Shown: piece after piece, positions 1 to 43,302 of the stretch | Layout: the number at the start of each line of letters is the position of its first letter | How positions within the stretch are numbered: the first letter of the stretch is position 1 | Assembly: GCA_025362495.1 (NCBI GenBank) | Contig: JANYGI010000030.1 | Location: 1 to 43,302 of the forward strand | DNA: 43,302 nucleotides | Source: Byssovorax sp. | GTDB taxonomy: Bacteria > Myxococcota_A > Polyangia > Polyangiales > Polyangiaceae | Reading direction: 5' to 3' | Notes under the pieces: model-generated | Told to the model about the DNA's origin: nothing | The model's database searches: none | The model's input: only the letters and a program-made list of their open reading frames with translations | Translations under genes and position numbers: made by a program

Positions 1-94
1 CTCGCGCGGCGCGGGGATCGACGCGGCGAGCGCCCGGCGATCCCCGTCCGCCTACCGCCTGGAGCACCGAACAGGTTGACGAGTCGGAGAATTC

Positions 95-178
95 ACAGGG
101 AGGCGAGGAGGACCGGGAGACCCGAGGGGAAATCCTTCCCACTCTTCCTCTCACCTCCCCGTCTCCTCGCCTCCCTGT
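95..178. repeat. Long inverted repeat, possible terminator
   Basis: The 16-base arms at 95-110 and 163-178 are perfectly complementary and enclose a loop of about 52 bases rich in purines then pyrimidines. The element sits just past the end of the RND permease gene on the minus strand. No clean U-run follows on that strand, although a T-run (about 191-197) follows on the plus strand. It could terminate transcription arriving from the left edge, or be an intergenic repeat. Confidence 0.5.
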
Positions 179-220
179 TAAATTTCCGGTGTTTTTTTGC
201 ATTTCAAGCTGATCGGCGCC

Positions 221-3200
221 CTAGCCGGAGCTCGACCCCCGCCGGAGCAGAAAATACACGGTCGGGGTCGCCACCAGCGAGAGCATGTCGGAGAACAGCA
301 ACGCTCCGATCACCGCGATCGCCATCGGTTTCAGCATGTCGGCGCCGGAGCCGATGCCCCACGCCAGCGGCAGCATCCCCAGCGCGCCGGCCATCGACGT
401 CATCAGCACCGGCCGCAGGCGTCGTCGCCCCGATCGGATCAACGCCTCTTCCAGGCTGTGGCCCTCGGCGCGCAGGTGGTCGACGAGATCCAGCATCAAG
501 ATGCCGTTTTTCGCCACGATCCCCACGCCGATGATCGCGCCGAGGAACGAGATGATGTTCAGCGACGTGCCCGTGACCGAGAGCGCGACGATCGATCCGA
601 AGAGGGCGAGCACCGATCCGAAGACGATGGCGACAGGCTCGGCGAAGGCCCGGAATTCGAGCAGCAGCACCGTGAAGACCAGGGCGATCGCCAGGACGAG
701 GACCACGACGAGGTTCTTGAACGAGGCCTGTTGCTGCTCGTAGAGGCCGCCGTACTCGATCGTGCCCGGCGGGATGGCCGGGTCTCTCTCCAGCTTGCGG
801 CGGATCTCGTCGACGGCGCTGCCGAGGTCGCGGCCCTCGAGGCGCGCCGTCACCGCGACGTTCTCGCGCAGGTCCTCGCGGTGCATCTCGAGCTGGCCGG
901 GATCCTCGATCACGTCGGCCACCTGCGAGAGGAGCACCACGGTCCCGTTGGTCGATTGGATGGGCAAATCGCGGATGGAATCGATCTGATCGACGCGGGC
1001 GTCGTCGACGCGGACGCGGAGGTTCACCACCCGATCGCCCTGCAGCACCGACGACGCCGTCACGCCGAGGATGGCGGTGTTGACGGCGCGCGCGAGATCG
1101 TCGGCGTCGAGGCCGAAGCGCTGCGCGTCGGCGGGACGGACCTTGAGGCGGATCGCCGGGCCGGCGACGACGAGGCCGTCTTTCAGATCGACGACGCCGT
1201 TCACCTTGCCGACGATCTCGGCGACGTGCGGCGCCTGCTTCTTCAGGAAGGCCGCGTCGCTCGAGAAGATCTTGATCTCGATGGGCTCGGGCGACCACGT
1301 GAGATCGCCGATGAGATCGCCGAGGATCCCTGGAAATTCCCACTCGATGTGAGGCTCGGCGGCCTTGAGCTCCTTGCGTAGACCGCTGATCACGTCCTTC
1401 GTCGCGTGCTTGCGCGAGGGCTTGAGCTTGATCAGAAAATCGCCGGTGTTGGGCTCGACGACGTGGAAGCCGAGCGCGGCGCCGGTGCGGCGCGAGTAGC
1501 TCTCGACGTCCTCGTTCTTGCGGACGATCTCCTCGGCCTGGAGCAACGCGCGGTTGGTCTCGGTGAGGCTCGTCCCCGGCGGAGCGACGTAGTCGATGAC
1601 GAAGCCGCCCTCGTCCATCTCGGGGAGGAAATCGCTCTCGAGGCGCAGGTAGAGCACGGCGCCCGCGAGCAGGATCACGCCCGAGAGGCCGACGGTGATC
1701 CACGGGTGATGGAGCGCAGCCCGCACCGCGACGTCGTAGATGCGCAGGCGCTGCATGAGGAAGCCCTTCGGCTCGGCCTCGTCGTGCGCATCGCCGTCGT
1801 GCTTCTCCGGCCCCTTGATCTTGAGGATCCACGCGGCGAGCGACGGCGTCAGCGTGACGGCGAGGACCAGCGACGAGAGCAGCGAGACGACCATCGTCAA
1901 CGCCAGGGCACGGAAGAACACGCCGGGGACGCCGTCGAGGAACGCGAGCGGGAGGAACACCACCACGGGCGTCAGCGTCGAGCCGACGAGCGGGCGGAAG
2001 ATCTCGTGCAGCGCCTCGCCGATGGCGAGCTCGGGCGGGCGCCCGGCGGCCATCTTCGCCCAGATGGCCTCGACCACCACGATCGCGTCGTCGACGACGA
2101 GCCCGATCGCCGCGGCGATCCCGCCGAGCGTCATCAGGTTGAAGCTCATCCCGAGGGCCTTCATCGCGCCCAGCGTGACGAGCACCGTGACGGGGATGAC
2201 GAGCGTGGCGACCAGCGTCGTCCCCCAGCTCCGCAGGAACAGATAGAGAATCACCACCGAGAGGACAAGGCCGAAGCCGATGGCCTCCCACACGCTTTGC
2301 ACCGACGCGCGCACCAGCAGCGACTGGTCGTAGTAGAACGCGAGCTTGAGATCCGGCGGTAAATCGCGGCGAACCGCGCTCAAAATCGTCTTTACCTGAT
2401 CGACGATCTCCAGCGTGCTGCCGTCGGGCTGGCTGCGGACGTTGAGCAGCACCGCGTTGACGCCGCCGGCCGTGACGACGTTGAACTCGGGCGCTTCACC
2501 CGGCTTCACGCGCGCGAAATCGCGGACGCGGATCGGGTGCCCGCCGGTCGAGGCGACGACGAGATCTTCGACCTCGGCGATGTCGTGGACGCGCCCGTCG
2601 ACGACCGCGAGGTAGAGCGTGTCGTTCTCCTCGTGCATCCCGACGGGGGAGATCACGTTGGTCCTGGCGAGCGAGTCGGTGATCTGCGGCAAGCTCAGGT
2701 GGAGCGCGGCGAGCTTCGCGGGATCGACGACGATCTGGATCTCGGGCGTGCGACCGCCGACGAGATCGACGCGGGCGACGCCGCGCACCTGGAGGAAGCG
2801 CGGCTTGATGTCGTAGCGGGCGATCTCCCAGAGCTCGGAGATGGTGCGCTTGTCGCTGGTGAGGCTGATGCCGGCGATGGGAAATGCCGAAAAAGTAAGC
2901 CTATACGACGTGGTCTGGGCCGTGGCGGGGAGCGAGCTGCGGAGCTGCGCGAGGCGCGAGAGCACGTAGAGCTCGGCCTTCTCCATGTCGACGTTCCAGC
3001 CGAAGAACACGTTCACGTCGGCGCTGCCGCGGCTCGTCGTCGATCGCACGGTGACGGCGCCGGGCAGGTCCTTCATCGCCTCCTCGATCGGGCGGGTGAT
3101 GGTGGCCATCATCTCGTCGGCGGGCATGACGCCGTTGTCGACGAGGATGACGACGCGCGGGAAATTCGTCTCGGGAAAGACTGACGACTTCATCGTCGTC

Positions 3201-3328
3201 GCGGCGAAGATCCCGCCCGCGCAGAGCGCGAGCACGATGAAGACGATGGCCCGCGCGTAGCGCGTCGCGAACGCGGCGAGCAGGGTGGCCGCGCCGCCGG
3301 GTGCCTTCGCCTGAGGTGCGTCGCTCAT
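221..3328 (-). CDS. RND-family efflux permease (AcrB/CusA-like)
   Basis: Inner-membrane proton-driven efflux permease of 1035 residues, the usual RND length. The first transmembrane helix is at about residues 28-48, followed by a periplasmic porter domain, a block of helices from about 340 to 500, a second porter domain, and a last block of helices from about 850. The proton-relay pair is visible as D413-D414 in the helix-4 motif GLVVDDAIVVVE. The C-terminal half carries the family motif GVGIVAKNGILMLD. The gene lies 4 bases downstream of the adaptor gene, so the two form one operon on the minus strand. No TolC-like channel gene is in view, so a shared channel may be used. The substrate cannot be told from sequence alone; heavy-metal or hydrophobic-compound export are both possible. 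Confidence 0.95.
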   Translation of the reverse strand: MSDAPQAKAPGGAATLLAAFATRYARAIVFIVLALCAGGIFAATTMKSSVFPETNFPRVVILVDNGVMPADEMMATITRPIEEAMKDLPGAVTVRSTTSRGSADVNVFFGWNVDMEKAELYVLSRLAQLRSSLPATAQTTSYRLTFSAFPIAGISLTSDKRTISELWEIARYDIKPRFLQVRGVARVDLVGGRTPEIQIVVDPAKLAALHLSLPQITDSLARTNVISPVGMHEENDTLYLAVVDGRVHDIAEVEDLVVASTGGHPIRVRDFARVKPGEAPEFNVVTAGGVNAVLLNVRSQPDGSTLEIVDQVKTILSAVRRDLPPDLKLAFYYDQSLLVRASVQSVWEAIGFGLVLSVVILYLFLRSWGTTLVATLVIPVTVLVTLGAMKALGMSFNLMTLGGIAAAIGLVVDDAIVVVEAIWAKMAAGRPPELAIGEALHEIFRPLVGSTLTPVVVFLPLAFLDGVPGVFFRALALTMVVSLLSSLVLAVTLTPSLAAWILKIKGPEKHDGDAHDEAEPKGFLMQRLRIYDVAVRAALHHPWITVGLSGVILLAGAVLYLRLESDFLPEMDEGGFVIDYVAPPGTSLTETNRALLQAEEIVRKNEDVESYSRRTGAALGFHVVEPNTGDFLIKLKPSRKHATKDVISGLRKELKAAEPHIEWEFPGILGDLIGDLTWSPEPIEIKIFSSDAAFLKKQAPHVAEIVGKVNGVVDLKDGLVVAGPAIRLKVRPADAQRFGLDADDLARAVNTAILGVTASSVLQGDRVVNLRVRVDDARVDQIDSIRDLPIQSTNGTVVLLSQVADVIEDPGQLEMHREDLRENVAVTARLEGRDLGSAVDEIRRKLERDPAIPPGTIEYGGLYEQQQASFKNLVVVLVLAIALVFTVLLLEFRAFAEPVAIVFGSVLALFGSIVALSVTGTSLNIISFLGAIIGVGIVAKNGILMLDLVDHLRAEGHSLEEALIRSGRRRLRPVLMTSMAGALGMLPLAWGIGSGADMLKPMAIAVIGALLFSDMLSLVATPTVYFLLRRGSSSG

Positions 3329-3332
3329 CGCG

Positions 3333-4508
3333 TCACTCGCCGATCACGCGGATCTTCGTCTCTTTCGGGAGCGCGTACGCGCCGGCCGTGACGACGACGG
3401 CGCCCTCTTTCAGGCCGTCGCCCTCGACCTCGACGAGCCCGTTCTCTTTCAGGCCGACGTGCACTGGCAACTGCGTCGCCTTGTCGCCGACGACGACCGA
3501 GAGCACCGCGCCGTCGTCGCCGCGGACCACGCTCTCCTTCGGGACGGCGAGGCGATCGTCGTGCTGCTCGACGACGACGCGGATGCGAACGTACTGGCCG
3601 GGGCGCAGGCCGGCGTCCCTCGGGATCGCCACGCGCACGCTCACCGTGTCGTTGCGCGGGTCGACCTGGAAGCCGAGGAACGCGAGCTGCCCCGTGAGCC
3701 CCGAGGCGCTGTCGCCGACGAGGATCTCCGCCGCCTGCCCGAGCTTGAGCGACGGTAGCTCGACCGCGGGGATCGTCGCCGAGACGACGAGGCGATCGAG
3801 ATCGACGATCTCGGCGAGCACCGTGGCCGCCTCGATCGCCTCGCCCGGATTGACGTTGATCTTCACCACGGTGCCCGAGAGCGGCGACTGGATCCGCAAG
3901 AGCGCCGCCTGCGTCTGCGCGGCCTGCGCCGTCCGATCAGCCTCGAAAACGCGGGCGTTGGCCTCCGTCAGATCTTTCTGCGACGTGAGCAGTACGAGCT
4001 CCGCGGCCCGCAGCTCCTTCTCCGACGAGAGCTGCTCCTGGGTGAGCTTCTTCGTGCGCTCGAGCTCGCGCTGGTTGAACTCGACCGCGGCCGTGAGCCT
4101 GTCGATCGCCGCCTTCGCCGACGCCCGCGCGGCCGTCGCCTTCAGCGCCTCGGCCGTCGCCATGCGCGTGTCGAGCTGGAAGAGCGTCGCGCCCTTCTCC
4201 ACGCGCTGCCCCTCGGCGCAGCGGGCCTCGGCGAGCACGCCCAGCGTCGGTGAGGCGACGCGCGCGCTCGCGGCGGCCTTGCCGTCGGCCGCGGGCTCGG
4301 CCGTGACGTTGCCCCAGCCCTCGACGTACCGATGAAACGAGACCTTCTTCACCGCGCCCACGTGCACGGGCACCACGGTCTCGACCGTCTCTTCCGCGTC
4401 GTCCTTCGGGTGCGGCTTGATCCAGTCGGCGTGAAAGATCGTGATCCAGCCGCCGGCGAGGAGGGCCGCGCCGAGGAGAGAGCCGAGGGTGATCTGGAGA
4501 GGTTTCAT
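3333..4508 (-). CDS. RND efflux periplasmic adaptor (HlyD/MFP family)
   Basis: Membrane-fusion protein of 391 residues that would bridge the permease encoded just downstream to an outer-membrane channel. An N-terminal membrane anchor (about residues 7-24) is followed by a lipoyl-like half motif, a long coiled-coil hairpin at about 115-200 rich in Ala, Glu, Arg and Lys, the second lipoyl half (SPLSGTVVKINVNPGEAIEA), a beta-barrel region and the membrane-proximal domain. This order and length match the family. It is the first gene of the two-gene operon and starts with ATG at 4508. I see no metal-binding His-rich tail that would mark it as a Cus/Czc adaptor. Confidence 0.93.
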   Translation of the reverse strand: MKPLQITLGSLLGAALLAGGWITIFHADWIKPHPKDDAEETVETVVPVHVGAVKKVSFHRYVEGWGNVTAEPAADGKAAASARVASPTLGVLAEARCAEGQRVEKGATLFQLDTRMATAEALKATAARASAKAAIDRLTAAVEFNQRELERTKKLTQEQLSSEKELRAAELVLLTSQKDLTEANARVFEADRTAQAAQTQAALLRIQSPLSGTVVKINVNPGEAIEAATVLAEIVDLDRLVVSATIPAVELPSLKLGQAAEILVGDSASGLTGQLAFLGFQVDPRNDTVSVRVAIPRDAGLRPGQYVRIRVVVEQHDDRLAVPKESVVRGDDGAVLSVVVGDKATQLPVHVGLKENGLVEVEGDGLKEGAVVVTAGAYALPKETKIRVIGE

Positions 4509-4593
4509 GCGGTCGGCGGGAGCCGCGCGACCCTACTCGATCTGCGCCGATCGAACAGCACCGGGCAGGGTTCGGATGCCTGCCAGTCCCGGC

Positions 4594-5715
4594 TCATTTC
4601 GGCGGCGGCGGCGCGATCACCGGCGCGACCGTCGTCACGCCGGCCCCGTCCCACAGGTCCATTCCGCTCTTCACCAGGCACGCGCCGCCGGTGACGTTGT
4701 CGATCTCGACGATCGCCCCGCTGTGCGAGAAGCCGAAGACCTTGCTGTCCCACGCGGCGATTCCGTACATGCTCCCGAACGGCCCCGCGCTCGGGTTGGC
4801 GCAGCCGGAGCGCGCGACGATCTGCCCGCGAACGGCCTTGGCGACCGATTGCGTGGTCGCAGAGCCGAGCTTGGCGACGTCGATCTCGAGCAGCGTGTCG
4901 GTCGTGTTGCACCCCTGCGTCGAAGGGGGCTTGGGGCAGTCGCGCACCGTCGCGAAGCCGATTCCCTTGCCCCCGTTGGTGAGGAAGACGATGTCGCCAG
5001 ACAGCTCCCAGCGCTGGCCCTGGTTCTTGCTGGCGTACGTGTGTCCCTGACCGTCGTTCGTGGGCACCTTGCCGAGGTTTCCGTGGAGCGCGAGAGCCCC
5101 GTTCTCATCGATGCTCCAGAGCTCACCGTCGGTGTTGCCCGCCACGAGGACCTCTTTGGCAGCGTCGATGACGCCGACCGGAGCGAACGTGAGGCCGTAG
5201 AACTTCACGGTGGCAGGGTTGGTGAGAGGGATCGTCTTGTCGCACTGCACCACGCCGCCCGAGGGGACGAGGTGATAGACGTTCTTGCTGCTGATCCCCC
5301 AGAGATCGCCCTGATCGTTCACCGCGAGATCGGTCATCGAGCCGTCCTCGCCCGTCTTGCCGATGCAGGCGAAGGCGCCGAGCTTGGTCGTCACGAGGGC
5401 CGGTGACGCGGGATCGAACGCGAACAGCGTGGTGTTGGTGTGGGCGTAGGCCGCCGCGACGCCGCCTCCGGTCCCTGACGTGCTCCCGCCGCCGGAGCCC
5501 GCCGGATCGAAGGGCGTGCCCCCGCCGCCTCCGGCGTTGTCGGCGCCGGTGCTCGCGCTCGCAGATACCGTATCTCCGCCGCCGCTCCCGCTCCCGCCGG
5601 GGATCGCCCCCGCGGCGCAGCCCACGGGCACGAGCAACGGCAGAAGAGCCACCACCAGCCTCCGCGAAGCTGAAAAGGACGGACGGAAGGAAGAGCGTCG
5701 AAGTGACGGGTACAT
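4594..5715 (-). CDS. Lipoprotein with beta-propeller-like repeats
   Basis: Predicted outer-membrane or periplasmic lipoprotein of 373 residues. I chose the ATG at 5715 (MYPSLRR) over an upstream in-frame start because a GAAGA ribosome-site-like stretch lies just before it. The signal peptide ends in a lipobox (LLVPVGC), followed by a Gly/Ser-rich linker of about 50 residues. The body contains repeated motifs such as GDLWGIS and GELWSIDENG, typical of SMP30- or YncE-like propeller blades that report tracked values. No catalytic residues are evident. Its 5' leader and its 3' end both reappear in shortened form upstream of the phosphoesterase at 6876-8333, showing that this gene was once duplicated. 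Function unknown. Confidence 0.8.
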   Translation of the reverse strand: MYPSLRRSSFRPSFSASRRLVVALLPLLVPVGCAAGAIPGGSGSGGGDTVSASASTGADNAGGGGGTPFDPAGSGGGSTSGTGGGVAAAYAHTNTTLFAFDPASPALVTTKLGAFACIGKTGEDGSMTDLAVNDQGDLWGISSKNVYHLVPSGGVVQCDKTIPLTNPATVKFYGLTFAPVGVIDAAKEVLVAGNTDGELWSIDENGALALHGNLGKVPTNDGQGHTYASKNQGQRWELSGDIVFLTNGGKGIGFATVRDCPKPPSTQGCNTTDTLLEIDVAKLGSATTQSVAKAVRGQIVARSGCANPSAGPFGSMYGIAAWDSKVFGFSHSGAIVEIDNVTGGACLVKSGMDLWDGAGVTTVAPVIAPPPPK

Positions 5716-5885
5716 AGAATTCTTCAGCCAGATGAATGTTTGTTGGACCAACCCGGGTCACGACACCGCGGAATCGCGACCAGGGGGCGGCGTGCGCCTC
5801 GCATAGCAGACGGCGTTCCATGCCGATCGTGGAGAGCTGATGTCCATCCGTGTCGATCGCGTGAATCCGATCGGACCCGCGAGGA
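5688..5885. repeat. Duplicated leader/promoter region, copy A
   Basis: About 190 bases covering the first codons and upstream region of the propeller-like lipoprotein gene recur at 8425-8612 with roughly 80-85% identity by eye. Shared landmarks are the block around TACATAGAATTCTTCA, the block CACGCCGCGGAATCGCGACCA (CGACACCGCGGAATCGCGACCA here), and the block CGGCGTTCCATSCCGA. The conserved stretch reaches about 170 bases upstream of the ATG, so it probably includes the promoter. The remaining gap to 5971 shows no gene. Confidence 0.85.
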
Positions 5886-5971
5886 TGGTGAGAGGTCGAT
5901 CGGGCTCCTGGTGACGAATCGGTGGTGTCCCGATCACGGGCGAGGCCTCGGCGAGGTGAGTCGAGGATCCG

Positions 5972-6565
5972 TCAAACGGGCTCTTTCGGTGGTCCACACA
6001 GGTCCTGGCTCCGCCGACGGGGCGGGCGGTGGAGCAGCGCGCGCCCGCTCGTGGTGCACCGGAGCACGGTGAGCGCCTCCACCACGGCGACCTCGATCAA
6101 TCCACGAGTGAGCAGCGCGCCTGCCGTTCGAGGGTGGATGCTGGCGCGCGGTGCGCCGTCGGGTGCGCCGGCGATCACCCGGAGCGCCTCGACCTGGAGC
6201 TTCCTGGCGTCGCGTCGTGCGGGGCTCGGCGGGCGCACCGCCGCGCGGGGAAGCGGCGCTTCTCCCTCGGCCTCGAGCGCCTCGTCCGCGGGAAAGTCGG
6301 TCCAGTCCACGCGCCCGGGATCGTCGACCAGCTTGGTGCCGGCCACGAAGCTCGCGCCTGCGGGCGGACGGCCCGATTTCCAGGCGCTGAGGCCGGAGAG
6401 GGCCTGACGCGATGGAAGCTCGCGCACGGTGCCGTCGCGATAGACCCACACGCGAAGCCGCGCCCAGGGGATCTCGCGAGGCCGGTGCGTCGCGTGCGGG
6501 GCCTCGGCGCCCTGCGCGTCGCTGTGCGTGCTGTCTGCGTGAGTCGGCGGACCGAGCAAATCCAT
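5972..6565 (-). CDS. Winged-helix-like protein of unknown function (paralogue 1)
   Basis: A 197-residue protein that I do not recognise from a named family, but clearly paralogous to the gene at 21020-21538. Shared features are an N-terminal strand motif (WxxLxVWxY), the segment LSAWxxGxxPPGxSFVAG, the motif VDDPGRxDWxDFP, and a C-terminal region (QVEALR through LLTRGLIE to TSGRALL) that reads like a winged helix-turn-helix. A DNA-binding or adaptor role is inference only. There is no signal peptide, so it is probably cytosolic. The ATG at 6565 lies at the position homologous to the start of the lipoprotein gene at 11140 within a duplicated promoter region, which supports this start. The C-terminus is Arg/Pro-rich and longer than in the paralogue. 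Confidence 0.75.
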   Translation of the reverse strand: MDLLGPPTHADSTHSDAQGAEAPHATHRPREIPWARLRVWVYRDGTVRELPSRQALSGLSAWKSGRPPAGASFVAGTKLVDDPGRVDWTDFPADEALEAEGEAPLPRAAVRPPSPARRDARKLQVEALRVIAGAPDGAPRASIHPRTAGALLTRGLIEVAVVEALTVLRCTTSGRALLHRPPRRRSQDLCGPPKEPV

Positions 6566-6586
6566 CGTCGTGGCGCCTCCACGTGA

Positions 6587-6613
6587 TGTTCTTGCGACGC
6601 CCCGGAACCTTCA
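6587..6613 (-). promoter_or_regulatory. Bipartite ECF-type promoter motif a(-)
   Basis: On the minus strand TGAAGG (complement of 6608-6613), 15 bases, then AGAACA (complement of 6587-6592). It points toward the start of the gene at 6565, about 21 bases further on. The spacing equals that of the other five copies in the window. It is back to back with motif a(+), and together they form the 8-base inverted repeat AACCTTCA/TGAAGGTT at 6606-6613 and 6639-6646. Confidence 0.5.
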
Positions 6614-6638
6614 AGGAAACTTCAGGTGATCAATTTCG

Positions 6639-6665
6639 TGAAGGTTCGCGCGGCTCGCGTGAACC
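6639..6665 (+). promoter_or_regulatory. Bipartite ECF-type promoter motif a(+)
   Basis: TGAAGG at 6639-6644, exactly 15 bases, then TGAACC at 6660-6665, preceded by an AT-rich CAATTTC stretch. It is nearly identical to copy b(+) at 11214-11240. It faces a truncated gene start (6680-6790), so this promoter now seems to drive no intact gene. Confidence 0.5.
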
Positions 6666-6679
6666 GCTGATCGGCCGGC

Positions 6680-6790
6680 GGCGATCGTCTCGTCGCGCTC
6701 GCTGCGTCGAGGGCGAGCAGGCGTACGCCAGCAGCGCTGGATCGACCCCGGGAGATGCCCTTGAAGCAATTTTTTCTCGCCCCGATCGCG
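6680..6790 (+). pseudogene. Truncated relic of a lipoprotein gene start
   Basis: This stretch matches the leader and first codons of the gene at 12143, including the conserved small hairpin CCAGCAGCGCTGG (6728-6740) and the coding start reading LKQFFLAP against LKRFFIAT. After about ten codons similarity ends and the reading frame has no lipobox or propeller sequence. The segment before it (6680-6714) matches the terminator region at 12059-12096, while 6600-6680 matches the promoter at 11180-11256. The locus is therefore best explained as a duplicate from which the gene equivalent to 11290-12033 and most of the gene equivalent to 12143-13216 were lost. The rest of the gap to 6875 holds no gene. 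Confidence 0.7.
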
Positions 6791-6875
6791 GCGCGGCCAC
6801 GCCGTCACCGCCTGAGCCGGTCGAGAAAGAGTCCTGATCTCCGGCTCGTCCGGGGCCGCGTCAGGGCATCCACCA

Positions 6876-8333
6876 TCAAGGCGCGCTCCCCGATACTCCA
6901 CAGGGCACCCCCGACCACGGCCGGGCCAGGAGTGGAATCGTCATTCCCACCGCGTGCGCGCCGGTGAAGTCGAACATATCGAGCAGGGCGTCCGAGTTGG
7001 CGTCGCGCGCCGTCAACGCCGGCAAATCGAAGAGGGCTTCGAGGAACCGGAGGATGCTCGTGTGGCTGTGGGTCACGTGCGAGACACCCTGCACGGCCCA
7101 CGGCGATACCACGAAGAGTGGGACACGGAAGCCAAGATAGTTGAACTCCTCTTGCGTCGGATCGGGGGGCGGAGCGCTCGGCGGGACGACGTGGTCGAGG
7201 TATCCCCCGCTCTCATCGTAAGAGATGAAGACCGCCGTCGACGGCCATCCGGGGCTCTTCAACACGTGATCGAGGATAAGCTCGCCCACGAGCCGCTCTC
7301 CAGGATGGACCGTGTCGTCGCCGCTCGCTTCAGGGTGCTCGTCGAGCCCCGGCCCACCATCGACGAACCAGACGATGGGCTGGCTCTTCACCGGATCGAA
7401 TGCGTCGACGTCAGCGAGGAACTCTGTATAAGATACGATATGACCGAAGCCCGAGCCGCCCGGCTCGAAGCGAGGCCCGAGCGTCCCCTCGGCGATCCCG
7501 GTGACGCCGGACCCCGTGGCCGGTCCGGGATTCCTCGAAGCATAGGCCCAGCCGACGTGGCCATTGTCCAGCTCGTCGAAGATTGATGGGGCGGTGGGAT
7601 AGGGGTGCTGGCCGGTATTCTTGATCCCCTGGCTCGTGCCCAGGTAGAGATAGTTGCGATTGGCCCAGGTCCCCCCGAGCGCCGAGCAAAAATAGCGATC
7701 CGCGAGGCCGAACCGCGCTCCAAGCGACGTGTAAAAGGGGTGGTCGTCATCCATGTAAAAGCCCATCGCGTTGTCGCCGCTCTGCGGCATGTCGACGAGC
7801 GTCCCGTCGCTCCACTGCGCGTGCATCGCATTCCATTGGTGCCCCTGGTCGCTCGGGCACGCCGTCGCGAGGCGGAACGGCGCAGGTTTCCAGCTGGGCA
7901 CGGGCGACACCGGGTTGCGGAGGCTGTCGACCCCTGGAATTTCCGTGAAGCCAAAGAAGTTATCCATGGAGTGATTCTCCTGGATCAAGACGATCACCTG
8001 CCGGATCTTCTCCTGCGCAGCCTTCGAATCGTCGAGCGTCTCGGCCGGAGTGTCTCCGCCGCGGAAGACGCCGCGATCGCGGAGCTCCGCCTTCGTCCCT
8101 CCATGCGCGCGGTCACATTGCCCGGCTTCGCGGACCCAGCTCGTGCAATAAGGGAAGGCGTCCCCCAGCGGGCCAACGTCGTTGCCCTCCGTGCACGCCC
8201 CGGAGCACCACCCGCAGCCGTCCGCCCGCGAGGCGAGGCACGTTTCACAGCTCGTTCGATCGGCGCATTCGCCGGAGCCACCACACGCGCCAAGAAGGAG
8301 CAGTAGAGCCGTGACGAGCCGCGTCGCGTTCAC
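6876..8333 (-). CDS. Phosphoesterase lipoprotein (phospholipase C / AcpA family)
   Basis: A 485-residue exported phosphoesterase of the family that includes non-haemolytic phospholipase C and acid phosphatase AcpA. It would cleave phosphate esters outside the cytoplasm. The family signature appears as VIVLIQENHSMDNFFG, followed by NRNYLYLGTSQG, the active-site region VWFVDGGPGLDEHP, and FISYDESGGYLDHVVPP. I prefer the GTG at 8333 because a normal lipoprotein signal (ATRLVTALLLLLGAC) follows at once. An in-frame ATG at 8450 would add 39 residues that are clearly the remains of another gene. After the lipobox comes a short Cys-rich PSI-like motif (CETCLASRADGCGWCSG). The gene follows Cys-rich lipoprotein genes on the same strand but at a distance of more than 400 bases. 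Confidence 0.9.
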   Translation of the reverse strand: MNATRLVTALLLLLGACGGSGECADRTSCETCLASRADGCGWCSGACTEGNDVGPLGDAFPYCTSWVREAGQCDRAHGGTKAELRDRGVFRGGDTPAETLDDSKAAQEKIRQVIVLIQENHSMDNFFGFTEIPGVDSLRNPVSPVPSWKPAPFRLATACPSDQGHQWNAMHAQWSDGTLVDMPQSGDNAMGFYMDDDHPFYTSLGARFGLADRYFCSALGGTWANRNYLYLGTSQGIKNTGQHPYPTAPSIFDELDNGHVGWAYASRNPGPATGSGVTGIAEGTLGPRFEPGGSGFGHIVSYTEFLADVDAFDPVKSQPIVWFVDGGPGLDEHPEASGDDTVHPGERLVGELILDHVLKSPGWPSTAVFISYDESGGYLDHVVPPSAPPPDPTQEEFNYLGFRVPLFVVSPWAVQGVSHVTHSHTSILRFLEALFDLPALTARDANSDALLDMFDFTGAHAVGMTIPLLARPWSGVPCGVSGSAP

Positions 8334-8336
8334 CCG

Positions 8337-8450
8337 GCTCACGTCGGGGGCGGCGGCGCGATCAGGGGCGCGAACGCCATCCCACGGCTCCACGCTGCTC
8401 TTCGCCAGGCACGCGCCCCGAAAGGCAGAGCGTCGAAGTGACGGGTACAT
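8337..8450 (-). pseudogene. Deletion relic of a second propeller-like lipoprotein gene
   Basis: Reading on the minus strand, the first ten codons (MYPSLRRSAF) match the start of the gene at 4594-5715 and are joined directly to sequence matching its last codons: GACLAKSSVEPWDGV against GACLVKSGMDLWDGAGV, then a Pro/Ala tail. Similarity continues through the old stop region (TGAGCCGGG in both). Here the TGA has slipped out of frame, so the relic runs on in frame into the phosphoesterase gene. About 1 kb of the middle of the gene is missing. Confidence 0.85.
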
Positions 8451-8612
8451 AGAATTCTTCAACCGGATGAATGTTTGCTGGATCAACCAACGTCACCACG
8501 CCGCGGAATCGCGACCACGGAGCAGCGCGCGCCACGCATAGCAGGCGGCGTTCCATCCCGACGGTGGAGAGCTCGTGTCCATCGCACCGGTCGCATGAAC
8601 CCGGTCGGACAT
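8425..8612. repeat. Duplicated leader/promoter region, copy B
   Basis: Second copy of the leader at 5688-5885. It includes the relic start codon and about 160 bases upstream. It may still supply the promoter for the phosphoesterase gene. The following stretch from 8613 to 8768 shows no gene or recognisable signal. Confidence 0.85.
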
Positions 8613-8768
8613 GCGATGACGAAAGCTCGCTGTCACGCGCAGGAGTCATCACGGCTCTGCGCGTCGGGCAGCGCTTCAATTCGTTCGTCGTCCGGCACGC
8701 CGATCAACGCTCCTCCGCGAGGCCTTCCGCTTCATCGGCGCTGTCGTCGGGCCACGGCACAGTGTCTC

Positions 8769-9137
8769 TCACGGCTTCTCGTTCTCCTCCGGCACATCGC
8801 AGAACGTCGCCGGCGCGACGCCCATGCAGCGATAACCAGCGCGCTTGCAGTCTGCCTGGCTCTTGCACCCCTGGAAGCACTCTTTCTCGTCCGGCCTGCA
8901 CACGTTGCCAGCGCCGCAATCTGCGCTCGTCGCGCACTTCTTCGTGCACTCCCCGCCGGGATCGTCATTGTCGCACGACGCGCCGTCTTCACAGCTCGCG
9001 TCCGTGGTGCAGGGGCCGCCGATCGGCGATCGCGCGGCGGAGGCCGATGCGCCGGCCGGCGGGTGGCCCGGCGTGCAGGAGGACGTCGCGAGCGCGAGAC
9101 CTGCGAGCGTCAGTGATCCGAGCAAATACATGTTCAT
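8769..9137 (-). CDS. Small Cys-rich lipoprotein
   Basis: A 122-residue lipoprotein with signal peptide and lipobox (LATSSC at residues 16-21). The mature part contains twelve or so cysteines in a spaced pattern (CTTDASCEDGASC, CTKKCATSADCGAGNVC, CFQGCKSQADC) that resembles the disulfide-rich dickkopf/EB-like modules common in myxobacterial surface proteins. It starts 24 bases after the stop of the upstream lipoprotein gene and is probably the last gene of a minus-strand operon with 9162-10487 and 10499-11140. The larger neighbour carries the same Cys pattern at its C-terminus. Function unknown. Confidence 0.8.
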   Translation of the reverse strand: MNMYLLGSLTLAGLALATSSCTPGHPPAGASASAARSPIGGPCTTDASCEDGASCDNDDPGGECTKKCATSADCGAGNVCRPDEKECFQGCKSQADCKRAGYRCMGVAPATFCDVPEENEKP

Positions 9138-9161
9138 GGTGGGTTCCGTGGAGCGGCGCGC

Positions 9162-10487
9162 TCAGGGCGTGCATTTCCCGGTGGCGGCAGCGCACTTGAG
9201 CGGGCTCGTGCAGCCCGCGTCGTCCTTGCAGGCGAACCCGCACGCGTGGTCGCTCGGGCCGAAGCCCGACGGCGGCGTCGTCGGGAAGAGCTGGCAGACA
9301 TAGCCGTCCTTCACGCGACAGTCACTGTCGGCCGCGCACGCCTTCAAACACCCGGGCGTCTCGAAGGGCTGCGAGACGCAGGTGCCGCCTGGCGCGCAGA
9401 CCTGCACGTCGTTGCACGGCTCCATCGCGCAGTACCCGCCGGGGTACTTGTCGCCCGCCGCCGTCAGGCACGCAGAGCGCGAGTCGGTCCCGCAATCGGA
9501 CGTCGTCGTGCAGGTGGTGCCGATGCTCGCCGTCGCGGGATCGGGCGCGCACGTTCCACCGGCGTTCGCGGCGTCGCAGACCTCGTCCGTCCCGCAGTCC
9601 GCCTTGACCTTGCACTTCGCCCCGAGCCCCGATTTCGGCGGAGCGCCGTCGGGCGGACAATCGAAGAGCAGCTCCAGCGTGTCGATCTGGAGCGCGCCGG
9701 CCTCGGTCTCCGTCTCCGTGGCCATCGTGTCTTTGGCCGGCACCGACGTCTTCATCGTGGTGAGGCTCTGATCGATGTCGCCCACGACCGTCTGCGTCCC
9801 GCCGACGCGATGGCAGGTGGGGACGCGCTTCTCGATGGCCGGCTTGGAGGCGGCGAAGTCGGTCGACAGCGAGTCCAGATCCTTCGCCGTGGCGGCCCAG
9901 TCCCCGAAATGAGCGTCGATGCCGAGCTGGCGGTACATCGCATCCATCCGCACGATCGCGATCGGCGCGTCCGGCTTGAAGTAGTCGAAGAGCTGCGGCG
10001 CCGCGAGGCCGACTGCGTTGGACGCGGTCACCGCGGACTTCTGATCCTTGGCGGTGATGGCTTTGCCGAGCGTGACGATCGCCTCGTCGACGGCCTTCAC
10101 CTGGGGTGCGGGGAGACCAGGACAGGCCATCTTGCTCTTGCCCCAGACCTCCTGGAGGATCGTCAGCACCGTCGCGGCGCGATCCCAGTCCGGCGTCCGC
10201 GCCGGGAGCTCGCCAAACGTGCTCCCGACGAGCCCTTCCCCGCTGCGCTCGACGTCGCGCATGTCCGCCGGAACGATGCCGTTCTGCGGGCACGCTCCGG
10301 GCGTCGCGCCTCCGCTCCCCGTCGAGCCTCCGCTCCCGGTAGAGGTAGAAGAAGTGGAGGTGGAGGCCGTCGATCCGCCGCTCGAACATGCAGAGAGCAG
10401 CGAGCCGGCGAGCGCGAGCGCTGCGAGGCTGGACCGGCCGAGTCGGAGAGAGTGGGGAGATGAAGTCATTTCAAGGAACGCTTTCAT
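9162..10487 (-). CDS. Lipoprotein with helical core and Cys-rich C-terminus
   Basis: A 441-residue lipoprotein with lipobox (LLSAC) and a Ser/Thr/Gly-rich linker. The middle (about residues 75-260) is helical, with a repeated style of Ala-rich helices and the text DAMYRQLGIDAHFGDW. The final 150 residues are Cys-rich with repeats of the form CxxxADCGTDEVC, TSDCGTDS and DSDCRVKDGYVC. Start choice is uncertain: ATG codons at 10487 and 10469 both give a workable signal peptide and neither has a clear ribosome site. The gene begins about 11 bases after the stop of the gene at 10499, so translational coupling is likely. No enzyme motif is visible and I do not recognise the family. Confidence 0.8.
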   Translation of the reverse strand: MKAFLEMTSSPHSLRLGRSSLAALALAGSLLSACSSGGSTASTSTSSTSTGSGGSTGSGGATPGACPQNGIVPADMRDVERSGEGLVGSTFGELPARTPDWDRAATVLTILQEVWGKSKMACPGLPAPQVKAVDEAIVTLGKAITAKDQKSAVTASNAVGLAAPQLFDYFKPDAPIAIVRMDAMYRQLGIDAHFGDWAATAKDLDSLSTDFAASKPAIEKRVPTCHRVGGTQTVVGDIDQSLTTMKTSVPAKDTMATETETEAGALQIDTLELLFDCPPDGAPPKSGLGAKCKVKADCGTDEVCDAANAGGTCAPDPATASIGTTCTTTSDCGTDSRSACLTAAGDKYPGGYCAMEPCNDVQVCAPGGTCVSQPFETPGCLKACAADSDCRVKDGYVCQLFPTTPPSGFGPSDHACGFACKDDAGCTSPLKCAAATGKCTP

Positions 10488-10498
10488 GAGTGAAGCAT

Positions 10499-11140
10499 TC
10501 ACGGCTCGTGCCCCTCGGGGCACCACGTCGCGGCGAAGGTGCCTTTCAACGTGCCATCCGTGAACTGGAGGTCGAAGCTGCCACTGGCGAGCTTCGCGGG
10601 GTCGAGCGTATCGAGCTGCACAGTGCCGCCGTTGCTCGCGCTCTCGACGGGCGTCGCGGCGGTCGAGCTGACGGTGAAGTTGACCGAGGCTTGTCCCTGG
10701 GCCGGGGTGACCCCCTTGGCGACCGCGTACTTCCCGGGCTCAGCGCCGATGAGCTTCATCTCGAGCGCGCCGGTGGCGTCGGGGATCTTCTTGTCCCAGC
10801 CGGCAGCTCCGAGATCGGCGCAGCTCACCTTCGTATCGAAGACGTAAATGACGGTCGTGTGCGTCGGATCGTCGCTCTGGCCGATGAAATACGCGGAAGC
10901 GACGGTGTCGACGCTCTTGCCGCCGGCCTTGCCGCTGATGGTGCCCAGATCGCCGCCGCCGGCGCCGCCCGACGTCGATCCCGATCCCGATCCCGATCCG
11001 CCGGCGCCGCTCGACGTCGAGAAGCCGCCGCCCGACGTTGCTCCCGTGCCGCCGCAGCCGAGCAGCAGAGCAATCGCCGCGAGCGCGGCTCGCCGCCACG
11101 GGTTCATCCCTTGATCCAGAGTGACATGCCGAGTGACCAT
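10499..11140 (-). CDS. Lipoprotein of unknown function
   Basis: A 213-residue lipoprotein with a lipobox at AIALLLGC and a Gly/Ser-rich linker, then a compact domain of beta strands with two or three cysteines. The ATG at 11140 is at the position homologous to the start of 5972-6565 in the duplicated promoter. A second ATG at 11107 gives a more typical signal peptide (MNPWRRAALAAIALLLGC) but has its AAGGG directly abutting the start. It is the first gene of the minus-strand lipoprotein operon and is divergent from the gene at 11290, sharing the bidirectional promoter region 11162-11240. Confidence 0.8.
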   Translation of the reverse strand: MVTRHVTLDQGMNPWRRAALAAIALLLGCGGTGATSGGGFSTSSGAGGSGSGSGSTSGGAGGGDLGTISGKAGGKSVDTVASAYFIGQSDDPTHTTVIYVFDTKVSCADLGAAGWDKKIPDATGALEMKLIGAEPGKYAVAKGVTPAQGQASVNFTVSSTAATPVESASNGGTVQLDTLDPAKLASGSFDLQFTDGTLKGTFAATWCPEGHEP

Positions 11141-11161
11141 CGTCGTCGCGCCTCGTCGTGG

Positions 11162-11188
11162 TGTTCATGGCACCGCCTGGAACCTTCA
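11162..11188 (-). promoter_or_regulatory. Bipartite ECF-type promoter motif b(-)
   Basis: On the minus strand TGAAGG (complement of 11183-11188), 15 bases, then TGAACA (complement of 11162-11167). It is 21 bases before the ATG at 11140. It is arranged back to back with motif b(+), forming the perfect 9-base inverted repeat AACCTTCAA (11181-11189) and TTGAAGGTT (11213-11221). Confidence 0.55.
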
Positions 11189-11213
11189 AGAAAACTTCAG
11201 TCGAGCAATTTTT

Positions 11214-11240
11214 TGAAGGTTCGCGCGGCTCGCGTGAACC
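11214..11240 (+). promoter_or_regulatory. Bipartite ECF-type promoter motif b(+)
   Basis: TGAAGG at 11214-11219, 15 bases, then TGAACC at 11235-11240, preceded by a run of T. It lies 49 bases before the ATG at 11290. The stretch between the half-sites (GGTTC to GAACC) could also fold as a short hairpin in this copy, but that fold is not conserved in copies c and d, whereas the spacing is. Confidence 0.55.
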
Positions 11241-11289
11241 GTTGATCTGCCTGCGGTCCGTCGCCGCGCGCTATCACAAGGAGATGCCC

Positions 11290-12033
11290 ATGAATCGACT
11301 GTCTTTCCTGCTGGCGGGGTCGTGCGCCCTCGTCGCCGTGTCCGCGTTCGGGTGCAGCGGGGCTCCGGCGCCGACGGCATCCACCCTCGCCGGCAGCGTC
11401 GCCCAGGCCTCGTTCCCGAAGGCCGTGAGCGCGATCATCGTGAAGAGCGATAGCGGCAAGACGTCGACCGTCGCGGTCGGCGCGGACGGGCGGTTCTCGG
11501 TCACGCTGGAGAAGGGCGCGAGCTATCAGCTCTTCCTCGGGGCAGACGGGAAGAGCATTCCCATCGTGCTCAAGAGCGATCAAGCCCGACTCCAGACCCA
11601 GGTGCACGTGAAATCGGGCGCCGCGCACCTGAATATCGGTAGCGTGCGCTACTGGGGTGGCGCGTCCACGTCGGAGGCGAAGGTCGTCGCCGGGCCCACG
11701 ACGGGCGCCAAGAGCTGTGTCGGCGGCGTGTTCGCGAACAGCTCGCAACCGTGCGCGAGCGGCACCTCCTCGGCGGTGTGCGGCGAGGGCGACGACGAAG
11801 AGTCGGACGGTGACGGTGAGCACAGCGGCGAGCACAGCGGCGAGCACAGCGACGAGCAGGGAGCCGACTGCGTCGATGGCCTCGACGCGACGACGAAACA
11901 ACCGTGCGACGGCGGCCCGGCGGCGAACCCGACCGACGCGGACGCGGCGTCGGAGGTCGGCGTCCCGGAGCTGAACACGCCCGGTGATCTGGGCTGCGGT
12001 GAGGGAGGCGACGACGGCGAAGAAGCGGACTGA
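11290..12033 (+). CDS. Acidic lipoprotein of unknown function
   Basis: A 247-residue lipoprotein with signal peptide and lipobox (VSAFGC). The N-terminal half (residues 30-120) looks like a small beta-sandwich, with the motif VAVGADGRFSVTLEKGASYQLFLG typical of carboxypeptidase-regulatory or prealbumin-like folds. The C-terminal half is low complexity and very acidic, with a short tandem repeat of GEHS (SGEHSGEHSDE) between two Cys-containing stretches that both read CxxG...QPC. AAGGAG six bases before 11290 fixes the start. It is transcribed away from the lipoprotein operon at 11140 from a shared promoter region and is followed by a strong hairpin terminator. Function unknown. Confidence 0.82.
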   Translation: MNRLSFLLAGSCALVAVSAFGCSGAPAPTASTLAGSVAQASFPKAVSAIIVKSDSGKTSTVAVGADGRFSVTLEKGASYQLFLGADGKSIPIVLKSDQARLQTQVHVKSGAAHLNIGSVRYWGGASTSEAKVVAGPTTGAKSCVGGVFANSSQPCASGTSSAVCGEGDDEESDGDGEHSGEHSGEHSDEQGADCVDGLDATTKQPCDGGPAANPTDADAASEVGVPELNTPGDLGCGEGGDDGEEAD

Positions 12034-12052
12034 CGTTTGGAGGCGACAGCGG

Positions 12053-12082
12053 TGCGCGCGGCGATCACGATCGCCGCGCGCA
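12053..12082 (+). terminator. Strong stem-loop terminator
   Basis: A 14-base perfect stem (TGCGCGCGGCGATC and GATCGCCGCGCGCA) with a minimal loop, starting 20 bases after the stop of the gene at 11290-12033 and followed by TTGCGTTT. A degraded version of this region survives at 6680-6714. Confidence 0.75.
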
Positions 12083-12096
12083 TTGCGTTTGGGGAC

Positions 12097-12142
12097 GAGC
12101 ACGCGTAAGCCAGCAGGGCTGGATCGCCCTCAGGAGACGACC
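12097..12142 (+). promoter_or_regulatory. Conserved leader with small hairpin
   Basis: The leader of the gene at 12143 contains the hairpin CCAGCAGGGCTGG and is repeated at 6715-6760 before a gene relic. The conservation of the hairpin in the dead copy may only reflect recent duplication. AGGAGA six to eleven bases before the TTG is the likely ribosome site. Confidence 0.5.
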
Positions 12143-13216
12143 TTGAAAAGATTCTTCATCGCGACGACCGCGGCTCCGCTCCTCTCACTCCTCGTGGCCT
12201 GTGGAGGGGGTGGCGGCGCGGTGAGCGCCCCGACCGCGGCAGCCGGTGTGACCCCGAACGCTATCCCGCGCGCGATTGCCCTGCCCGGCGGCGAATCCGG
12301 CGTATCAATGGATTACCTCGCCTGCGACCGCACGACGGGGCGAGTCTGGGTGCCCGCGGGCAACACCGGCAGCGTCGACGTCATCGATCCTTCGGGCGAC
12401 AAGGTGACGCGCATTCAAGGCTTCCCGACGGCGGAGCTCGAGCGCCATGGCAAGAAGCGTATCGTCGGCCCGAGCGCGGCGACGCTGGGCGACGGCGTGG
12501 CCTACGTGGGCAGTCGCGGCGATTCGAGCATCTGCGCGGTGGACACCACGACCCTGACGCGCGGCGCCTGCGTCGTCCTGGACTCGATGCCTGACGGCCT
12601 CGCGTTCATCGCCTCCACCAAGGAGGTCTGGGCGACGACGCCGCGGGACAAGTCGATTACCATCCTCGACGTCTCGACTCCCTCTGCGCCGAAGGTCAAG
12701 ACGAAGTTTTCCCTGGAAGGCGAGCCCGAGGGCTACGCCGTCGACGACGCGCGCGGGATCTTCTACACCAACCTCGAAGACAAGGACCGCACGCTGGCGA
12801 TCGACATCAAGTCGCGCAAGGTGCTCTCCACCTGGGAGCCGAAGTGCGGTGAAGACGGGCCCAAGGGCCTGGCGCTCGATCACGCGCTCCGCTTCCTCCT
12901 CGTCGCGTGCAGCGATCATGTCCTCGCCCTCGACGCAGGGCACGAGGGCAAGCTGCTCTCGCACATCGACACCGGCGAAGGCGTCGACAACATCGACTAC
13001 CTCGAGTCGCGGCACGAGCTCTACGCGGGCGCCGGGAAGGCGGCGAAGCTCACGATCGCCAGGCTCGATCCGGCCGGAGCGCTCAGCTCGCTCGCGGTGA
13101 TCGCGACCGTCGCCGGCGCGCGCAACGCCGTGGTCGACGCCGACGGGAACGCGTACCTCACCGACTCCGCGGGAGGGAAAATCCAGCGGATCGCCGCGGC
13201 TCCGCCGGCCAGGTGA
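12143..13216 (+). CDS. YncE-like beta-propeller lipoprotein
   Basis: A 357-residue lipoprotein translated from a TTG codon that is fixed by AGGAGA just upstream and by the signal peptide that follows (LKRFFIATTAAPLLSLLVAC). The mature protein shows repeated propeller-blade motifs such as TGRVWVPAGNTGSVDVID, FYTNLEDKDRTLAIDI, GHEGKLLSHIDTGEGVDNID and DADGNAYLTDSAGGKIQRI, as in YncE and related surface-layer YVTN proteins. These proteins usually bind ligands or partners rather than catalyse. The gene stands alone between a terminator and the ECF operon promoter. The truncated copy of its start lies at 6761-6790. Confidence 0.85.
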   Translation: MKRFFIATTAAPLLSLLVACGGGGGAVSAPTAAAGVTPNAIPRAIALPGGESGVSMDYLACDRTTGRVWVPAGNTGSVDVIDPSGDKVTRIQGFPTAELERHGKKRIVGPSAATLGDGVAYVGSRGDSSICAVDTTTLTRGACVVLDSMPDGLAFIASTKEVWATTPRDKSITILDVSTPSAPKVKTKFSLEGEPEGYAVDDARGIFYTNLEDKDRTLAIDIKSRKVLSTWEPKCGEDGPKGLALDHALRFLLVACSDHVLALDAGHEGKLLSHIDTGEGVDNIDYLESRHELYAGAGKAAKLTIARLDPAGALSSLAVIATVAGARNAVVDADGNAYLTDSAGGKIQRIAAAPPAR

Positions 13217-13262
13217 CATGACGTCGGATCGGATCGGCGCAGGCTGACGAGGTCATTTTGTG

Positions 13263-13289
13263 TGAAGGTCCGGCGCTGCCGCGTGAACC
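13263..13289 (+). promoter_or_regulatory. Bipartite ECF-type promoter motif c
   Basis: TGAAGG at 13263-13268, 15 bases, then TGAACC at 13284-13289, with CATTTTG upstream. It lies 28 bases before the predicted start of the operon that encodes an ECF sigma factor, as expected if that sigma factor drives its own transcription. Confidence 0.55.
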
Positions 13290-13317
13290 TCTGACGTGCT
13301 CGGCGATCTTGGCAGCA

Positions 13318-14289
13318 GTGAAGGCACGACGTGATGGCGCGCGACGGAATTTCTCGTCGCGCTGGGCTGGCGCGGCCGTCTTCGCTGCGATCGTCATCGC
13401 GCCGGAGGCCGCCCGCGCCGCCTGCTCGCTGGTGCAGATCCGGACCGAGCCGGCGGTGCTCGCAGGAGATTGGCAGGCCGCGGTCGTGGACTTGATCGAG
13501 CAGACGCAACGCACGGGGATGCCGTGGAGCTGCGCGGGCGGCGCGCTCCTCGTGCGCCTCGACGGTGACGAGCGCGCGCTGCTTCGCTTCCGTGATCCGA
13601 CGGGGCGCGAGGTCGAGCGACACGTCCCTTCGTCGCGCGCGCTCGTCGCGACCGCGGAGGCGCTGCTGGCGAGCTCGGCGCCTCGCGAAGCGCCGCCGGC
13701 GCCGGTCGACGAGGCCGAGCGGGCCCTCGAGCGACCCACGTTCGACGACCACGCGGCGCGGGGGATCACTCCTTTGCAGCAAGAGCCGCGCTACATCGTC
13801 GACGCGACGGTGGGTATCCGCTTCAGCGGCCCCAGCGCCGCGCTCTGGGTCGCCCCGACGCTGCGCGCGACAGTGCCTTTCGAGGCGTGGTCGGTGGGCG
13901 TCTGGGTGCGCGCGGGGGTGCCCTACGTGTTCGAGCTCGTCCCGCCCAGCTTCATGATGTCGCAGGTGAACCTCGGCCTCTCCGCCGGGTGCACGCTGCT
14001 CTCCGCGCCGGTGGAGATCCGGATCGGGCTGAATCCTTCGCTGTCGGTCGTCACCATGGACGCCGACGCGATCGATCACGAGGCCTCGGGAGCGAAGGTC
14101 GACTTCTTCCTCGGCGCCGGGCTCAGCGGCGCGATCCCGTTCTCGCCGCGATGGCGGGGCGTCGTGATCGTCGACGCCGAGATGGCGCCGGCCGGCGTCC
14201 GCGCCGCTCGGCGGCTCGACCCGCTGCTCCCGGTGCTCCCCGCATACGAGGTCGGCGCGGCGTTCGGCGTCGAGCTGGTGGCGCGATGA
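13318..14289 (+). CDS. Exported barrel-like protein of ECF module 1
   Basis: A 323-residue exported protein. The GTG at 13318 is the first start after the promoter motif and is followed by a basic n-region, a hydrophobic core and a signal peptidase site (ARA-A, about residue 34). The N-terminal 100 residues form an alpha/beta region with an early Cys and a late Cys (MPWSCAGG) ending in the helical motif SRALVATAEALLASS. After a Pro-rich linker, alternating hydrophobic strands with aromatic residues (RYIVDATVGIRFSG, WVAPTLRATVPF, WSVGVWVRAGVPYVF) suggest an outer-membrane barrel. The gene overlaps the sigma gene by four bases (ATGA). Similar two-part proteins accompany the other two ECF loci, so a sensor role is inferred. 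Confidence 0.75.
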   Translation: MKARRDGARRNFSSRWAGAAVFAAIVIAPEAARAACSLVQIRTEPAVLAGDWQAAVVDLIEQTQRTGMPWSCAGGALLVRLDGDERALLRFRDPTGREVERHVPSSRALVATAEALLASSAPREAPPAPVDEAERALERPTFDDHAARGITPLQQEPRYIVDATVGIRFSGPSAALWVAPTLRATVPFEAWSVGVWVRAGVPYVFELVPPSFMMSQVNLGLSAGCTLLSAPVEIRIGLNPSLSVVTMDADAIDHEASGAKVDFFLGAGLSGAIPFSPRWRGVVIVDAEMAPAGVRAARRLDPLLPVLPAYEVGAAFGVELVAR

Positions 14290-14891
14290 GGAGCTCGAAG
14301 ACGCGCGAAGAGAGGCCGTTCAGCGCCGGTGCGCGCGCGGGCGCGAACGAGTCGGACGTGGAGCTCTTCGCCGCCATGAGCGCGGGCAACCTCACCGCTC
14401 TCGGCGTGCTCTACGATCGTCATCACCCGGGCGTGCGCCGCTTCGTTCTCCGCACCGCCGGCGGCGGCGCCGACACCGAAGATCTCGTGCACGACATCTT
14501 CCTCACGGCGGCGCGCGTCGCGGGCACCTACGACGATCGCGCGGGCGCGCGCCCGTTCCTGCTCGGGATTGCCGCCAACATCGTGCGTTCGCGCCGGCAA
14601 AAGCAGGCGCGCTGGCGCGTCGCGCTCGGCCTGCTCGAAGGCGCGCTCACCGGCGTCCTGCGGCGCACGCCGGAGGACGGCGCGAGCGAGACCGAGCAGC
14701 TACGGTTGCTGGACGTCGCGCTCGCGCGTCTGTCCGAGGAAAAGCGTCTCGTCCTCGTGATGGTCGAGCTGGAAGAGCTCTCGGGAGAAGAGGTCGCCGC
14801 GGCGCTCGGGATCCCGGTCGCCACCGTGTGGACGCGGCTCCATTACGCGCGCGCCGAAGTGCGCGAGCACCTGAAGCGGAGGATGCGATGA
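14286..14891 (+). CDS. ECF sigma factor (module 1)
   Basis: A 201-residue extracytoplasmic-function sigma factor directing RNA polymerase to a small regulon. Region 2 is visible at about residues 35-100 (LGVLYDRHHPGVRRFV and the motif DTEDLVHDIFLTA), and region 4 at about 140-200 with the helix-turn-helix LSGEEVAAALGIPVATVWTR. Its start overlaps the barrel-like gene and its stop overlaps the anti-sigma gene, so all three are translationally coupled. The bipartite motif at 13263-13289 is the most likely autoregulated promoter. Confidence 0.93.
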   Translation: MRSSKTREERPFSAGARAGANESDVELFAAMSAGNLTALGVLYDRHHPGVRRFVLRTAGGGADTEDLVHDIFLTAARVAGTYDDRAGARPFLLGIAANIVRSRRQKQARWRVALGLLEGALTGVLRRTPEDGASETEQLRLLDVALARLSEEKRLVLVMVELEELSGEEVAAALGIPVATVWTRLHYARAEVREHLKRRMR

Positions 14892-15973
14892 AACCCGAGC
14901 CGTGCTCCATGGCGCTTCTGGTCGAGGCCAAACGCGACGGGCGACTCCGCGATCGCGAGCTGTCATCGATCGATCGTCACCTCGCGAGCTGCGTGTCGTG
15001 CGCCGAGCTGGCGCGCGATCTCGATCAGGTCCGGGTGCTCCTGCGTTCGCCCGCGCCGGAGCCGACGCCGCTGGAGGTGCAGCGCGGCCGGCTCAAGCTT
15101 CTGCGCGAGGCTGCTTTGCCGTCGTCGTCCCCTGCAGTGAGGGGCGGCAACCGTCCGAGGCTCGCGGTCGCGCTCGCAGTCGTCAGCTTCGCGGCGCTGT
15201 TCTTCGTGCTTCAACGGCGCTCGATCGAGCACGGAAATGCCGTCGTGGAGGCGCCGTCGCCCAGCGCGAGCGCGCCGGTGCGCACGGTCACCACGGTCGT
15301 GCCCGAGGGCGACGCGCGCTTCGTCCGCGCGACGGATGGGAGGACAGAGATTGTCACGCTCGAGAGCGGCGCCGTCGATCTCTCGGTACGGCATCTGAGC
15401 GCCGGAGATCGCTTCCTCGTGAAGACCGGCGACGCCGAGGTCGAGGTGCGTGGCACGGTGTTTCGCGTGGAAGCGGCGGACAATCGCCTCCAGAACGTGG
15501 AGGTTGTCGAAGGCAAGGTCGAGGTGCGCTTCCGGGGAGGCACCATCTTCTTGACGGCCGACGAGCGGTGGGACCGGCCCGCGGACGCGCGGTCGATCAC
15601 GCCGAAGGCAGGGCCAGTCGACGCGCGCTCCGCGGCGCCGACGAGCGCGCCAATCGCGGCAGCGAGCGCGAAGCGTGGGCCGGCCTCGCCGCGTCCCGTT
15701 GCATCGGCAAAGCCACCTGTAGAGGACGGCTTCGTCGAGGGTATGGGCATGATGGAGCGCGGCGACTACGACGCTGCGGCCAGGCACCTCGACGCGTTCT
15801 CGAAGAGCAACGCCCACGATGATCGGGCAGAAGACGCGGCGTTCCTCGTGATCCTCGCCCTCCAGCGCGCCGGGCGCGCCGCCGAGGCGGTGGCCGCGGC
15901 GCGCCGCTACCTGGGCGCGTATCCCGCTGGATACCGCCGCGCCGAGGCGCAGGCCATCGCCGACGCGCCGTGA
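14888..15973 (+). CDS. ZAS/FecR-type anti-sigma with TPR-like C-terminus
   Basis: A 361-residue single-pass membrane protein. The N-terminus holds the zinc-binding anti-sigma motif H31-x3-C35-x2-C38, which would grip the sigma factor encoded just upstream. A transmembrane helix follows at about residues 95-112. The periplasmic part has a FecR-like domain (about 130-210; VVPEGDARFVRATDG, HLSAGDRFLVKTGDAEVEVRG, VEVVEGKVEV), an Ala/Pro-rich linker, and a final 80-residue helical segment resembling TPR repeats (MMERGDYDAAARHLDAF). The ATG at 14888 overlaps the sigma stop codon. FecR proteins normally relay an outer-membrane signal to an ECF sigma factor; here the outer-membrane partner is probably the barrel-like protein of the same operon. 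Confidence 0.9.
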   Translation: MKPEPCSMALLVEAKRDGRLRDRELSSIDRHLASCVSCAELARDLDQVRVLLRSPAPEPTPLEVQRGRLKLLREAALPSSSPAVRGGNRPRLAVALAVVSFAALFFVLQRRSIEHGNAVVEAPSPSASAPVRTVTTVVPEGDARFVRATDGRTEIVTLESGAVDLSVRHLSAGDRFLVKTGDAEVEVRGTVFRVEAADNRLQNVEVVEGKVEVRFRGGTIFLTADERWDRPADARSITPKAGPVDARSAAPTSAPIAAASAKRGPASPRPVASAKPPVEDGFVEGMGMMERGDYDAAARHLDAFSKSNAHDDRAEDAAFLVILALQRAGRAAEAVAAARRYLGAYPAGYRRAEAQAIADAP

Positions 15974-16001
15974 GCTGATGTTCCACGAGGTCAATTCCCG
16001 C

Positions 16002-16469
16002 ATGAAACGTGTCTTCTCTTCTCGCGTCTTCGTCCTCGGCTTGATCGCGCTCGCCGCGGCCGCGTGCAGCTCCGGCGACTCCGCCACCGGAGGCGGCGCC
16101 GACGCGGGCGACCAGCCCTGGCTGCGAATCAAGCCGACCTGGGCCTCGATCTACGACGGGTATTTCGGCCCTTCCGGCGTGGCGAGCTGCTCGAATGGAT
16201 CCACCTGCCACACCACGCCGGACACCTCCGGCGTCGTCGCGAGCAACTTCTCCTGCACCGACAAGGACGCGTGCTACGCGTCGCTCCACGGGGCCTCTCA
16301 CCTGATCCGCTCGCAAGACCCGATGGATCCCGCGGCGACACCGCTCCTCGCGAAGCTGCGGCAGAACACCGGCATGGGGAGGATGCCGAGCAACTCGATG
16401 TTCCTGTTTCAGCCTCAGGACGTCGACGTGCTCAAGACGTGGATTGGCAATGGAGCAAAGAACGACTGA
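16002..16469 (+). CDS. Cytochrome c-like lipoprotein with unusual haem motif
   Basis: A 155-residue lipoprotein starting at the second ATG (16002, MKRVFSSR), with lipobox ALAAAAC. The mature part resembles the short c-type cytochromes of myxobacteria: a Cys...CysHis site written C-S-N-G-S-T-C-H (five residues between cysteines instead of two), a late MP motif (GRMPSNSM) that could supply the distal Met, and a C-terminal helix VDVLKTWIGNGAKND typical of cytochrome c folds. Haem attachment through a CX5CH site is not established, so the protein may instead be a haem-free derivative. It lies 28 bases after the anti-sigma gene and may be part of that operon. Confidence 0.7.
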   Translation: MKRVFSSRVFVLGLIALAAAACSSGDSATGGGADAGDQPWLRIKPTWASIYDGYFGPSGVASCSNGSTCHTTPDTSGVVASNFSCTDKDACYASLHGASHLIRSQDPMDPAATPLLAKLRQNTGMGRMPSNSMFLFQPQDVDVLKTWIGNGAKND

Positions 16470-16552
16470 CTCGCGGTTCGAGGGTTCCTTCAGGCGCCGG
16501 ACACGCGCCCGCTGTCGGCTGGCCGACGTCACGACGATCTCGTGCGATTTTT

Positions 16553-16579
16553 TGAAGGTCCAGACGGCTCGGAAGAACT
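16553..16579 (+). promoter_or_regulatory. Bipartite ECF-type promoter motif d
   Basis: TGAAGG at 16553-16558, 15 bases, then AGAACT at 16574-16579, after the T-rich stretch GATTTTT. It lies 84 bases upstream of the dihaem cytochrome gene at 16664. The second half-site is the most diverged of the plus-strand copies. Confidence 0.45.
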
Positions 16580-16663
16580 GAGGAAGTTCCCAGGTCACGT
16601 GTCGTTCGGCGTCTCGTTCAGCGTGCCGCGAAGTCCAATTTCTTCCCACTTCAGGAGATCGTC

Positions 16664-17680
16664 ATGAAAAATTTCATCCGCGTGGCCTTGCTGGCGACGT
16701 TCGCATCGTCGGTCGCCATGGCTGCCTGCTCGAGCGGCGGCACGGGGGGCACCAGCACGGCGGGGACGAGCGGTACGGGTGGATCCGGCGGGGGCACCAT
16801 GAACGCGGCGTCGGTCGCGCGCGGCAAATATCTCGTGGACAACCTGCTCGCTTGCGGTGAATGCCACACCCCGGTGGACGCCAATGGCAAGCCGGACAAG
16901 ACGAAGTACCTCGCAGGGAGTCGGTCGTACGACTTCAAGACGTCGATGGGCGACATCGTCTCTGTTTACGCGGAGAACCTCACCTCCGACAAGGTCGAAG
17001 GCGTCGGCGACTGGTCGGACGACCTGGTCAAGGGCGCGATCACCAAGGGGATCGACGACGTGCAGGTGCCGCTCTGGCCCATCATGCCGTATCCGGAATA
17101 TGCCCTCATGTCGTCGCAGGACGTGCAGGCGATCGTCGACTACCTGCGGACGGTCGCTCCGAGCAAGAACGTCGTACCGCCGGACACGTACCCGAACCCC
17201 GGCTCGCCCGCGGCCACCGTCAACGGCTCGAAGATCCCGCACACCACGCTCCCCAAGACCGATCCGGACTACGCGTCGGCCGAGCGCGGGCGGTACCTCG
17301 CCAGCATCGCGTGCGTCAACTGCCACACGCCGGAGCTCGCGCCGGGGCTCCCCGATTTCACCAAGCCTTTTGCGGGCGGGCGAACGTACCGCTCGCGGTC
17401 GGACGTGGGCTTCTCGACGTCGACGAACCTGACGCCCGACGCGACCGGATTGGCTGGCTGGAGCGTCGCCGACATCGCGGAGTCGATCAAGACCAACACC
17501 GAGAAGGGCACGAAGCGCCCGCTCTGCGACACCATGCCCGGCGGGCCGGGGCGCATGGGCGATCTCACCGACGGAGACCTCACCGATCTCGGTACGTACC
17601 TGCACACCATCCCGGCGATCAAGAGCGCCGTGTACCAGTGCGGCATGGACGCGAGCGATGCCGGCGCCGACGGCGGCTGA
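16664..17680 (+). CDS. Dihaem cytochrome c lipoprotein
   Basis: A 338-residue lipoprotein with lipobox (VAMAAC) and Gly/Thr-rich linker. Two cytochrome c domains follow, each with a standard CXXCH haem site: CGECHTP at about residue 64 and CVNCHTP at about residue 219. Each is preceded by the helix motif RGxYLxxxxxC. Candidate distal Met residues lie in WPIMPYPEYALMS. The arrangement is like the membrane-linked dihaem subunits that pass electrons from periplasmic dehydrogenases. No partner dehydrogenase is encoded nearby. The ATG is preceded by CAGGAG seven to eight bases upstream. It belongs to a run of three cytochrome-like genes and has its own candidate ECF-type promoter. Confidence 0.9.
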   Translation: MKNFIRVALLATFASSVAMAACSSGGTGGTSTAGTSGTGGSGGGTMNAASVARGKYLVDNLLACGECHTPVDANGKPDKTKYLAGSRSYDFKTSMGDIVSVYAENLTSDKVEGVGDWSDDLVKGAITKGIDDVQVPLWPIMPYPEYALMSSQDVQAIVDYLRTVAPSKNVVPPDTYPNPGSPAATVNGSKIPHTTLPKTDPDYASAERGRYLASIACVNCHTPELAPGLPDFTKPFAGGRTYRSRSDVGFSTSTNLTPDATGLAGWSVADIAESIKTNTEKGTKRPLCDTMPGGPGRMGDLTDGDLTDLGTYLHTIPAIKSAVYQCGMDASDAGADGG

Positions 17681-17750
17681 GAGACAATCAGGCCACTGCC
17701 CCGACCGGGCGCTTGCCGCTGGATGATCGATGTCCAGGACGAGGTTCTTC

Positions 17751-18884
17751 ATGTCGAATGCACACCGGAGCGGGTCGCCCTTCACGAGGCTCGCCTCCGC
17801 CCGCAACAAGACCCTTGCCCTGTGGCTCGTCCTCGCGGCAGGCGTCCTGGCGAGCTGCTCCGGCGACGGGGGGAGCGCCGCGACCACGGGGACCGAGGTG
17901 CCCGACGCGGGTATGCCTCCCGACGCCGGGCCGGCCTGCGTCGATCCGACCGACGGTCCGCCGACTGACATCTTCTGCACCGGCCTCTACGAGAACCACG
18001 ACTCGACGCAGCACGCCAAGACCGCGATCCCGTACACGCCGGGCCTCACGTTCTGGAGCGACGGCGCCCAGAAGGATCGGTATCTCTACCTGCCGCCTTC
18101 GACGAAGATCGACACGTCGAACATGGACGCCTGGAAGTTCCCCGTCGGGACGAAGGCCTGGAAAGAGTTTCACGTCGGCGGCGTGCTCGTCGAGACCCGC
18201 TTTCTCTGGAAGCAGGCCGAGATGACGTGGGCCGAGGCGGCCTACATCTGGGACGCCGGCGCGAAGAACGCGGTGCTGACCGACCGCGAGACTCCCACGG
18301 TGCTGGCCGGCGGCTACGAGATACCCTCCCTCAAATCGTGCCGCAAATGCCATGGCGGCGGCGGCGACGAGCTCCTCGGCGTCGAGGCTATCGCGCTCGG
18401 CGCGCCCACGGGCAAGGGCGTCACGCTCGCGAGCCTCGCCGCGGGAGGCCAGCTGAGCGCGCCGCCCGCGACGACGTCAATCACGCTCCCCGAGGACGCG
18501 ACCGGGAAGGCGGCGGCCGCGCTGGGCTATCTGCACGTGAACTGTGGAATGGGGTGCCACTCGAACCGCGGGTTATCAGGGTTCACGCAGCTCCACACGC
18601 GGCTCCGCGCCGAGGAGTTCTGGCCGGCCCCTGGCGGCAAGGTCTCGACTGTGGAGACGACGGACGCGTACACGACCGGCATCAACCAGGACGTCATCCT
18701 GGCCACCTACGCGCAGGCATTCCCGGGCACGAAGCTCATCCTCCCGGGGTCGAGCGACAAGAGCCTGGCGTGGCTCACCGCCCATCTGCGCGGGACCCAC
18801 CAGATGCCTCCAATCGTCAGCCACATGGTCGACGACGCCGGCACGCAGAAGCTCGCCGACTGGATCGACGCGCTCCCGAAGTAA
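17751..18884 (+). CDS. Cytochrome c-like lipoprotein with two haem-type sites
   Basis: A 377-residue lipoprotein with a long basic n-region and lipobox (GVLASC). I favour ATG 17751 because AGG stands six bases before it; an in-frame ATG at 17730 would add seven residues. Motifs are SCRKCHGG (standard CXXCH) at about residue 200 and NCGMGCHSN (three residues between cysteines) at about residue 265. The late segment THQMPPIVSHMVDD could supply distal Met ligands, and the last helix LADWIDALPK is cytochrome c-like. Such large proteins occur in myxobacteria next to other cytochromes. The precise redox role is unknown. Confidence 0.85.
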   Translation: MSNAHRSGSPFTRLASARNKTLALWLVLAAGVLASCSGDGGSAATTGTEVPDAGMPPDAGPACVDPTDGPPTDIFCTGLYENHDSTQHAKTAIPYTPGLTFWSDGAQKDRYLYLPPSTKIDTSNMDAWKFPVGTKAWKEFHVGGVLVETRFLWKQAEMTWAEAAYIWDAGAKNAVLTDRETPTVLAGGYEIPSLKSCRKCHGGGGDELLGVEAIALGAPTGKGVTLASLAAGGQLSAPPATTSITLPEDATGKAAAALGYLHVNCGMGCHSNRGLSGFTQLHTRLRAEEFWPAPGGKVSTVETTDAYTTGINQDVILATYAQAFPGTKLILPGSSDKSLAWLTAHLRGTHQMPPIVSHMVDDAGTQKLADWIDALPK

Positions 18885-19007
18885 GCGCGCCGTTTCTGCT
18901 CGCCCGACGGCGCCCGGGGACGCTCGCTGCCGCGATGACGCCACAGCGTCGCGCCCCTTTCGCGAGGCTCCCGAAGCTGATACTCCGGGCGTCGGGGGGA
19001 ACGTCCC

Positions 19008-21011
19008 ATGCTGCCGGAAGACGCAAACAAAGGCCGCACCGAAGAGGAGCCGCGCAGCAGCGGGCGCTCTCGCTTCGGCAGCGCCGGCGCCCTCGATCTG
19101 GCCGCCGATGCGTTCCTGGTCTTCGACGACGACGCCCGTTACATCGACGTCAACCGCCGCGCGTGCGAGCTGCTCGGGTACACCCGCGGCGAGCTCCTCG
19201 CGTTTCACATCGACGACCTGATCCCCGCCGAGGATCTGCTCGTCGTCCCGCTGAAGATGCCCGAGCTGCGCGCCGGCGAGTGCGTTTTCCTGGCGCGGCG
19301 GCTGCGCTGCAAGGACGGGCGCTTGCTCCACATCGAGCTGAGCGCGCGCAAGATCGACGTCGGCCGCTACCTCGCCATCGTGCGCGACGTGACGACCCGC
19401 GAGCGCACCGAAGAGGCGCTGCGGCGATCCGAGGCGAGCTTCCGATCGCTGATCGAGCTCCTGCCCGACGGCGTCGTCGTCCACCGCAACGGGCGCATTC
19501 TCTACGTCAACCCGGAGGGCGTGGCGCGGCTCGGCTACGACGCACCGGAAGAGCTCGTCGGGCGCCCCGTCGCCGACATCATCCACCCCGACGATCGCGC
19601 CGAGGTCGCCGGGAGGCTCGCCCTCATCGCCGCGACCGGCAAGCCGCTCGAGATGCGCGAAGACCGCTTTTTGAAGCGCGACGGCTCGCTCGGCCTTGCC
19701 GAGGTCGTCGCGCTCCAGGTGATGTTCGACGGCGCGCCGGCCATCGTGGCGCTCTCGCGCGACGTGACCGAGCAGAAGCGCCTCCAGGCGCAGCTCGCGC
19801 AGACGGATCGGCTCGCGAGCATGGGCCTCCTCGCGGCGGGCGTGGCCCACGAGATCAACAACCCGCTCACGTACCTGATGCTCAACCTCGAGCGGATCGG
19901 GCGCGAGCTGCCGGGCCTCGGCCACGTTCTCGCGCGCGTGCAGGCCGAGCTCACCGCGTCGCTCGGCGCGGACGCCGCGGCCGCGATCCTCGAGCGCGCG
20001 GGGGCCGACGTCGCGGTGCAGCAGGCGGCGATCCTCGAAGCCGGCGCGCGCGAGGCCATGGACGGCGCGCGCCGCGTCGCCAAGATCGCCAGCGACCTCA
20101 AGGTCTTCGCCCGCGCCGACAGCGACGAGCGCGCCCCCGTCAGCGTCAACGCGCTGATCGACAAGGCGATCGACATCGCCGCCAACGAGCTGCGCTTCCG
20201 CGCGACGATCCGCCACCACTACGGCGACGTGCCGCGCGTGATGGCCAACGCCGGCCGCCTTTCGCAGGTGTTTCTCAACCTGCTCGTCAACGCGGCCCAC
20301 TCGATCGACGAGGGCTCGCCGCGCGACAATACCGTCGAGGTGACCACGAAGCGCCGCGGCGGCGAGGTGTGGATCGAGGTCGCGGACACCGGCCGCGGCA
20401 TCCCGCGCGAGCACCTGGGGCGGCTCTTCGATCCGTTCTTCACCACCAAGGCGGCCGGCGTGGGCTCGGGCCTGGGCCTCTCGATCTGTGCCAACATCGT
20501 CCGTGCGCACGGCGGCCGGATCGAGGTCGCGAGCGAGCTCGGCCGCGGAAGTCGTTTCACCGTCTGCCTCCCTGAAAGCGACATGATGGACGCCCCCAAG
20601 CCTCAACCCGCCCCTCCCCCGGTCGCGGCGATGGCCGCGCATCGGTCACGGATACTCGTCGTCGACGACGAGCGCGCCATGCGGACCACGCTGGCCGCGC
20701 TGCTCTCCGACCGCTACGACGTGGTCACCGCGGACTCGGGTGCTTCGGCGATTGGCACGCTCAAAGGCGATCGCGCCTTCGATGCGGTGCTCTGCGATCT
20801 GATGATGCCCGACGTCTCCGGCGTGGATGTCTATGCCTGGATGCAGGCTGAAGCGCCGGCGCTGGCGCGGCGGGTCGTGTTCATGACGGGCGGGGCCTTC
20901 ACCCCGCGGGCGCGCGATCTCCTCGAGCGCGTGCCCAACCGCCATGTCGAGAAGCCGTTCGAGCTGACCGAGCTCTCCGCGGCGCTGGAAAAGGCCACCC
21001 GACCGAGCTGA
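19008..21011 (+). CDS. Hybrid PAS-PAS histidine kinase with receiver domain
   Basis: A 667-residue cytosolic signalling protein with no transmembrane helix. Two PAS domains (about residues 24-135 and 140-260) precede a HisKA domain with the phospho-accepting His281 in AGVAHEINNPLTYL, and an ATPase domain with N box (NLLVNAAHSI), G1 (DTGRGIP) and G2 (GSGLGLS). After a Pro-rich linker a receiver domain carries the acidic pair (VVDDE), the phospho-acceptor Asp597 (LCDLMMPDVSG) and Lys649 (VEKPFE). The HisKA region contains an unusually long Ala/Glu-rich insertion between the H box and the ATPase domain. GGGGGGA before the ATG sets the start. No dedicated response regulator gene is adjacent. Confidence 0.95.
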   Translation: MLPEDANKGRTEEEPRSSGRSRFGSAGALDLAADAFLVFDDDARYIDVNRRACELLGYTRGELLAFHIDDLIPAEDLLVVPLKMPELRAGECVFLARRLRCKDGRLLHIELSARKIDVGRYLAIVRDVTTRERTEEALRRSEASFRSLIELLPDGVVVHRNGRILYVNPEGVARLGYDAPEELVGRPVADIIHPDDRAEVAGRLALIAATGKPLEMREDRFLKRDGSLGLAEVVALQVMFDGAPAIVALSRDVTEQKRLQAQLAQTDRLASMGLLAAGVAHEINNPLTYLMLNLERIGRELPGLGHVLARVQAELTASLGADAAAAILERAGADVAVQQAAILEAGAREAMDGARRVAKIASDLKVFARADSDERAPVSVNALIDKAIDIAANELRFRATIRHHYGDVPRVMANAGRLSQVFLNLLVNAAHSIDEGSPRDNTVEVTTKRRGGEVWIEVADTGRGIPREHLGRLFDPFFTTKAAGVGSGLGLSICANIVRAHGGRIEVASELGRGSRFTVCLPESDMMDAPKPQPAPPPVAAMAAHRSRILVVDDERAMRTTLAALLSDRYDVVTADSGASAIGTLKGDRAFDAVLCDLMMPDVSGVDVYAWMQAEAPALARRVVFMTGGAFTPRARDLLERVPNRHVEKPFELTELSAALEKATRPS

Positions 21012-21019
21012 TCAGGCGG

Positions 21020-21538
21020 TCAATCGCTCTTCATGCCGCGGCGTCGTCGACCGCTGCCGCCCGCGGCGTCGAGGTGATGGAGCAGCTCGCGCCCCGTGGC
21101 CGAGATGCGTCGCACCGTTTGACCGGAGACATGCGCCAGCTCGATCAGGCCGCGTTGCAGCAGCGCGTTCGCGCGCGCGCCGTGGAGGCGGCTCCGGACC
21201 AGGCCCTCGGGATCGCGCCCGATTTCACGGAGCGCCTCGATCTGCACCGTGGACGCGGGGCGGTGCGTGCGGACCCGGTCGTCGTTGCGGGCGCAGCCGC
21301 CGAGCAGCTCAATCTCGGCCTCGTGGGCTTCGATCTCGGGGAAGTCTTGCCAGTCGATCCGGCCGGGATCGTCGACGATTCGTGAGCCGGCGACGAAGCT
21401 CGTGCCCGGGGGCCGGGCGCCGTGTCGCCAGGCGCTCAGAGCCGCGAGGCTCCGGCGCGCGTTGACCGTGCGGGCGCCGTTCGCCTCGTACGCCCATACG
21501 TGCAGCTCAATCCAGGGGGTCTTTGTCGGGGTGGCCAT
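21020..21538 (-). CDS. Winged-helix-like protein of unknown function (paralogue 2)
   Basis: A 172-residue protein paralogous to the gene at 5972-6565. The shared core runs from WIELHVWAYEANG through LSAWRHGARPPGTSFVAG and IVDDPGRIDWQDFPE to the C-terminal block VQIEALREIG...LLQRGLIELA...ISATGRELLHHL, which resembles a winged helix. I start it at the ATG at 21538, matching the N-terminus of the paralogue, rather than an upstream alternative codon. The upstream region shares the AAGAAAA-CTTCA-GAGC string with the promoter at 11190-11205 but lacks a clear TGAAGG-N15-TGAACC motif. It is convergent with the hybrid kinase gene. Function unknown. Confidence 0.75.
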   Translation of the reverse strand: MATPTKTPWIELHVWAYEANGARTVNARRSLAALSAWRHGARPPGTSFVAGSRIVDDPGRIDWQDFPEIEAHEAEIELLGGCARNDDRVRTHRPASTVQIEALREIGRDPEGLVRSRLHGARANALLQRGLIELAHVSGQTVRRISATGRELLHHLDAAGGSGRRRRGMKSD

Positions 21539-21697
21539 CGTGCCGGTCTCGGGGGTTCTGCCCCGATATTGTCCGGCACCGAAGAAAATCTTCACCGAGC
21601 TCGTTCGATTTGCTGTTCGAAAGGTGAGGGCGTACGCGTCGCGCCTCACTTGCGCGGTGGCGCCCCCTCGCGCGAGGCGCGATCCGGCGTGCGATGC

Positions 21698-22405
21698 TCA
21701 GTTCGAGGGCGCTGGCCGCATGTGGGCGCCGGCCTGATCGATCGGCTCCGACGAGGGCCGCCGCGCTGTCTGGCCCGAGAACGTATCGCTCGAGCTGTTG
21801 CCCATCAGCATGCCGAGGCAGGCGCCGAGCTCGGCATCGGACCACTTGCCCAGCGTCGTCGGCACCGAGACGGTGACCGGTTCGGCCGAGCGCCCGCAGC
21901 CGCGCGTGCCCTCGTAGGCCTTGCCGTTCCAGTTGAGATCGTAGACGCACACACCGATCTTGCCCTTGAGGAGCTTCATGTTGACGTCGAAGTCGGTGGT
22001 GGTGCCGCCGACGAGGCCGCTGATGTGAATCTTGCCCTCGCGGCGCTCGGTGTTCAGCTCGAGCGGGCCGGTGCCGAGGATGCCATTGGCCTTGTGATCG
22101 GCGATGGCCACGTCGACCGGGCGGCCGAACGCCGTGCCACGGAGGGCGTGATCGGCGGCCGTCGTGTAGCGCGTCACCGAGACGTCGGGGCCGGTGACGT
22201 TGTCGTCGGCGATCAGCACCTCGACCACGTTGACGCCGGGAGCGCGGAGGACGAAGTGGCCCGGGGCGCCGGCCTTGCCCGCTTCGGCCTTGTAATCGGC
22301 CGCGGGCGCGGCGCCGGCCGGCGTCGCGCCGCCCGCGGGCGGGGTGCCGGCCTCGCAAGCAGCCAGGAGGGGGAACGCGGCGAGCGAGAGAAGCAGCTTG
22401 TTCAT
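21698..22405 (-). CDS. Lipoprotein of unknown function
   Basis: A 235-residue lipoprotein with a classical signal peptide (MNKLLLSLAAFPLLAAC) and a short Pro/Ala/Gly linker. AGGAG eight to nine bases upstream supports the ATG at 22405. The mature domain is rich in beta strands with three cysteines (CVYDLNW, RGCGRS, GACLGM). No known catalytic motif is visible. The C-terminus is Ser/Arg/Pro-rich. It stands alone, with a 217-base upstream gap in which I see no further gene. Confidence 0.8.
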   Translation of the reverse strand: MNKLLLSLAAFPLLAACEAGTPPAGGATPAGAAPAADYKAEAGKAGAPGHFVLRAPGVNVVEVLIADDNVTGPDVSVTRYTTAADHALRGTAFGRPVDVAIADHKANGILGTGPLELNTERREGKIHISGLVGGTTTDFDVNMKLLKGKIGVCVYDLNWNGKAYEGTRGCGRSAEPVTVSVPTTLGKWSDAELGACLGMLMGNSSSDTFSGQTARRPSSEPIDQAGAHMRPAPSN

Positions 22406-22622
22406 GGGAAGGTCTCCTGATACAGGCGCTCAGGCTTCGTCGATGTGTTCACGATCGAGGGGTCGAGAGCGGCGGTCAGCATCACGCCACGTTCCTTTGT
22501 GTACGTCGAGGAGGATCCGTCGCGAGGAGGTGCGTTTGTGGGGTGGACATGCGAGCACGCTCTCCGAGGATCCCTGTTGTCGGTGTGACCGATTCGGCTG
22601 CTCTCGTGCGGGCCGGGGAGCA

Positions 22623-23147
22623 TCACACGTCGTCGAAGAGCTGGAACTGCTCCGTCGCGGTGGCCTTCAGCGGCGAGGCGCCGCTCGGGGGCGGCAAATC
22701 CTTCAGCGCGGCGAGGTGCTCGGCCGTCTCCCACAGGCTCACCGAGAGCGTCTTGCCGGTGGTGGGATCCTGGACGAGATAGGCACCCTTGTAGCCGGGC
22801 TGCTCGGCGAGCCAGGCGCGGTGAGCGCGCGCCTTCGTCAGATCGGCCTCGCCGGGGCGGGCATGGGTGATGATCCGACACACCATCTTGCCCTGGGGCT
22901 CCGGCGGCTTCTCCTCGGGGCCGGACATCGTCGCCGTGACCCACAGCCTGCCGATCTGGACGATGGGATGCGCGCCCTCGACGCCGTAGTCGTCGGGCAC
23001 GACCGCCTTGCCCCGGACGACGAAATTGCCCAGCGTCCCGCCGAAATCGTCGAGCACCGTGAACCGCAGCGTGCCCGCCGGCTTGATGACATAGACGCTG
23101 TCCTCGATGGTCACGCGGTTGCCCGTCACGCTGGTCTTGATCGCCAT
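22623..23147 (-). CDS. Two-part protein with ABM-like C-terminal domain
   Basis: A 174-residue cytosolic protein. Residues 1-100 are beta-rich, with the motif VLDDFGGTLGNFVVRGKAV. Residues 100-160 look like a dimeric alpha/beta-barrel (ABM-like) domain: KMVCRIITHARPGEADLTKA, the helix RAHRAWLAEQPGYKGAYL, then TLSVSLWETAEHLAALKD. ABM domains occur in small haem-degrading or polyketide monooxygenases and in many proteins of unknown role. No cofactor ligand can be assigned here. The gene is separate from its neighbours by about 80 bases. Confidence 0.75.
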   Translation of the reverse strand: MAIKTSVTGNRVTIEDSVYVIKPAGTLRFTVLDDFGGTLGNFVVRGKAVVPDDYGVEGAHPIVQIGRLWVTATMSGPEEKPPEPQGKMVCRIITHARPGEADLTKARAHRAWLAEQPGYKGAYLVQDPTTGKTLSVSLWETAEHLAALKDLPPPSGASPLKATATEQFQLFDDV

Positions 23148-23231
23148 CGCGCGACCCTATCACCGCGGCGGCCTCCCGCGGCACGGATCGCGCGCCCGCG
23201 CCGCGGATCGCGCGAACGCAGGGCGGCGAAA

Positions 23232-23924
23232 TCAGCCGTCGTCGAGAGGCAACGTGAGGTTCCTGGCCACGCGGCATCGCTTCGCGGAGAGCTCCACGCC
23301 CACGGCGTCGAGGCCAAACGAGTTGGCCACGGCGAGCGCCGTCCCGTGGCCGCAAAAGGGATCGACCACCACGCGGGTGGCCGTCTCGTCCTGCAAATAG
23401 CGGCACGCCAGCCGACAGGCATTGACGCCCATGGCCTTCTTCCAGGTCATCACCCCGGTGTCGGCGAGCACGTCGGGGCCGGGGCGCCGCGGCGGGTGGA
23501 GCGTGCGTGAGGCGCAGATCATGTGAGAGTACGTGGCGCGACCGTGAGAGATGGTGCCCGCCGGCTTGCGACAGACGATCTTGTGCCACACCAGCAGCGC
23601 CTCCTCGTCCTCGGCGGCGCGGAGCACCAGATAGCCTTTGTCGACCCAGACGCCCCGGTAGCGGATGTCGCTCTGGAAGAAGATCGCCACGCCGTCGTCG
23701 GGGATCCAGCGGAGGATGCGCCTCGCCGCGTCGATGAACCAGGCGCGCCACCCGTCGAAGCCCAGCTCGGGGATCTCGGACACGTCGGGTAGCGACGTCA
23801 CCACGCTGGTCCCGGGCGCAGGAGCGGTGGAGTCGAGCCAGCCGAGCGCCTCGGCGTGGACGACGAGGCGGCTCGGAACAGCGGCGAGAGAGGGAAGGGG
23901 AGACGGCGGCAGCGAGCGGGCCAT
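23232..23924 (-). CDS. SAM-dependent methyltransferase-like protein with SLPD motif
   Basis: A 230-residue protein with a circularly permuted class I methyltransferase plan like that of beta-group DNA methylases. The catalytic-type motif comes first (VVTSLPDVSE, where a DPPY-like motif is usual) and the SAM-binding motif last (VVDPFCGHGTALAVANSFG, then AVGVELSAKRC). The middle strand IFFQSDIRY and the segment HMICASR are also methylase-like. The substrate, DNA, RNA or protein, is not known. The ATG at 23924 lies 8 bases after the stop of the alpha/beta-hydrolase-like gene, so the two are co-transcribed. There is no target-recognition domain and no restriction gene nearby. Confidence 0.75.
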   Translation of the reverse strand: MARSLPPSPLPSLAAVPSRLVVHAEALGWLDSTAPAPGTSVVTSLPDVSEIPELGFDGWRAWFIDAARRILRWIPDDGVAIFFQSDIRYRGVWVDKGYLVLRAAEDEEALLVWHKIVCRKPAGTISHGRATYSHMICASRTLHPPRRPGPDVLADTGVMTWKKAMGVNACRLACRYLQDETATRVVVDPFCGHGTALAVANSFGLDAVGVELSAKRCRVARNLTLPLDDG

Positions 23925-23932
23925 TCGCGGCG

Positions 23933-25225
23933 TCAGGGCCGCTTCTGCCAGCGAGCGACCAGCTCGGGCAGCACCGTGGCGCCCATCTGGAGCAGGTGCG
24001 CCATGTGGTGCTCCGGCGTGTTGCCGCGATACCCGCGCACGTGGAACGTGCCCACCGTCGCCTCGGAGATGGGCTCCATCCATTTCTCCAGCGCCTTCGA
24101 CACGGCCCCTTCGGCGGCCTTGAGCTGCACGTGCTCGGGCGCCTCCTGCTGCGGCTCGGTGCGGTGACCGTGGACGAGATCGAGCAGGTATCCCGCGGTG
24201 AGGTTCGTGCCGGCGTAGGCGATGGGATCGATCTCCGAGTGGGTGATCGAGAAGAGGATCTTGCCCTCGGCCGCGCGCCTCGTAGCGTCGAAGAACGGCG
24301 AGAGGATGCGCCAGTTGAGGGCCTTGGGGTCGTCTTCGGAGAAGCCGCAGTGGATGCCGTCGAGCACCAGGATGGCGTCGAGCGACTCGAGGCCTCGGCC
24401 GTGCTCCAGGATGCGCGAGATGGCGCCGTAGCCCCCGCTCCAGGAGCCGATGGCCACCCGCCGCCGGTGCGGGTGCTCGAGGCCGCGCGCCATCACCGCG
24501 CGATCGATGCTGCCGAGGAGCTCTTCGTAGCTGCCAGGCACGGCGAACCCGTCGAGGTAAGGTGCCGAGTTGGTCCCGAGGTTGACCACGGCGACGATGG
24601 CGTTGAGGCCCGCGTGCTCGGCGCTCTCGCGCACCACGCGGACGTTACCGTGGAAGTGAAGATAGAGATCGTAGGTGCCGTCCGCCGAAGCGAAGGTGTC
24701 AGGCACGTAGAGCACGCCGCCGGGGATGTGCGCGTAGCCCTCGCGCGTGACGTGGGAGTCGGCGCGCGGCGAGCGCGGATCGACCGCGTCCTCGGGCGGA
24801 TCTTCGTCGGGTGGCTCGGGCGCGCCCAGCTCGGCGAGCGTGGCGACGTGCGCGTGCGACACCAGCGAGGCAAAGAGCTTCGGCGCGGCGGCGTGCGTCT
24901 TCGCGAGGATCCCCGAGGCGCCGGCGACAGCCACCGTGACGGCCCCGGCCACCGCGAGGGCCAGGGCGGCGAGGCCGAGGCGGCGAAGGCCGCGGCGGCC
25001 GCGGGGCAGGGCGATGGAGTCGAATTCGTGCTCGGGCGCCGGAGCGTCGGGCGGAGAGGCGGCTTCGAGCAGCAAACCGTCGGTCGGGACGTCGATGGCG
25101 ACCGTCAGCGGGCTCGGCGTCAAGTCGGGCTCGGGCTCACGATCGGGCTCGGCTCGCCGTTCGAGCAGGGCCCGTGTTCGCCGCGACCAGGCTGCCCGCG
25201 TCGGCTTGTGAAAGTGCGCCGCCAT
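23933..25225 (-). CDS. Membrane-anchored alpha/beta-hydrolase-like protein
   Basis: A 430-residue protein with a cytosolic N-terminal tail of about 85 residues, a single transmembrane helix (GLAALALAVAGAVTVAVAGA) and an exported domain. That domain shows the alpha/beta-hydrolase features of an oxyanion strand (LYLHFHG) and a nucleophile elbow IGSWSGGYGAISRIL, with Ser as likely nucleophile. A plausible acid lies in VLDGIHCGF and a late His in GNTPEHHMAHLL. I prefer the ATG at 25225 over an upstream TTG. The substrate is unknown; polymer-type esters are possible. It is the first gene of a pair with the methyltransferase-like gene. Confidence 0.78.
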   Translation of the reverse strand: MAAHFHKPTRAAWSRRTRALLERRAEPDREPEPDLTPSPLTVAIDVPTDGLLLEAASPPDAPAPEHEFDSIALPRGRRGLRRLGLAALALAVAGAVTVAVAGASGILAKTHAAAPKLFASLVSHAHVATLAELGAPEPPDEDPPEDAVDPRSPRADSHVTREGYAHIPGGVLYVPDTFASADGTYDLYLHFHGNVRVVRESAEHAGLNAIVAVVNLGTNSAPYLDGFAVPGSYEELLGSIDRAVMARGLEHPHRRRVAIGSWSGGYGAISRILEHGRGLESLDAILVLDGIHCGFSEDDPKALNWRILSPFFDATRRAAEGKILFSITHSEIDPIAYAGTNLTAGYLLDLVHGHRTEPQQEAPEHVQLKAAEGAVSKALEKWMEPISEATVGTFHVRGYRGNTPEHHMAHLLQMGATVLPELVARWQKRP

Positions 25226-25359
25226 GGCCACCAACCCGCCATATCGGCAGACGAAGGGCCAAATTTTCGAGACGCTTTTTTTCCGGAAGACGCTCCGTGT
25301 CAGCCAGCTTTCGCGCGTCGTTTGACCGGATCGAGAATGGTTGGTAATGCCGACCTCCG

Positions 25360-26529
25360 ATGAGCGTTTTTCGCTGGATATTCCCGGCCTCGGCGGCCGC
25401 GATCGTCGTCACGGCGGTCGCGTCGGTCGCCAGCCATCGCGGCTATTTGTGGCCGCATCCGGCGACGGTGTCGAGCGCAGAAACCACCACGACGGTGGCC
25501 TCTTCCGCGAACGCGTCAATTTCCGCTCCCGTGGTGCCGAGCGCGCCTGCGCCGCCGCCGCGGCCTCCGCCTCCACCTGAAAGTGACACTCTGCCTGCAA
25601 CTCTCGCCGAGCAGCGCGAGGAGCTCTACCGGCGCATGGCGTACGAGCTCGAGCTGTCGGAGGCCAGCGTCGCGGACGTGCGGAAGATCGTCGAGCCGTC
25701 CCCGGTGATGGGGCAGGGGAATCCCACGATAACGCGCCACCCGATGAAACGGTCGGAGTGTCGGGCGATCCGCGCCGCCGCCGGACTCGAGGCCTCGACG
25801 GCGCCGCGCTCGCCTTGCCGCGCGAAGAACATGGTCCCGCTCTACGATCCTGCCGCGGGCGAGACGGCGAGCGACGCGAAGACGTGCATCGACGAGTTCG
25901 AGTTCCCCGACATCCCGTGTGAGTATCCCGTGGTGTACGCTCGCGCGAGCCAGGCCGCGCTGCTCTGCAAGGCCGTGGGCAAACGCATCTGCGACGCGCA
26001 CGAGTGGGAGGGGGCCTGCGCCGGCGCGCTCCACAAGCCCGAGGTGGAGTATGCCTGGGGGAAGCCTCGCCCCTACGCCACCTGGCTCCACAACAAGACG
26101 CGCGAGATCCGCTGGAGCTACGGCCTCAAGAAGGATCATTCGCAGTGCGCCACAGGGGCACTGAAGAGCCCGGAGTGCCTCGCCGGCGGGTGGACGCTCT
26201 GCGGCTCGAACACCTATCCTGCCGGCTCGTTCCCCGCGTGCGTGAGCCCGCTCGGCGCCTACGATCTCAATGGTAACGCCGCCGAGCACATGAACCTGCC
26301 GCTCGCGCCGGAGGATCTGGCGAGCCGCGGCGGCTCGGGCGAGACCGAGATGAAGGGCAGCTGGTTCATCTTCCTCCGCGCCGAGGCCCACGAGGACGAC
26401 TGTCGCTGGCGCGCCAAGGACTGGCACCCTTCAAAGGTGGCCGATCCCGAGAGCCACCGGAACTATCACCTGGGCTTCCGCTGCTGCCAGGACGTGTCGC
26501 CCGAGGGCGAGCCGGACGCCGGGCCATGA
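25360..26529 (+). CDS. FGE/SUMF1-like exported protein
   Basis: A 389-residue protein with an N-terminal membrane anchor (about residues 6-24), a Ser/Ala/Pro-rich linker, and a formylglycine-generating-enzyme-type domain from about residue 150. Signature segments are CIDEFEFPD, KRICDAHEWEGACAGAL, YDLNGNAAEHMN and YHLGFRCCQD. In true FGE two copper-binding cysteines sit five residues apart before the final GFRC motif. Here the matching stretch reads DDCRWRAKDW, so the second Cys is absent. Sulfatase activation is therefore doubtful, and a ligand-binding or structural role is more likely. No sulfatase gene is nearby. Confidence 0.85.
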   Translation: MSVFRWIFPASAAAIVVTAVASVASHRGYLWPHPATVSSAETTTTVASSANASISAPVVPSAPAPPPRPPPPPESDTLPATLAEQREELYRRMAYELELSEASVADVRKIVEPSPVMGQGNPTITRHPMKRSECRAIRAAAGLEASTAPRSPCRAKNMVPLYDPAAGETASDAKTCIDEFEFPDIPCEYPVVYARASQAALLCKAVGKRICDAHEWEGACAGALHKPEVEYAWGKPRPYATWLHNKTREIRWSYGLKKDHSQCATGALKSPECLAGGWTLCGSNTYPAGSFPACVSPLGAYDLNGNAAEHMNLPLAPEDLASRGGSGETEMKGSWFIFLRAEAHEDDCRWRAKDWHPSKVADPESHRNYHLGFRCCQDVSPEGEPDAGP

Positions 26530-26542
26530 CCGCGCTCGGGCT

Positions 26543-26824
26543 TCAGGCGCGGTATTCGAGGTAGTCGAGCAGATCGAAGAGCTGATCGCTGAGGCTCGGG
26601 TCCCCGCGGAAATTCTGGCGGATCGTCTCGGCCGCCGCCTCGAACGCGAGGAGCTCTTTCGCGTCGGGCTTGTGCTTCTGCCGGATCCACTCGAGCGCGC
26701 CCTCCATCTGACGCTTCACGGTGACCAGGGTCGTGTTGCCGGGCTGCTCATCGATCATGCGGAAGACCCGCGCGATGATGGTGTTCATGATGATGACGAA
26801 CTCGCCGCCGGACTGGATGGCCAC
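26543..26824 (-). CDS. Small helical protein of unknown function
   Basis: A 93-residue cytosolic protein, predicted mostly alpha-helical, with a basic middle (VKRQMEGALEWIRQKHKPD) and an acidic C-terminus (SLSDQLFDLLDYLEYRA). It is convergent with the FGE-like gene (13-base gap). Codon use is GC3-rich like its neighbours, which supports it being real. I recognise no family. Confidence 0.7.
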   Translation of the reverse strand: MAIQSGGEFVIIMNTIIARVFRMIDEQPGNTTLVTVKRQMEGALEWIRQKHKPDAKELLAFEAAAETIRQNFRGDPSLSDQLFDLLDYLEYRA

Positions 26825-27014
26825 GGGGGCAGCCTACCGAATTGCCCGCGCGGGGTCGAGGTGCAGATCGCCGCCGTCCCCGGTCGCCGCGCCGTCTACG
26901 CGCGTTTTGCCGACGTTCCTGCGGCATTTGCCGTCGTCCGAGGCGGGCTCGGCGAGCGCGCGCCCGGGCCGGGTGGCATGACGAATGCTCGCCGGGAGGG
27001 CGGAGGACTCGACC

Positions 27015-28331
27015 ATGCGCTCCCTCAACACGCTTTCATTTGCTTTCGCTCTCTCGCTCACCGCGGTGTCGTGCACGAAAACGACCCCGCCGCCCGGGCC
27101 GGTCGTGACCGCGTGCGGTGACATCAGCACGCCTGGTTGCATCGTGGGCTCGGGCAAGTCGCGCATCGCCGCTCCGAGCGTCACGGATGCCGATCTGACG
27201 ACGGCCGTCGCCGGCAACACGGCATTTGCCCTCGATCTCTATCAGCAGGTCCGCAAGGACAAGGGCAACCTCTTCTATTCTCCGTTCAGCATCTCCGAGG
27301 CGCTGGCGATCGCCCACGCCGGCGCCCGCGCCGAGACGGAGACCCAGATGGCGACCGCGCTGCACTTCGATCTCGATCAAAGCAAGCTCCACCCGGCGTT
27401 CAACGCGCTCGACCTCGCGCTCGCGAGCCGGGGAATGGGCGCCGCCGGCACCGACGGCACGGGCTTTCGCCTCACCATCGCCAACGCTCTCTGGGGGCAG
27501 ACGGGCCATTCGTTCTCGACGTCTTTCCTGGATATCATCGGGGAAAACTACGGCGACGGGGTCCACGTGGTCGACTTCAAGGGCGCGCCCGAAGACTCGC
27601 GCACGCTGATCAACGAGTGGGTCTCCGGCAAGACGGAGGATCGGATCAAGGACCTGCTCCCGCAGGGCGCCGTCACCCCGGACACCCGGCTGGTGATCAC
27701 CAACGCGGTGTACTTCAACGCGGCCTGGCAGGTGCCTTTCGACGTGTCGGGCACCAAGCTGGCTTCCTTCACGCGACCCGACGGCTCCAACGTCGACGTG
27801 CCCACGATGTCGGGCTACCGGGAGGTGCCTCATGGCGAGGGCCCCGGCTACGCCGCTGTCGCGCTCCCCTACGACGGCAACGAGCTCTCGATGGTGCTCC
27901 TGCTGCCGCCGCAAGGCACCCTGGACGCCTTCGAGGCCGCGCTCACGCCGGACAAGCTCGCCACCATCCTCGCCGGGATGACCTCGCATGGGGTGTCTAT
28001 CACGCTGCCTCGCTTCAAGGTCGAGGCGTCGTTCTCGCTGAAAGATCAGCTCGGCAAGCTGGGGATGCCGGTCGCCTTCACCGAGATGGCCGACTTCTCG
28101 GGCATCGACGGCAAGACCGATCTGTTCCTGAGCGCCGTCGTCCACAAGGCCTATGTCACCGTCGATGAAACGGGGACCGAGGCCGCCGCCGCGACAGGCG
28201 CTGTCGTCGGGACTACCTCCGTGCCTCCGGCGGCGGAGATCCACCTCGACCATTCCTTCCTGTTCTTGATCCGCGATGACAAGACCAGGACCGTTCTCTT
28301 CCTGGGCCGCGTCGAGGATCCCTCGCCCTGA
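27015..28331 (+). CDS. Serpin lipoprotein (serine protease inhibitor)
   Basis: A 438-residue serpin with lipoprotein signal (lipobox LTAVSC). GGAGG eight bases upstream fixes the ATG at 27015. Family motifs are present: NLFYSPFSISEALAIAHAGA near the start of the fold, VITNAVYFNAAWQVPF, a late HLDHSFLFLIRD and the terminal FLGRVEDP. The hinge of the reactive loop begins at about residue 384 and reads DETGTEAAAATG. This small-residue run is expected of inhibitory serpins, since it allows loop insertion after cleavage. The reactive-site bond lies somewhere in the following Val/Thr/Ser-rich stretch, so elastase- or subtilisin-like targets are possible. Bacterial serpins are rare; surface anchoring suggests defence against secreted proteases, perhaps its own or those of prey. 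Confidence 0.95.
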   Translation: MRSLNTLSFAFALSLTAVSCTKTTPPPGPVVTACGDISTPGCIVGSGKSRIAAPSVTDADLTTAVAGNTAFALDLYQQVRKDKGNLFYSPFSISEALAIAHAGARAETETQMATALHFDLDQSKLHPAFNALDLALASRGMGAAGTDGTGFRLTIANALWGQTGHSFSTSFLDIIGENYGDGVHVVDFKGAPEDSRTLINEWVSGKTEDRIKDLLPQGAVTPDTRLVITNAVYFNAAWQVPFDVSGTKLASFTRPDGSNVDVPTMSGYREVPHGEGPGYAAVALPYDGNELSMVLLLPPQGTLDAFEAALTPDKLATILAGMTSHGVSITLPRFKVEASFSLKDQLGKLGMPVAFTEMADFSGIDGKTDLFLSAVVHKAYVTVDETGTEAAAATGAVVGTTSVPPAAEIHLDHSFLFLIRDDKTRTVLFLGRVEDPSP

Positions 28332-28332
28332 C

Positions 28333-29793
28333 TCAAAGAGCCTGCAAGCCGAGGGTGATCCCGGGCCAGCCCTGCGTCGCGGTGCCCCCTCCCCTGTTCG
28401 TGAACGTGGCTCCGTAGGGGCTGAGCGCGGGCACGTCTCCATTCCACGACGTGGCGACGTTGTAGCTCGGGCCGCCGTAGACAGCGAGCTTGCGCATCAG
28501 GCGCGCGCCGAGCACGACGCGCGCCTGGGCGATGTTCAACGTCGCCGCGATCGAGCTCGCGTCGAAGAGCGCATAATCGAGCGCGTCGAGATCCAGGAAC
28601 AGGCGGTCCGTCAATGGAAAATGGACGCCGAGCCCCATCGCGGCGGAGAAGCGCGCGCGAGCGCCGAAGGGCAGGACGCCGACTCCGTAGATGTTGTGAA
28701 AACGGCCGCTGCCGTGCTTGATCCCGGCCATGAGCAGGCCAGACTCCTGCCCCCAGGCGTCGAGCTCGAGGCGCCCGTCGCGGAAGATGTTGATGAGCCC
28801 GAGCGAAAACGTCGACGTGCTGGACACGTTGACGAGCCCGATCTGGGCTCCGCGGACCCTCCCGCCGGCGAGGTTCACCAGGCCAACTTGCGCGCCCACC
28901 ACGTCGCCCGTGACGAGGTTGACGAGCCCCGCCTGCACTCCGTCGAGGCGTCCGCCGACGTCGAGGATCCCGGCCAGCTGTGCCCCCTGGACCGGGCCGA
29001 AGGTGAGGTTGGCCAGGCCCGCCATCTGCACGCCGCAGGTGAATTCAGCGTCGATGTTGACGAGGCCACCGAGCTCGAGGCCGTCGAGACCTGCCGTGTA
29101 CCCGCCGAGGATGTTGAGCGAGAGGCGCCGTGAGACGCCGACCCCCACGAACGTGGACGTGCCCAGGAACGGGAGGAAGTCGAGGCCTGCGAGGTGCCGT
29201 GGGTGGCCTTCACGGCCGCACGCGGGCGGCGCGACTGCGACCGGCGCGGGGAGAGCAGGTGGGTTTACCGGTCCGACCGGCGGAGCGGCGATGGGCGCGC
29301 GGACGGGGGGCTTTTCGACTCTCTTCTTCAGGGCCGCGCCGAGCTCCGCGGCCTCGTCGCGGACCAGGTTTCCGGCGAGCAGCGCTATCACCTCTTCGGC
29401 GCGCTCCGGCTCGGCGGGGAGATCGATCTCGCGCTCGGTGAGGCGGCCGTCGGCAGCGCGGTAGGCGAGCCGGATGTGCTTGCCTGCGAGGACGCTCAGC
29501 GTGAGGGTGCCAGCGCTGCTCGAGGCGTGATCGGCCCGCGTGACGGGCGCCGCGAGCTCGCGGGCGAGCGCGGCGCGCGCCCGCTCGGGATCGACGTCCT
29601 CGGGGACGCCGTCGAGGACGAAGAGCACCTCTTTCGATTGGCTCGCTCCCTCGGCGTGCACGGGCGAAGCCCAGGTGATGACGGCGCCGATCGCGGTCGG
29701 GGCGGTGATGAGGTGGAGTGAGAGCAGGAGGCCGCCGAGGACGTTCGGGCGCTGGAGGCCCGGTGGCGAGGGGCGGGCGATCGTTCGAGCCAT
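28333..29793 (-). CDS. Exported surface-repeat protein of ECF module 2
   Basis: A 486-residue exported protein (signal peptidase site about VHA-E). Residues 50-160 form an alpha/beta region ending in a helix (AEEVIALLAGNLVRDEA), comparable with the N-terminal regions of the barrel-like proteins at 13318 and 37355. After a Pro/Ala linker comes a barrel-like or solenoid region in which about ten strands repeat the pattern GxQxGLVN (GVQAGLVNL, GAQVGLVNL, GAQIGLVNV), as in LA_2272-type surface-repeat proteins, followed by membrane-strand-like sequence to the end. It begins 57 bases after the membrane/TPR-like gene and is the third gene of the sigma operon. It ends two bases from the serpin gene on the other strand. 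Confidence 0.8.
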   Translation of the reverse strand: MARTIARPSPPGLQRPNVLGGLLLSLHLITAPTAIGAVITWASPVHAEGASQSKEVLFVLDGVPEDVDPERARAALARELAAPVTRADHASSSAGTLTLSVLAGKHIRLAYRAADGRLTEREIDLPAEPERAEEVIALLAGNLVRDEAAELGAALKKRVEKPPVRAPIAAPPVGPVNPPALPAPVAVAPPACGREGHPRHLAGLDFLPFLGTSTFVGVGVSRRLSLNILGGYTAGLDGLELGGLVNIDAEFTCGVQMAGLANLTFGPVQGAQLAGILDVGGRLDGVQAGLVNLVTGDVVGAQVGLVNLAGGRVRGAQIGLVNVSSTSTFSLGLINIFRDGRLELDAWGQESGLLMAGIKHGSGRFHNIYGVGVLPFGARARFSAAMGLGVHFPLTDRLFLDLDALDYALFDASSIAATLNIAQARVVLGARLMRKLAVYGGPSYNVATSWNGDVPALSPYGATFTNRGGGTATQGWPGITLGLQAL

Positions 29794-29850
29794 GATGATC
29801 AAAATGCCCTCTCGCGCGCCGGGCGTTCAATCGCGTGGGAGGCGAGGAAA

Positions 29851-30714
29851 TCAGTGCGTAGCGCCGTGGAGGGCGTCGAGGAGGGCGCGGGCCTCGTCCT
29901 TTCGATATCCACCGTAGGCGCCGCGAGCAAAGCTCTCCAGCGACGCTTCGGCCTCCGCGGCGCGGCCGAGGCGCACCAGGCAGAGGGCGCGATTGTAGTG
30001 CGCCTCGACCGCGAAGCGCCCCCGCGGCGCCGCGCGAAGGTAGCCATCCCACGCTGCGAGGGCCGCAGCGGGGTTGTGCTCCGCGAAATGGAGTCGGTGC
30101 GCGGTGGTGTAGAGGGCCTGGTCGTCGGGCTCCGCCGGGATCACCGGCTCGGCCACGGCGACGGCGGCCGACCTGGTGAGCGGGGCGAGCGGGGCGAGCG
30201 GGGCAGTCGCGAGGCTGGAGGTGCCTTTGCGGGCGGCGTGCGGCCGCGTCGTCGACGCCCTGGCGGGCCCGGCGACGAGGGGTGCAGGTGCCATGATCGC
30301 GGCGGGGGCCGGCGCTCCGGCGTGAGGGGCGTCAGGGACTCCGGGTGACAGCTCCGGCAGAACCTCCGGGGGATCGACTGGCTCCTCGGCGAGCTCCGGG
30401 GGAGCGACGAGGGCGATTGGCGGCGTGGAGGACGGGAGTCCGCTCCGCGGCGCGGCGATCTCGGGGGCAGTGGCTGAGCCGGGAAACACCGCCTGAACCG
30501 CCGCCGGGAGGTGCCCTCCAGCGGCGGCCCAGGCCATCGATCCCACGAGCACGGCGGCCAGCGGGAGGACGACGCGGAGCAGGGGAATGCGCCGCGCGCG
30601 CTCATTGCGGAGCGTGGCCAGCACCCGCGCGCGGGTCTCGTCGGAGCGAGCCGGCGAGGCGCCTCCGCCCTCGCGCAGCGCGCGCGCGGCCTCGGCGAGC
30701 GGATCGCGGCTCAT
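29851..30714 (-). CDS. Single-pass membrane protein with TPR-like C-terminus (module 2)
   Basis: A 287-residue protein whose ATG overlaps the sigma stop codon (ATGA), the usual place for an anti-sigma. The short cytosolic N-terminus (about 55 residues, DPLAEAARALREGGG) lacks the Cys/His zinc motif seen in module 1. A transmembrane helix at about residues 55-73 (IPLLRVVLPLAAVLVGSMAWAA, read in part) is followed by a long Pro/Ala linker and a helical TPR-like segment (AAWDGYLRAAP, AHYNRALCLVRLGRAAEA, YRKDEARALLDAL). The last motif resembles the C-terminus of the module 1 anti-sigma (YRRAEAQAIADA). An anti-sigma or sigma-coupled sensor role is inferred from position. Confidence 0.82.
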   Translation of the reverse strand: MSRDPLAEAARALREGGGASPARSDETRARVLATLRNERARRIPLLRVVLPLAAVLVGSMAWAAAGGHLPAAVQAVFPGSATAPEIAAPRSGLPSSTPPIALVAPPELAEEPVDPPEVLPELSPGVPDAPHAGAPAPAAIMAPAPLVAGPARASTTRPHAARKGTSSLATAPLAPLAPLTRSAAVAVAEPVIPAEPDDQALYTTAHRLHFAEHNPAAALAAWDGYLRAAPRGRFAVEAHYNRALCLVRLGRAAEAEASLESFARGAYGGYRKDEARALLDALHGATH

Positions 30715-31307
30715 CGGATACCCTCTCTCTCGAGCTCGTCGCGCAGCTTTTTTCGCGCGTGAAACAGGCGTGTCCGGACCGTGCCCTCGGGCGCGCCGAC
30801 GATCTCCGCGACCTCGACCGAGGTGCGATCTTCGACCTCGCAGAGCACGAAGACCACCCGTTGATCGAGAGGCAAGGTGTCGAGGGCGCGGTTCAACGCG
30901 CGCGCGAGCGACGCGCGGAGGGCGTGCTGCTCGGGATTGGCGGCCGTCGCCTCCGGCTCGCGCGCGAAGCGATCGATGGCGCCGCGGCGGCGCGAGGCGG
31001 CGCGGAGGTGATGACGAGCGTGGTTGACGGCGATCGAGACGAGGAACGTGCGGAGCGACGCCTCGGCGTCGAAGCGCTGGATCGCCCGGGGGAGCGTGAC
31101 GAAGACCTCGTGGACGAGGTCCTCGGCGGCGGCGTCCTCGCCGACGAGGCGGCGGGCGAAGGCGCGAACGGCGACATGGTGCTCGTCGTACGCTTCGCCG
31201 ACGGCTGCGCGGTCGCCGCGTCGCAGCCGCTCGACGAGCGTGCTCTCCGCCGTGGCGCGGCGGGGCGCCCTGATCCCGAACGGGGCGAGGAGCTCCGAGA
31301 CCATCAT
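30711..31307 (-). CDS. ECF sigma factor (module 2)
   Basis: A 198-residue ECF sigma factor. Region 2 reads VGEAYDEHHVAVRAFARRLV and AAEDLVHEVFVTL; region 4 has the DNA-binding helix VEVAEIVGAPEGTVRTRLFHARKKL. I chose ATG 31307, with GAAGG nine bases upstream; a GTG at 31343 would add 12 residues. It leads a three-gene operon with the membrane/TPR-like protein and the surface-repeat protein and is divergent from the copper-protein gene at 31564. None of the six TGAAGG-N15-TGAACC motifs lies upstream, so it probably uses another promoter, perhaps around the dyad at 31474-31507. Confidence 0.92.
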   Translation of the reverse strand: MMVSELLAPFGIRAPRRATAESTLVERLRRGDRAAVGEAYDEHHVAVRAFARRLVGEDAAAEDLVHEVFVTLPRAIQRFDAEASLRTFLVSIAVNHARHHLRAASRRRGAIDRFAREPEATAANPEQHALRASLARALNRALDTLPLDQRVVFVLCEVEDRTSVEVAEIVGAPEGTVRTRLFHARKKLRDELEREGIR

Positions 31308-31473
31308 CGGAGGCGCGCCTTCGTCGTGGGGCTCGCTGGGCACGCGCGATGATGTTCGGAAAAGAGAAGGCTGTCCATGGGCCGCACCGGAGAGGGTGCC
31401 CGGCCGCGCGCGGATCGTTCAACGCGGCCGTCGATTTTTTTCGCCGGCGCGTCGTGTGACGGATCGTCAACTG

Positions 31474-31507
31474 GGTTGAACGGCGTCGCGCCGACCGGGA
31501 ACCAACC
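31474..31507. promoter_or_regulatory. Dyad in the divergent sigma/copper-protein intergenic region
   Basis: Arms GGTTG (31474-31478) and CAACC (31503-31507) enclose AAC-GGCG-TCG-CGCC, itself a small dyad, and a GGGAAC box. It sits between the sigma operon at 31307 and the gene at 31564, so an operator or ECF promoter for either is possible. The rest of this 220-base gap shows only a T-run near 31435-31441. Confidence 0.3.
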
Positions 31508-31563
31508 CTCGAATCCACAGCGGTCGGGCCGGCTCACCGGACCCGCGATCATGGAGCTCCATC

Positions 31564-32832
31564 ATGCGTTCTCTCCCCTCGTTCCTGGTGCTCGGTTCTC
31601 TGATGCTCGTCCACTGCGCGCCGGACAAGGCGACCATTCCTGTCGATCCTCCCGTCGTCGATCTCCTCGCCCCGCCCGGGGCCGGGGAAGGAGTCCAGTT
31701 CAAGATGCTCTCGCACATCGACGCCGGGAAGGAGATCGAGCGCTGTCAGCTCGTCGTGGCGCCGCCGGGCGGGCTCTTCGTCCACAAGGACGAGGTGCGG
31801 TTCACGGCCGGCAGCCATCATGTCCTCCTCTACAAGACGCCTTATCCCTCGATCCCCGCCAAGAACCGGCACGGCGTCGCGGTCAACGGCGCGGAGGTCC
31901 ACGACTGCGCCAGCGGCGCGCTCGACGCGTGGGAGGTGAACGGCGTCGTGGCAGGATCGCAGTCGCGTGACGGGGACTCCATCGTCGGGGAGCTGCCCGA
32001 GGGCGTGGCGATCACCATCGAGCCGGGCGCCGTGCTGCTGATGAACACCCACTATCTCAACGCCTCGTCGGCGCCCGTCGACGCGGACGCGCGGATCAAC
32101 CTCTACACGCTACCCAGGGAGCAGGTGAAGACGGAGGCCGGCGTGATGTTCTTCTACAACCCGTTCATCCGCGTGCCGGCGAACGGGAAGGGCTCGGCCG
32201 AGATGCGCTGTCCCGTGCCGCACGACATCTCGATCGTGCGCGTGCAATCGCACATGCACCGCCGCGGTGTGGGCTTCGTGGCCGATCTGGGCGACGGCGC
32301 GGGCGCCGTTCAAGACGAGATTTACACGAGCCACACCTGGGAGCAGGTGCCGGCCAAAACGTTCGAGCCGCTGCTGCAGATCAAGGCGGGTCACTCCATC
32401 GATTACCGCTGCGACTACAGCAACACCGAGGCCAGGGACGTGATGCAGGGGCTGACGACCAAAGACGAGATGTGCATGCTGATCGGGCCCTATTTCCCGA
32501 GGGATGCTGCCTTCGAGAGCTGCGCCGACAGCCAGTTTGCGCCGGCGGGGACGTGGACTGGATCAGGGAAGGCCGACGGCGCGACGACGCTCGGCTGCTT
32601 CGCCTCGGCGAAGCCGTCCGACGATGACGGCGGCAACGAGTTCTACGGGTGCGTGGTCGACAGTTGCCCCGGTGTCGCGGACGAGATGTCGGCGGTGCTG
32701 CGCTGCGAGATGTCAAACGGCCACGGCGCCTGCGAGGCCGCGTGCTCGGACCCCGCCGGCGACTGCGGCGCCTGCGTGAACACCGCGTGCGGCCCGGCGT
32801 TCGGGGCCTTCCAGTCCGCGACGTGCGATTGA
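31564..32832 (+). CDS. PHM/DBH-like copper monooxygenase lipoprotein
   Basis: A 422-residue lipoprotein (lipobox LMLVHC) related to copper type II ascorbate-dependent monooxygenases (peptidylglycine hydroxylating and dopamine beta-type). All ligand positions of the two copper sites can be seen: H85-H86 (GSHHVLLY) and H163 (NTHYLN) for one, H230 and H232 (SHMHRRG) and M303 in DEMC for the other. This makes catalytic hydroxylation plausible, although the substrate is unknown. A Ser/Gly/Asp linker then leads to a C-terminal Cys-rich segment of about 70 residues (CVVDSCPG, CEAACSDPAGDCGACVNTAC) typical of myxobacterial surface lipoproteins. GGAG seven bases upstream supports the start. Confidence 0.9.
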   Translation: MRSLPSFLVLGSLMLVHCAPDKATIPVDPPVVDLLAPPGAGEGVQFKMLSHIDAGKEIERCQLVVAPPGGLFVHKDEVRFTAGSHHVLLYKTPYPSIPAKNRHGVAVNGAEVHDCASGALDAWEVNGVVAGSQSRDGDSIVGELPEGVAITIEPGAVLLMNTHYLNASSAPVDADARINLYTLPREQVKTEAGVMFFYNPFIRVPANGKGSAEMRCPVPHDISIVRVQSHMHRRGVGFVADLGDGAGAVQDEIYTSHTWEQVPAKTFEPLLQIKAGHSIDYRCDYSNTEARDVMQGLTTKDEMCMLIGPYFPRDAAFESCADSQFAPAGTWTGSGKADGATTLGCFASAKPSDDDGGNEFYGCVVDSCPGVADEMSAVLRCEMSNGHGACEAACSDPAGDCGACVNTACGPAFGAFQSATCD

Positions 32833-32855
32833 AGTCGCCCGGCGCTGCCGGAGCG

Positions 32856-32880
32856 CGGCGACGATCCTGATCCGTCGCCG
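32856..32880 (+). terminator. Possible terminator hairpin
   Basis: Arms CGGCGACG (32856-32863) and CGTCGCCG (32873-32880) with a 9-base loop, 24 bases after the stop of the copper-protein gene. No U-run follows, so it may be only partly efficient. Confidence 0.4.
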
Positions 32881-32909
32881 GGGCGAAGCTGAGGTAAGGT
32901 GGCTCGGCC

Positions 32910-33851
32910 ATGGCCAAGCCCAAGACCCGGATCGCCGCGCCGAAGAAGCCGCATTTGCGCCCCCACGCGGAGAAGATCCGCGCGGCGCTCCAGGAGGCCG
33001 TGCGACGATCCGCGGTGGATTTGCCGGCCGACAGGGCCGATCGCGCGTCGGCGACGCTGCGCGAGAGCGTCGAGAGCGACGCGGAGCTTTCCGATCTGCA
33101 CCCCGCCCAGGCCGCCTATCTGTACGCTGTCAATCAGGTCTCGATCCTCGCCGAGATCATGACGACGCTGCCGGCTCTCCATCGCTTCGTGGAGCTCCTC
33201 GAGCGGGCAGAAGAAGAGTACCTGCCGAGCTGGCCGCCGATGAGCCCTGTCAGCCGGTCGCACTTCACCGCGTGGGCCTTCTTCGACGCGGCGGTGGGCA
33301 TCGATCGCGAGACGATTGGCACGCTCGTGCTGGACCTCGCGGCGACGCTGTCGCTCAAGCCCGAGCTGGTGAGCCTGGTCGAGCACCTCCAGCGCTCGCG
33401 GCTCGGGCTCCATGTCCACGAAGGCACGCGCGACGATCAGGTGCTGCTCCGCGAGATCCATACCGGGATCCGGCGGCGCACCGTGCCCTCGAACCTGTAT
33501 TTCGGCCGCGCCGGCGAGCTGTGGCTGGTGCGGGTGCTGCCGCCGCCGGACCCGAGCAGCGAGATCCACGTGGCCCTGACGAGCCCTTACGTGATCGAGA
33601 GCCCGGCCGAGGCAGAGTGGCTGTCGTTCGTCCAGAGGACGCTCCCGAAGCTGCGCGCTCGCGACGACGCAGAGGCCTTTGAACGGCTGATGAAGCATGG
33701 CCTCGGGCCGAATTACTGGAACGAGTACATCGGCGAGGCGTACCTGCGTCACACCGATCAGGCCATTTGGCTGCGCGGCTTACCCGACGTCGCGGAGAGC
33801 CGGCCACACTCCCCGACGTACGATAGAGCGTATCGCTTCGCCGGGACCTGA
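32910..33851 (+). CDS. Conserved-looking protein of unknown function
   Basis: A 313-residue cytosolic protein with a basic N-terminus (MAKPKTRIAAPKKPHLRPHA), a helical N-terminal two thirds and a strand-rich last third (GRAGELWLVRVLPPP, EIHVALTSPYVI). No transmembrane helix or signal peptide. GC3-rich codon use and a ribosome-site-like AAGGTGG before the ATG support it as real. I recognise no domain. It converges with the histidine kinase gene with an 12-base gap. Confidence 0.75.
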   Translation: MAKPKTRIAAPKKPHLRPHAEKIRAALQEAVRRSAVDLPADRADRASATLRESVESDAELSDLHPAQAAYLYAVNQVSILAEIMTTLPALHRFVELLERAEEEYLPSWPPMSPVSRSHFTAWAFFDAAVGIDRETIGTLVLDLAATLSLKPELVSLVEHLQRSRLGLHVHEGTRDDQVLLREIHTGIRRRTVPSNLYFGRAGELWLVRVLPPPDPSSEIHVALTSPYVIESPAEAEWLSFVQRTLPKLRARDDAEAFERLMKHGLGPNYWNEYIGEAYLRHTDQAIWLRGLPDVAESRPHSPTYDRAYRFAGT

Positions 33852-33863
33852 GCGCGGGCGAAG

Positions 33864-35387
33864 CTAGCTCGGCGCGAGAGGCAGGGTGACCATGAACCGG
33901 GAGCCGCGACCCTTTCCGGCGCTCTCCACCGTCACCGATCCTCCGTGCGACTCGACGAGGTGGGACACGATGGAGAGCCCGAGTCCGAGCCCGCCCTGGG
34001 ACCGCTCCGCCGTACATTCCGCCTGCTTGAAGCGCTCGAACACGTGGGGGAGAAGCTCGGGCGCGATGCCCGCCCCGGTGTCGGCAACGGTGATCCGAGC
34101 AGCCTTCTCGACGCGGTCGAGCCAGACCTCCACCGTCCCGTTCGTCGGGGTGAATTTGACCGCGTTCGTGAGCAGGTTGACGACGATTTGCTCGAGCCGC
34201 GCCGGATCACCGACTATCTCGACCGGGTCGGGCTCCAGAGCTGTCGACAAGTCGATCGCTTTGGCGTCGGCTGCAGCCCTGACCGACGCGACTGCCGCGG
34301 TGACGATCGGGGCGAGGGCGATTTGCTGCATCGCCAGGCGCAGCTTCCCGGAGGCGATCCGGGCGACGTCGAGCAGGTCCTCGATCAGCCGCATTTGCTG
34401 CTGGACGTTCCGGGTGATCGTCTCCAGGCCTCGCGTGAGGACGCGAGAGTCGGCGCCCGGCGCTCTCATCATCTCTGTCCAGCCGAGCATCGATTGCAGC
34501 GGGGCCCGGAGCTCGTGCGAGAGCACCGCCAGGAACTCGTCCTTGGCGCAGGTGGCGGCCTGGGCTTCGGCCTGCGCCGCCTGGGCGCGCCTCAGCAGCT
34601 CGACGCGCTCGCGGTCCGAGTTCTTCAGGGCCGTGATGTCGGCGGCGATACCCACCATGCTCTCGGGTTTGCAGGTGCCATCGCACACGACCGATCCCGA
34701 CGTGGACACCCAGCAAGCTGCTCCGTCCGGCCGGAGCACGCGGTGCTCGGCCTGATAGACGGAGCACTCCGCCAGCGCTCGCTGGATCGCGCGCTCGGTC
34801 GTGACGCGATCGTCCGGGTGCAACAGGGCAAGAAACCTTTCGTAGGTCACGGGCTCGTCGGGGCCGATCCCGTGAATGCTCCGGCATCGTGGCGTCCAGG
34901 CCAGTTGATTATCTCTCACGTCCCAGCGCCACAGCCCGAGGCGAGCCGCTTCGACGGCGAGCCGTTGCCAGTGCTCGCTCTCGCGGAGCTCTCTCTCGAT
35001 CCGCTTGCGCTCGATGATGTCGCGGGAGACTCCGATGATTCCGATCACGCGCCCCGCTCGACAGCGGAAGGGCGTCTTTGTGGTCTGGTAAATGCGTGTT
35101 TCGTGCGCTGTCGTGATTGTCTCTTCGACTGTTTTCGGCTGCTCTGTCCGCAGGACTTCTTCGTCCACTGCCTGCATCACGGCGGACTCATCGCCGTGAA
35201 ACAATTCCGAGACGGCCTTGCCGCGGATGGCTGTGACTGGCCGGCCGAGCAAGCGTGTACATGCGGCGTTGGCAAATATGGTGCTGCCTGCCCTGTCCTT
35301 CAGGAAAATGAGATCGTCCGTTCCGTCGAGGAGGGTGCGTAGCACCAGCTCGCTTTCATGGAGCTCCAGATCTGCGCGGTCCATCAT
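33864..35387 (-). CDS. PAS-PAS sensor histidine kinase
   Basis: A 507-residue cytosolic histidine kinase without receiver domain. Two PAS domains (about residues 10-125 and 130-255, the second with PAC motif HRVLRPDGAACWVS) are followed by a short Ala/Gln coiled coil, HisKA with His291 in FLAVLSHELRAPLQSM, and an ATPase domain with N box (NLLTNAVKFTP), G1 (DTGAGIAPE) and G2 (GLGLGLSIV). The base composition upstream is AT-rich compared with the rest of the window and holds a palindrome at 35425-35444. No response regulator gene is adjacent, so its partner is elsewhere. Confidence 0.94.
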   Translation of the reverse strand: MMDRADLELHESELVLRTLLDGTDDLIFLKDRAGSTIFANAACTRLLGRPVTAIRGKAVSELFHGDESAVMQAVDEEVLRTEQPKTVEETITTAHETRIYQTTKTPFRCRAGRVIGIIGVSRDIIERKRIERELRESEHWQRLAVEAARLGLWRWDVRDNQLAWTPRCRSIHGIGPDEPVTYERFLALLHPDDRVTTERAIQRALAECSVYQAEHRVLRPDGAACWVSTSGSVVCDGTCKPESMVGIAADITALKNSDRERVELLRRAQAAQAEAQAATCAKDEFLAVLSHELRAPLQSMLGWTEMMRAPGADSRVLTRGLETITRNVQQQMRLIEDLLDVARIASGKLRLAMQQIALAPIVTAAVASVRAAADAKAIDLSTALEPDPVEIVGDPARLEQIVVNLLTNAVKFTPTNGTVEVWLDRVEKAARITVADTGAGIAPELLPHVFERFKQAECTAERSQGGLGLGLSIVSHLVESHGGSVTVESAGKGRGSRFMVTLPLAPS

Positions 35388-35424
35388 GCTGTGGGGTGGG
35401 GGTATGAGTTCAACAACACAGCAT

Positions 35425-35444
35425 GATCAAGTAATTACAAGATC
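35425..35444. promoter_or_regulatory. Palindrome upstream of the histidine kinase gene
   Basis: The 20-base dyad GATC-NN-GTAATTAC-NN-GATC has a perfect 8-base core and matching outer GATC boxes. It is 38 bases before the kinase start in a locally AT-rich patch (35410-35450), so an operator or promoter element is likely. The remaining gap to 35577 shows no gene. Confidence 0.4.
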
Positions 35445-35577
35445 AAATGGGCCTGCATCGGTCGGGGCGGACGGCAGAGTTTGATTGCCTGTGAGGATCA
35501 TGTTTGACGAGCTGGATGTTGCCATCCTGGCTCGCTCGTCGGCGTCGACCTCGCAAGCGAGCGCTTGCTCGAGGTCA

Positions 35578-35874
35578 TCAGTCCCTCCGGCAGGGGAGCA
35601 GCTCCGTCGAGCTCGACGAGCCTCGTCCGGCCGCCCGCGGGGCAAGATCGGTGGGTTTCCTTCCTCGCTTGATGAGCGACGCGCGGATCGCCTCGATGAG
35701 CTGCGCCGGATCGACGTGATCGATCGCCTCCAGCCAGGCCTCGATCGCTGTGCGGAGCACGGCCGACCGCGAGACTTCACACTGGAGAGCCGTGCTGGCC
35801 ATGCTCGCCAGATCGTCCAGCCGATGTTGCGTCCCCGAGGACATCCGCAGCACGTTGCGGCGCAGCGCCGTCAC
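35578..35874 (-). CDS. Small ribbon-helix-helix-like protein
   Basis: A 98-residue protein starting at a GTG (35874) preceded by AAGGAGAGG. The N-terminal 60 residues look like a ribbon-helix-helix DNA-binding protein: a short basic strand (TALRRNVLRM), then helices RLDDLASMASTALQCEVS and SAVLRTAIEAWLEAID. The C-terminus is Ser/Arg-rich. The start overlaps the stop of the small membrane-protein gene (GTGA), so the two are translationally coupled. A repressor or antitoxin-like function is possible, but no toxin gene is adjacent. Confidence 0.7.
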   Translation of the reverse strand: MTALRRNVLRMSSGTQHRLDDLASMASTALQCEVSRSAVLRTAIEAWLEAIDHVDPAQLIEAIRASLIKRGRKPTDLAPRAAGRGSSSSTELLPCRRD

Positions 35875-36044
35875 GATGCCTCTCCTTCACCGGAGTCAGT
35901 GTAGACTTTGAGCCGCATCGCCGAGCGCCCGCGTCGTGGCGGCGTTTGTTCGTCGGGCCCCGAGCGCGGGAATTCGACCAGAATGAGAACGAGAACGAGA
36001 ATGAGAACGAGAGCGACGACAGCGACGATCGTGAGCACGTCCAT
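35871..36044 (-). CDS. 57-residue single-pass membrane protein
   Basis: A short gene with ATG at 36044, a GGAG five bases upstream, and a TGA that overlaps the GTG of the next gene. The product is one transmembrane helix (DVLTIVAVVALVLILVLVLI) followed by a 33-residue hydrophilic tail (FPRSGPDEQTPPRRGRS onward). The helix is partly encoded by a hexanucleotide repeat, so the Leu-Val-Leu-Ile-Leu-Val run could change length by slippage. Coupling to an RHH-like gene suggests a regulated membrane peptide, but the function is unknown. Confidence 0.6.
   Translation of the reverse strand: MDVLTIVAVVALVLILVLVLILVEFPRSGPDEQTPPRRGRSAMRLKVYTDSGEGEAS
35981..36016. repeat. Hexanucleotide tandem repeat within a membrane-helix gene
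   Basis: Six units of the form GAAYGA (GAATGA, GAACGA, GAACGA, GAATGA, GAACGA, GAGCGA). On the minus strand they read Leu-Val/Leu-Ile dipeptides. Since six bases are two codons, gain or loss of a unit would keep the frame. Confidence 0.85.
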
Positions 36045-36105
36045 GACGACTCCATGGAGGGGCGATGCCGCGCGCCGTGCGCCGCTGCCCTATCCGATCG
36101 GGCCA

Positions 36106-36135
36106 CGTGACGAGGCGCCCAAAGCCATACCGCAA
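36106..36135 (-). pseudogene. Short relic of the sigma-fusion gene start
   Basis: About 24 of 30 bases match the first ten codons of the gene at 36161-37336 (MALGASSRGP against MESPASSRVP), including the 13-base identity GCCTCGTCACGTG, but the frame ends at once at TAG. It lies just after the end of that gene in the same orientation, giving 30-base direct repeats that flank the gene. Confidence 0.5.
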
Positions 36136-36160
36136 ATCGACAGCGGCCCTTCGATCGGTC

Positions 36161-37336
36161 TCATTTCACGCCTGCGTCGCGCAGCGCCGTCTGGAGCGCG
36201 CGGGCGTCGCTCTGGAGTCTGCCCGCGGGGAACTGCATGTCGTAGGCGCGGATAGCCTCGGACGCCGCTCGCATGTCGCCCGCGGCATAGGCTGCTTGCG
36301 CCTTTCGAAGCAAGCGGGCTTCGGCGGGATCGAGCGTCGCGGCGGCGCTGGGGATGGCGCGCGAGGAGGTGGGCGCGTCGTCCGAATTCGCCGAGGAAGC
36401 CCCGGCGGGCACGGCGCTTGGCACCGAAAAAACGACGGGCACGGGAAACCGCAAGATCGCTATCCGGGTCTCGGGCCGCCGAAGGAGCAGCAGCGCCACC
36501 AGGGCGCCTCCGACGCAACCGGCGAGCACATAACGCATGGCGCTCTTCACCTGTGCGCCTATCGCCTTGCCCACGCGGGCGAGACGCGACCGGAGCGGCG
36601 GCCGGTGCGGGGGCGGAGTCGCCGGCCGATCGTCCTCTCGCTCGATCGTCTCCGCGGTGGTCTGAAGGCGCTTCCATATCTCCTCGATCGTGCCGTCCGG
36701 CGGGTCCTGGAGATCGCGGAGCGACTCCCATGCTCCCATGCCGAAGGCCGCGAGGAACGCGCGTGGCTCCTTCTTCCCTGCGTCGCGATCGCGCCGGGCG
36801 AGCTGCTCCGCCGCCTTCTTGAGGTCTCGCCGGGCGAGGCCGAGTCGCCTGGTCGCGTTCGCCTCCGTGATCTCGAGGATGGCGGCGGCCTCGACCACCG
36901 AGAACCCCTCCAGATCCACCAGCTCGAACACCGCGCGCCGCTCGGGCGTGGTGCTGTAGAGCAACACGAGGAGCTGTTCGCGATCGTGAAGACGGGCAGC
37001 CTCGTCCCGAGCGTCGGGGGTCTCCGGGTTCTGGTCCATGGGCTCCACTCGGCGATAACGTTGCCGGGCGCGGTAGTTCTTCACCTCGTAGAAAGTGATC
37101 TTGAGGATCCACGCGAGCACCTGCTCCTCGGGGCTCTGGCCAGGGCGGAGGGTGGGAAACTGGTAGGTTGGCAGCTTGCGCAGGACGACGAGAAAGACCT
37201 CGTGGACGAGATCGTTGATGTCTGCTTTGGGCACGCAGGCCCGCCAGAGCGCGCGCCAGACGAGCCTGGAGTGCTGTTGATAGAGGGTCGCCACGCGGTC
37301 CATACCCGGGACACGTGACGAGGCGGGCGATTCCAT
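36161..37336 (-). CDS. ECF sigma factor fused to membrane/TPR-like domain (module 3)
   Basis: A 391-residue protein that joins what modules 1 and 2 encode as two proteins. Residues 10-200 are an ECF-type sigma factor: region 2 (LYQQHSRLVWRALWRAC, DINDLVHEVFLVVL) and region 4 (RAVFELVDLEGFSVVEAAAI, then EANATRRLGLARRDLKKAA). A basic linker is followed by a transmembrane helix at about 266-284 (VLAGCVGGALVALLLL) and an exported tail ending in a helical repeat (LLRKAQAAYAAGDMRAASEAI, DARALQTALRDAG read in part), close in style to the C-termini of the module 1 and 2 regulators. The sigma part would be membrane-tethered, so release by proteolysis or action at the membrane is inferred. An alternative ATG is at 37303. 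It starts 18 bases after the stop of the exported-protein gene. Confidence 0.88.
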   Translation of the reverse strand: MESPASSRVPGMDRVATLYQQHSRLVWRALWRACVPKADINDLVHEVFLVVLRKLPTYQFPTLRPGQSPEEQVLAWILKITFYEVKNYRARQRYRRVEPMDQNPETPDARDEAARLHDREQLLVLLYSTTPERRAVFELVDLEGFSVVEAAAILEITEANATRRLGLARRDLKKAAEQLARRDRDAGKKEPRAFLAAFGMGAWESLRDLQDPPDGTIEEIWKRLQTTAETIEREDDRPATPPPHRPPLRSRLARVGKAIGAQVKSAMRYVLAGCVGGALVALLLLRRPETRIAILRFPVPVVFSVPSAVPAGASSANSDDAPTSSRAIPSAAATLDPAEARLLRKAQAAYAAGDMRAASEAIRAYDMQFPAGRLQSDARALQTALRDAGVK

Positions 37337-37354
37337 ACGCTGGATCGGCGCCGG

Positions 37355-38350
37355 TCAAAGATAGGCAAAAAAGCCGAGCTGCAGAGCTCCGGCGACCGGC
37401 GCGGTCTGCCATGCCGGCTGCTCATCGAACCGGATCTTGATCGGGTGGAGGGTGCCTTCCATGTCGCCCTCGACGTGAAAGGCGAGCCGGCGCGCCGCAA
37501 ATGGGACCGCCAGGCCGAGGCGCCCGCCGGCCGCGGAGTAAACCGAGCTGCCCGAGCCCGTCGCGGAGAGCGGCCCACCGCCGACGAGGACGCCGGTCGT
37601 GAACATCGTACACCCGAAGAAGATCCCCTGCTCGAAGCCGTGGAAGCACGCCAGGAGAGAGCCGGAGACGATCTGCGCATGAACGCGCGCGTCGTTCTCG
37701 CCAGTCGCGTTGAGCGGGAGATCGGTCCGCGCCTCGAACGCGATCGACAGGGGAGGGAGCGCGATACCCACGTTGAGGGAGAACATCGGAGTCGGGGTGG
37801 GGCCCACGCCGATCTCCATGCCAGTCCCGGCGCCCAGGTGGAGGCGGCGTGACGATCGCGGCGAGGCATCATTCGGTACGACGACGGTGGGCACGGCTGG
37901 CGGAGGTGGAGGCGGCGGTTGCGGCGGTTGCGGCGGTTGCGGCACGGACGCCAAGGGTGCTGGAGGATCGGTGAGCGCGATCTCGATCCGCACGGCCAGA
38001 TCGGCGAGCAGAGTGCGGCAGTCAGGGGCGACGAGATCAGGGAGGACATGAGTGGGCTGGCCGTCGCTGTCCAGGAACTCAGTGGTCGCGACGAGCTCGC
38101 CATTCTTGCGACGGTTGATGGTGGCCGTGAGTCGCCACGGGCCCGCGTCGGTGAAGGGATCACGGCCGAGCTGGGCGGCGACTTCGCTGCGCAAGTCGGC
38201 CGCGTCGGCGCAGTGGCGGGCGCCGGGGACGCGCTCGTAGGAGAGGCGAACGCCGACGTGGCGCGGGCGAGGGGCGGCGCTGGCAGGGGTGACGGCGAGG
38301 AGGAGTGGAAGGGAGAGAGCGAGAGAGAAGAGGGCCGGGCGAAGCATCAT
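37355..38350 (-). CDS. Exported barrel-like protein of ECF module 3
   Basis: A 331-residue exported protein (signal peptidase site about ASA-A). Residues 30-140 form an alpha/beta region with two cysteines (ARHCADAADLRSEVAAQLG, LVAPDCRTLLADLAVRIEIAL), similar in layout to the N-terminal regions of the proteins at 13318 and 28333. A poly-Pro/Gln linker is followed by amphipathic strands (LHLGAGTGMEIGVG, MFSLNVGIALPP, LGLAVPFAARRLAFHVEG) suggesting an outer-membrane barrel with two further cysteines (LLACFHGFEQGIFFGC). It lies directly upstream of the sigma fusion in the same direction and is probably its signal-sensing partner. Confidence 0.75.
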   Translation of the reverse strand: MMLRPALFSLALSLPLLLAVTPASAAPRPRHVGVRLSYERVPGARHCADAADLRSEVAAQLGRDPFTDAGPWRLTATINRRKNGELVATTEFLDSDGQPTHVLPDLVAPDCRTLLADLAVRIEIALTDPPAPLASVPQPPQPPQPPPPPPPAVPTVVVPNDASPRSSRRLHLGAGTGMEIGVGPTPTPMFSLNVGIALPPLSIAFEARTDLPLNATGENDARVHAQIVSGSLLACFHGFEQGIFFGCTMFTTGVLVGGGPLSATGSGSSVYSAAGGRLGLAVPFAARRLAFHVEGDMEGTLHPIKIRFDEQPAWQTAPVAGALQLGFFAYL

Positions 38351-38366
38351 CGTTGACCGGCTCTCA

Positions 38367-39362
38367 TCAAGGTTGGCAGCAGAACACTGCGCCATTGGGG
38401 GCGCCGCCGCTGGGCTTGCAGGTGCCCGCCTGGTAGGACAGGCTGCTCGCGCTCTTGCTGCCGAGCGCGGAGCCGGGGGGGACGTCGACGCATACCGGGC
38501 CTGCGGCGTCGATCGGGATCGGGGCTCCTATCTCGGTGCCGCACGCGTCGCCTTGGTAAAGGCTTATCGATCCAGTGCACGTGCTGTCTGGAACGTCGCA
38601 CGCGCACGGGCCGCACTTCGGGGTGGGGGCCTGATAGAAGACGCTCTTTTCTGGATAGGTGGAAGGGCAATCGGACAAGCTATATCCATCTAAATAGAGA
38701 ATGCACTGCTTGAACTCGGGTCCCGGGGCGGCCGGTGTGCAGATATCGCTGGACGCCGGGCACTGTCCTCCGAGCGCGGTCGGCAGAGAGCAGGCGCGCG
38801 CGAATCTGTTCCATGGCGGAGGCGAAGCGTTGATGTTCGGCATGGGCAAGCAGCCAGTCTGCTTCGGCCTCAGCGGTCCGATGGTGATGGACTGCACGCA
38901 GGGGACCCCACCGCAGAGCTTCCCGGCGGGGATCGCGTTCTCTGCGTTGCAGGAGCCCACCCAGCCTACCGGCAGATCAGACGAGGTGTGCTCCACGCCG
39001 GTGCCGTCGTTGGCGCAGCTCGCCGCCGCCGCGGTCACCGGCTCCGATTGCTCGCACGAGCCGCTCGTCGGTCCGCACGTGCAGGCGTCGCACGGCATCG
39101 GCCCTTCCACGTAGCCATGAGCGCTATAGACGTCGAAAGGAGCGGTCGCGGGGCAGGGGGGCGCGGCGGCCTCATCGCCCATCCACACGAGCGCTGGCCC
39201 ATACCAAAAGGCAGGATGGAACGGTACGCAGGCTGCTTCGCACATGGCGCCCGCGTCGCTGGGTGGCGTGCCCGCGTCGTCGTGCGGCGGAACGCTCTCC
39301 CCGGGACCGCACGCGCTCGCAGCGATCACCGAGAAAACTGCGGCAAAATAAGATGTTTTCAT
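38367..39362 (-). CDS. Cys-rich lipoprotein (paralogue 1)
   Basis: A 331-residue lipoprotein with lipobox VIAASAC and a short Asp/Ala/Gly linker. About twenty-four cysteines in pairs indicate a disulfide-stabilised surface domain. Key conserved blocks, shared with the adjacent gene, are CVPFHPAFWYGPALVWMGDE, CDACTCGPTSGSC, LCGGVPCVQSITIGPL, PPPWNRFARAC, APGPEFKQCI and PPGSALGSKSAS. Its ATG overlaps the stop of the upstream paralogue (ATGA), so both are made from one message. No catalytic motif is visible. It ends 16 bases before the module 3 operon begins on the same strand and may be co-transcribed with it. Confidence 0.85.
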   Translation of the reverse strand: MKTSYFAAVFSVIAASACGPGESVPPHDDAGTPPSDAGAMCEAACVPFHPAFWYGPALVWMGDEAAAPPCPATAPFDVYSAHGYVEGPMPCDACTCGPTSGSCEQSEPVTAAAASCANDGTGVEHTSSDLPVGWVGSCNAENAIPAGKLCGGVPCVQSITIGPLRPKQTGCLPMPNINASPPPWNRFARACSLPTALGGQCPASSDICTPAAPGPEFKQCILYLDGYSLSDCPSTYPEKSVFYQAPTPKCGPCACDVPDSTCTGSISLYQGDACGTEIGAPIPIDAAGPVCVDVPPGSALGSKSASSLSYQAGTCKPSGGAPNGAVFCCQP

Positions 39363-40447
39363 GGTGTGCCCTGACAGCAAATCACCCGGGTGATGGCGGC
39401 GTCAATCTGGCCCAGTTGGCCGCCCGTCACCGGGCAGGTTCCGGGCGTGTAGGTCGGCTCGCTCGCGCTCTTGCTTCCCAGCGCGGAGCCGGCGGGAACG
39501 TCGTGACACTTCGGGCCCTCCGCATCGATGGCGAGCGAGCCGGCAAGCGGCGCTCCGCACGCGGGGGCCGAGAAGAGCCCGATCAGGCCCACGCACGTGC
39601 TCGTTTCCGTCGCGCCGCACGTGCACTGTGTGCAGTAGCGATTATCCACAAAATTCTCATAAAACACGCTCTTTGCCGGGTAGCTCGCCGGGCACTGCAG
39701 CACCGCAGGGTCGCCCTTCTGGGCGATGCACCGCTTGAACTCCGGCCCCGGCGCGACCGCCAGGCAGACCGTGTCGGTGTTCGTGGAGCAGGGCGGCGCA
39801 AACTCCGACGCGGAGCAGGCGCGCGCGAACGTACCCCACGGCGGCGGCGTGACGTTGGGTGCCTCGATCGGCAGGCAGCCGCTCTCGTTCGCCGTCAGCG
39901 GTGCGATCGTGACGGACTGCACGCAGGGCACGCCGCCGCAGAGCTGCCCCAAGGGGATCGCGTTCGCGGCGGTGCAGTCGCCGTTCCAGGCCGCCGGGGG
40001 ATCGAACGACGTGTGCGTCGCTCCGGCGGCGTTCTGGCACGTCCCCGAGTTGGCGGTCAGCGTCGCCGGCGGCGCGCACGAGCCGCTCGACGGCCCGCAC
40101 GTGCAGGTCGTCGCGCAGGTCGCCGTCGCCGGAGGACGGCGCGCCGTGAAGCCCTCCGACGGCGCCGACGTCGGGCACGGGGGCGCGTCGGCCTCGTCGC
40201 CCATCCACACGAGCGCAGGCCCGTACCAGTCGGCAGGGTGGAACGGCACGCAGACCCCGCTGCACGTCTCGCCCGCGTCCCCCGGCGCGCCCGCGTCGAG
40301 GTCGTGGTGGTGACACGGATCGGGCTTGCCTTCGGCGTCCTTGTGGCCCTTGTCGGGGTTCACGCACGAGTAGAGATCGATATCCGACGTGTCGCAGCCC
40401 GCGAGGGCCACGAGCAGGGCTGCCACCACCATCCTCCCCGACCGCAT
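39359..40447 (-). CDS. Cys-rich lipoprotein (paralogue 2)
   Basis: A 362-residue lipoprotein with lipobox LLVALAGC. I start it at ATG 40447 (MRSGRM), which gives a normal signal peptide; upstream starts only add a charged extension. A linker carrying a His run (CHHHDLDAG) precedes the same Cys-rich domain as in the adjacent gene, with the blocks CVPFHPADWYGPALVWMGDE, LCGGVPCVQSVTIAPL, PPPWGTFARAC and PAGSALGSKSAS. The two proteins arose by tandem duplication and have since diverged to roughly half identity by eye. Function unknown. Confidence 0.85.
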   Translation of the reverse strand: MRSGRMVVAALLVALAGCDTSDIDLYSCVNPDKGHKDAEGKPDPCHHHDLDAGAPGDAGETCSGVCVPFHPADWYGPALVWMGDEADAPPCPTSAPSEGFTARRPPATATCATTCTCGPSSGSCAPPATLTANSGTCQNAAGATHTSFDPPAAWNGDCTAANAIPLGQLCGGVPCVQSVTIAPLTANESGCLPIEAPNVTPPPWGTFARACSASEFAPPCSTNTDTVCLAVAPGPEFKRCIAQKGDPAVLQCPASYPAKSVFYENFVDNRYCTQCTCGATETSTCVGLIGLFSAPACGAPLAGSLAIDAEGPKCHDVPAGSALGSKSASEPTYTPGTCPVTGGQLGQIDAAITRVICCQGTP

Positions 40448-40464
40448 GCCACCGAAGGTACAGG

Positions 40465-40478
40465 AGGGATAATTCCCT
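40465..40478. promoter_or_regulatory. Small palindrome before the Cys-rich lipoprotein operon
   Basis: AGGGATAATTCCCT is a near-perfect dyad 18 bases upstream of the ATG at 40447. It may be an operator. The rest of the gap to 40700 holds only a weak GGGCC/GGCCC hairpin and no gene. Confidence 0.25.
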
Positions 40479-40700
40479 GGCATCCTTTTTCTGGCCATGC
40501 TCCGCGCCCCGTCTGCGACGTTCAGGGGCCTTGGAGAAAAGCGGTGCCGCTATTGATCCGCGTCTCCCAGCGCCAATCCTGTGACGCCGGGCCGCCTGGC
40601 CCGCGGCTCCCCCCTCGAAGCATCCGTGAGTCTGCGGCGACGCGCCGCGCAGGGCGTGAACGGGTACTGACAGTGAGTGCGATCGATGGGAGCACTTGAT

Positions 40701-41081
40701 TCAGGGCTTGGGCGGGGGCTCGATGATAGCGAGCATGTCTTTGGCGAGCGCGACTTGGTCAGGGGTCAGCTCCTCATCCGTGACGTAAGGAGTCCGAAGA
40801 GCAGTCTGGAGTCGCTCGATGCGATCCAGCGCATCCGGCGGAGGGGGAATCAATCCCTGAATCTTGTACTCTTCCTTGCCGGCTGCGAAGGGGAAGAGCC
40901 ATCGCAGCTCATCTCCCGTCCAGAGCAGGAGAAGCTTCATGACGAACGGGATCGCCATCCACCCCCAGGGATCTTTCGGTGCTGTGCCATAGAGGATCTG
41001 GGTGAGACCTATCGCCCAATTCGAAACCTGTACGGCCCGTTCAAGGATCGAGGTATCGGGTGAATCATCGGACTCTGCCAT
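40701..41081 (-). CDS. Small partner protein of lipoprotein cassette (copy 1)
   Basis: A 126-residue protein without signal peptide. The N-terminal half is helical with a hydrophobic stretch (WMAIPFVMKLLLLWTGDELR), and the C-terminal half contains a Pro-rich turn and the helix DALDRIERLQTALRTPYVTD, ending in EELTPDQVALAKDMLAIIEP. GGAGG before the ATG fixes the start, 12 bases after the lipoprotein stop. The copy 2 protein is about two-thirds identical by eye. Its constant pairing with the lipoprotein suggests a chaperone, tether or immunity-type partner; none of these is proven. Confidence 0.78.
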   Translation of the reverse strand: MAESDDSPDTSILERAVQVSNWAIGLTQILYGTAPKDPWGWMAIPFVMKLLLLWTGDELRWLFPFAAGKEEYKIQGLIPPPPDALDRIERLQTALRTPYVTDEELTPDQVALAKDMLAIIEPPPKP

Positions 41082-41093
41082 GCCATACCTCCT

Positions 41094-41744
41094 TCAGTGC
41101 GGATAATCCTGCCCCCCATCGTAGCCACACAGCGGCGGCGCCGACGGGTAGTACCGGAACATGCAAACCTCCCCGTTCGCGTACTTGTAGAAACACGCCT
41201 GAAGGCCCCTGGCGTACTCACTGCAAGAGGAGAGTCCTCCGCTGTAGCAGCCCGAGCCCTTGTAGGGGTGTGCCGCATACGCCGCCGGACACGTGATGCC
41301 CTTGGCTTCGCACTTCTGCACGCAGTCGGCAGGATTGCTGCACTTCACCTTGCCGAGCTTCGGCGACGGATGCGCGTCGGCGCCGGAGCCTCCGCCCCCG
41401 GGACCGCCGTGATTCCCCGTGCTCTCGTGGTGGGGGTTCCCGTGCTCGGAGGGATCGATCCCGGTGTGGTGATCCGGCTCCGGCGGCTCGAGCGTCGGCG
41501 GCTCGAACGGCTCTTGCTCGGGCCCCGGCTCCGCCGGACCGTCCACCCACGGAGGCGGCAGATCGAGCTTCGGCGGGCCTTGCACCGGGTACCCGGGCTC
41601 CCCCGAGAACTGTTTCGGCGACTTGAGCATCACCGCCGGTTCAGCCACGGATCCCACGGATTCCTCCCCCGAAGGAGCCCCGCAAGCCATGAAACAAGAA
41701 GAACCTGCGAAGCAAAGAAGGACTCCAGCGATGAATCTCGTCAT
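41094..41744 (-). CDS. His/Pro-rich lipoprotein with Cys-rich C-terminal domain (copy 1)
   Basis: A 216-residue lipoprotein. GGAGG eight bases upstream fixes the ATG at 41744. The signal peptide has two candidate lipobox cysteines (AGSSC and CFMAC). Residues 35-125 are a Pro/His/Gly-rich stalk (PEPDHHTGIDPSEHGNPHHE) that might bind metal. The C-terminal 80 residues carry eight cysteines and aromatic residues (KCEAKGITCPAAYAAHPYKG, CFYKYANGEVCMFRYYPS, CGYDGGQDYPH). No known catalytic motif. The arrangement of a lipoprotein with a modular C-terminus next to a small cytosolic protein recalls lipoprotein toxin/immunity pairs of myxobacteria (SitA/SitI), but no sequence match to them can be claimed. 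Confidence 0.82.
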   Translation of the reverse strand: MTRFIAGVLLCFAGSSCFMACGAPSGEESVGSVAEPAVMLKSPKQFSGEPGYPVQGPPKLDLPPPWVDGPAEPGPEQEPFEPPTLEPPEPDHHTGIDPSEHGNPHHESTGNHGGPGGGGSGADAHPSPKLGKVKCSNPADCVQKCEAKGITCPAAYAAHPYKGSGCYSGGLSSCSEYARGLQACFYKYANGEVCMFRYYPSAPPLCGYDGGQDYPH

Positions 41745-41838
41745 GGAACAATCCTCCAGGTGAGAGCTCCCGACCAGGGAGAGCTTCGGGGGTGAGGCGT
41801 TCGCTGACAGCATGCCACGTACGGTGGGAGCCCTTGAC

Positions 41839-42222
41839 TCAGGGAGTGGGCGGGGGCTCGATGATGGCGAGCATGTCCTTGGCGAGCGCTACCTGCTCCG
41901 GGGTCAGCTCTTCCTGTGTGACGTACGGGGCTCGAAGAGCGGTCTGGAGTCGCTCGATGCGATCCAGCGCATCCGGCGGAGGGGTGGGCAACCCCTGGAT
42001 CTGGTGCCTCTCCGTGCCGTTGAAGTAGGGAAGAGCGTATCGCAGCTCATCCCCTACCCAGAGCAGGAAGAGCTTCATGGCGAGCGGACTCGCCATCCAC
42101 CCATAGAGATCCTTCCGCGGCATGCCGTAGAGGAATTGGGTGATGTTCCCCGCCCAGCTCGAAACCGTCAGCGCCCGTTCGAGGACCGGGTCCAAGGTGA
42201 ACCCTTCAGCCATTACTCGCAT
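41839..42222 (-). CDS. Small partner protein of lipoprotein cassette (copy 2)
   Basis: A 127-residue protein homologous to the one at 40701-41081. GGGAGG seven bases before the ATG at 42222 supports the start. The hydrophobic helix (WMASPLAMKLFLLWVGDELR) and the C-terminal helices (DALDRIERLQTALRAPYVT and EELTPEQVALAKDMLAIIEP) are almost unchanged between copies, while the N-terminal third and the segment YFNGTERHQIQG differ. It lies 14 bases after the lipoprotein stop in the same orientation. Function unknown. Confidence 0.78.
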   Translation of the reverse strand: MRVMAEGFTLDPVLERALTVSSWAGNITQFLYGMPRKDLYGWMASPLAMKLFLLWVGDELRYALPYFNGTERHQIQGLPTPPPDALDRIERLQTALRAPYVTQEELTPEQVALAKDMLAIIEPPPTP

Positions 42223-42236
42223 CGAACTACCTCCCT

Positions 42237-42905
42237 TCAGTGCGGGTAATCCTGCCCGCCATCGTAGCTACACATCGCGGGCCTGGACGGGTAGTACCGA
42301 AAGGCGCAAAGATCCCCGTTCGGATACTTGTAGTAACATCGCTGCCCATCGCCGGGGTACTCAGCGCACCCCTTGAGCCACCCGCTGATGCAAACGTTAT
42401 CCTTCTTGTAGGGGTGCATCGCGTAGGCCGCCGGACACGTGATGCCCTTGGCCATGCATTTGTCGACGCACTCGTTGGGACTGTTGCACTTCACCGTGCC
42501 GAGCTTCGGAGACGGATGCGCGTCGTCGCCGGAGCCTCCGCCCCCGGGACCGCCGTGATTCCCGGTGCTCTCGTGGTGGGGGTTCCCGTGCTCGTAGGGG
42601 TCGATCCCGTTGTGGTGATCCGGCTCCGGCGGCTCGAGCGTCGGCGGCTCGAACGGTTCTTGAGCCGGCCCCGGGTCCGACGGATCATCCACCCACGGAG
42701 GCGGCAGGTCGAGCTTTGGCGGACCTTGCACCGGGTACTCGGGCTCCCCCGAGAACTGTTTCGGCGGCTTGAGCATCACCGCCGGTTCAGCCGCTTCGCC
42801 CGTGTCTTCCTTGTCGCGCGGTTGAGCCTCGCCGCTCGTGGTCGCCGCACAAGACGCGAGCATGAGCGGCGCGAAGATGCTTGGAATCAGACGAATCCAC
42901 CCCAT
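42237..42905 (-). CDS. His/Pro-rich lipoprotein with Cys-rich C-terminal domain (copy 2)
   Basis: A 222-residue lipoprotein with GAGGAG seven bases before the ATG at 42905 and lipobox LMLASC. The stalk (about residues 40-130) is nearly identical to that of copy 1, including PVQGPPKLDLPPPWVD and GNPHHESTGNHGGPGGGGSG. The C-terminal domain keeps the cysteines and the ending YDGGQDYPH, but has many substitutions between them (DKCMAKGITCPAAYAMHPYK, CISGWLKGCAEYPGDGQRC). The more diverged C-terminal domain against a conserved stalk suggests that the tip is the functional, faster-changing part. Confidence 0.82.
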   Translation of the reverse strand: MGWIRLIPSIFAPLMLASCAATTSGEAQPRDKEDTGEAAEPAVMLKPPKQFSGEPEYPVQGPPKLDLPPPWVDDPSDPGPAQEPFEPPTLEPPEPDHHNGIDPYEHGNPHHESTGNHGGPGGGGSGDDAHPSPKLGTVKCNSPNECVDKCMAKGITCPAAYAMHPYKKDNVCISGWLKGCAEYPGDGQRCYYKYPNGDLCAFRYYPSRPAMCSYDGGQDYPH

Positions 42906-43233
42906 TGTCGATCTCCTCTGCAAGGTTACCGGCTGCATCGCAACCAGCGTGCCGCAGGGTGGAAGACGAACACGAGGCGGCCATCGAGGCGAAGAACGCG
43001 AGTCGTTGCGGCCGAGGGGCGTGGTCTGTTATGTGGTGTCGAGGCTGCTCGGCTTCACGCCCCCCGCACACCGGGCAGGTCTGCAAGAGCAGGAGTGAGC
43101 ACGAAAAAAACGGTGCCGCAATCGGGTGCCCGCGCGCTTCCGCGACGATGTGGCGCGCCGTGGCCAGCTCGCCATCACAACCAATCCTGGCGTGAGTGGT
43201 GCTACTTCAAACGAATCGACGAGGCTTCCCGCC
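42906..43233. other. Intergenic stretch without recognised gene
   Basis: These 328 bases must hold the promoter of the cassette at 42905 and possibly that of the plus-strand gene at the right edge. Open frames here have atypical codon use on both strands and no recognisable product. I see no strong hairpin, tandem repeat or TGAAGG-N15-TGAACC motif. Confidence 0.5.
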
Positions 43234-43302
43234 ATGGCCATCACCCGCCGAATCGCCAACCCGATCGCCGTTCGCCGGTACGCCATCGTCGGCGAGCCCG
43301 AC
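43234..43302 (+). CDS. Start of a gene cut by the window edge
   Basis: ATG at 43234 with a GAGG nine bases upstream opens a frame (MAITRRIANPIAVRRYAIVG) that continues past the right edge. Only 23 codons are visible, too few to assign a function. The frame on the opposite strand looks less protein-like. Confidence 0.4.
   Translation, partial: MAITRRIANPIAVRRYAIVGEPD

Follow-up and report, generated by a model that had tools for sequence, protein, structure and literature searches.

A probable autoregulated and mostly local ECF sigma factor regulon with TGAAGG-type promoters in a Byssovorax contig

Introduction

Autoregulated ECF sigma factors paired with a membrane anti-sigma factor are exemplified by RpoE-RseA and SigW-RsiW. 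The ECF promoters of Bacillus have the form TGAAAC-N16-CGTA, and an AAC core is common in ECF -35 elements without being a requirement. We analysed a stretch of 43,302 nucleotides from Byssovorax sp. (called the window below) which resembles the RpoE-RseA and SigW-RsiW pairs in having an ECF protein with sigma2 and sigma4, an adjacent anti-sigma candidate and -35 and -10 blocks about 16 bases apart. It differs from them in its -35 element, which has AAGG instead of the commoner AAC core, in its recognition helix (TVW[TR]RLH) and in the FecR and TPR domains of its anti-sigma candidate. The kind of system, an autoregulated ECF sigma factor with a membrane anti-sigma factor, is already known.

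Cell-surface signalling of the FecI-FecR-FecA type, as outlined in PMC9249621 and PMC2729926, uses an ECF sigma factor, a FecR-domain regulator and an outer-membrane protein, and the window operon joins the same elements in one unit. Compared with that outline, however, the model of the window's outer-membrane protein shows an 8-stranded barrel and a small N-terminal domain, the operon contains no TonB-dependent transporter, the regulator carries HxxxCxxC and TPR, and the outer-membrane gene comes first. LIC_12757/LIC_12756 of Leptospira is presented as an autoregulated ECF sigma factor under the control of a FecR-like protein (PMC12155086); it shares the FecR-type regulator and the autoregulation with the window system and belongs to another phylum. 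CorE of Myxococcus xanthus, described as a member of a metal-responsive ECF group with a C-terminal extension (PMC3107203, PMC8103513), is likewise an ECF sigma factor from a myxobacterium whose small regulon was searched for with a motif, whereas the sigma factor of the window has no such extension and ends shortly after sigma4. A spacer of 15-17 nt is the range applied to ECF02 and ECF11 promoters in PMC10880074. Among the literature matches listed, the main ECF classification aside, there was no report of a TGAAGG promoter or of this sigma group, and an earlier prediction is possible. A count of 109 sigma factors is given for Sorangium So0157-2 (PMC3696898). Large myxobacterial genomes have many sigma factors, most of them probably without known targets.

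Six promoter-like sites in the window

The preliminary description had reported six copies of TGAAGG-N15-TGAACC, and our pattern search of the window located all six where it had placed them, with the hexamers always 15 bases apart. The second hexamer was exactly TGAACC in three copies (6639, 11214 and 13263); the other three had one or two mismatches, so that the description is loose in this point, while the form WGAACM, also given in it, fits.

Copy a, 6587 to 6613, minus strand: TGAAGG-N15-AGAACA, two mismatches, 21 nt from the start codon of the open reading frame 5972-6565
Copy b, 6639 to 6665, plus strand: exact TGAAGG-N15-TGAACC, with a relic downstream and without a counterpart of the lipoprotein gene 11290-12033
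Copy c, 11162 to 11188, minus strand: TGAAGG-N15-TGAACA, one mismatch, 21 nt from the lipoprotein gene 10499-11140
Copy d, 11214 to 11240, plus strand: exact TGAAGG-N15-TGAACC, 49 nt from the lipoprotein gene 11290-12033
Copy e, 13263 to 13289, plus strand: exact TGAAGG-N15-TGAACC, 28 nt from the first gene of the sigma operon, the putative autoregulatory site
Copy f, 16553 to 16579, plus strand: TGAAGG-N15-AGAACT, two mismatches, 84 nt from a dihaem cytochrome gene

Nine matches to TGAAGG-N15-TGAACC with at most two mismatches were found in the window, the six sites plus 2137 (minus), 31477 (plus) and 42784 (minus); shuffled sequences gave a mean of 1.56, and nine were reached in 0 of 100 shuffles. 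The longer pattern TGAAGGTYC-N13-GAAC, which was drawn up after the sites were known, matched all six sites and nothing else in the window, and was absent from each of 200 dinucleotide shuffles. All six first hexamers contain AAGG and not the AAC core. A T-rich tract, overlooked in the earlier description, lies directly upstream of the first hexamer at the window sites. With two conserved blocks, a spacer of about 15-17 bases and a position close upstream of genes, the sites have the form predicted for ECF-type promoters.

The distances of 21-84 bases claimed between site and start held for the five sites that face a gene. Four of these five lie 21-49 nt before the start codon, leaving little space for a different promoter. 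This spacing argues against a dimeric activator or repressor bound to TGAASS half-sites separated by 21 bp, or two helical turns, with another sigma factor transcribing the genes, a reading that draws on the resemblance of TGAAGG to TGAACC and on the 21 bp between their starts in the three exact copies, and that we consider highly improbable.

The two divergent pairs, 6587/6639 and 11162/11214, belong to one duplicated region (6562-6681 against 11137-11256, 84.2% of 120), and the relic at 6678-6792 matches 12058-12174 at 75.2%. The six copies are thus not independent and represent about four independent lineages. This clear duplication of an intergenic region is what would speak for plain repeats with no regulatory role, which we judge to be less probable even than operators, since sites 13263 and 16553 are outside the duplicated stretch, TGAAGG and GAAC were kept identical in the duplicated pairs while the spacers of 6587 and 11162 diverged, and other genomes have the motif in different contexts.

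The sigma operon

Copy e precedes four genes:

13318 to 14289, plus strand: first gene, with an export-signal-like start (by eye), an N-terminal alpha/beta domain and a C-terminal 8-stranded outer-membrane beta-barrel (structure model)
14286 to 14891, plus strand: ECF sigma factor of 201 aa with the recognition helix TVWTRLH
14888 to 15973, plus strand: anti-sigma candidate with the zinc-type motif HLASCVSC, a hydrophobic segment (by eye), a FecR domain and a TPR match below cut-off
15978 to 16469, plus strand: short lipoprotein-like gene starting 4 nt past the anti-sigma gene (start called by script)

The protein encoded at 14286-14891 is an ECF (group IV) sigma factor by its sequence: it scored above cut-off for Pfam Sigma70_r2, r4_2 and r4 and for TIGR02937, and it has regions 2 and 4 only. 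Its profile matched solved ECF sigma factors, of which the second- and third-best read TVRSRIF at the recognition helix. The HLASCVSC of its neighbour (residues 31-38) conforms to the HxxxCxxC of zinc-type (class I) anti-sigma factors, and the FecR domain scored 41.1 bits against a cut-off of 24; from the adjoining gene order, this product would bind and inhibit the sigma factor. The gene 15978-16469 is probably the last of the operon. At E 0.01 the barrel protein had no Pfam match, and nothing reached E 1 in a profile comparison with sequences of solved structures; its listed VIA matches cover residues 144-323.

TGAAGG upstream of related sigma operons

A first motif matrix, trained on the six window sites, gave many weak matches, and a second was trained on 26 sites, relatives included; we then switched to unbiased hexamer counts. 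The operons counted numbered 57, from 60 stretches and the window: L164 had no gene call, L172 held two sigma genes, and L160, L161, L162 and L179, which had been fetched for their motif, had no sigma gene and were left out. In the 36 sigma operons that played no part in building the motif, TGAAGG ranked first among all hexamers ahead of the first gene (16/36, the next best reaching 12), a rank that it kept under another start rule (14/36).

A second collection, from a separate search, comprised 80 loci that overlap heavily with the first; 17 had no sigma gene call and 2 had too little upstream sequence, leaving 61 operons. TGAAGG was top by count and by z, with 24 of 61 against 1.24 expected. 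Comparison with other genes of the same loci showed TGAAGG in 23 of 361 (Fisher p 1.3e-10); among the other ECF operons in the window's genome, 20 were usable and 1 had it. A -10-like block is visible at about half of the 23 TGAAGG-bearing control genes, and lipoprotein-like products are common among them; these genes may be further targets. No TGAAGG was found in the stretch tested of 37 of the 61 operons, partly through imperfect automatic start calls, the gene caller being simple and its starts sometimes wrong. In the more distant half (L244 onwards), GAAGGT (12/29) exceeded TGAAGG (10/29), and the strict full pattern gave a weaker contrast (10 of 61 operons against 10 of 361 other genes, p 1e-4).

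Alignment of 18 held-out promoters on [TC]GAAGG alone brought out GGC(G/C)AANA at offsets 20-27, the spacing of a -10 element, with G21 conserved in 15, C22 in 16, and A24 and A25 in 12 each of the 18. AAGG was found in nearly all of the relatives' sites counted, and the spacer is 16 bases in most relatives, one base longer than in the window. The relatives' TGAAGG-N16-CGAA stands in nearly the same register as the Bacillus TGAAAC-N16-CGTA. These results also weigh against the operator reading, as the second block of the relatives is GGC(G/C)AA, one base further and no repeat of the first, and as the motif tracks this sigma gene across genomes. The preliminary description had proposed ECF promoters and autoregulation, and the hexamer enrichment at related sigma operons, the -10 block and the low control rates bear this out.

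All 15 aligned sigma factors have TVW-x-RLH in common. Scanning 84,980 species genomes with this signature gave 134 relatives, and the 80 listed were nearly all myxobacterial or deltaproteobacterial. In Minicystis rosea (CP016211.1, 16 Mb), a T-tract pattern had five distinct matches, all of them no more than about 7 kb from the four best sigma paralogues. The pattern TTTTN{0,5}GAAGGNTCN{14,15}AA, designed with sites from several of the 108 family genomes scanned, gave 77 matches there against 47 for the control (summed by hand); outside the sigma loci it is therefore mostly background and informative by position only. A search of 183 genomes with TGAAGGTN{12,13}GGNCAAG was set aside as mostly background, control matches being frequent too; its sole informative clusters were those adjoining sigma genes (G010 C55, G103 C252, G125 C146, G080 C11 and G074 C501). 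The T-tract was rejected as a required element: it is present in the window and near relatives and missing in most distant operons, which makes it an accessory element.

Distribution of the sites in the window's genome

The genome-wide motif count, foreseen to lie above chance, did so: TGAAGGT-N15-GAAC matched 20 times and its reversed control 4 times. None of the 14 matches outside the window has the T-tract, and 12 of them lie in coding-like frames, long, free of stops and with a third-position G+C of 0.80 or more; L011 and L017 are less clear. All copies found in the genome that combine the T-tract with TGAAGGT-N15-GAAC lie on this contig, next to the sigma gene of the window. Looser T-tract patterns match elsewhere in the genome (7 of 10 matches in one scan; one match, at C164, in another).

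The sigma protein had 42 matches in its own genome, among them two paralogues, on contigs C163 and C11, with 54% and 52% identity. Since the recognition helix is common to all aligned members, one of these could be the main user of the same ECF-class promoters, or several sigma factors could share them. We regard this as unlikely, because all T-tract copies of TGAAGGT-N15-GAAC found in the genome adjoin the 14286 sigma gene. Around the C163 and C11 paralogues, the top-scoring candidate sites also differ, having a 16-base spacer and other letters, a weak argument as neither score (14.5 and 7.8) is above that of the best shuffled sequence (15.3). The C11 candidate site precedes a homologue of a lipoprotein gene.

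A model of the regulon

Very probably, the window holds the mostly local regulon of an autoregulated Myxococcota ECF sigma factor whose recognition helix reads TVW[TR]RLH and which is accompanied by an anti-sigma factor with zinc motif, FecR and TPR and by an outer-membrane barrel protein. We infer transcription, the pairing with this sigma factor, anti-sigma repression and the signal as follows. The six sites would be core promoters for RNA polymerase carrying the sigma factor 14286-14891, with TGAAGG as the -35 element just downstream of the T-rich tract, [TA]GAAC as the -10 element and starts a few bases further on. Site 13263 would drive the operon of barrel protein, sigma factor, anti-sigma factor and lipoprotein, and hence sigma autoregulation; the remaining sites would drive neighbours that are mostly exported (two lipoproteins, a small unknown protein and dihaem cytochromes), site 6639 being left facing the relic. 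The membrane anti-sigma factor, with its zinc-type motif in the cytoplasm, one hydrophobic segment, and FecR and TPR outside, would hold the sigma factor while the cell is at rest. A change at the outer membrane, perhaps relayed by the co-transcribed beta-barrel protein, would release the sigma factor.

Tentatively, and with rather less than even confidence, we suggest a Myxococcota envelope-signalling class that combines a small barrel with a periplasmic domain, a zinc-motif/FecR/TPR anti-sigma factor and an invariant-Trp ECF sigma factor reading an AAGG-type -35; its paralogues would each keep a small, mostly neighbouring lipoprotein regulon, and a spacer of 15 or 16 may separate them. If the rule holds that a TVW[TR]RLH sigma factor goes with TGAAGG upstream, regulons would be predictable in uncultured relatives, TGAAGG promoters could form an orthogonal promoter set, and the barrel/FecR/TPR arrangement would offer a cross-envelope signalling route testable with few constructs.

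Putative target genes

The targets first proposed were lipoproteins, a winged-helix-like protein and a dihaem cytochrome. The lipoproteins and the cytochrome stand as putative targets; the winged-helix reading of 5972-6565 was dropped, since neither Pfam nor NCBIfam gave a match for this protein at E 0.01.

5972 to 6565, minus strand: protein of 197 aa without a known domain, putative target of copy a, with a paralogue at 21020-21538 (minus)
10499 to 11140, minus strand: putative target lipoprotein of copy c
11290 to 12033, plus strand: putative core target lipoprotein, modelled with a beta-rich domain and a long low-confidence acidic tail
16664 to 17680, plus strand: dihaem cytochrome c with two CxxCH, putative target of copy f
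17730 to 18884, plus strand: SO2930-family dihaem cytochrome c-like protein (122.8 bits, under the family's curated cut-off of 313.3)

The last gene is possibly co-transcribed with 16664-17680. The two cytochrome homologues seen (L093 and L150) had no full motif upstream, and this target is not conserved. Copy c probably serves 10499-11140 and then 9162-10469, the same pair being found in L158. The motif or a one-letter variant was upstream of two of the four distinct homologues of 10499-11140 (TGAACG at 67 nt in L158 and TGAAGG at 43 nt in L228).

The structure model of lipoprotein 11290-12033 was poor (mean pLDDT 59.5). Its homologues in sigma loci had the promoter upstream in 10/10 cases (nine TGAAGG, one TGAAGT). 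A search of 183 genomes at E<=1e-6 gave 24 distinct homologues, 16 of them with the promoter (counted by eye; the second block of L293 is weak); the eight rows of the search profile (A3) recur among its own matches, which makes this only partly a fresh test. Twelve of the 16 had already been encountered earlier in the analysis, and among the 12 homologues new to the analysis the promoter was absent from eight and present in four (L298, L305, L307 and L308). For one of these four, L307 (Minicystis rosea, G129:C1:5146198), the nearest of the listed close sigma paralogues is about 0.55 Mb away.

Predicted promoter sites in the window and in its genome

The preliminary description had reported six copies of TGAAGG-N15-TGAACC, at 6587(-), 6639(+), 11162(-), 11214(+), 13263(+) and 16553(+). 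All six sites were confirmed at these positions with 15 bases between the hexamers, while the full sequence is exact in three; the second blocks of the other three are TGAACA, AGAACA and AGAACT. The pattern TGAAGGTYC-N13-GAAC, composed after the sites were known, fits all six and was counted six times in the window versus zero in each of 200 dinucleotide shuffles.

We then scanned the whole genome of the window (10.8 Mb, 240 contigs, 96.6% complete). The expectation that the motif would exceed chance genome-wide was borne out, with 20 matches to TGAAGGT-N15-GAAC, six of them the window sites, versus 4 for the reversed control. The T-rich tract is absent from all 14 other matches, and 12 of these lie inside a long stop-free frame with a third-position G+C of at least 0.80 (stretches L011 and L017 were less clear), a frame that is not decisive alone, stop-free frames being common in this G+C-rich DNA and covering the window's sites too. 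The full form including the T-tract was seen only within about 10 kb of this genome; looser T-tract patterns also match elsewhere in it (7 of 10 matches in one scan and 1 in another).

The simplest account of the six sites is an ECF promoter, in which TGAAGG would be the -35 element and GAAC the -10 element, followed by a short leader; site 13263 would then provide autoregulation of the sigma operon. The distance from site to start codon is 21-49 nt in four of five cases, and leaves little room for another promoter. The spacer is one base shorter in all six window sites (15) than in most relatives (16), which may, at a guess, reduce cross-talk. Two close paralogues of the window's sigma factor occur in the same genome, and the candidate sites near them seem to have a 16-base spacer, with scores no better than those of shuffles.

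Two further ECF sigma genes are located in the 43-kb contig, at 30723-31250(-) and 36812-37306(-) (35% and 30% identity to the studied sigma factor); the sole motif match near them, 31477(+), has two mismatches and the opposite direction.

Duplication of the predicted promoter region

Identity is 84% across 120 bp between 6562-6681 and 11137-11256, and 75% between 6678-6792 and 12058-12174. Sites 6639 and 11214 share all 27 bases; the spacers of 6587 and 11162 have diverged from each other, with TGAAGGTTC and GAAC unchanged. The putative divergent promoter pair is duplicated, and the six copies are not independent. Downstream of 6639 we found no counterpart of the lipoprotein gene, a relic being present instead.

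The genes 5972-6565(-) and 21020-21538(-) encode small paralogous proteins (46% identity) without known domain, with one other weak relative among 108 family genomes (in Minicystis, G129); of the two paralogues, one seems to have gained the duplicated promoter. A 202-bp repeat (5684-5885 and 8419-8619, 84% identical) belongs to the same local duplication patchwork, and several tandem duplications occupy 38418-42792 (e.g. 40684-41646 versus 41822-42792, 81%). The gene 6876-8450(-) encodes a Phosphoesterase-family protein (PF04185, the phospholipase C-like family) with a cysteine-rich PSI-type N-terminal domain.

Proteins of the sigma operon

13318-14289 (+), barrel protein, upstream of the sigma gene in the operon
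14286-14891 (+), ECF sigma factor
14888-15973 (+), anti-sigma candidate with an HxxxCxxC motif, a hydrophobic stretch (recognised by inspection of the sequence), a FecR domain and, at a score under the curated cut-off, a TPR match

For 13318-14289, a model built on a 30-sequence alignment (mean pLDDT 84.3) shows an N-terminal alpha/beta domain with confidence; its C-terminal part is rich in strands and is read as eight long ones. That part matches outer-membrane barrels, among them NspA (Z 18.5; 151 aligned at rmsd 2.9) and OmpA (Z 17.1; 154 aligned at rmsd 2.4). Gene order and models suggest that the barrel protein would be the outer-membrane input to the FecR/TPR part of the anti-sigma candidate.

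ECF regulons, regulators with FecR domains and promoters specific to one sigma group are established types (PMC8103513, PMC10880074, PMC9249621, PMC12155086). Distinct from these are the putative AAGG -35 element, a recognition helix that contains tryptophan, and the unit of barrel, zinc-type motif, FecR and TPR; no report of any of the three was found among the matches listed in a literature search. The sigma group may already be included in the main ECF classification.

The predicted promoter beside related sigma operons

Each of the 183 genomes searched within the order contains sigma homologues, as expected of ECF proteins generally. Of 60 stretches fetched as a first collection, 56 lay around sigma homologue genes; many carry the motif a short way ahead of the sigma operon, and several have an extra copy after the FecR gene. 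So that the sites were not judged by a matrix derived from them, all hexamers were counted in the interval 20-130 nt before the first gene. TGAAGG was the commonest, in 21 of all 57 operons and in 16 of the 36 whose loci had no part in motif building. When 18 held-out promoters were aligned on the hexamer alone, GGC(G/C)AANA emerged at offsets 20-27, the position of a -10 element.

For the second collection, 84,980 species genomes were scanned with the pattern TVW[TR]RLHxAR of the recognition helix, giving 144 stretches; 134 were confirmed as relatives and 80 kept, and 61 of these 80 had usable upstream regions. By title, the listed relatives come nearly all from myxobacteria or from MAGs of deltaproteobacteria, with Minicystis rosea, Polyangium and Sorangium cellulosum among them; one carries the label Rhodobacterales and another just 'bacterium'. 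TGAAGG was upstream of 24 of the 61 operons (1.24 expected), versus 23 of 361 other genes of the same loci and, in the window's genome, one of 20 usable operons of other ECF sigma factors (from 27 loci). The counts of the two collections are not independent, because the loci overlap. Exact TGAAGG was missing from 37 of the 61 operons in the stretch tested, and GAAGGT was commoner than TGAAGG in the more distant loci. The strict two-block pattern was less enriched (10/61 sigma operons versus 10/361 other genes), and a scan focused on the -10 element returned mostly noise.

Of the 23 TGAAGG-bearing control genes, about half have a block resembling the -10 element, and many code for proteins that look like lipoproteins; these genes are possible further targets. 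The lipoprotein genes 4834-5637(-) of stretch L236 and 5518-6312(-) of L244, from two genomes and alike by eye, have TGAAGG 62 and 34 nt upstream, respectively, and are possible further regulon members. A decayed locus (L160, G150:C85, 9862-10197(-)) retains the promoter together with the beginning of the barrel gene; the stretch yielded no sigma or FecR gene.

In the 16-Mb genome of Minicystis rosea (G129), all five distinct matches to TTTTN{0,5}GAAGGNTCN{14,15}AA, a pattern partly designed on the sites of this genome, lie within about 7 kb of the four best sigma paralogues. Over 108 genomes the T-tract pattern gave 77 matches versus 47 for the control (our sums), so elsewhere it is mostly background.

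Conservation of the target genes

Targets besides the sigma operon and the lipoprotein 11290-12033 are poorly conserved. The site was upstream of two of four distinct homologues of lipoprotein 10499-11140 and of neither of the two cytochrome homologues, from two genomes.

Homologues of 11290-12033 were found in 10 fetched sigma loci (E 1e-4), all with the promoter upstream (TGAAGG in nine, TGAAGT in one), and in the overlapping loci of the second collection it preceded seven of eight, L251 being without it. Searching 183 genomes with a profile built from homologues of this kind returned 25 matches, spread over 17 genomes; two of the matches are pieces of one gene. By our reading, the promoter is upstream of 16 of the 24 distinct homologues (TGAAGG in 14, TGAAGT in L309 and TGAACG in L308), 12 of the 16 being already known, including the query profile's own rows. 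Among the 15 strongest homologues, the window's own included, 14 have the promoter. Newly examined homologues had it in 4 of 12 cases (L298, L305, L307 and L308); most of the eight without it (L300, L303, L304, L306, L310, L312, L313 and L314) are weaker matches. The homologue in L307 (G129:C1:5146198) and the nearest of the listed close sigma paralogues are about 0.55 Mb apart, and regulation therefore need not be only local.
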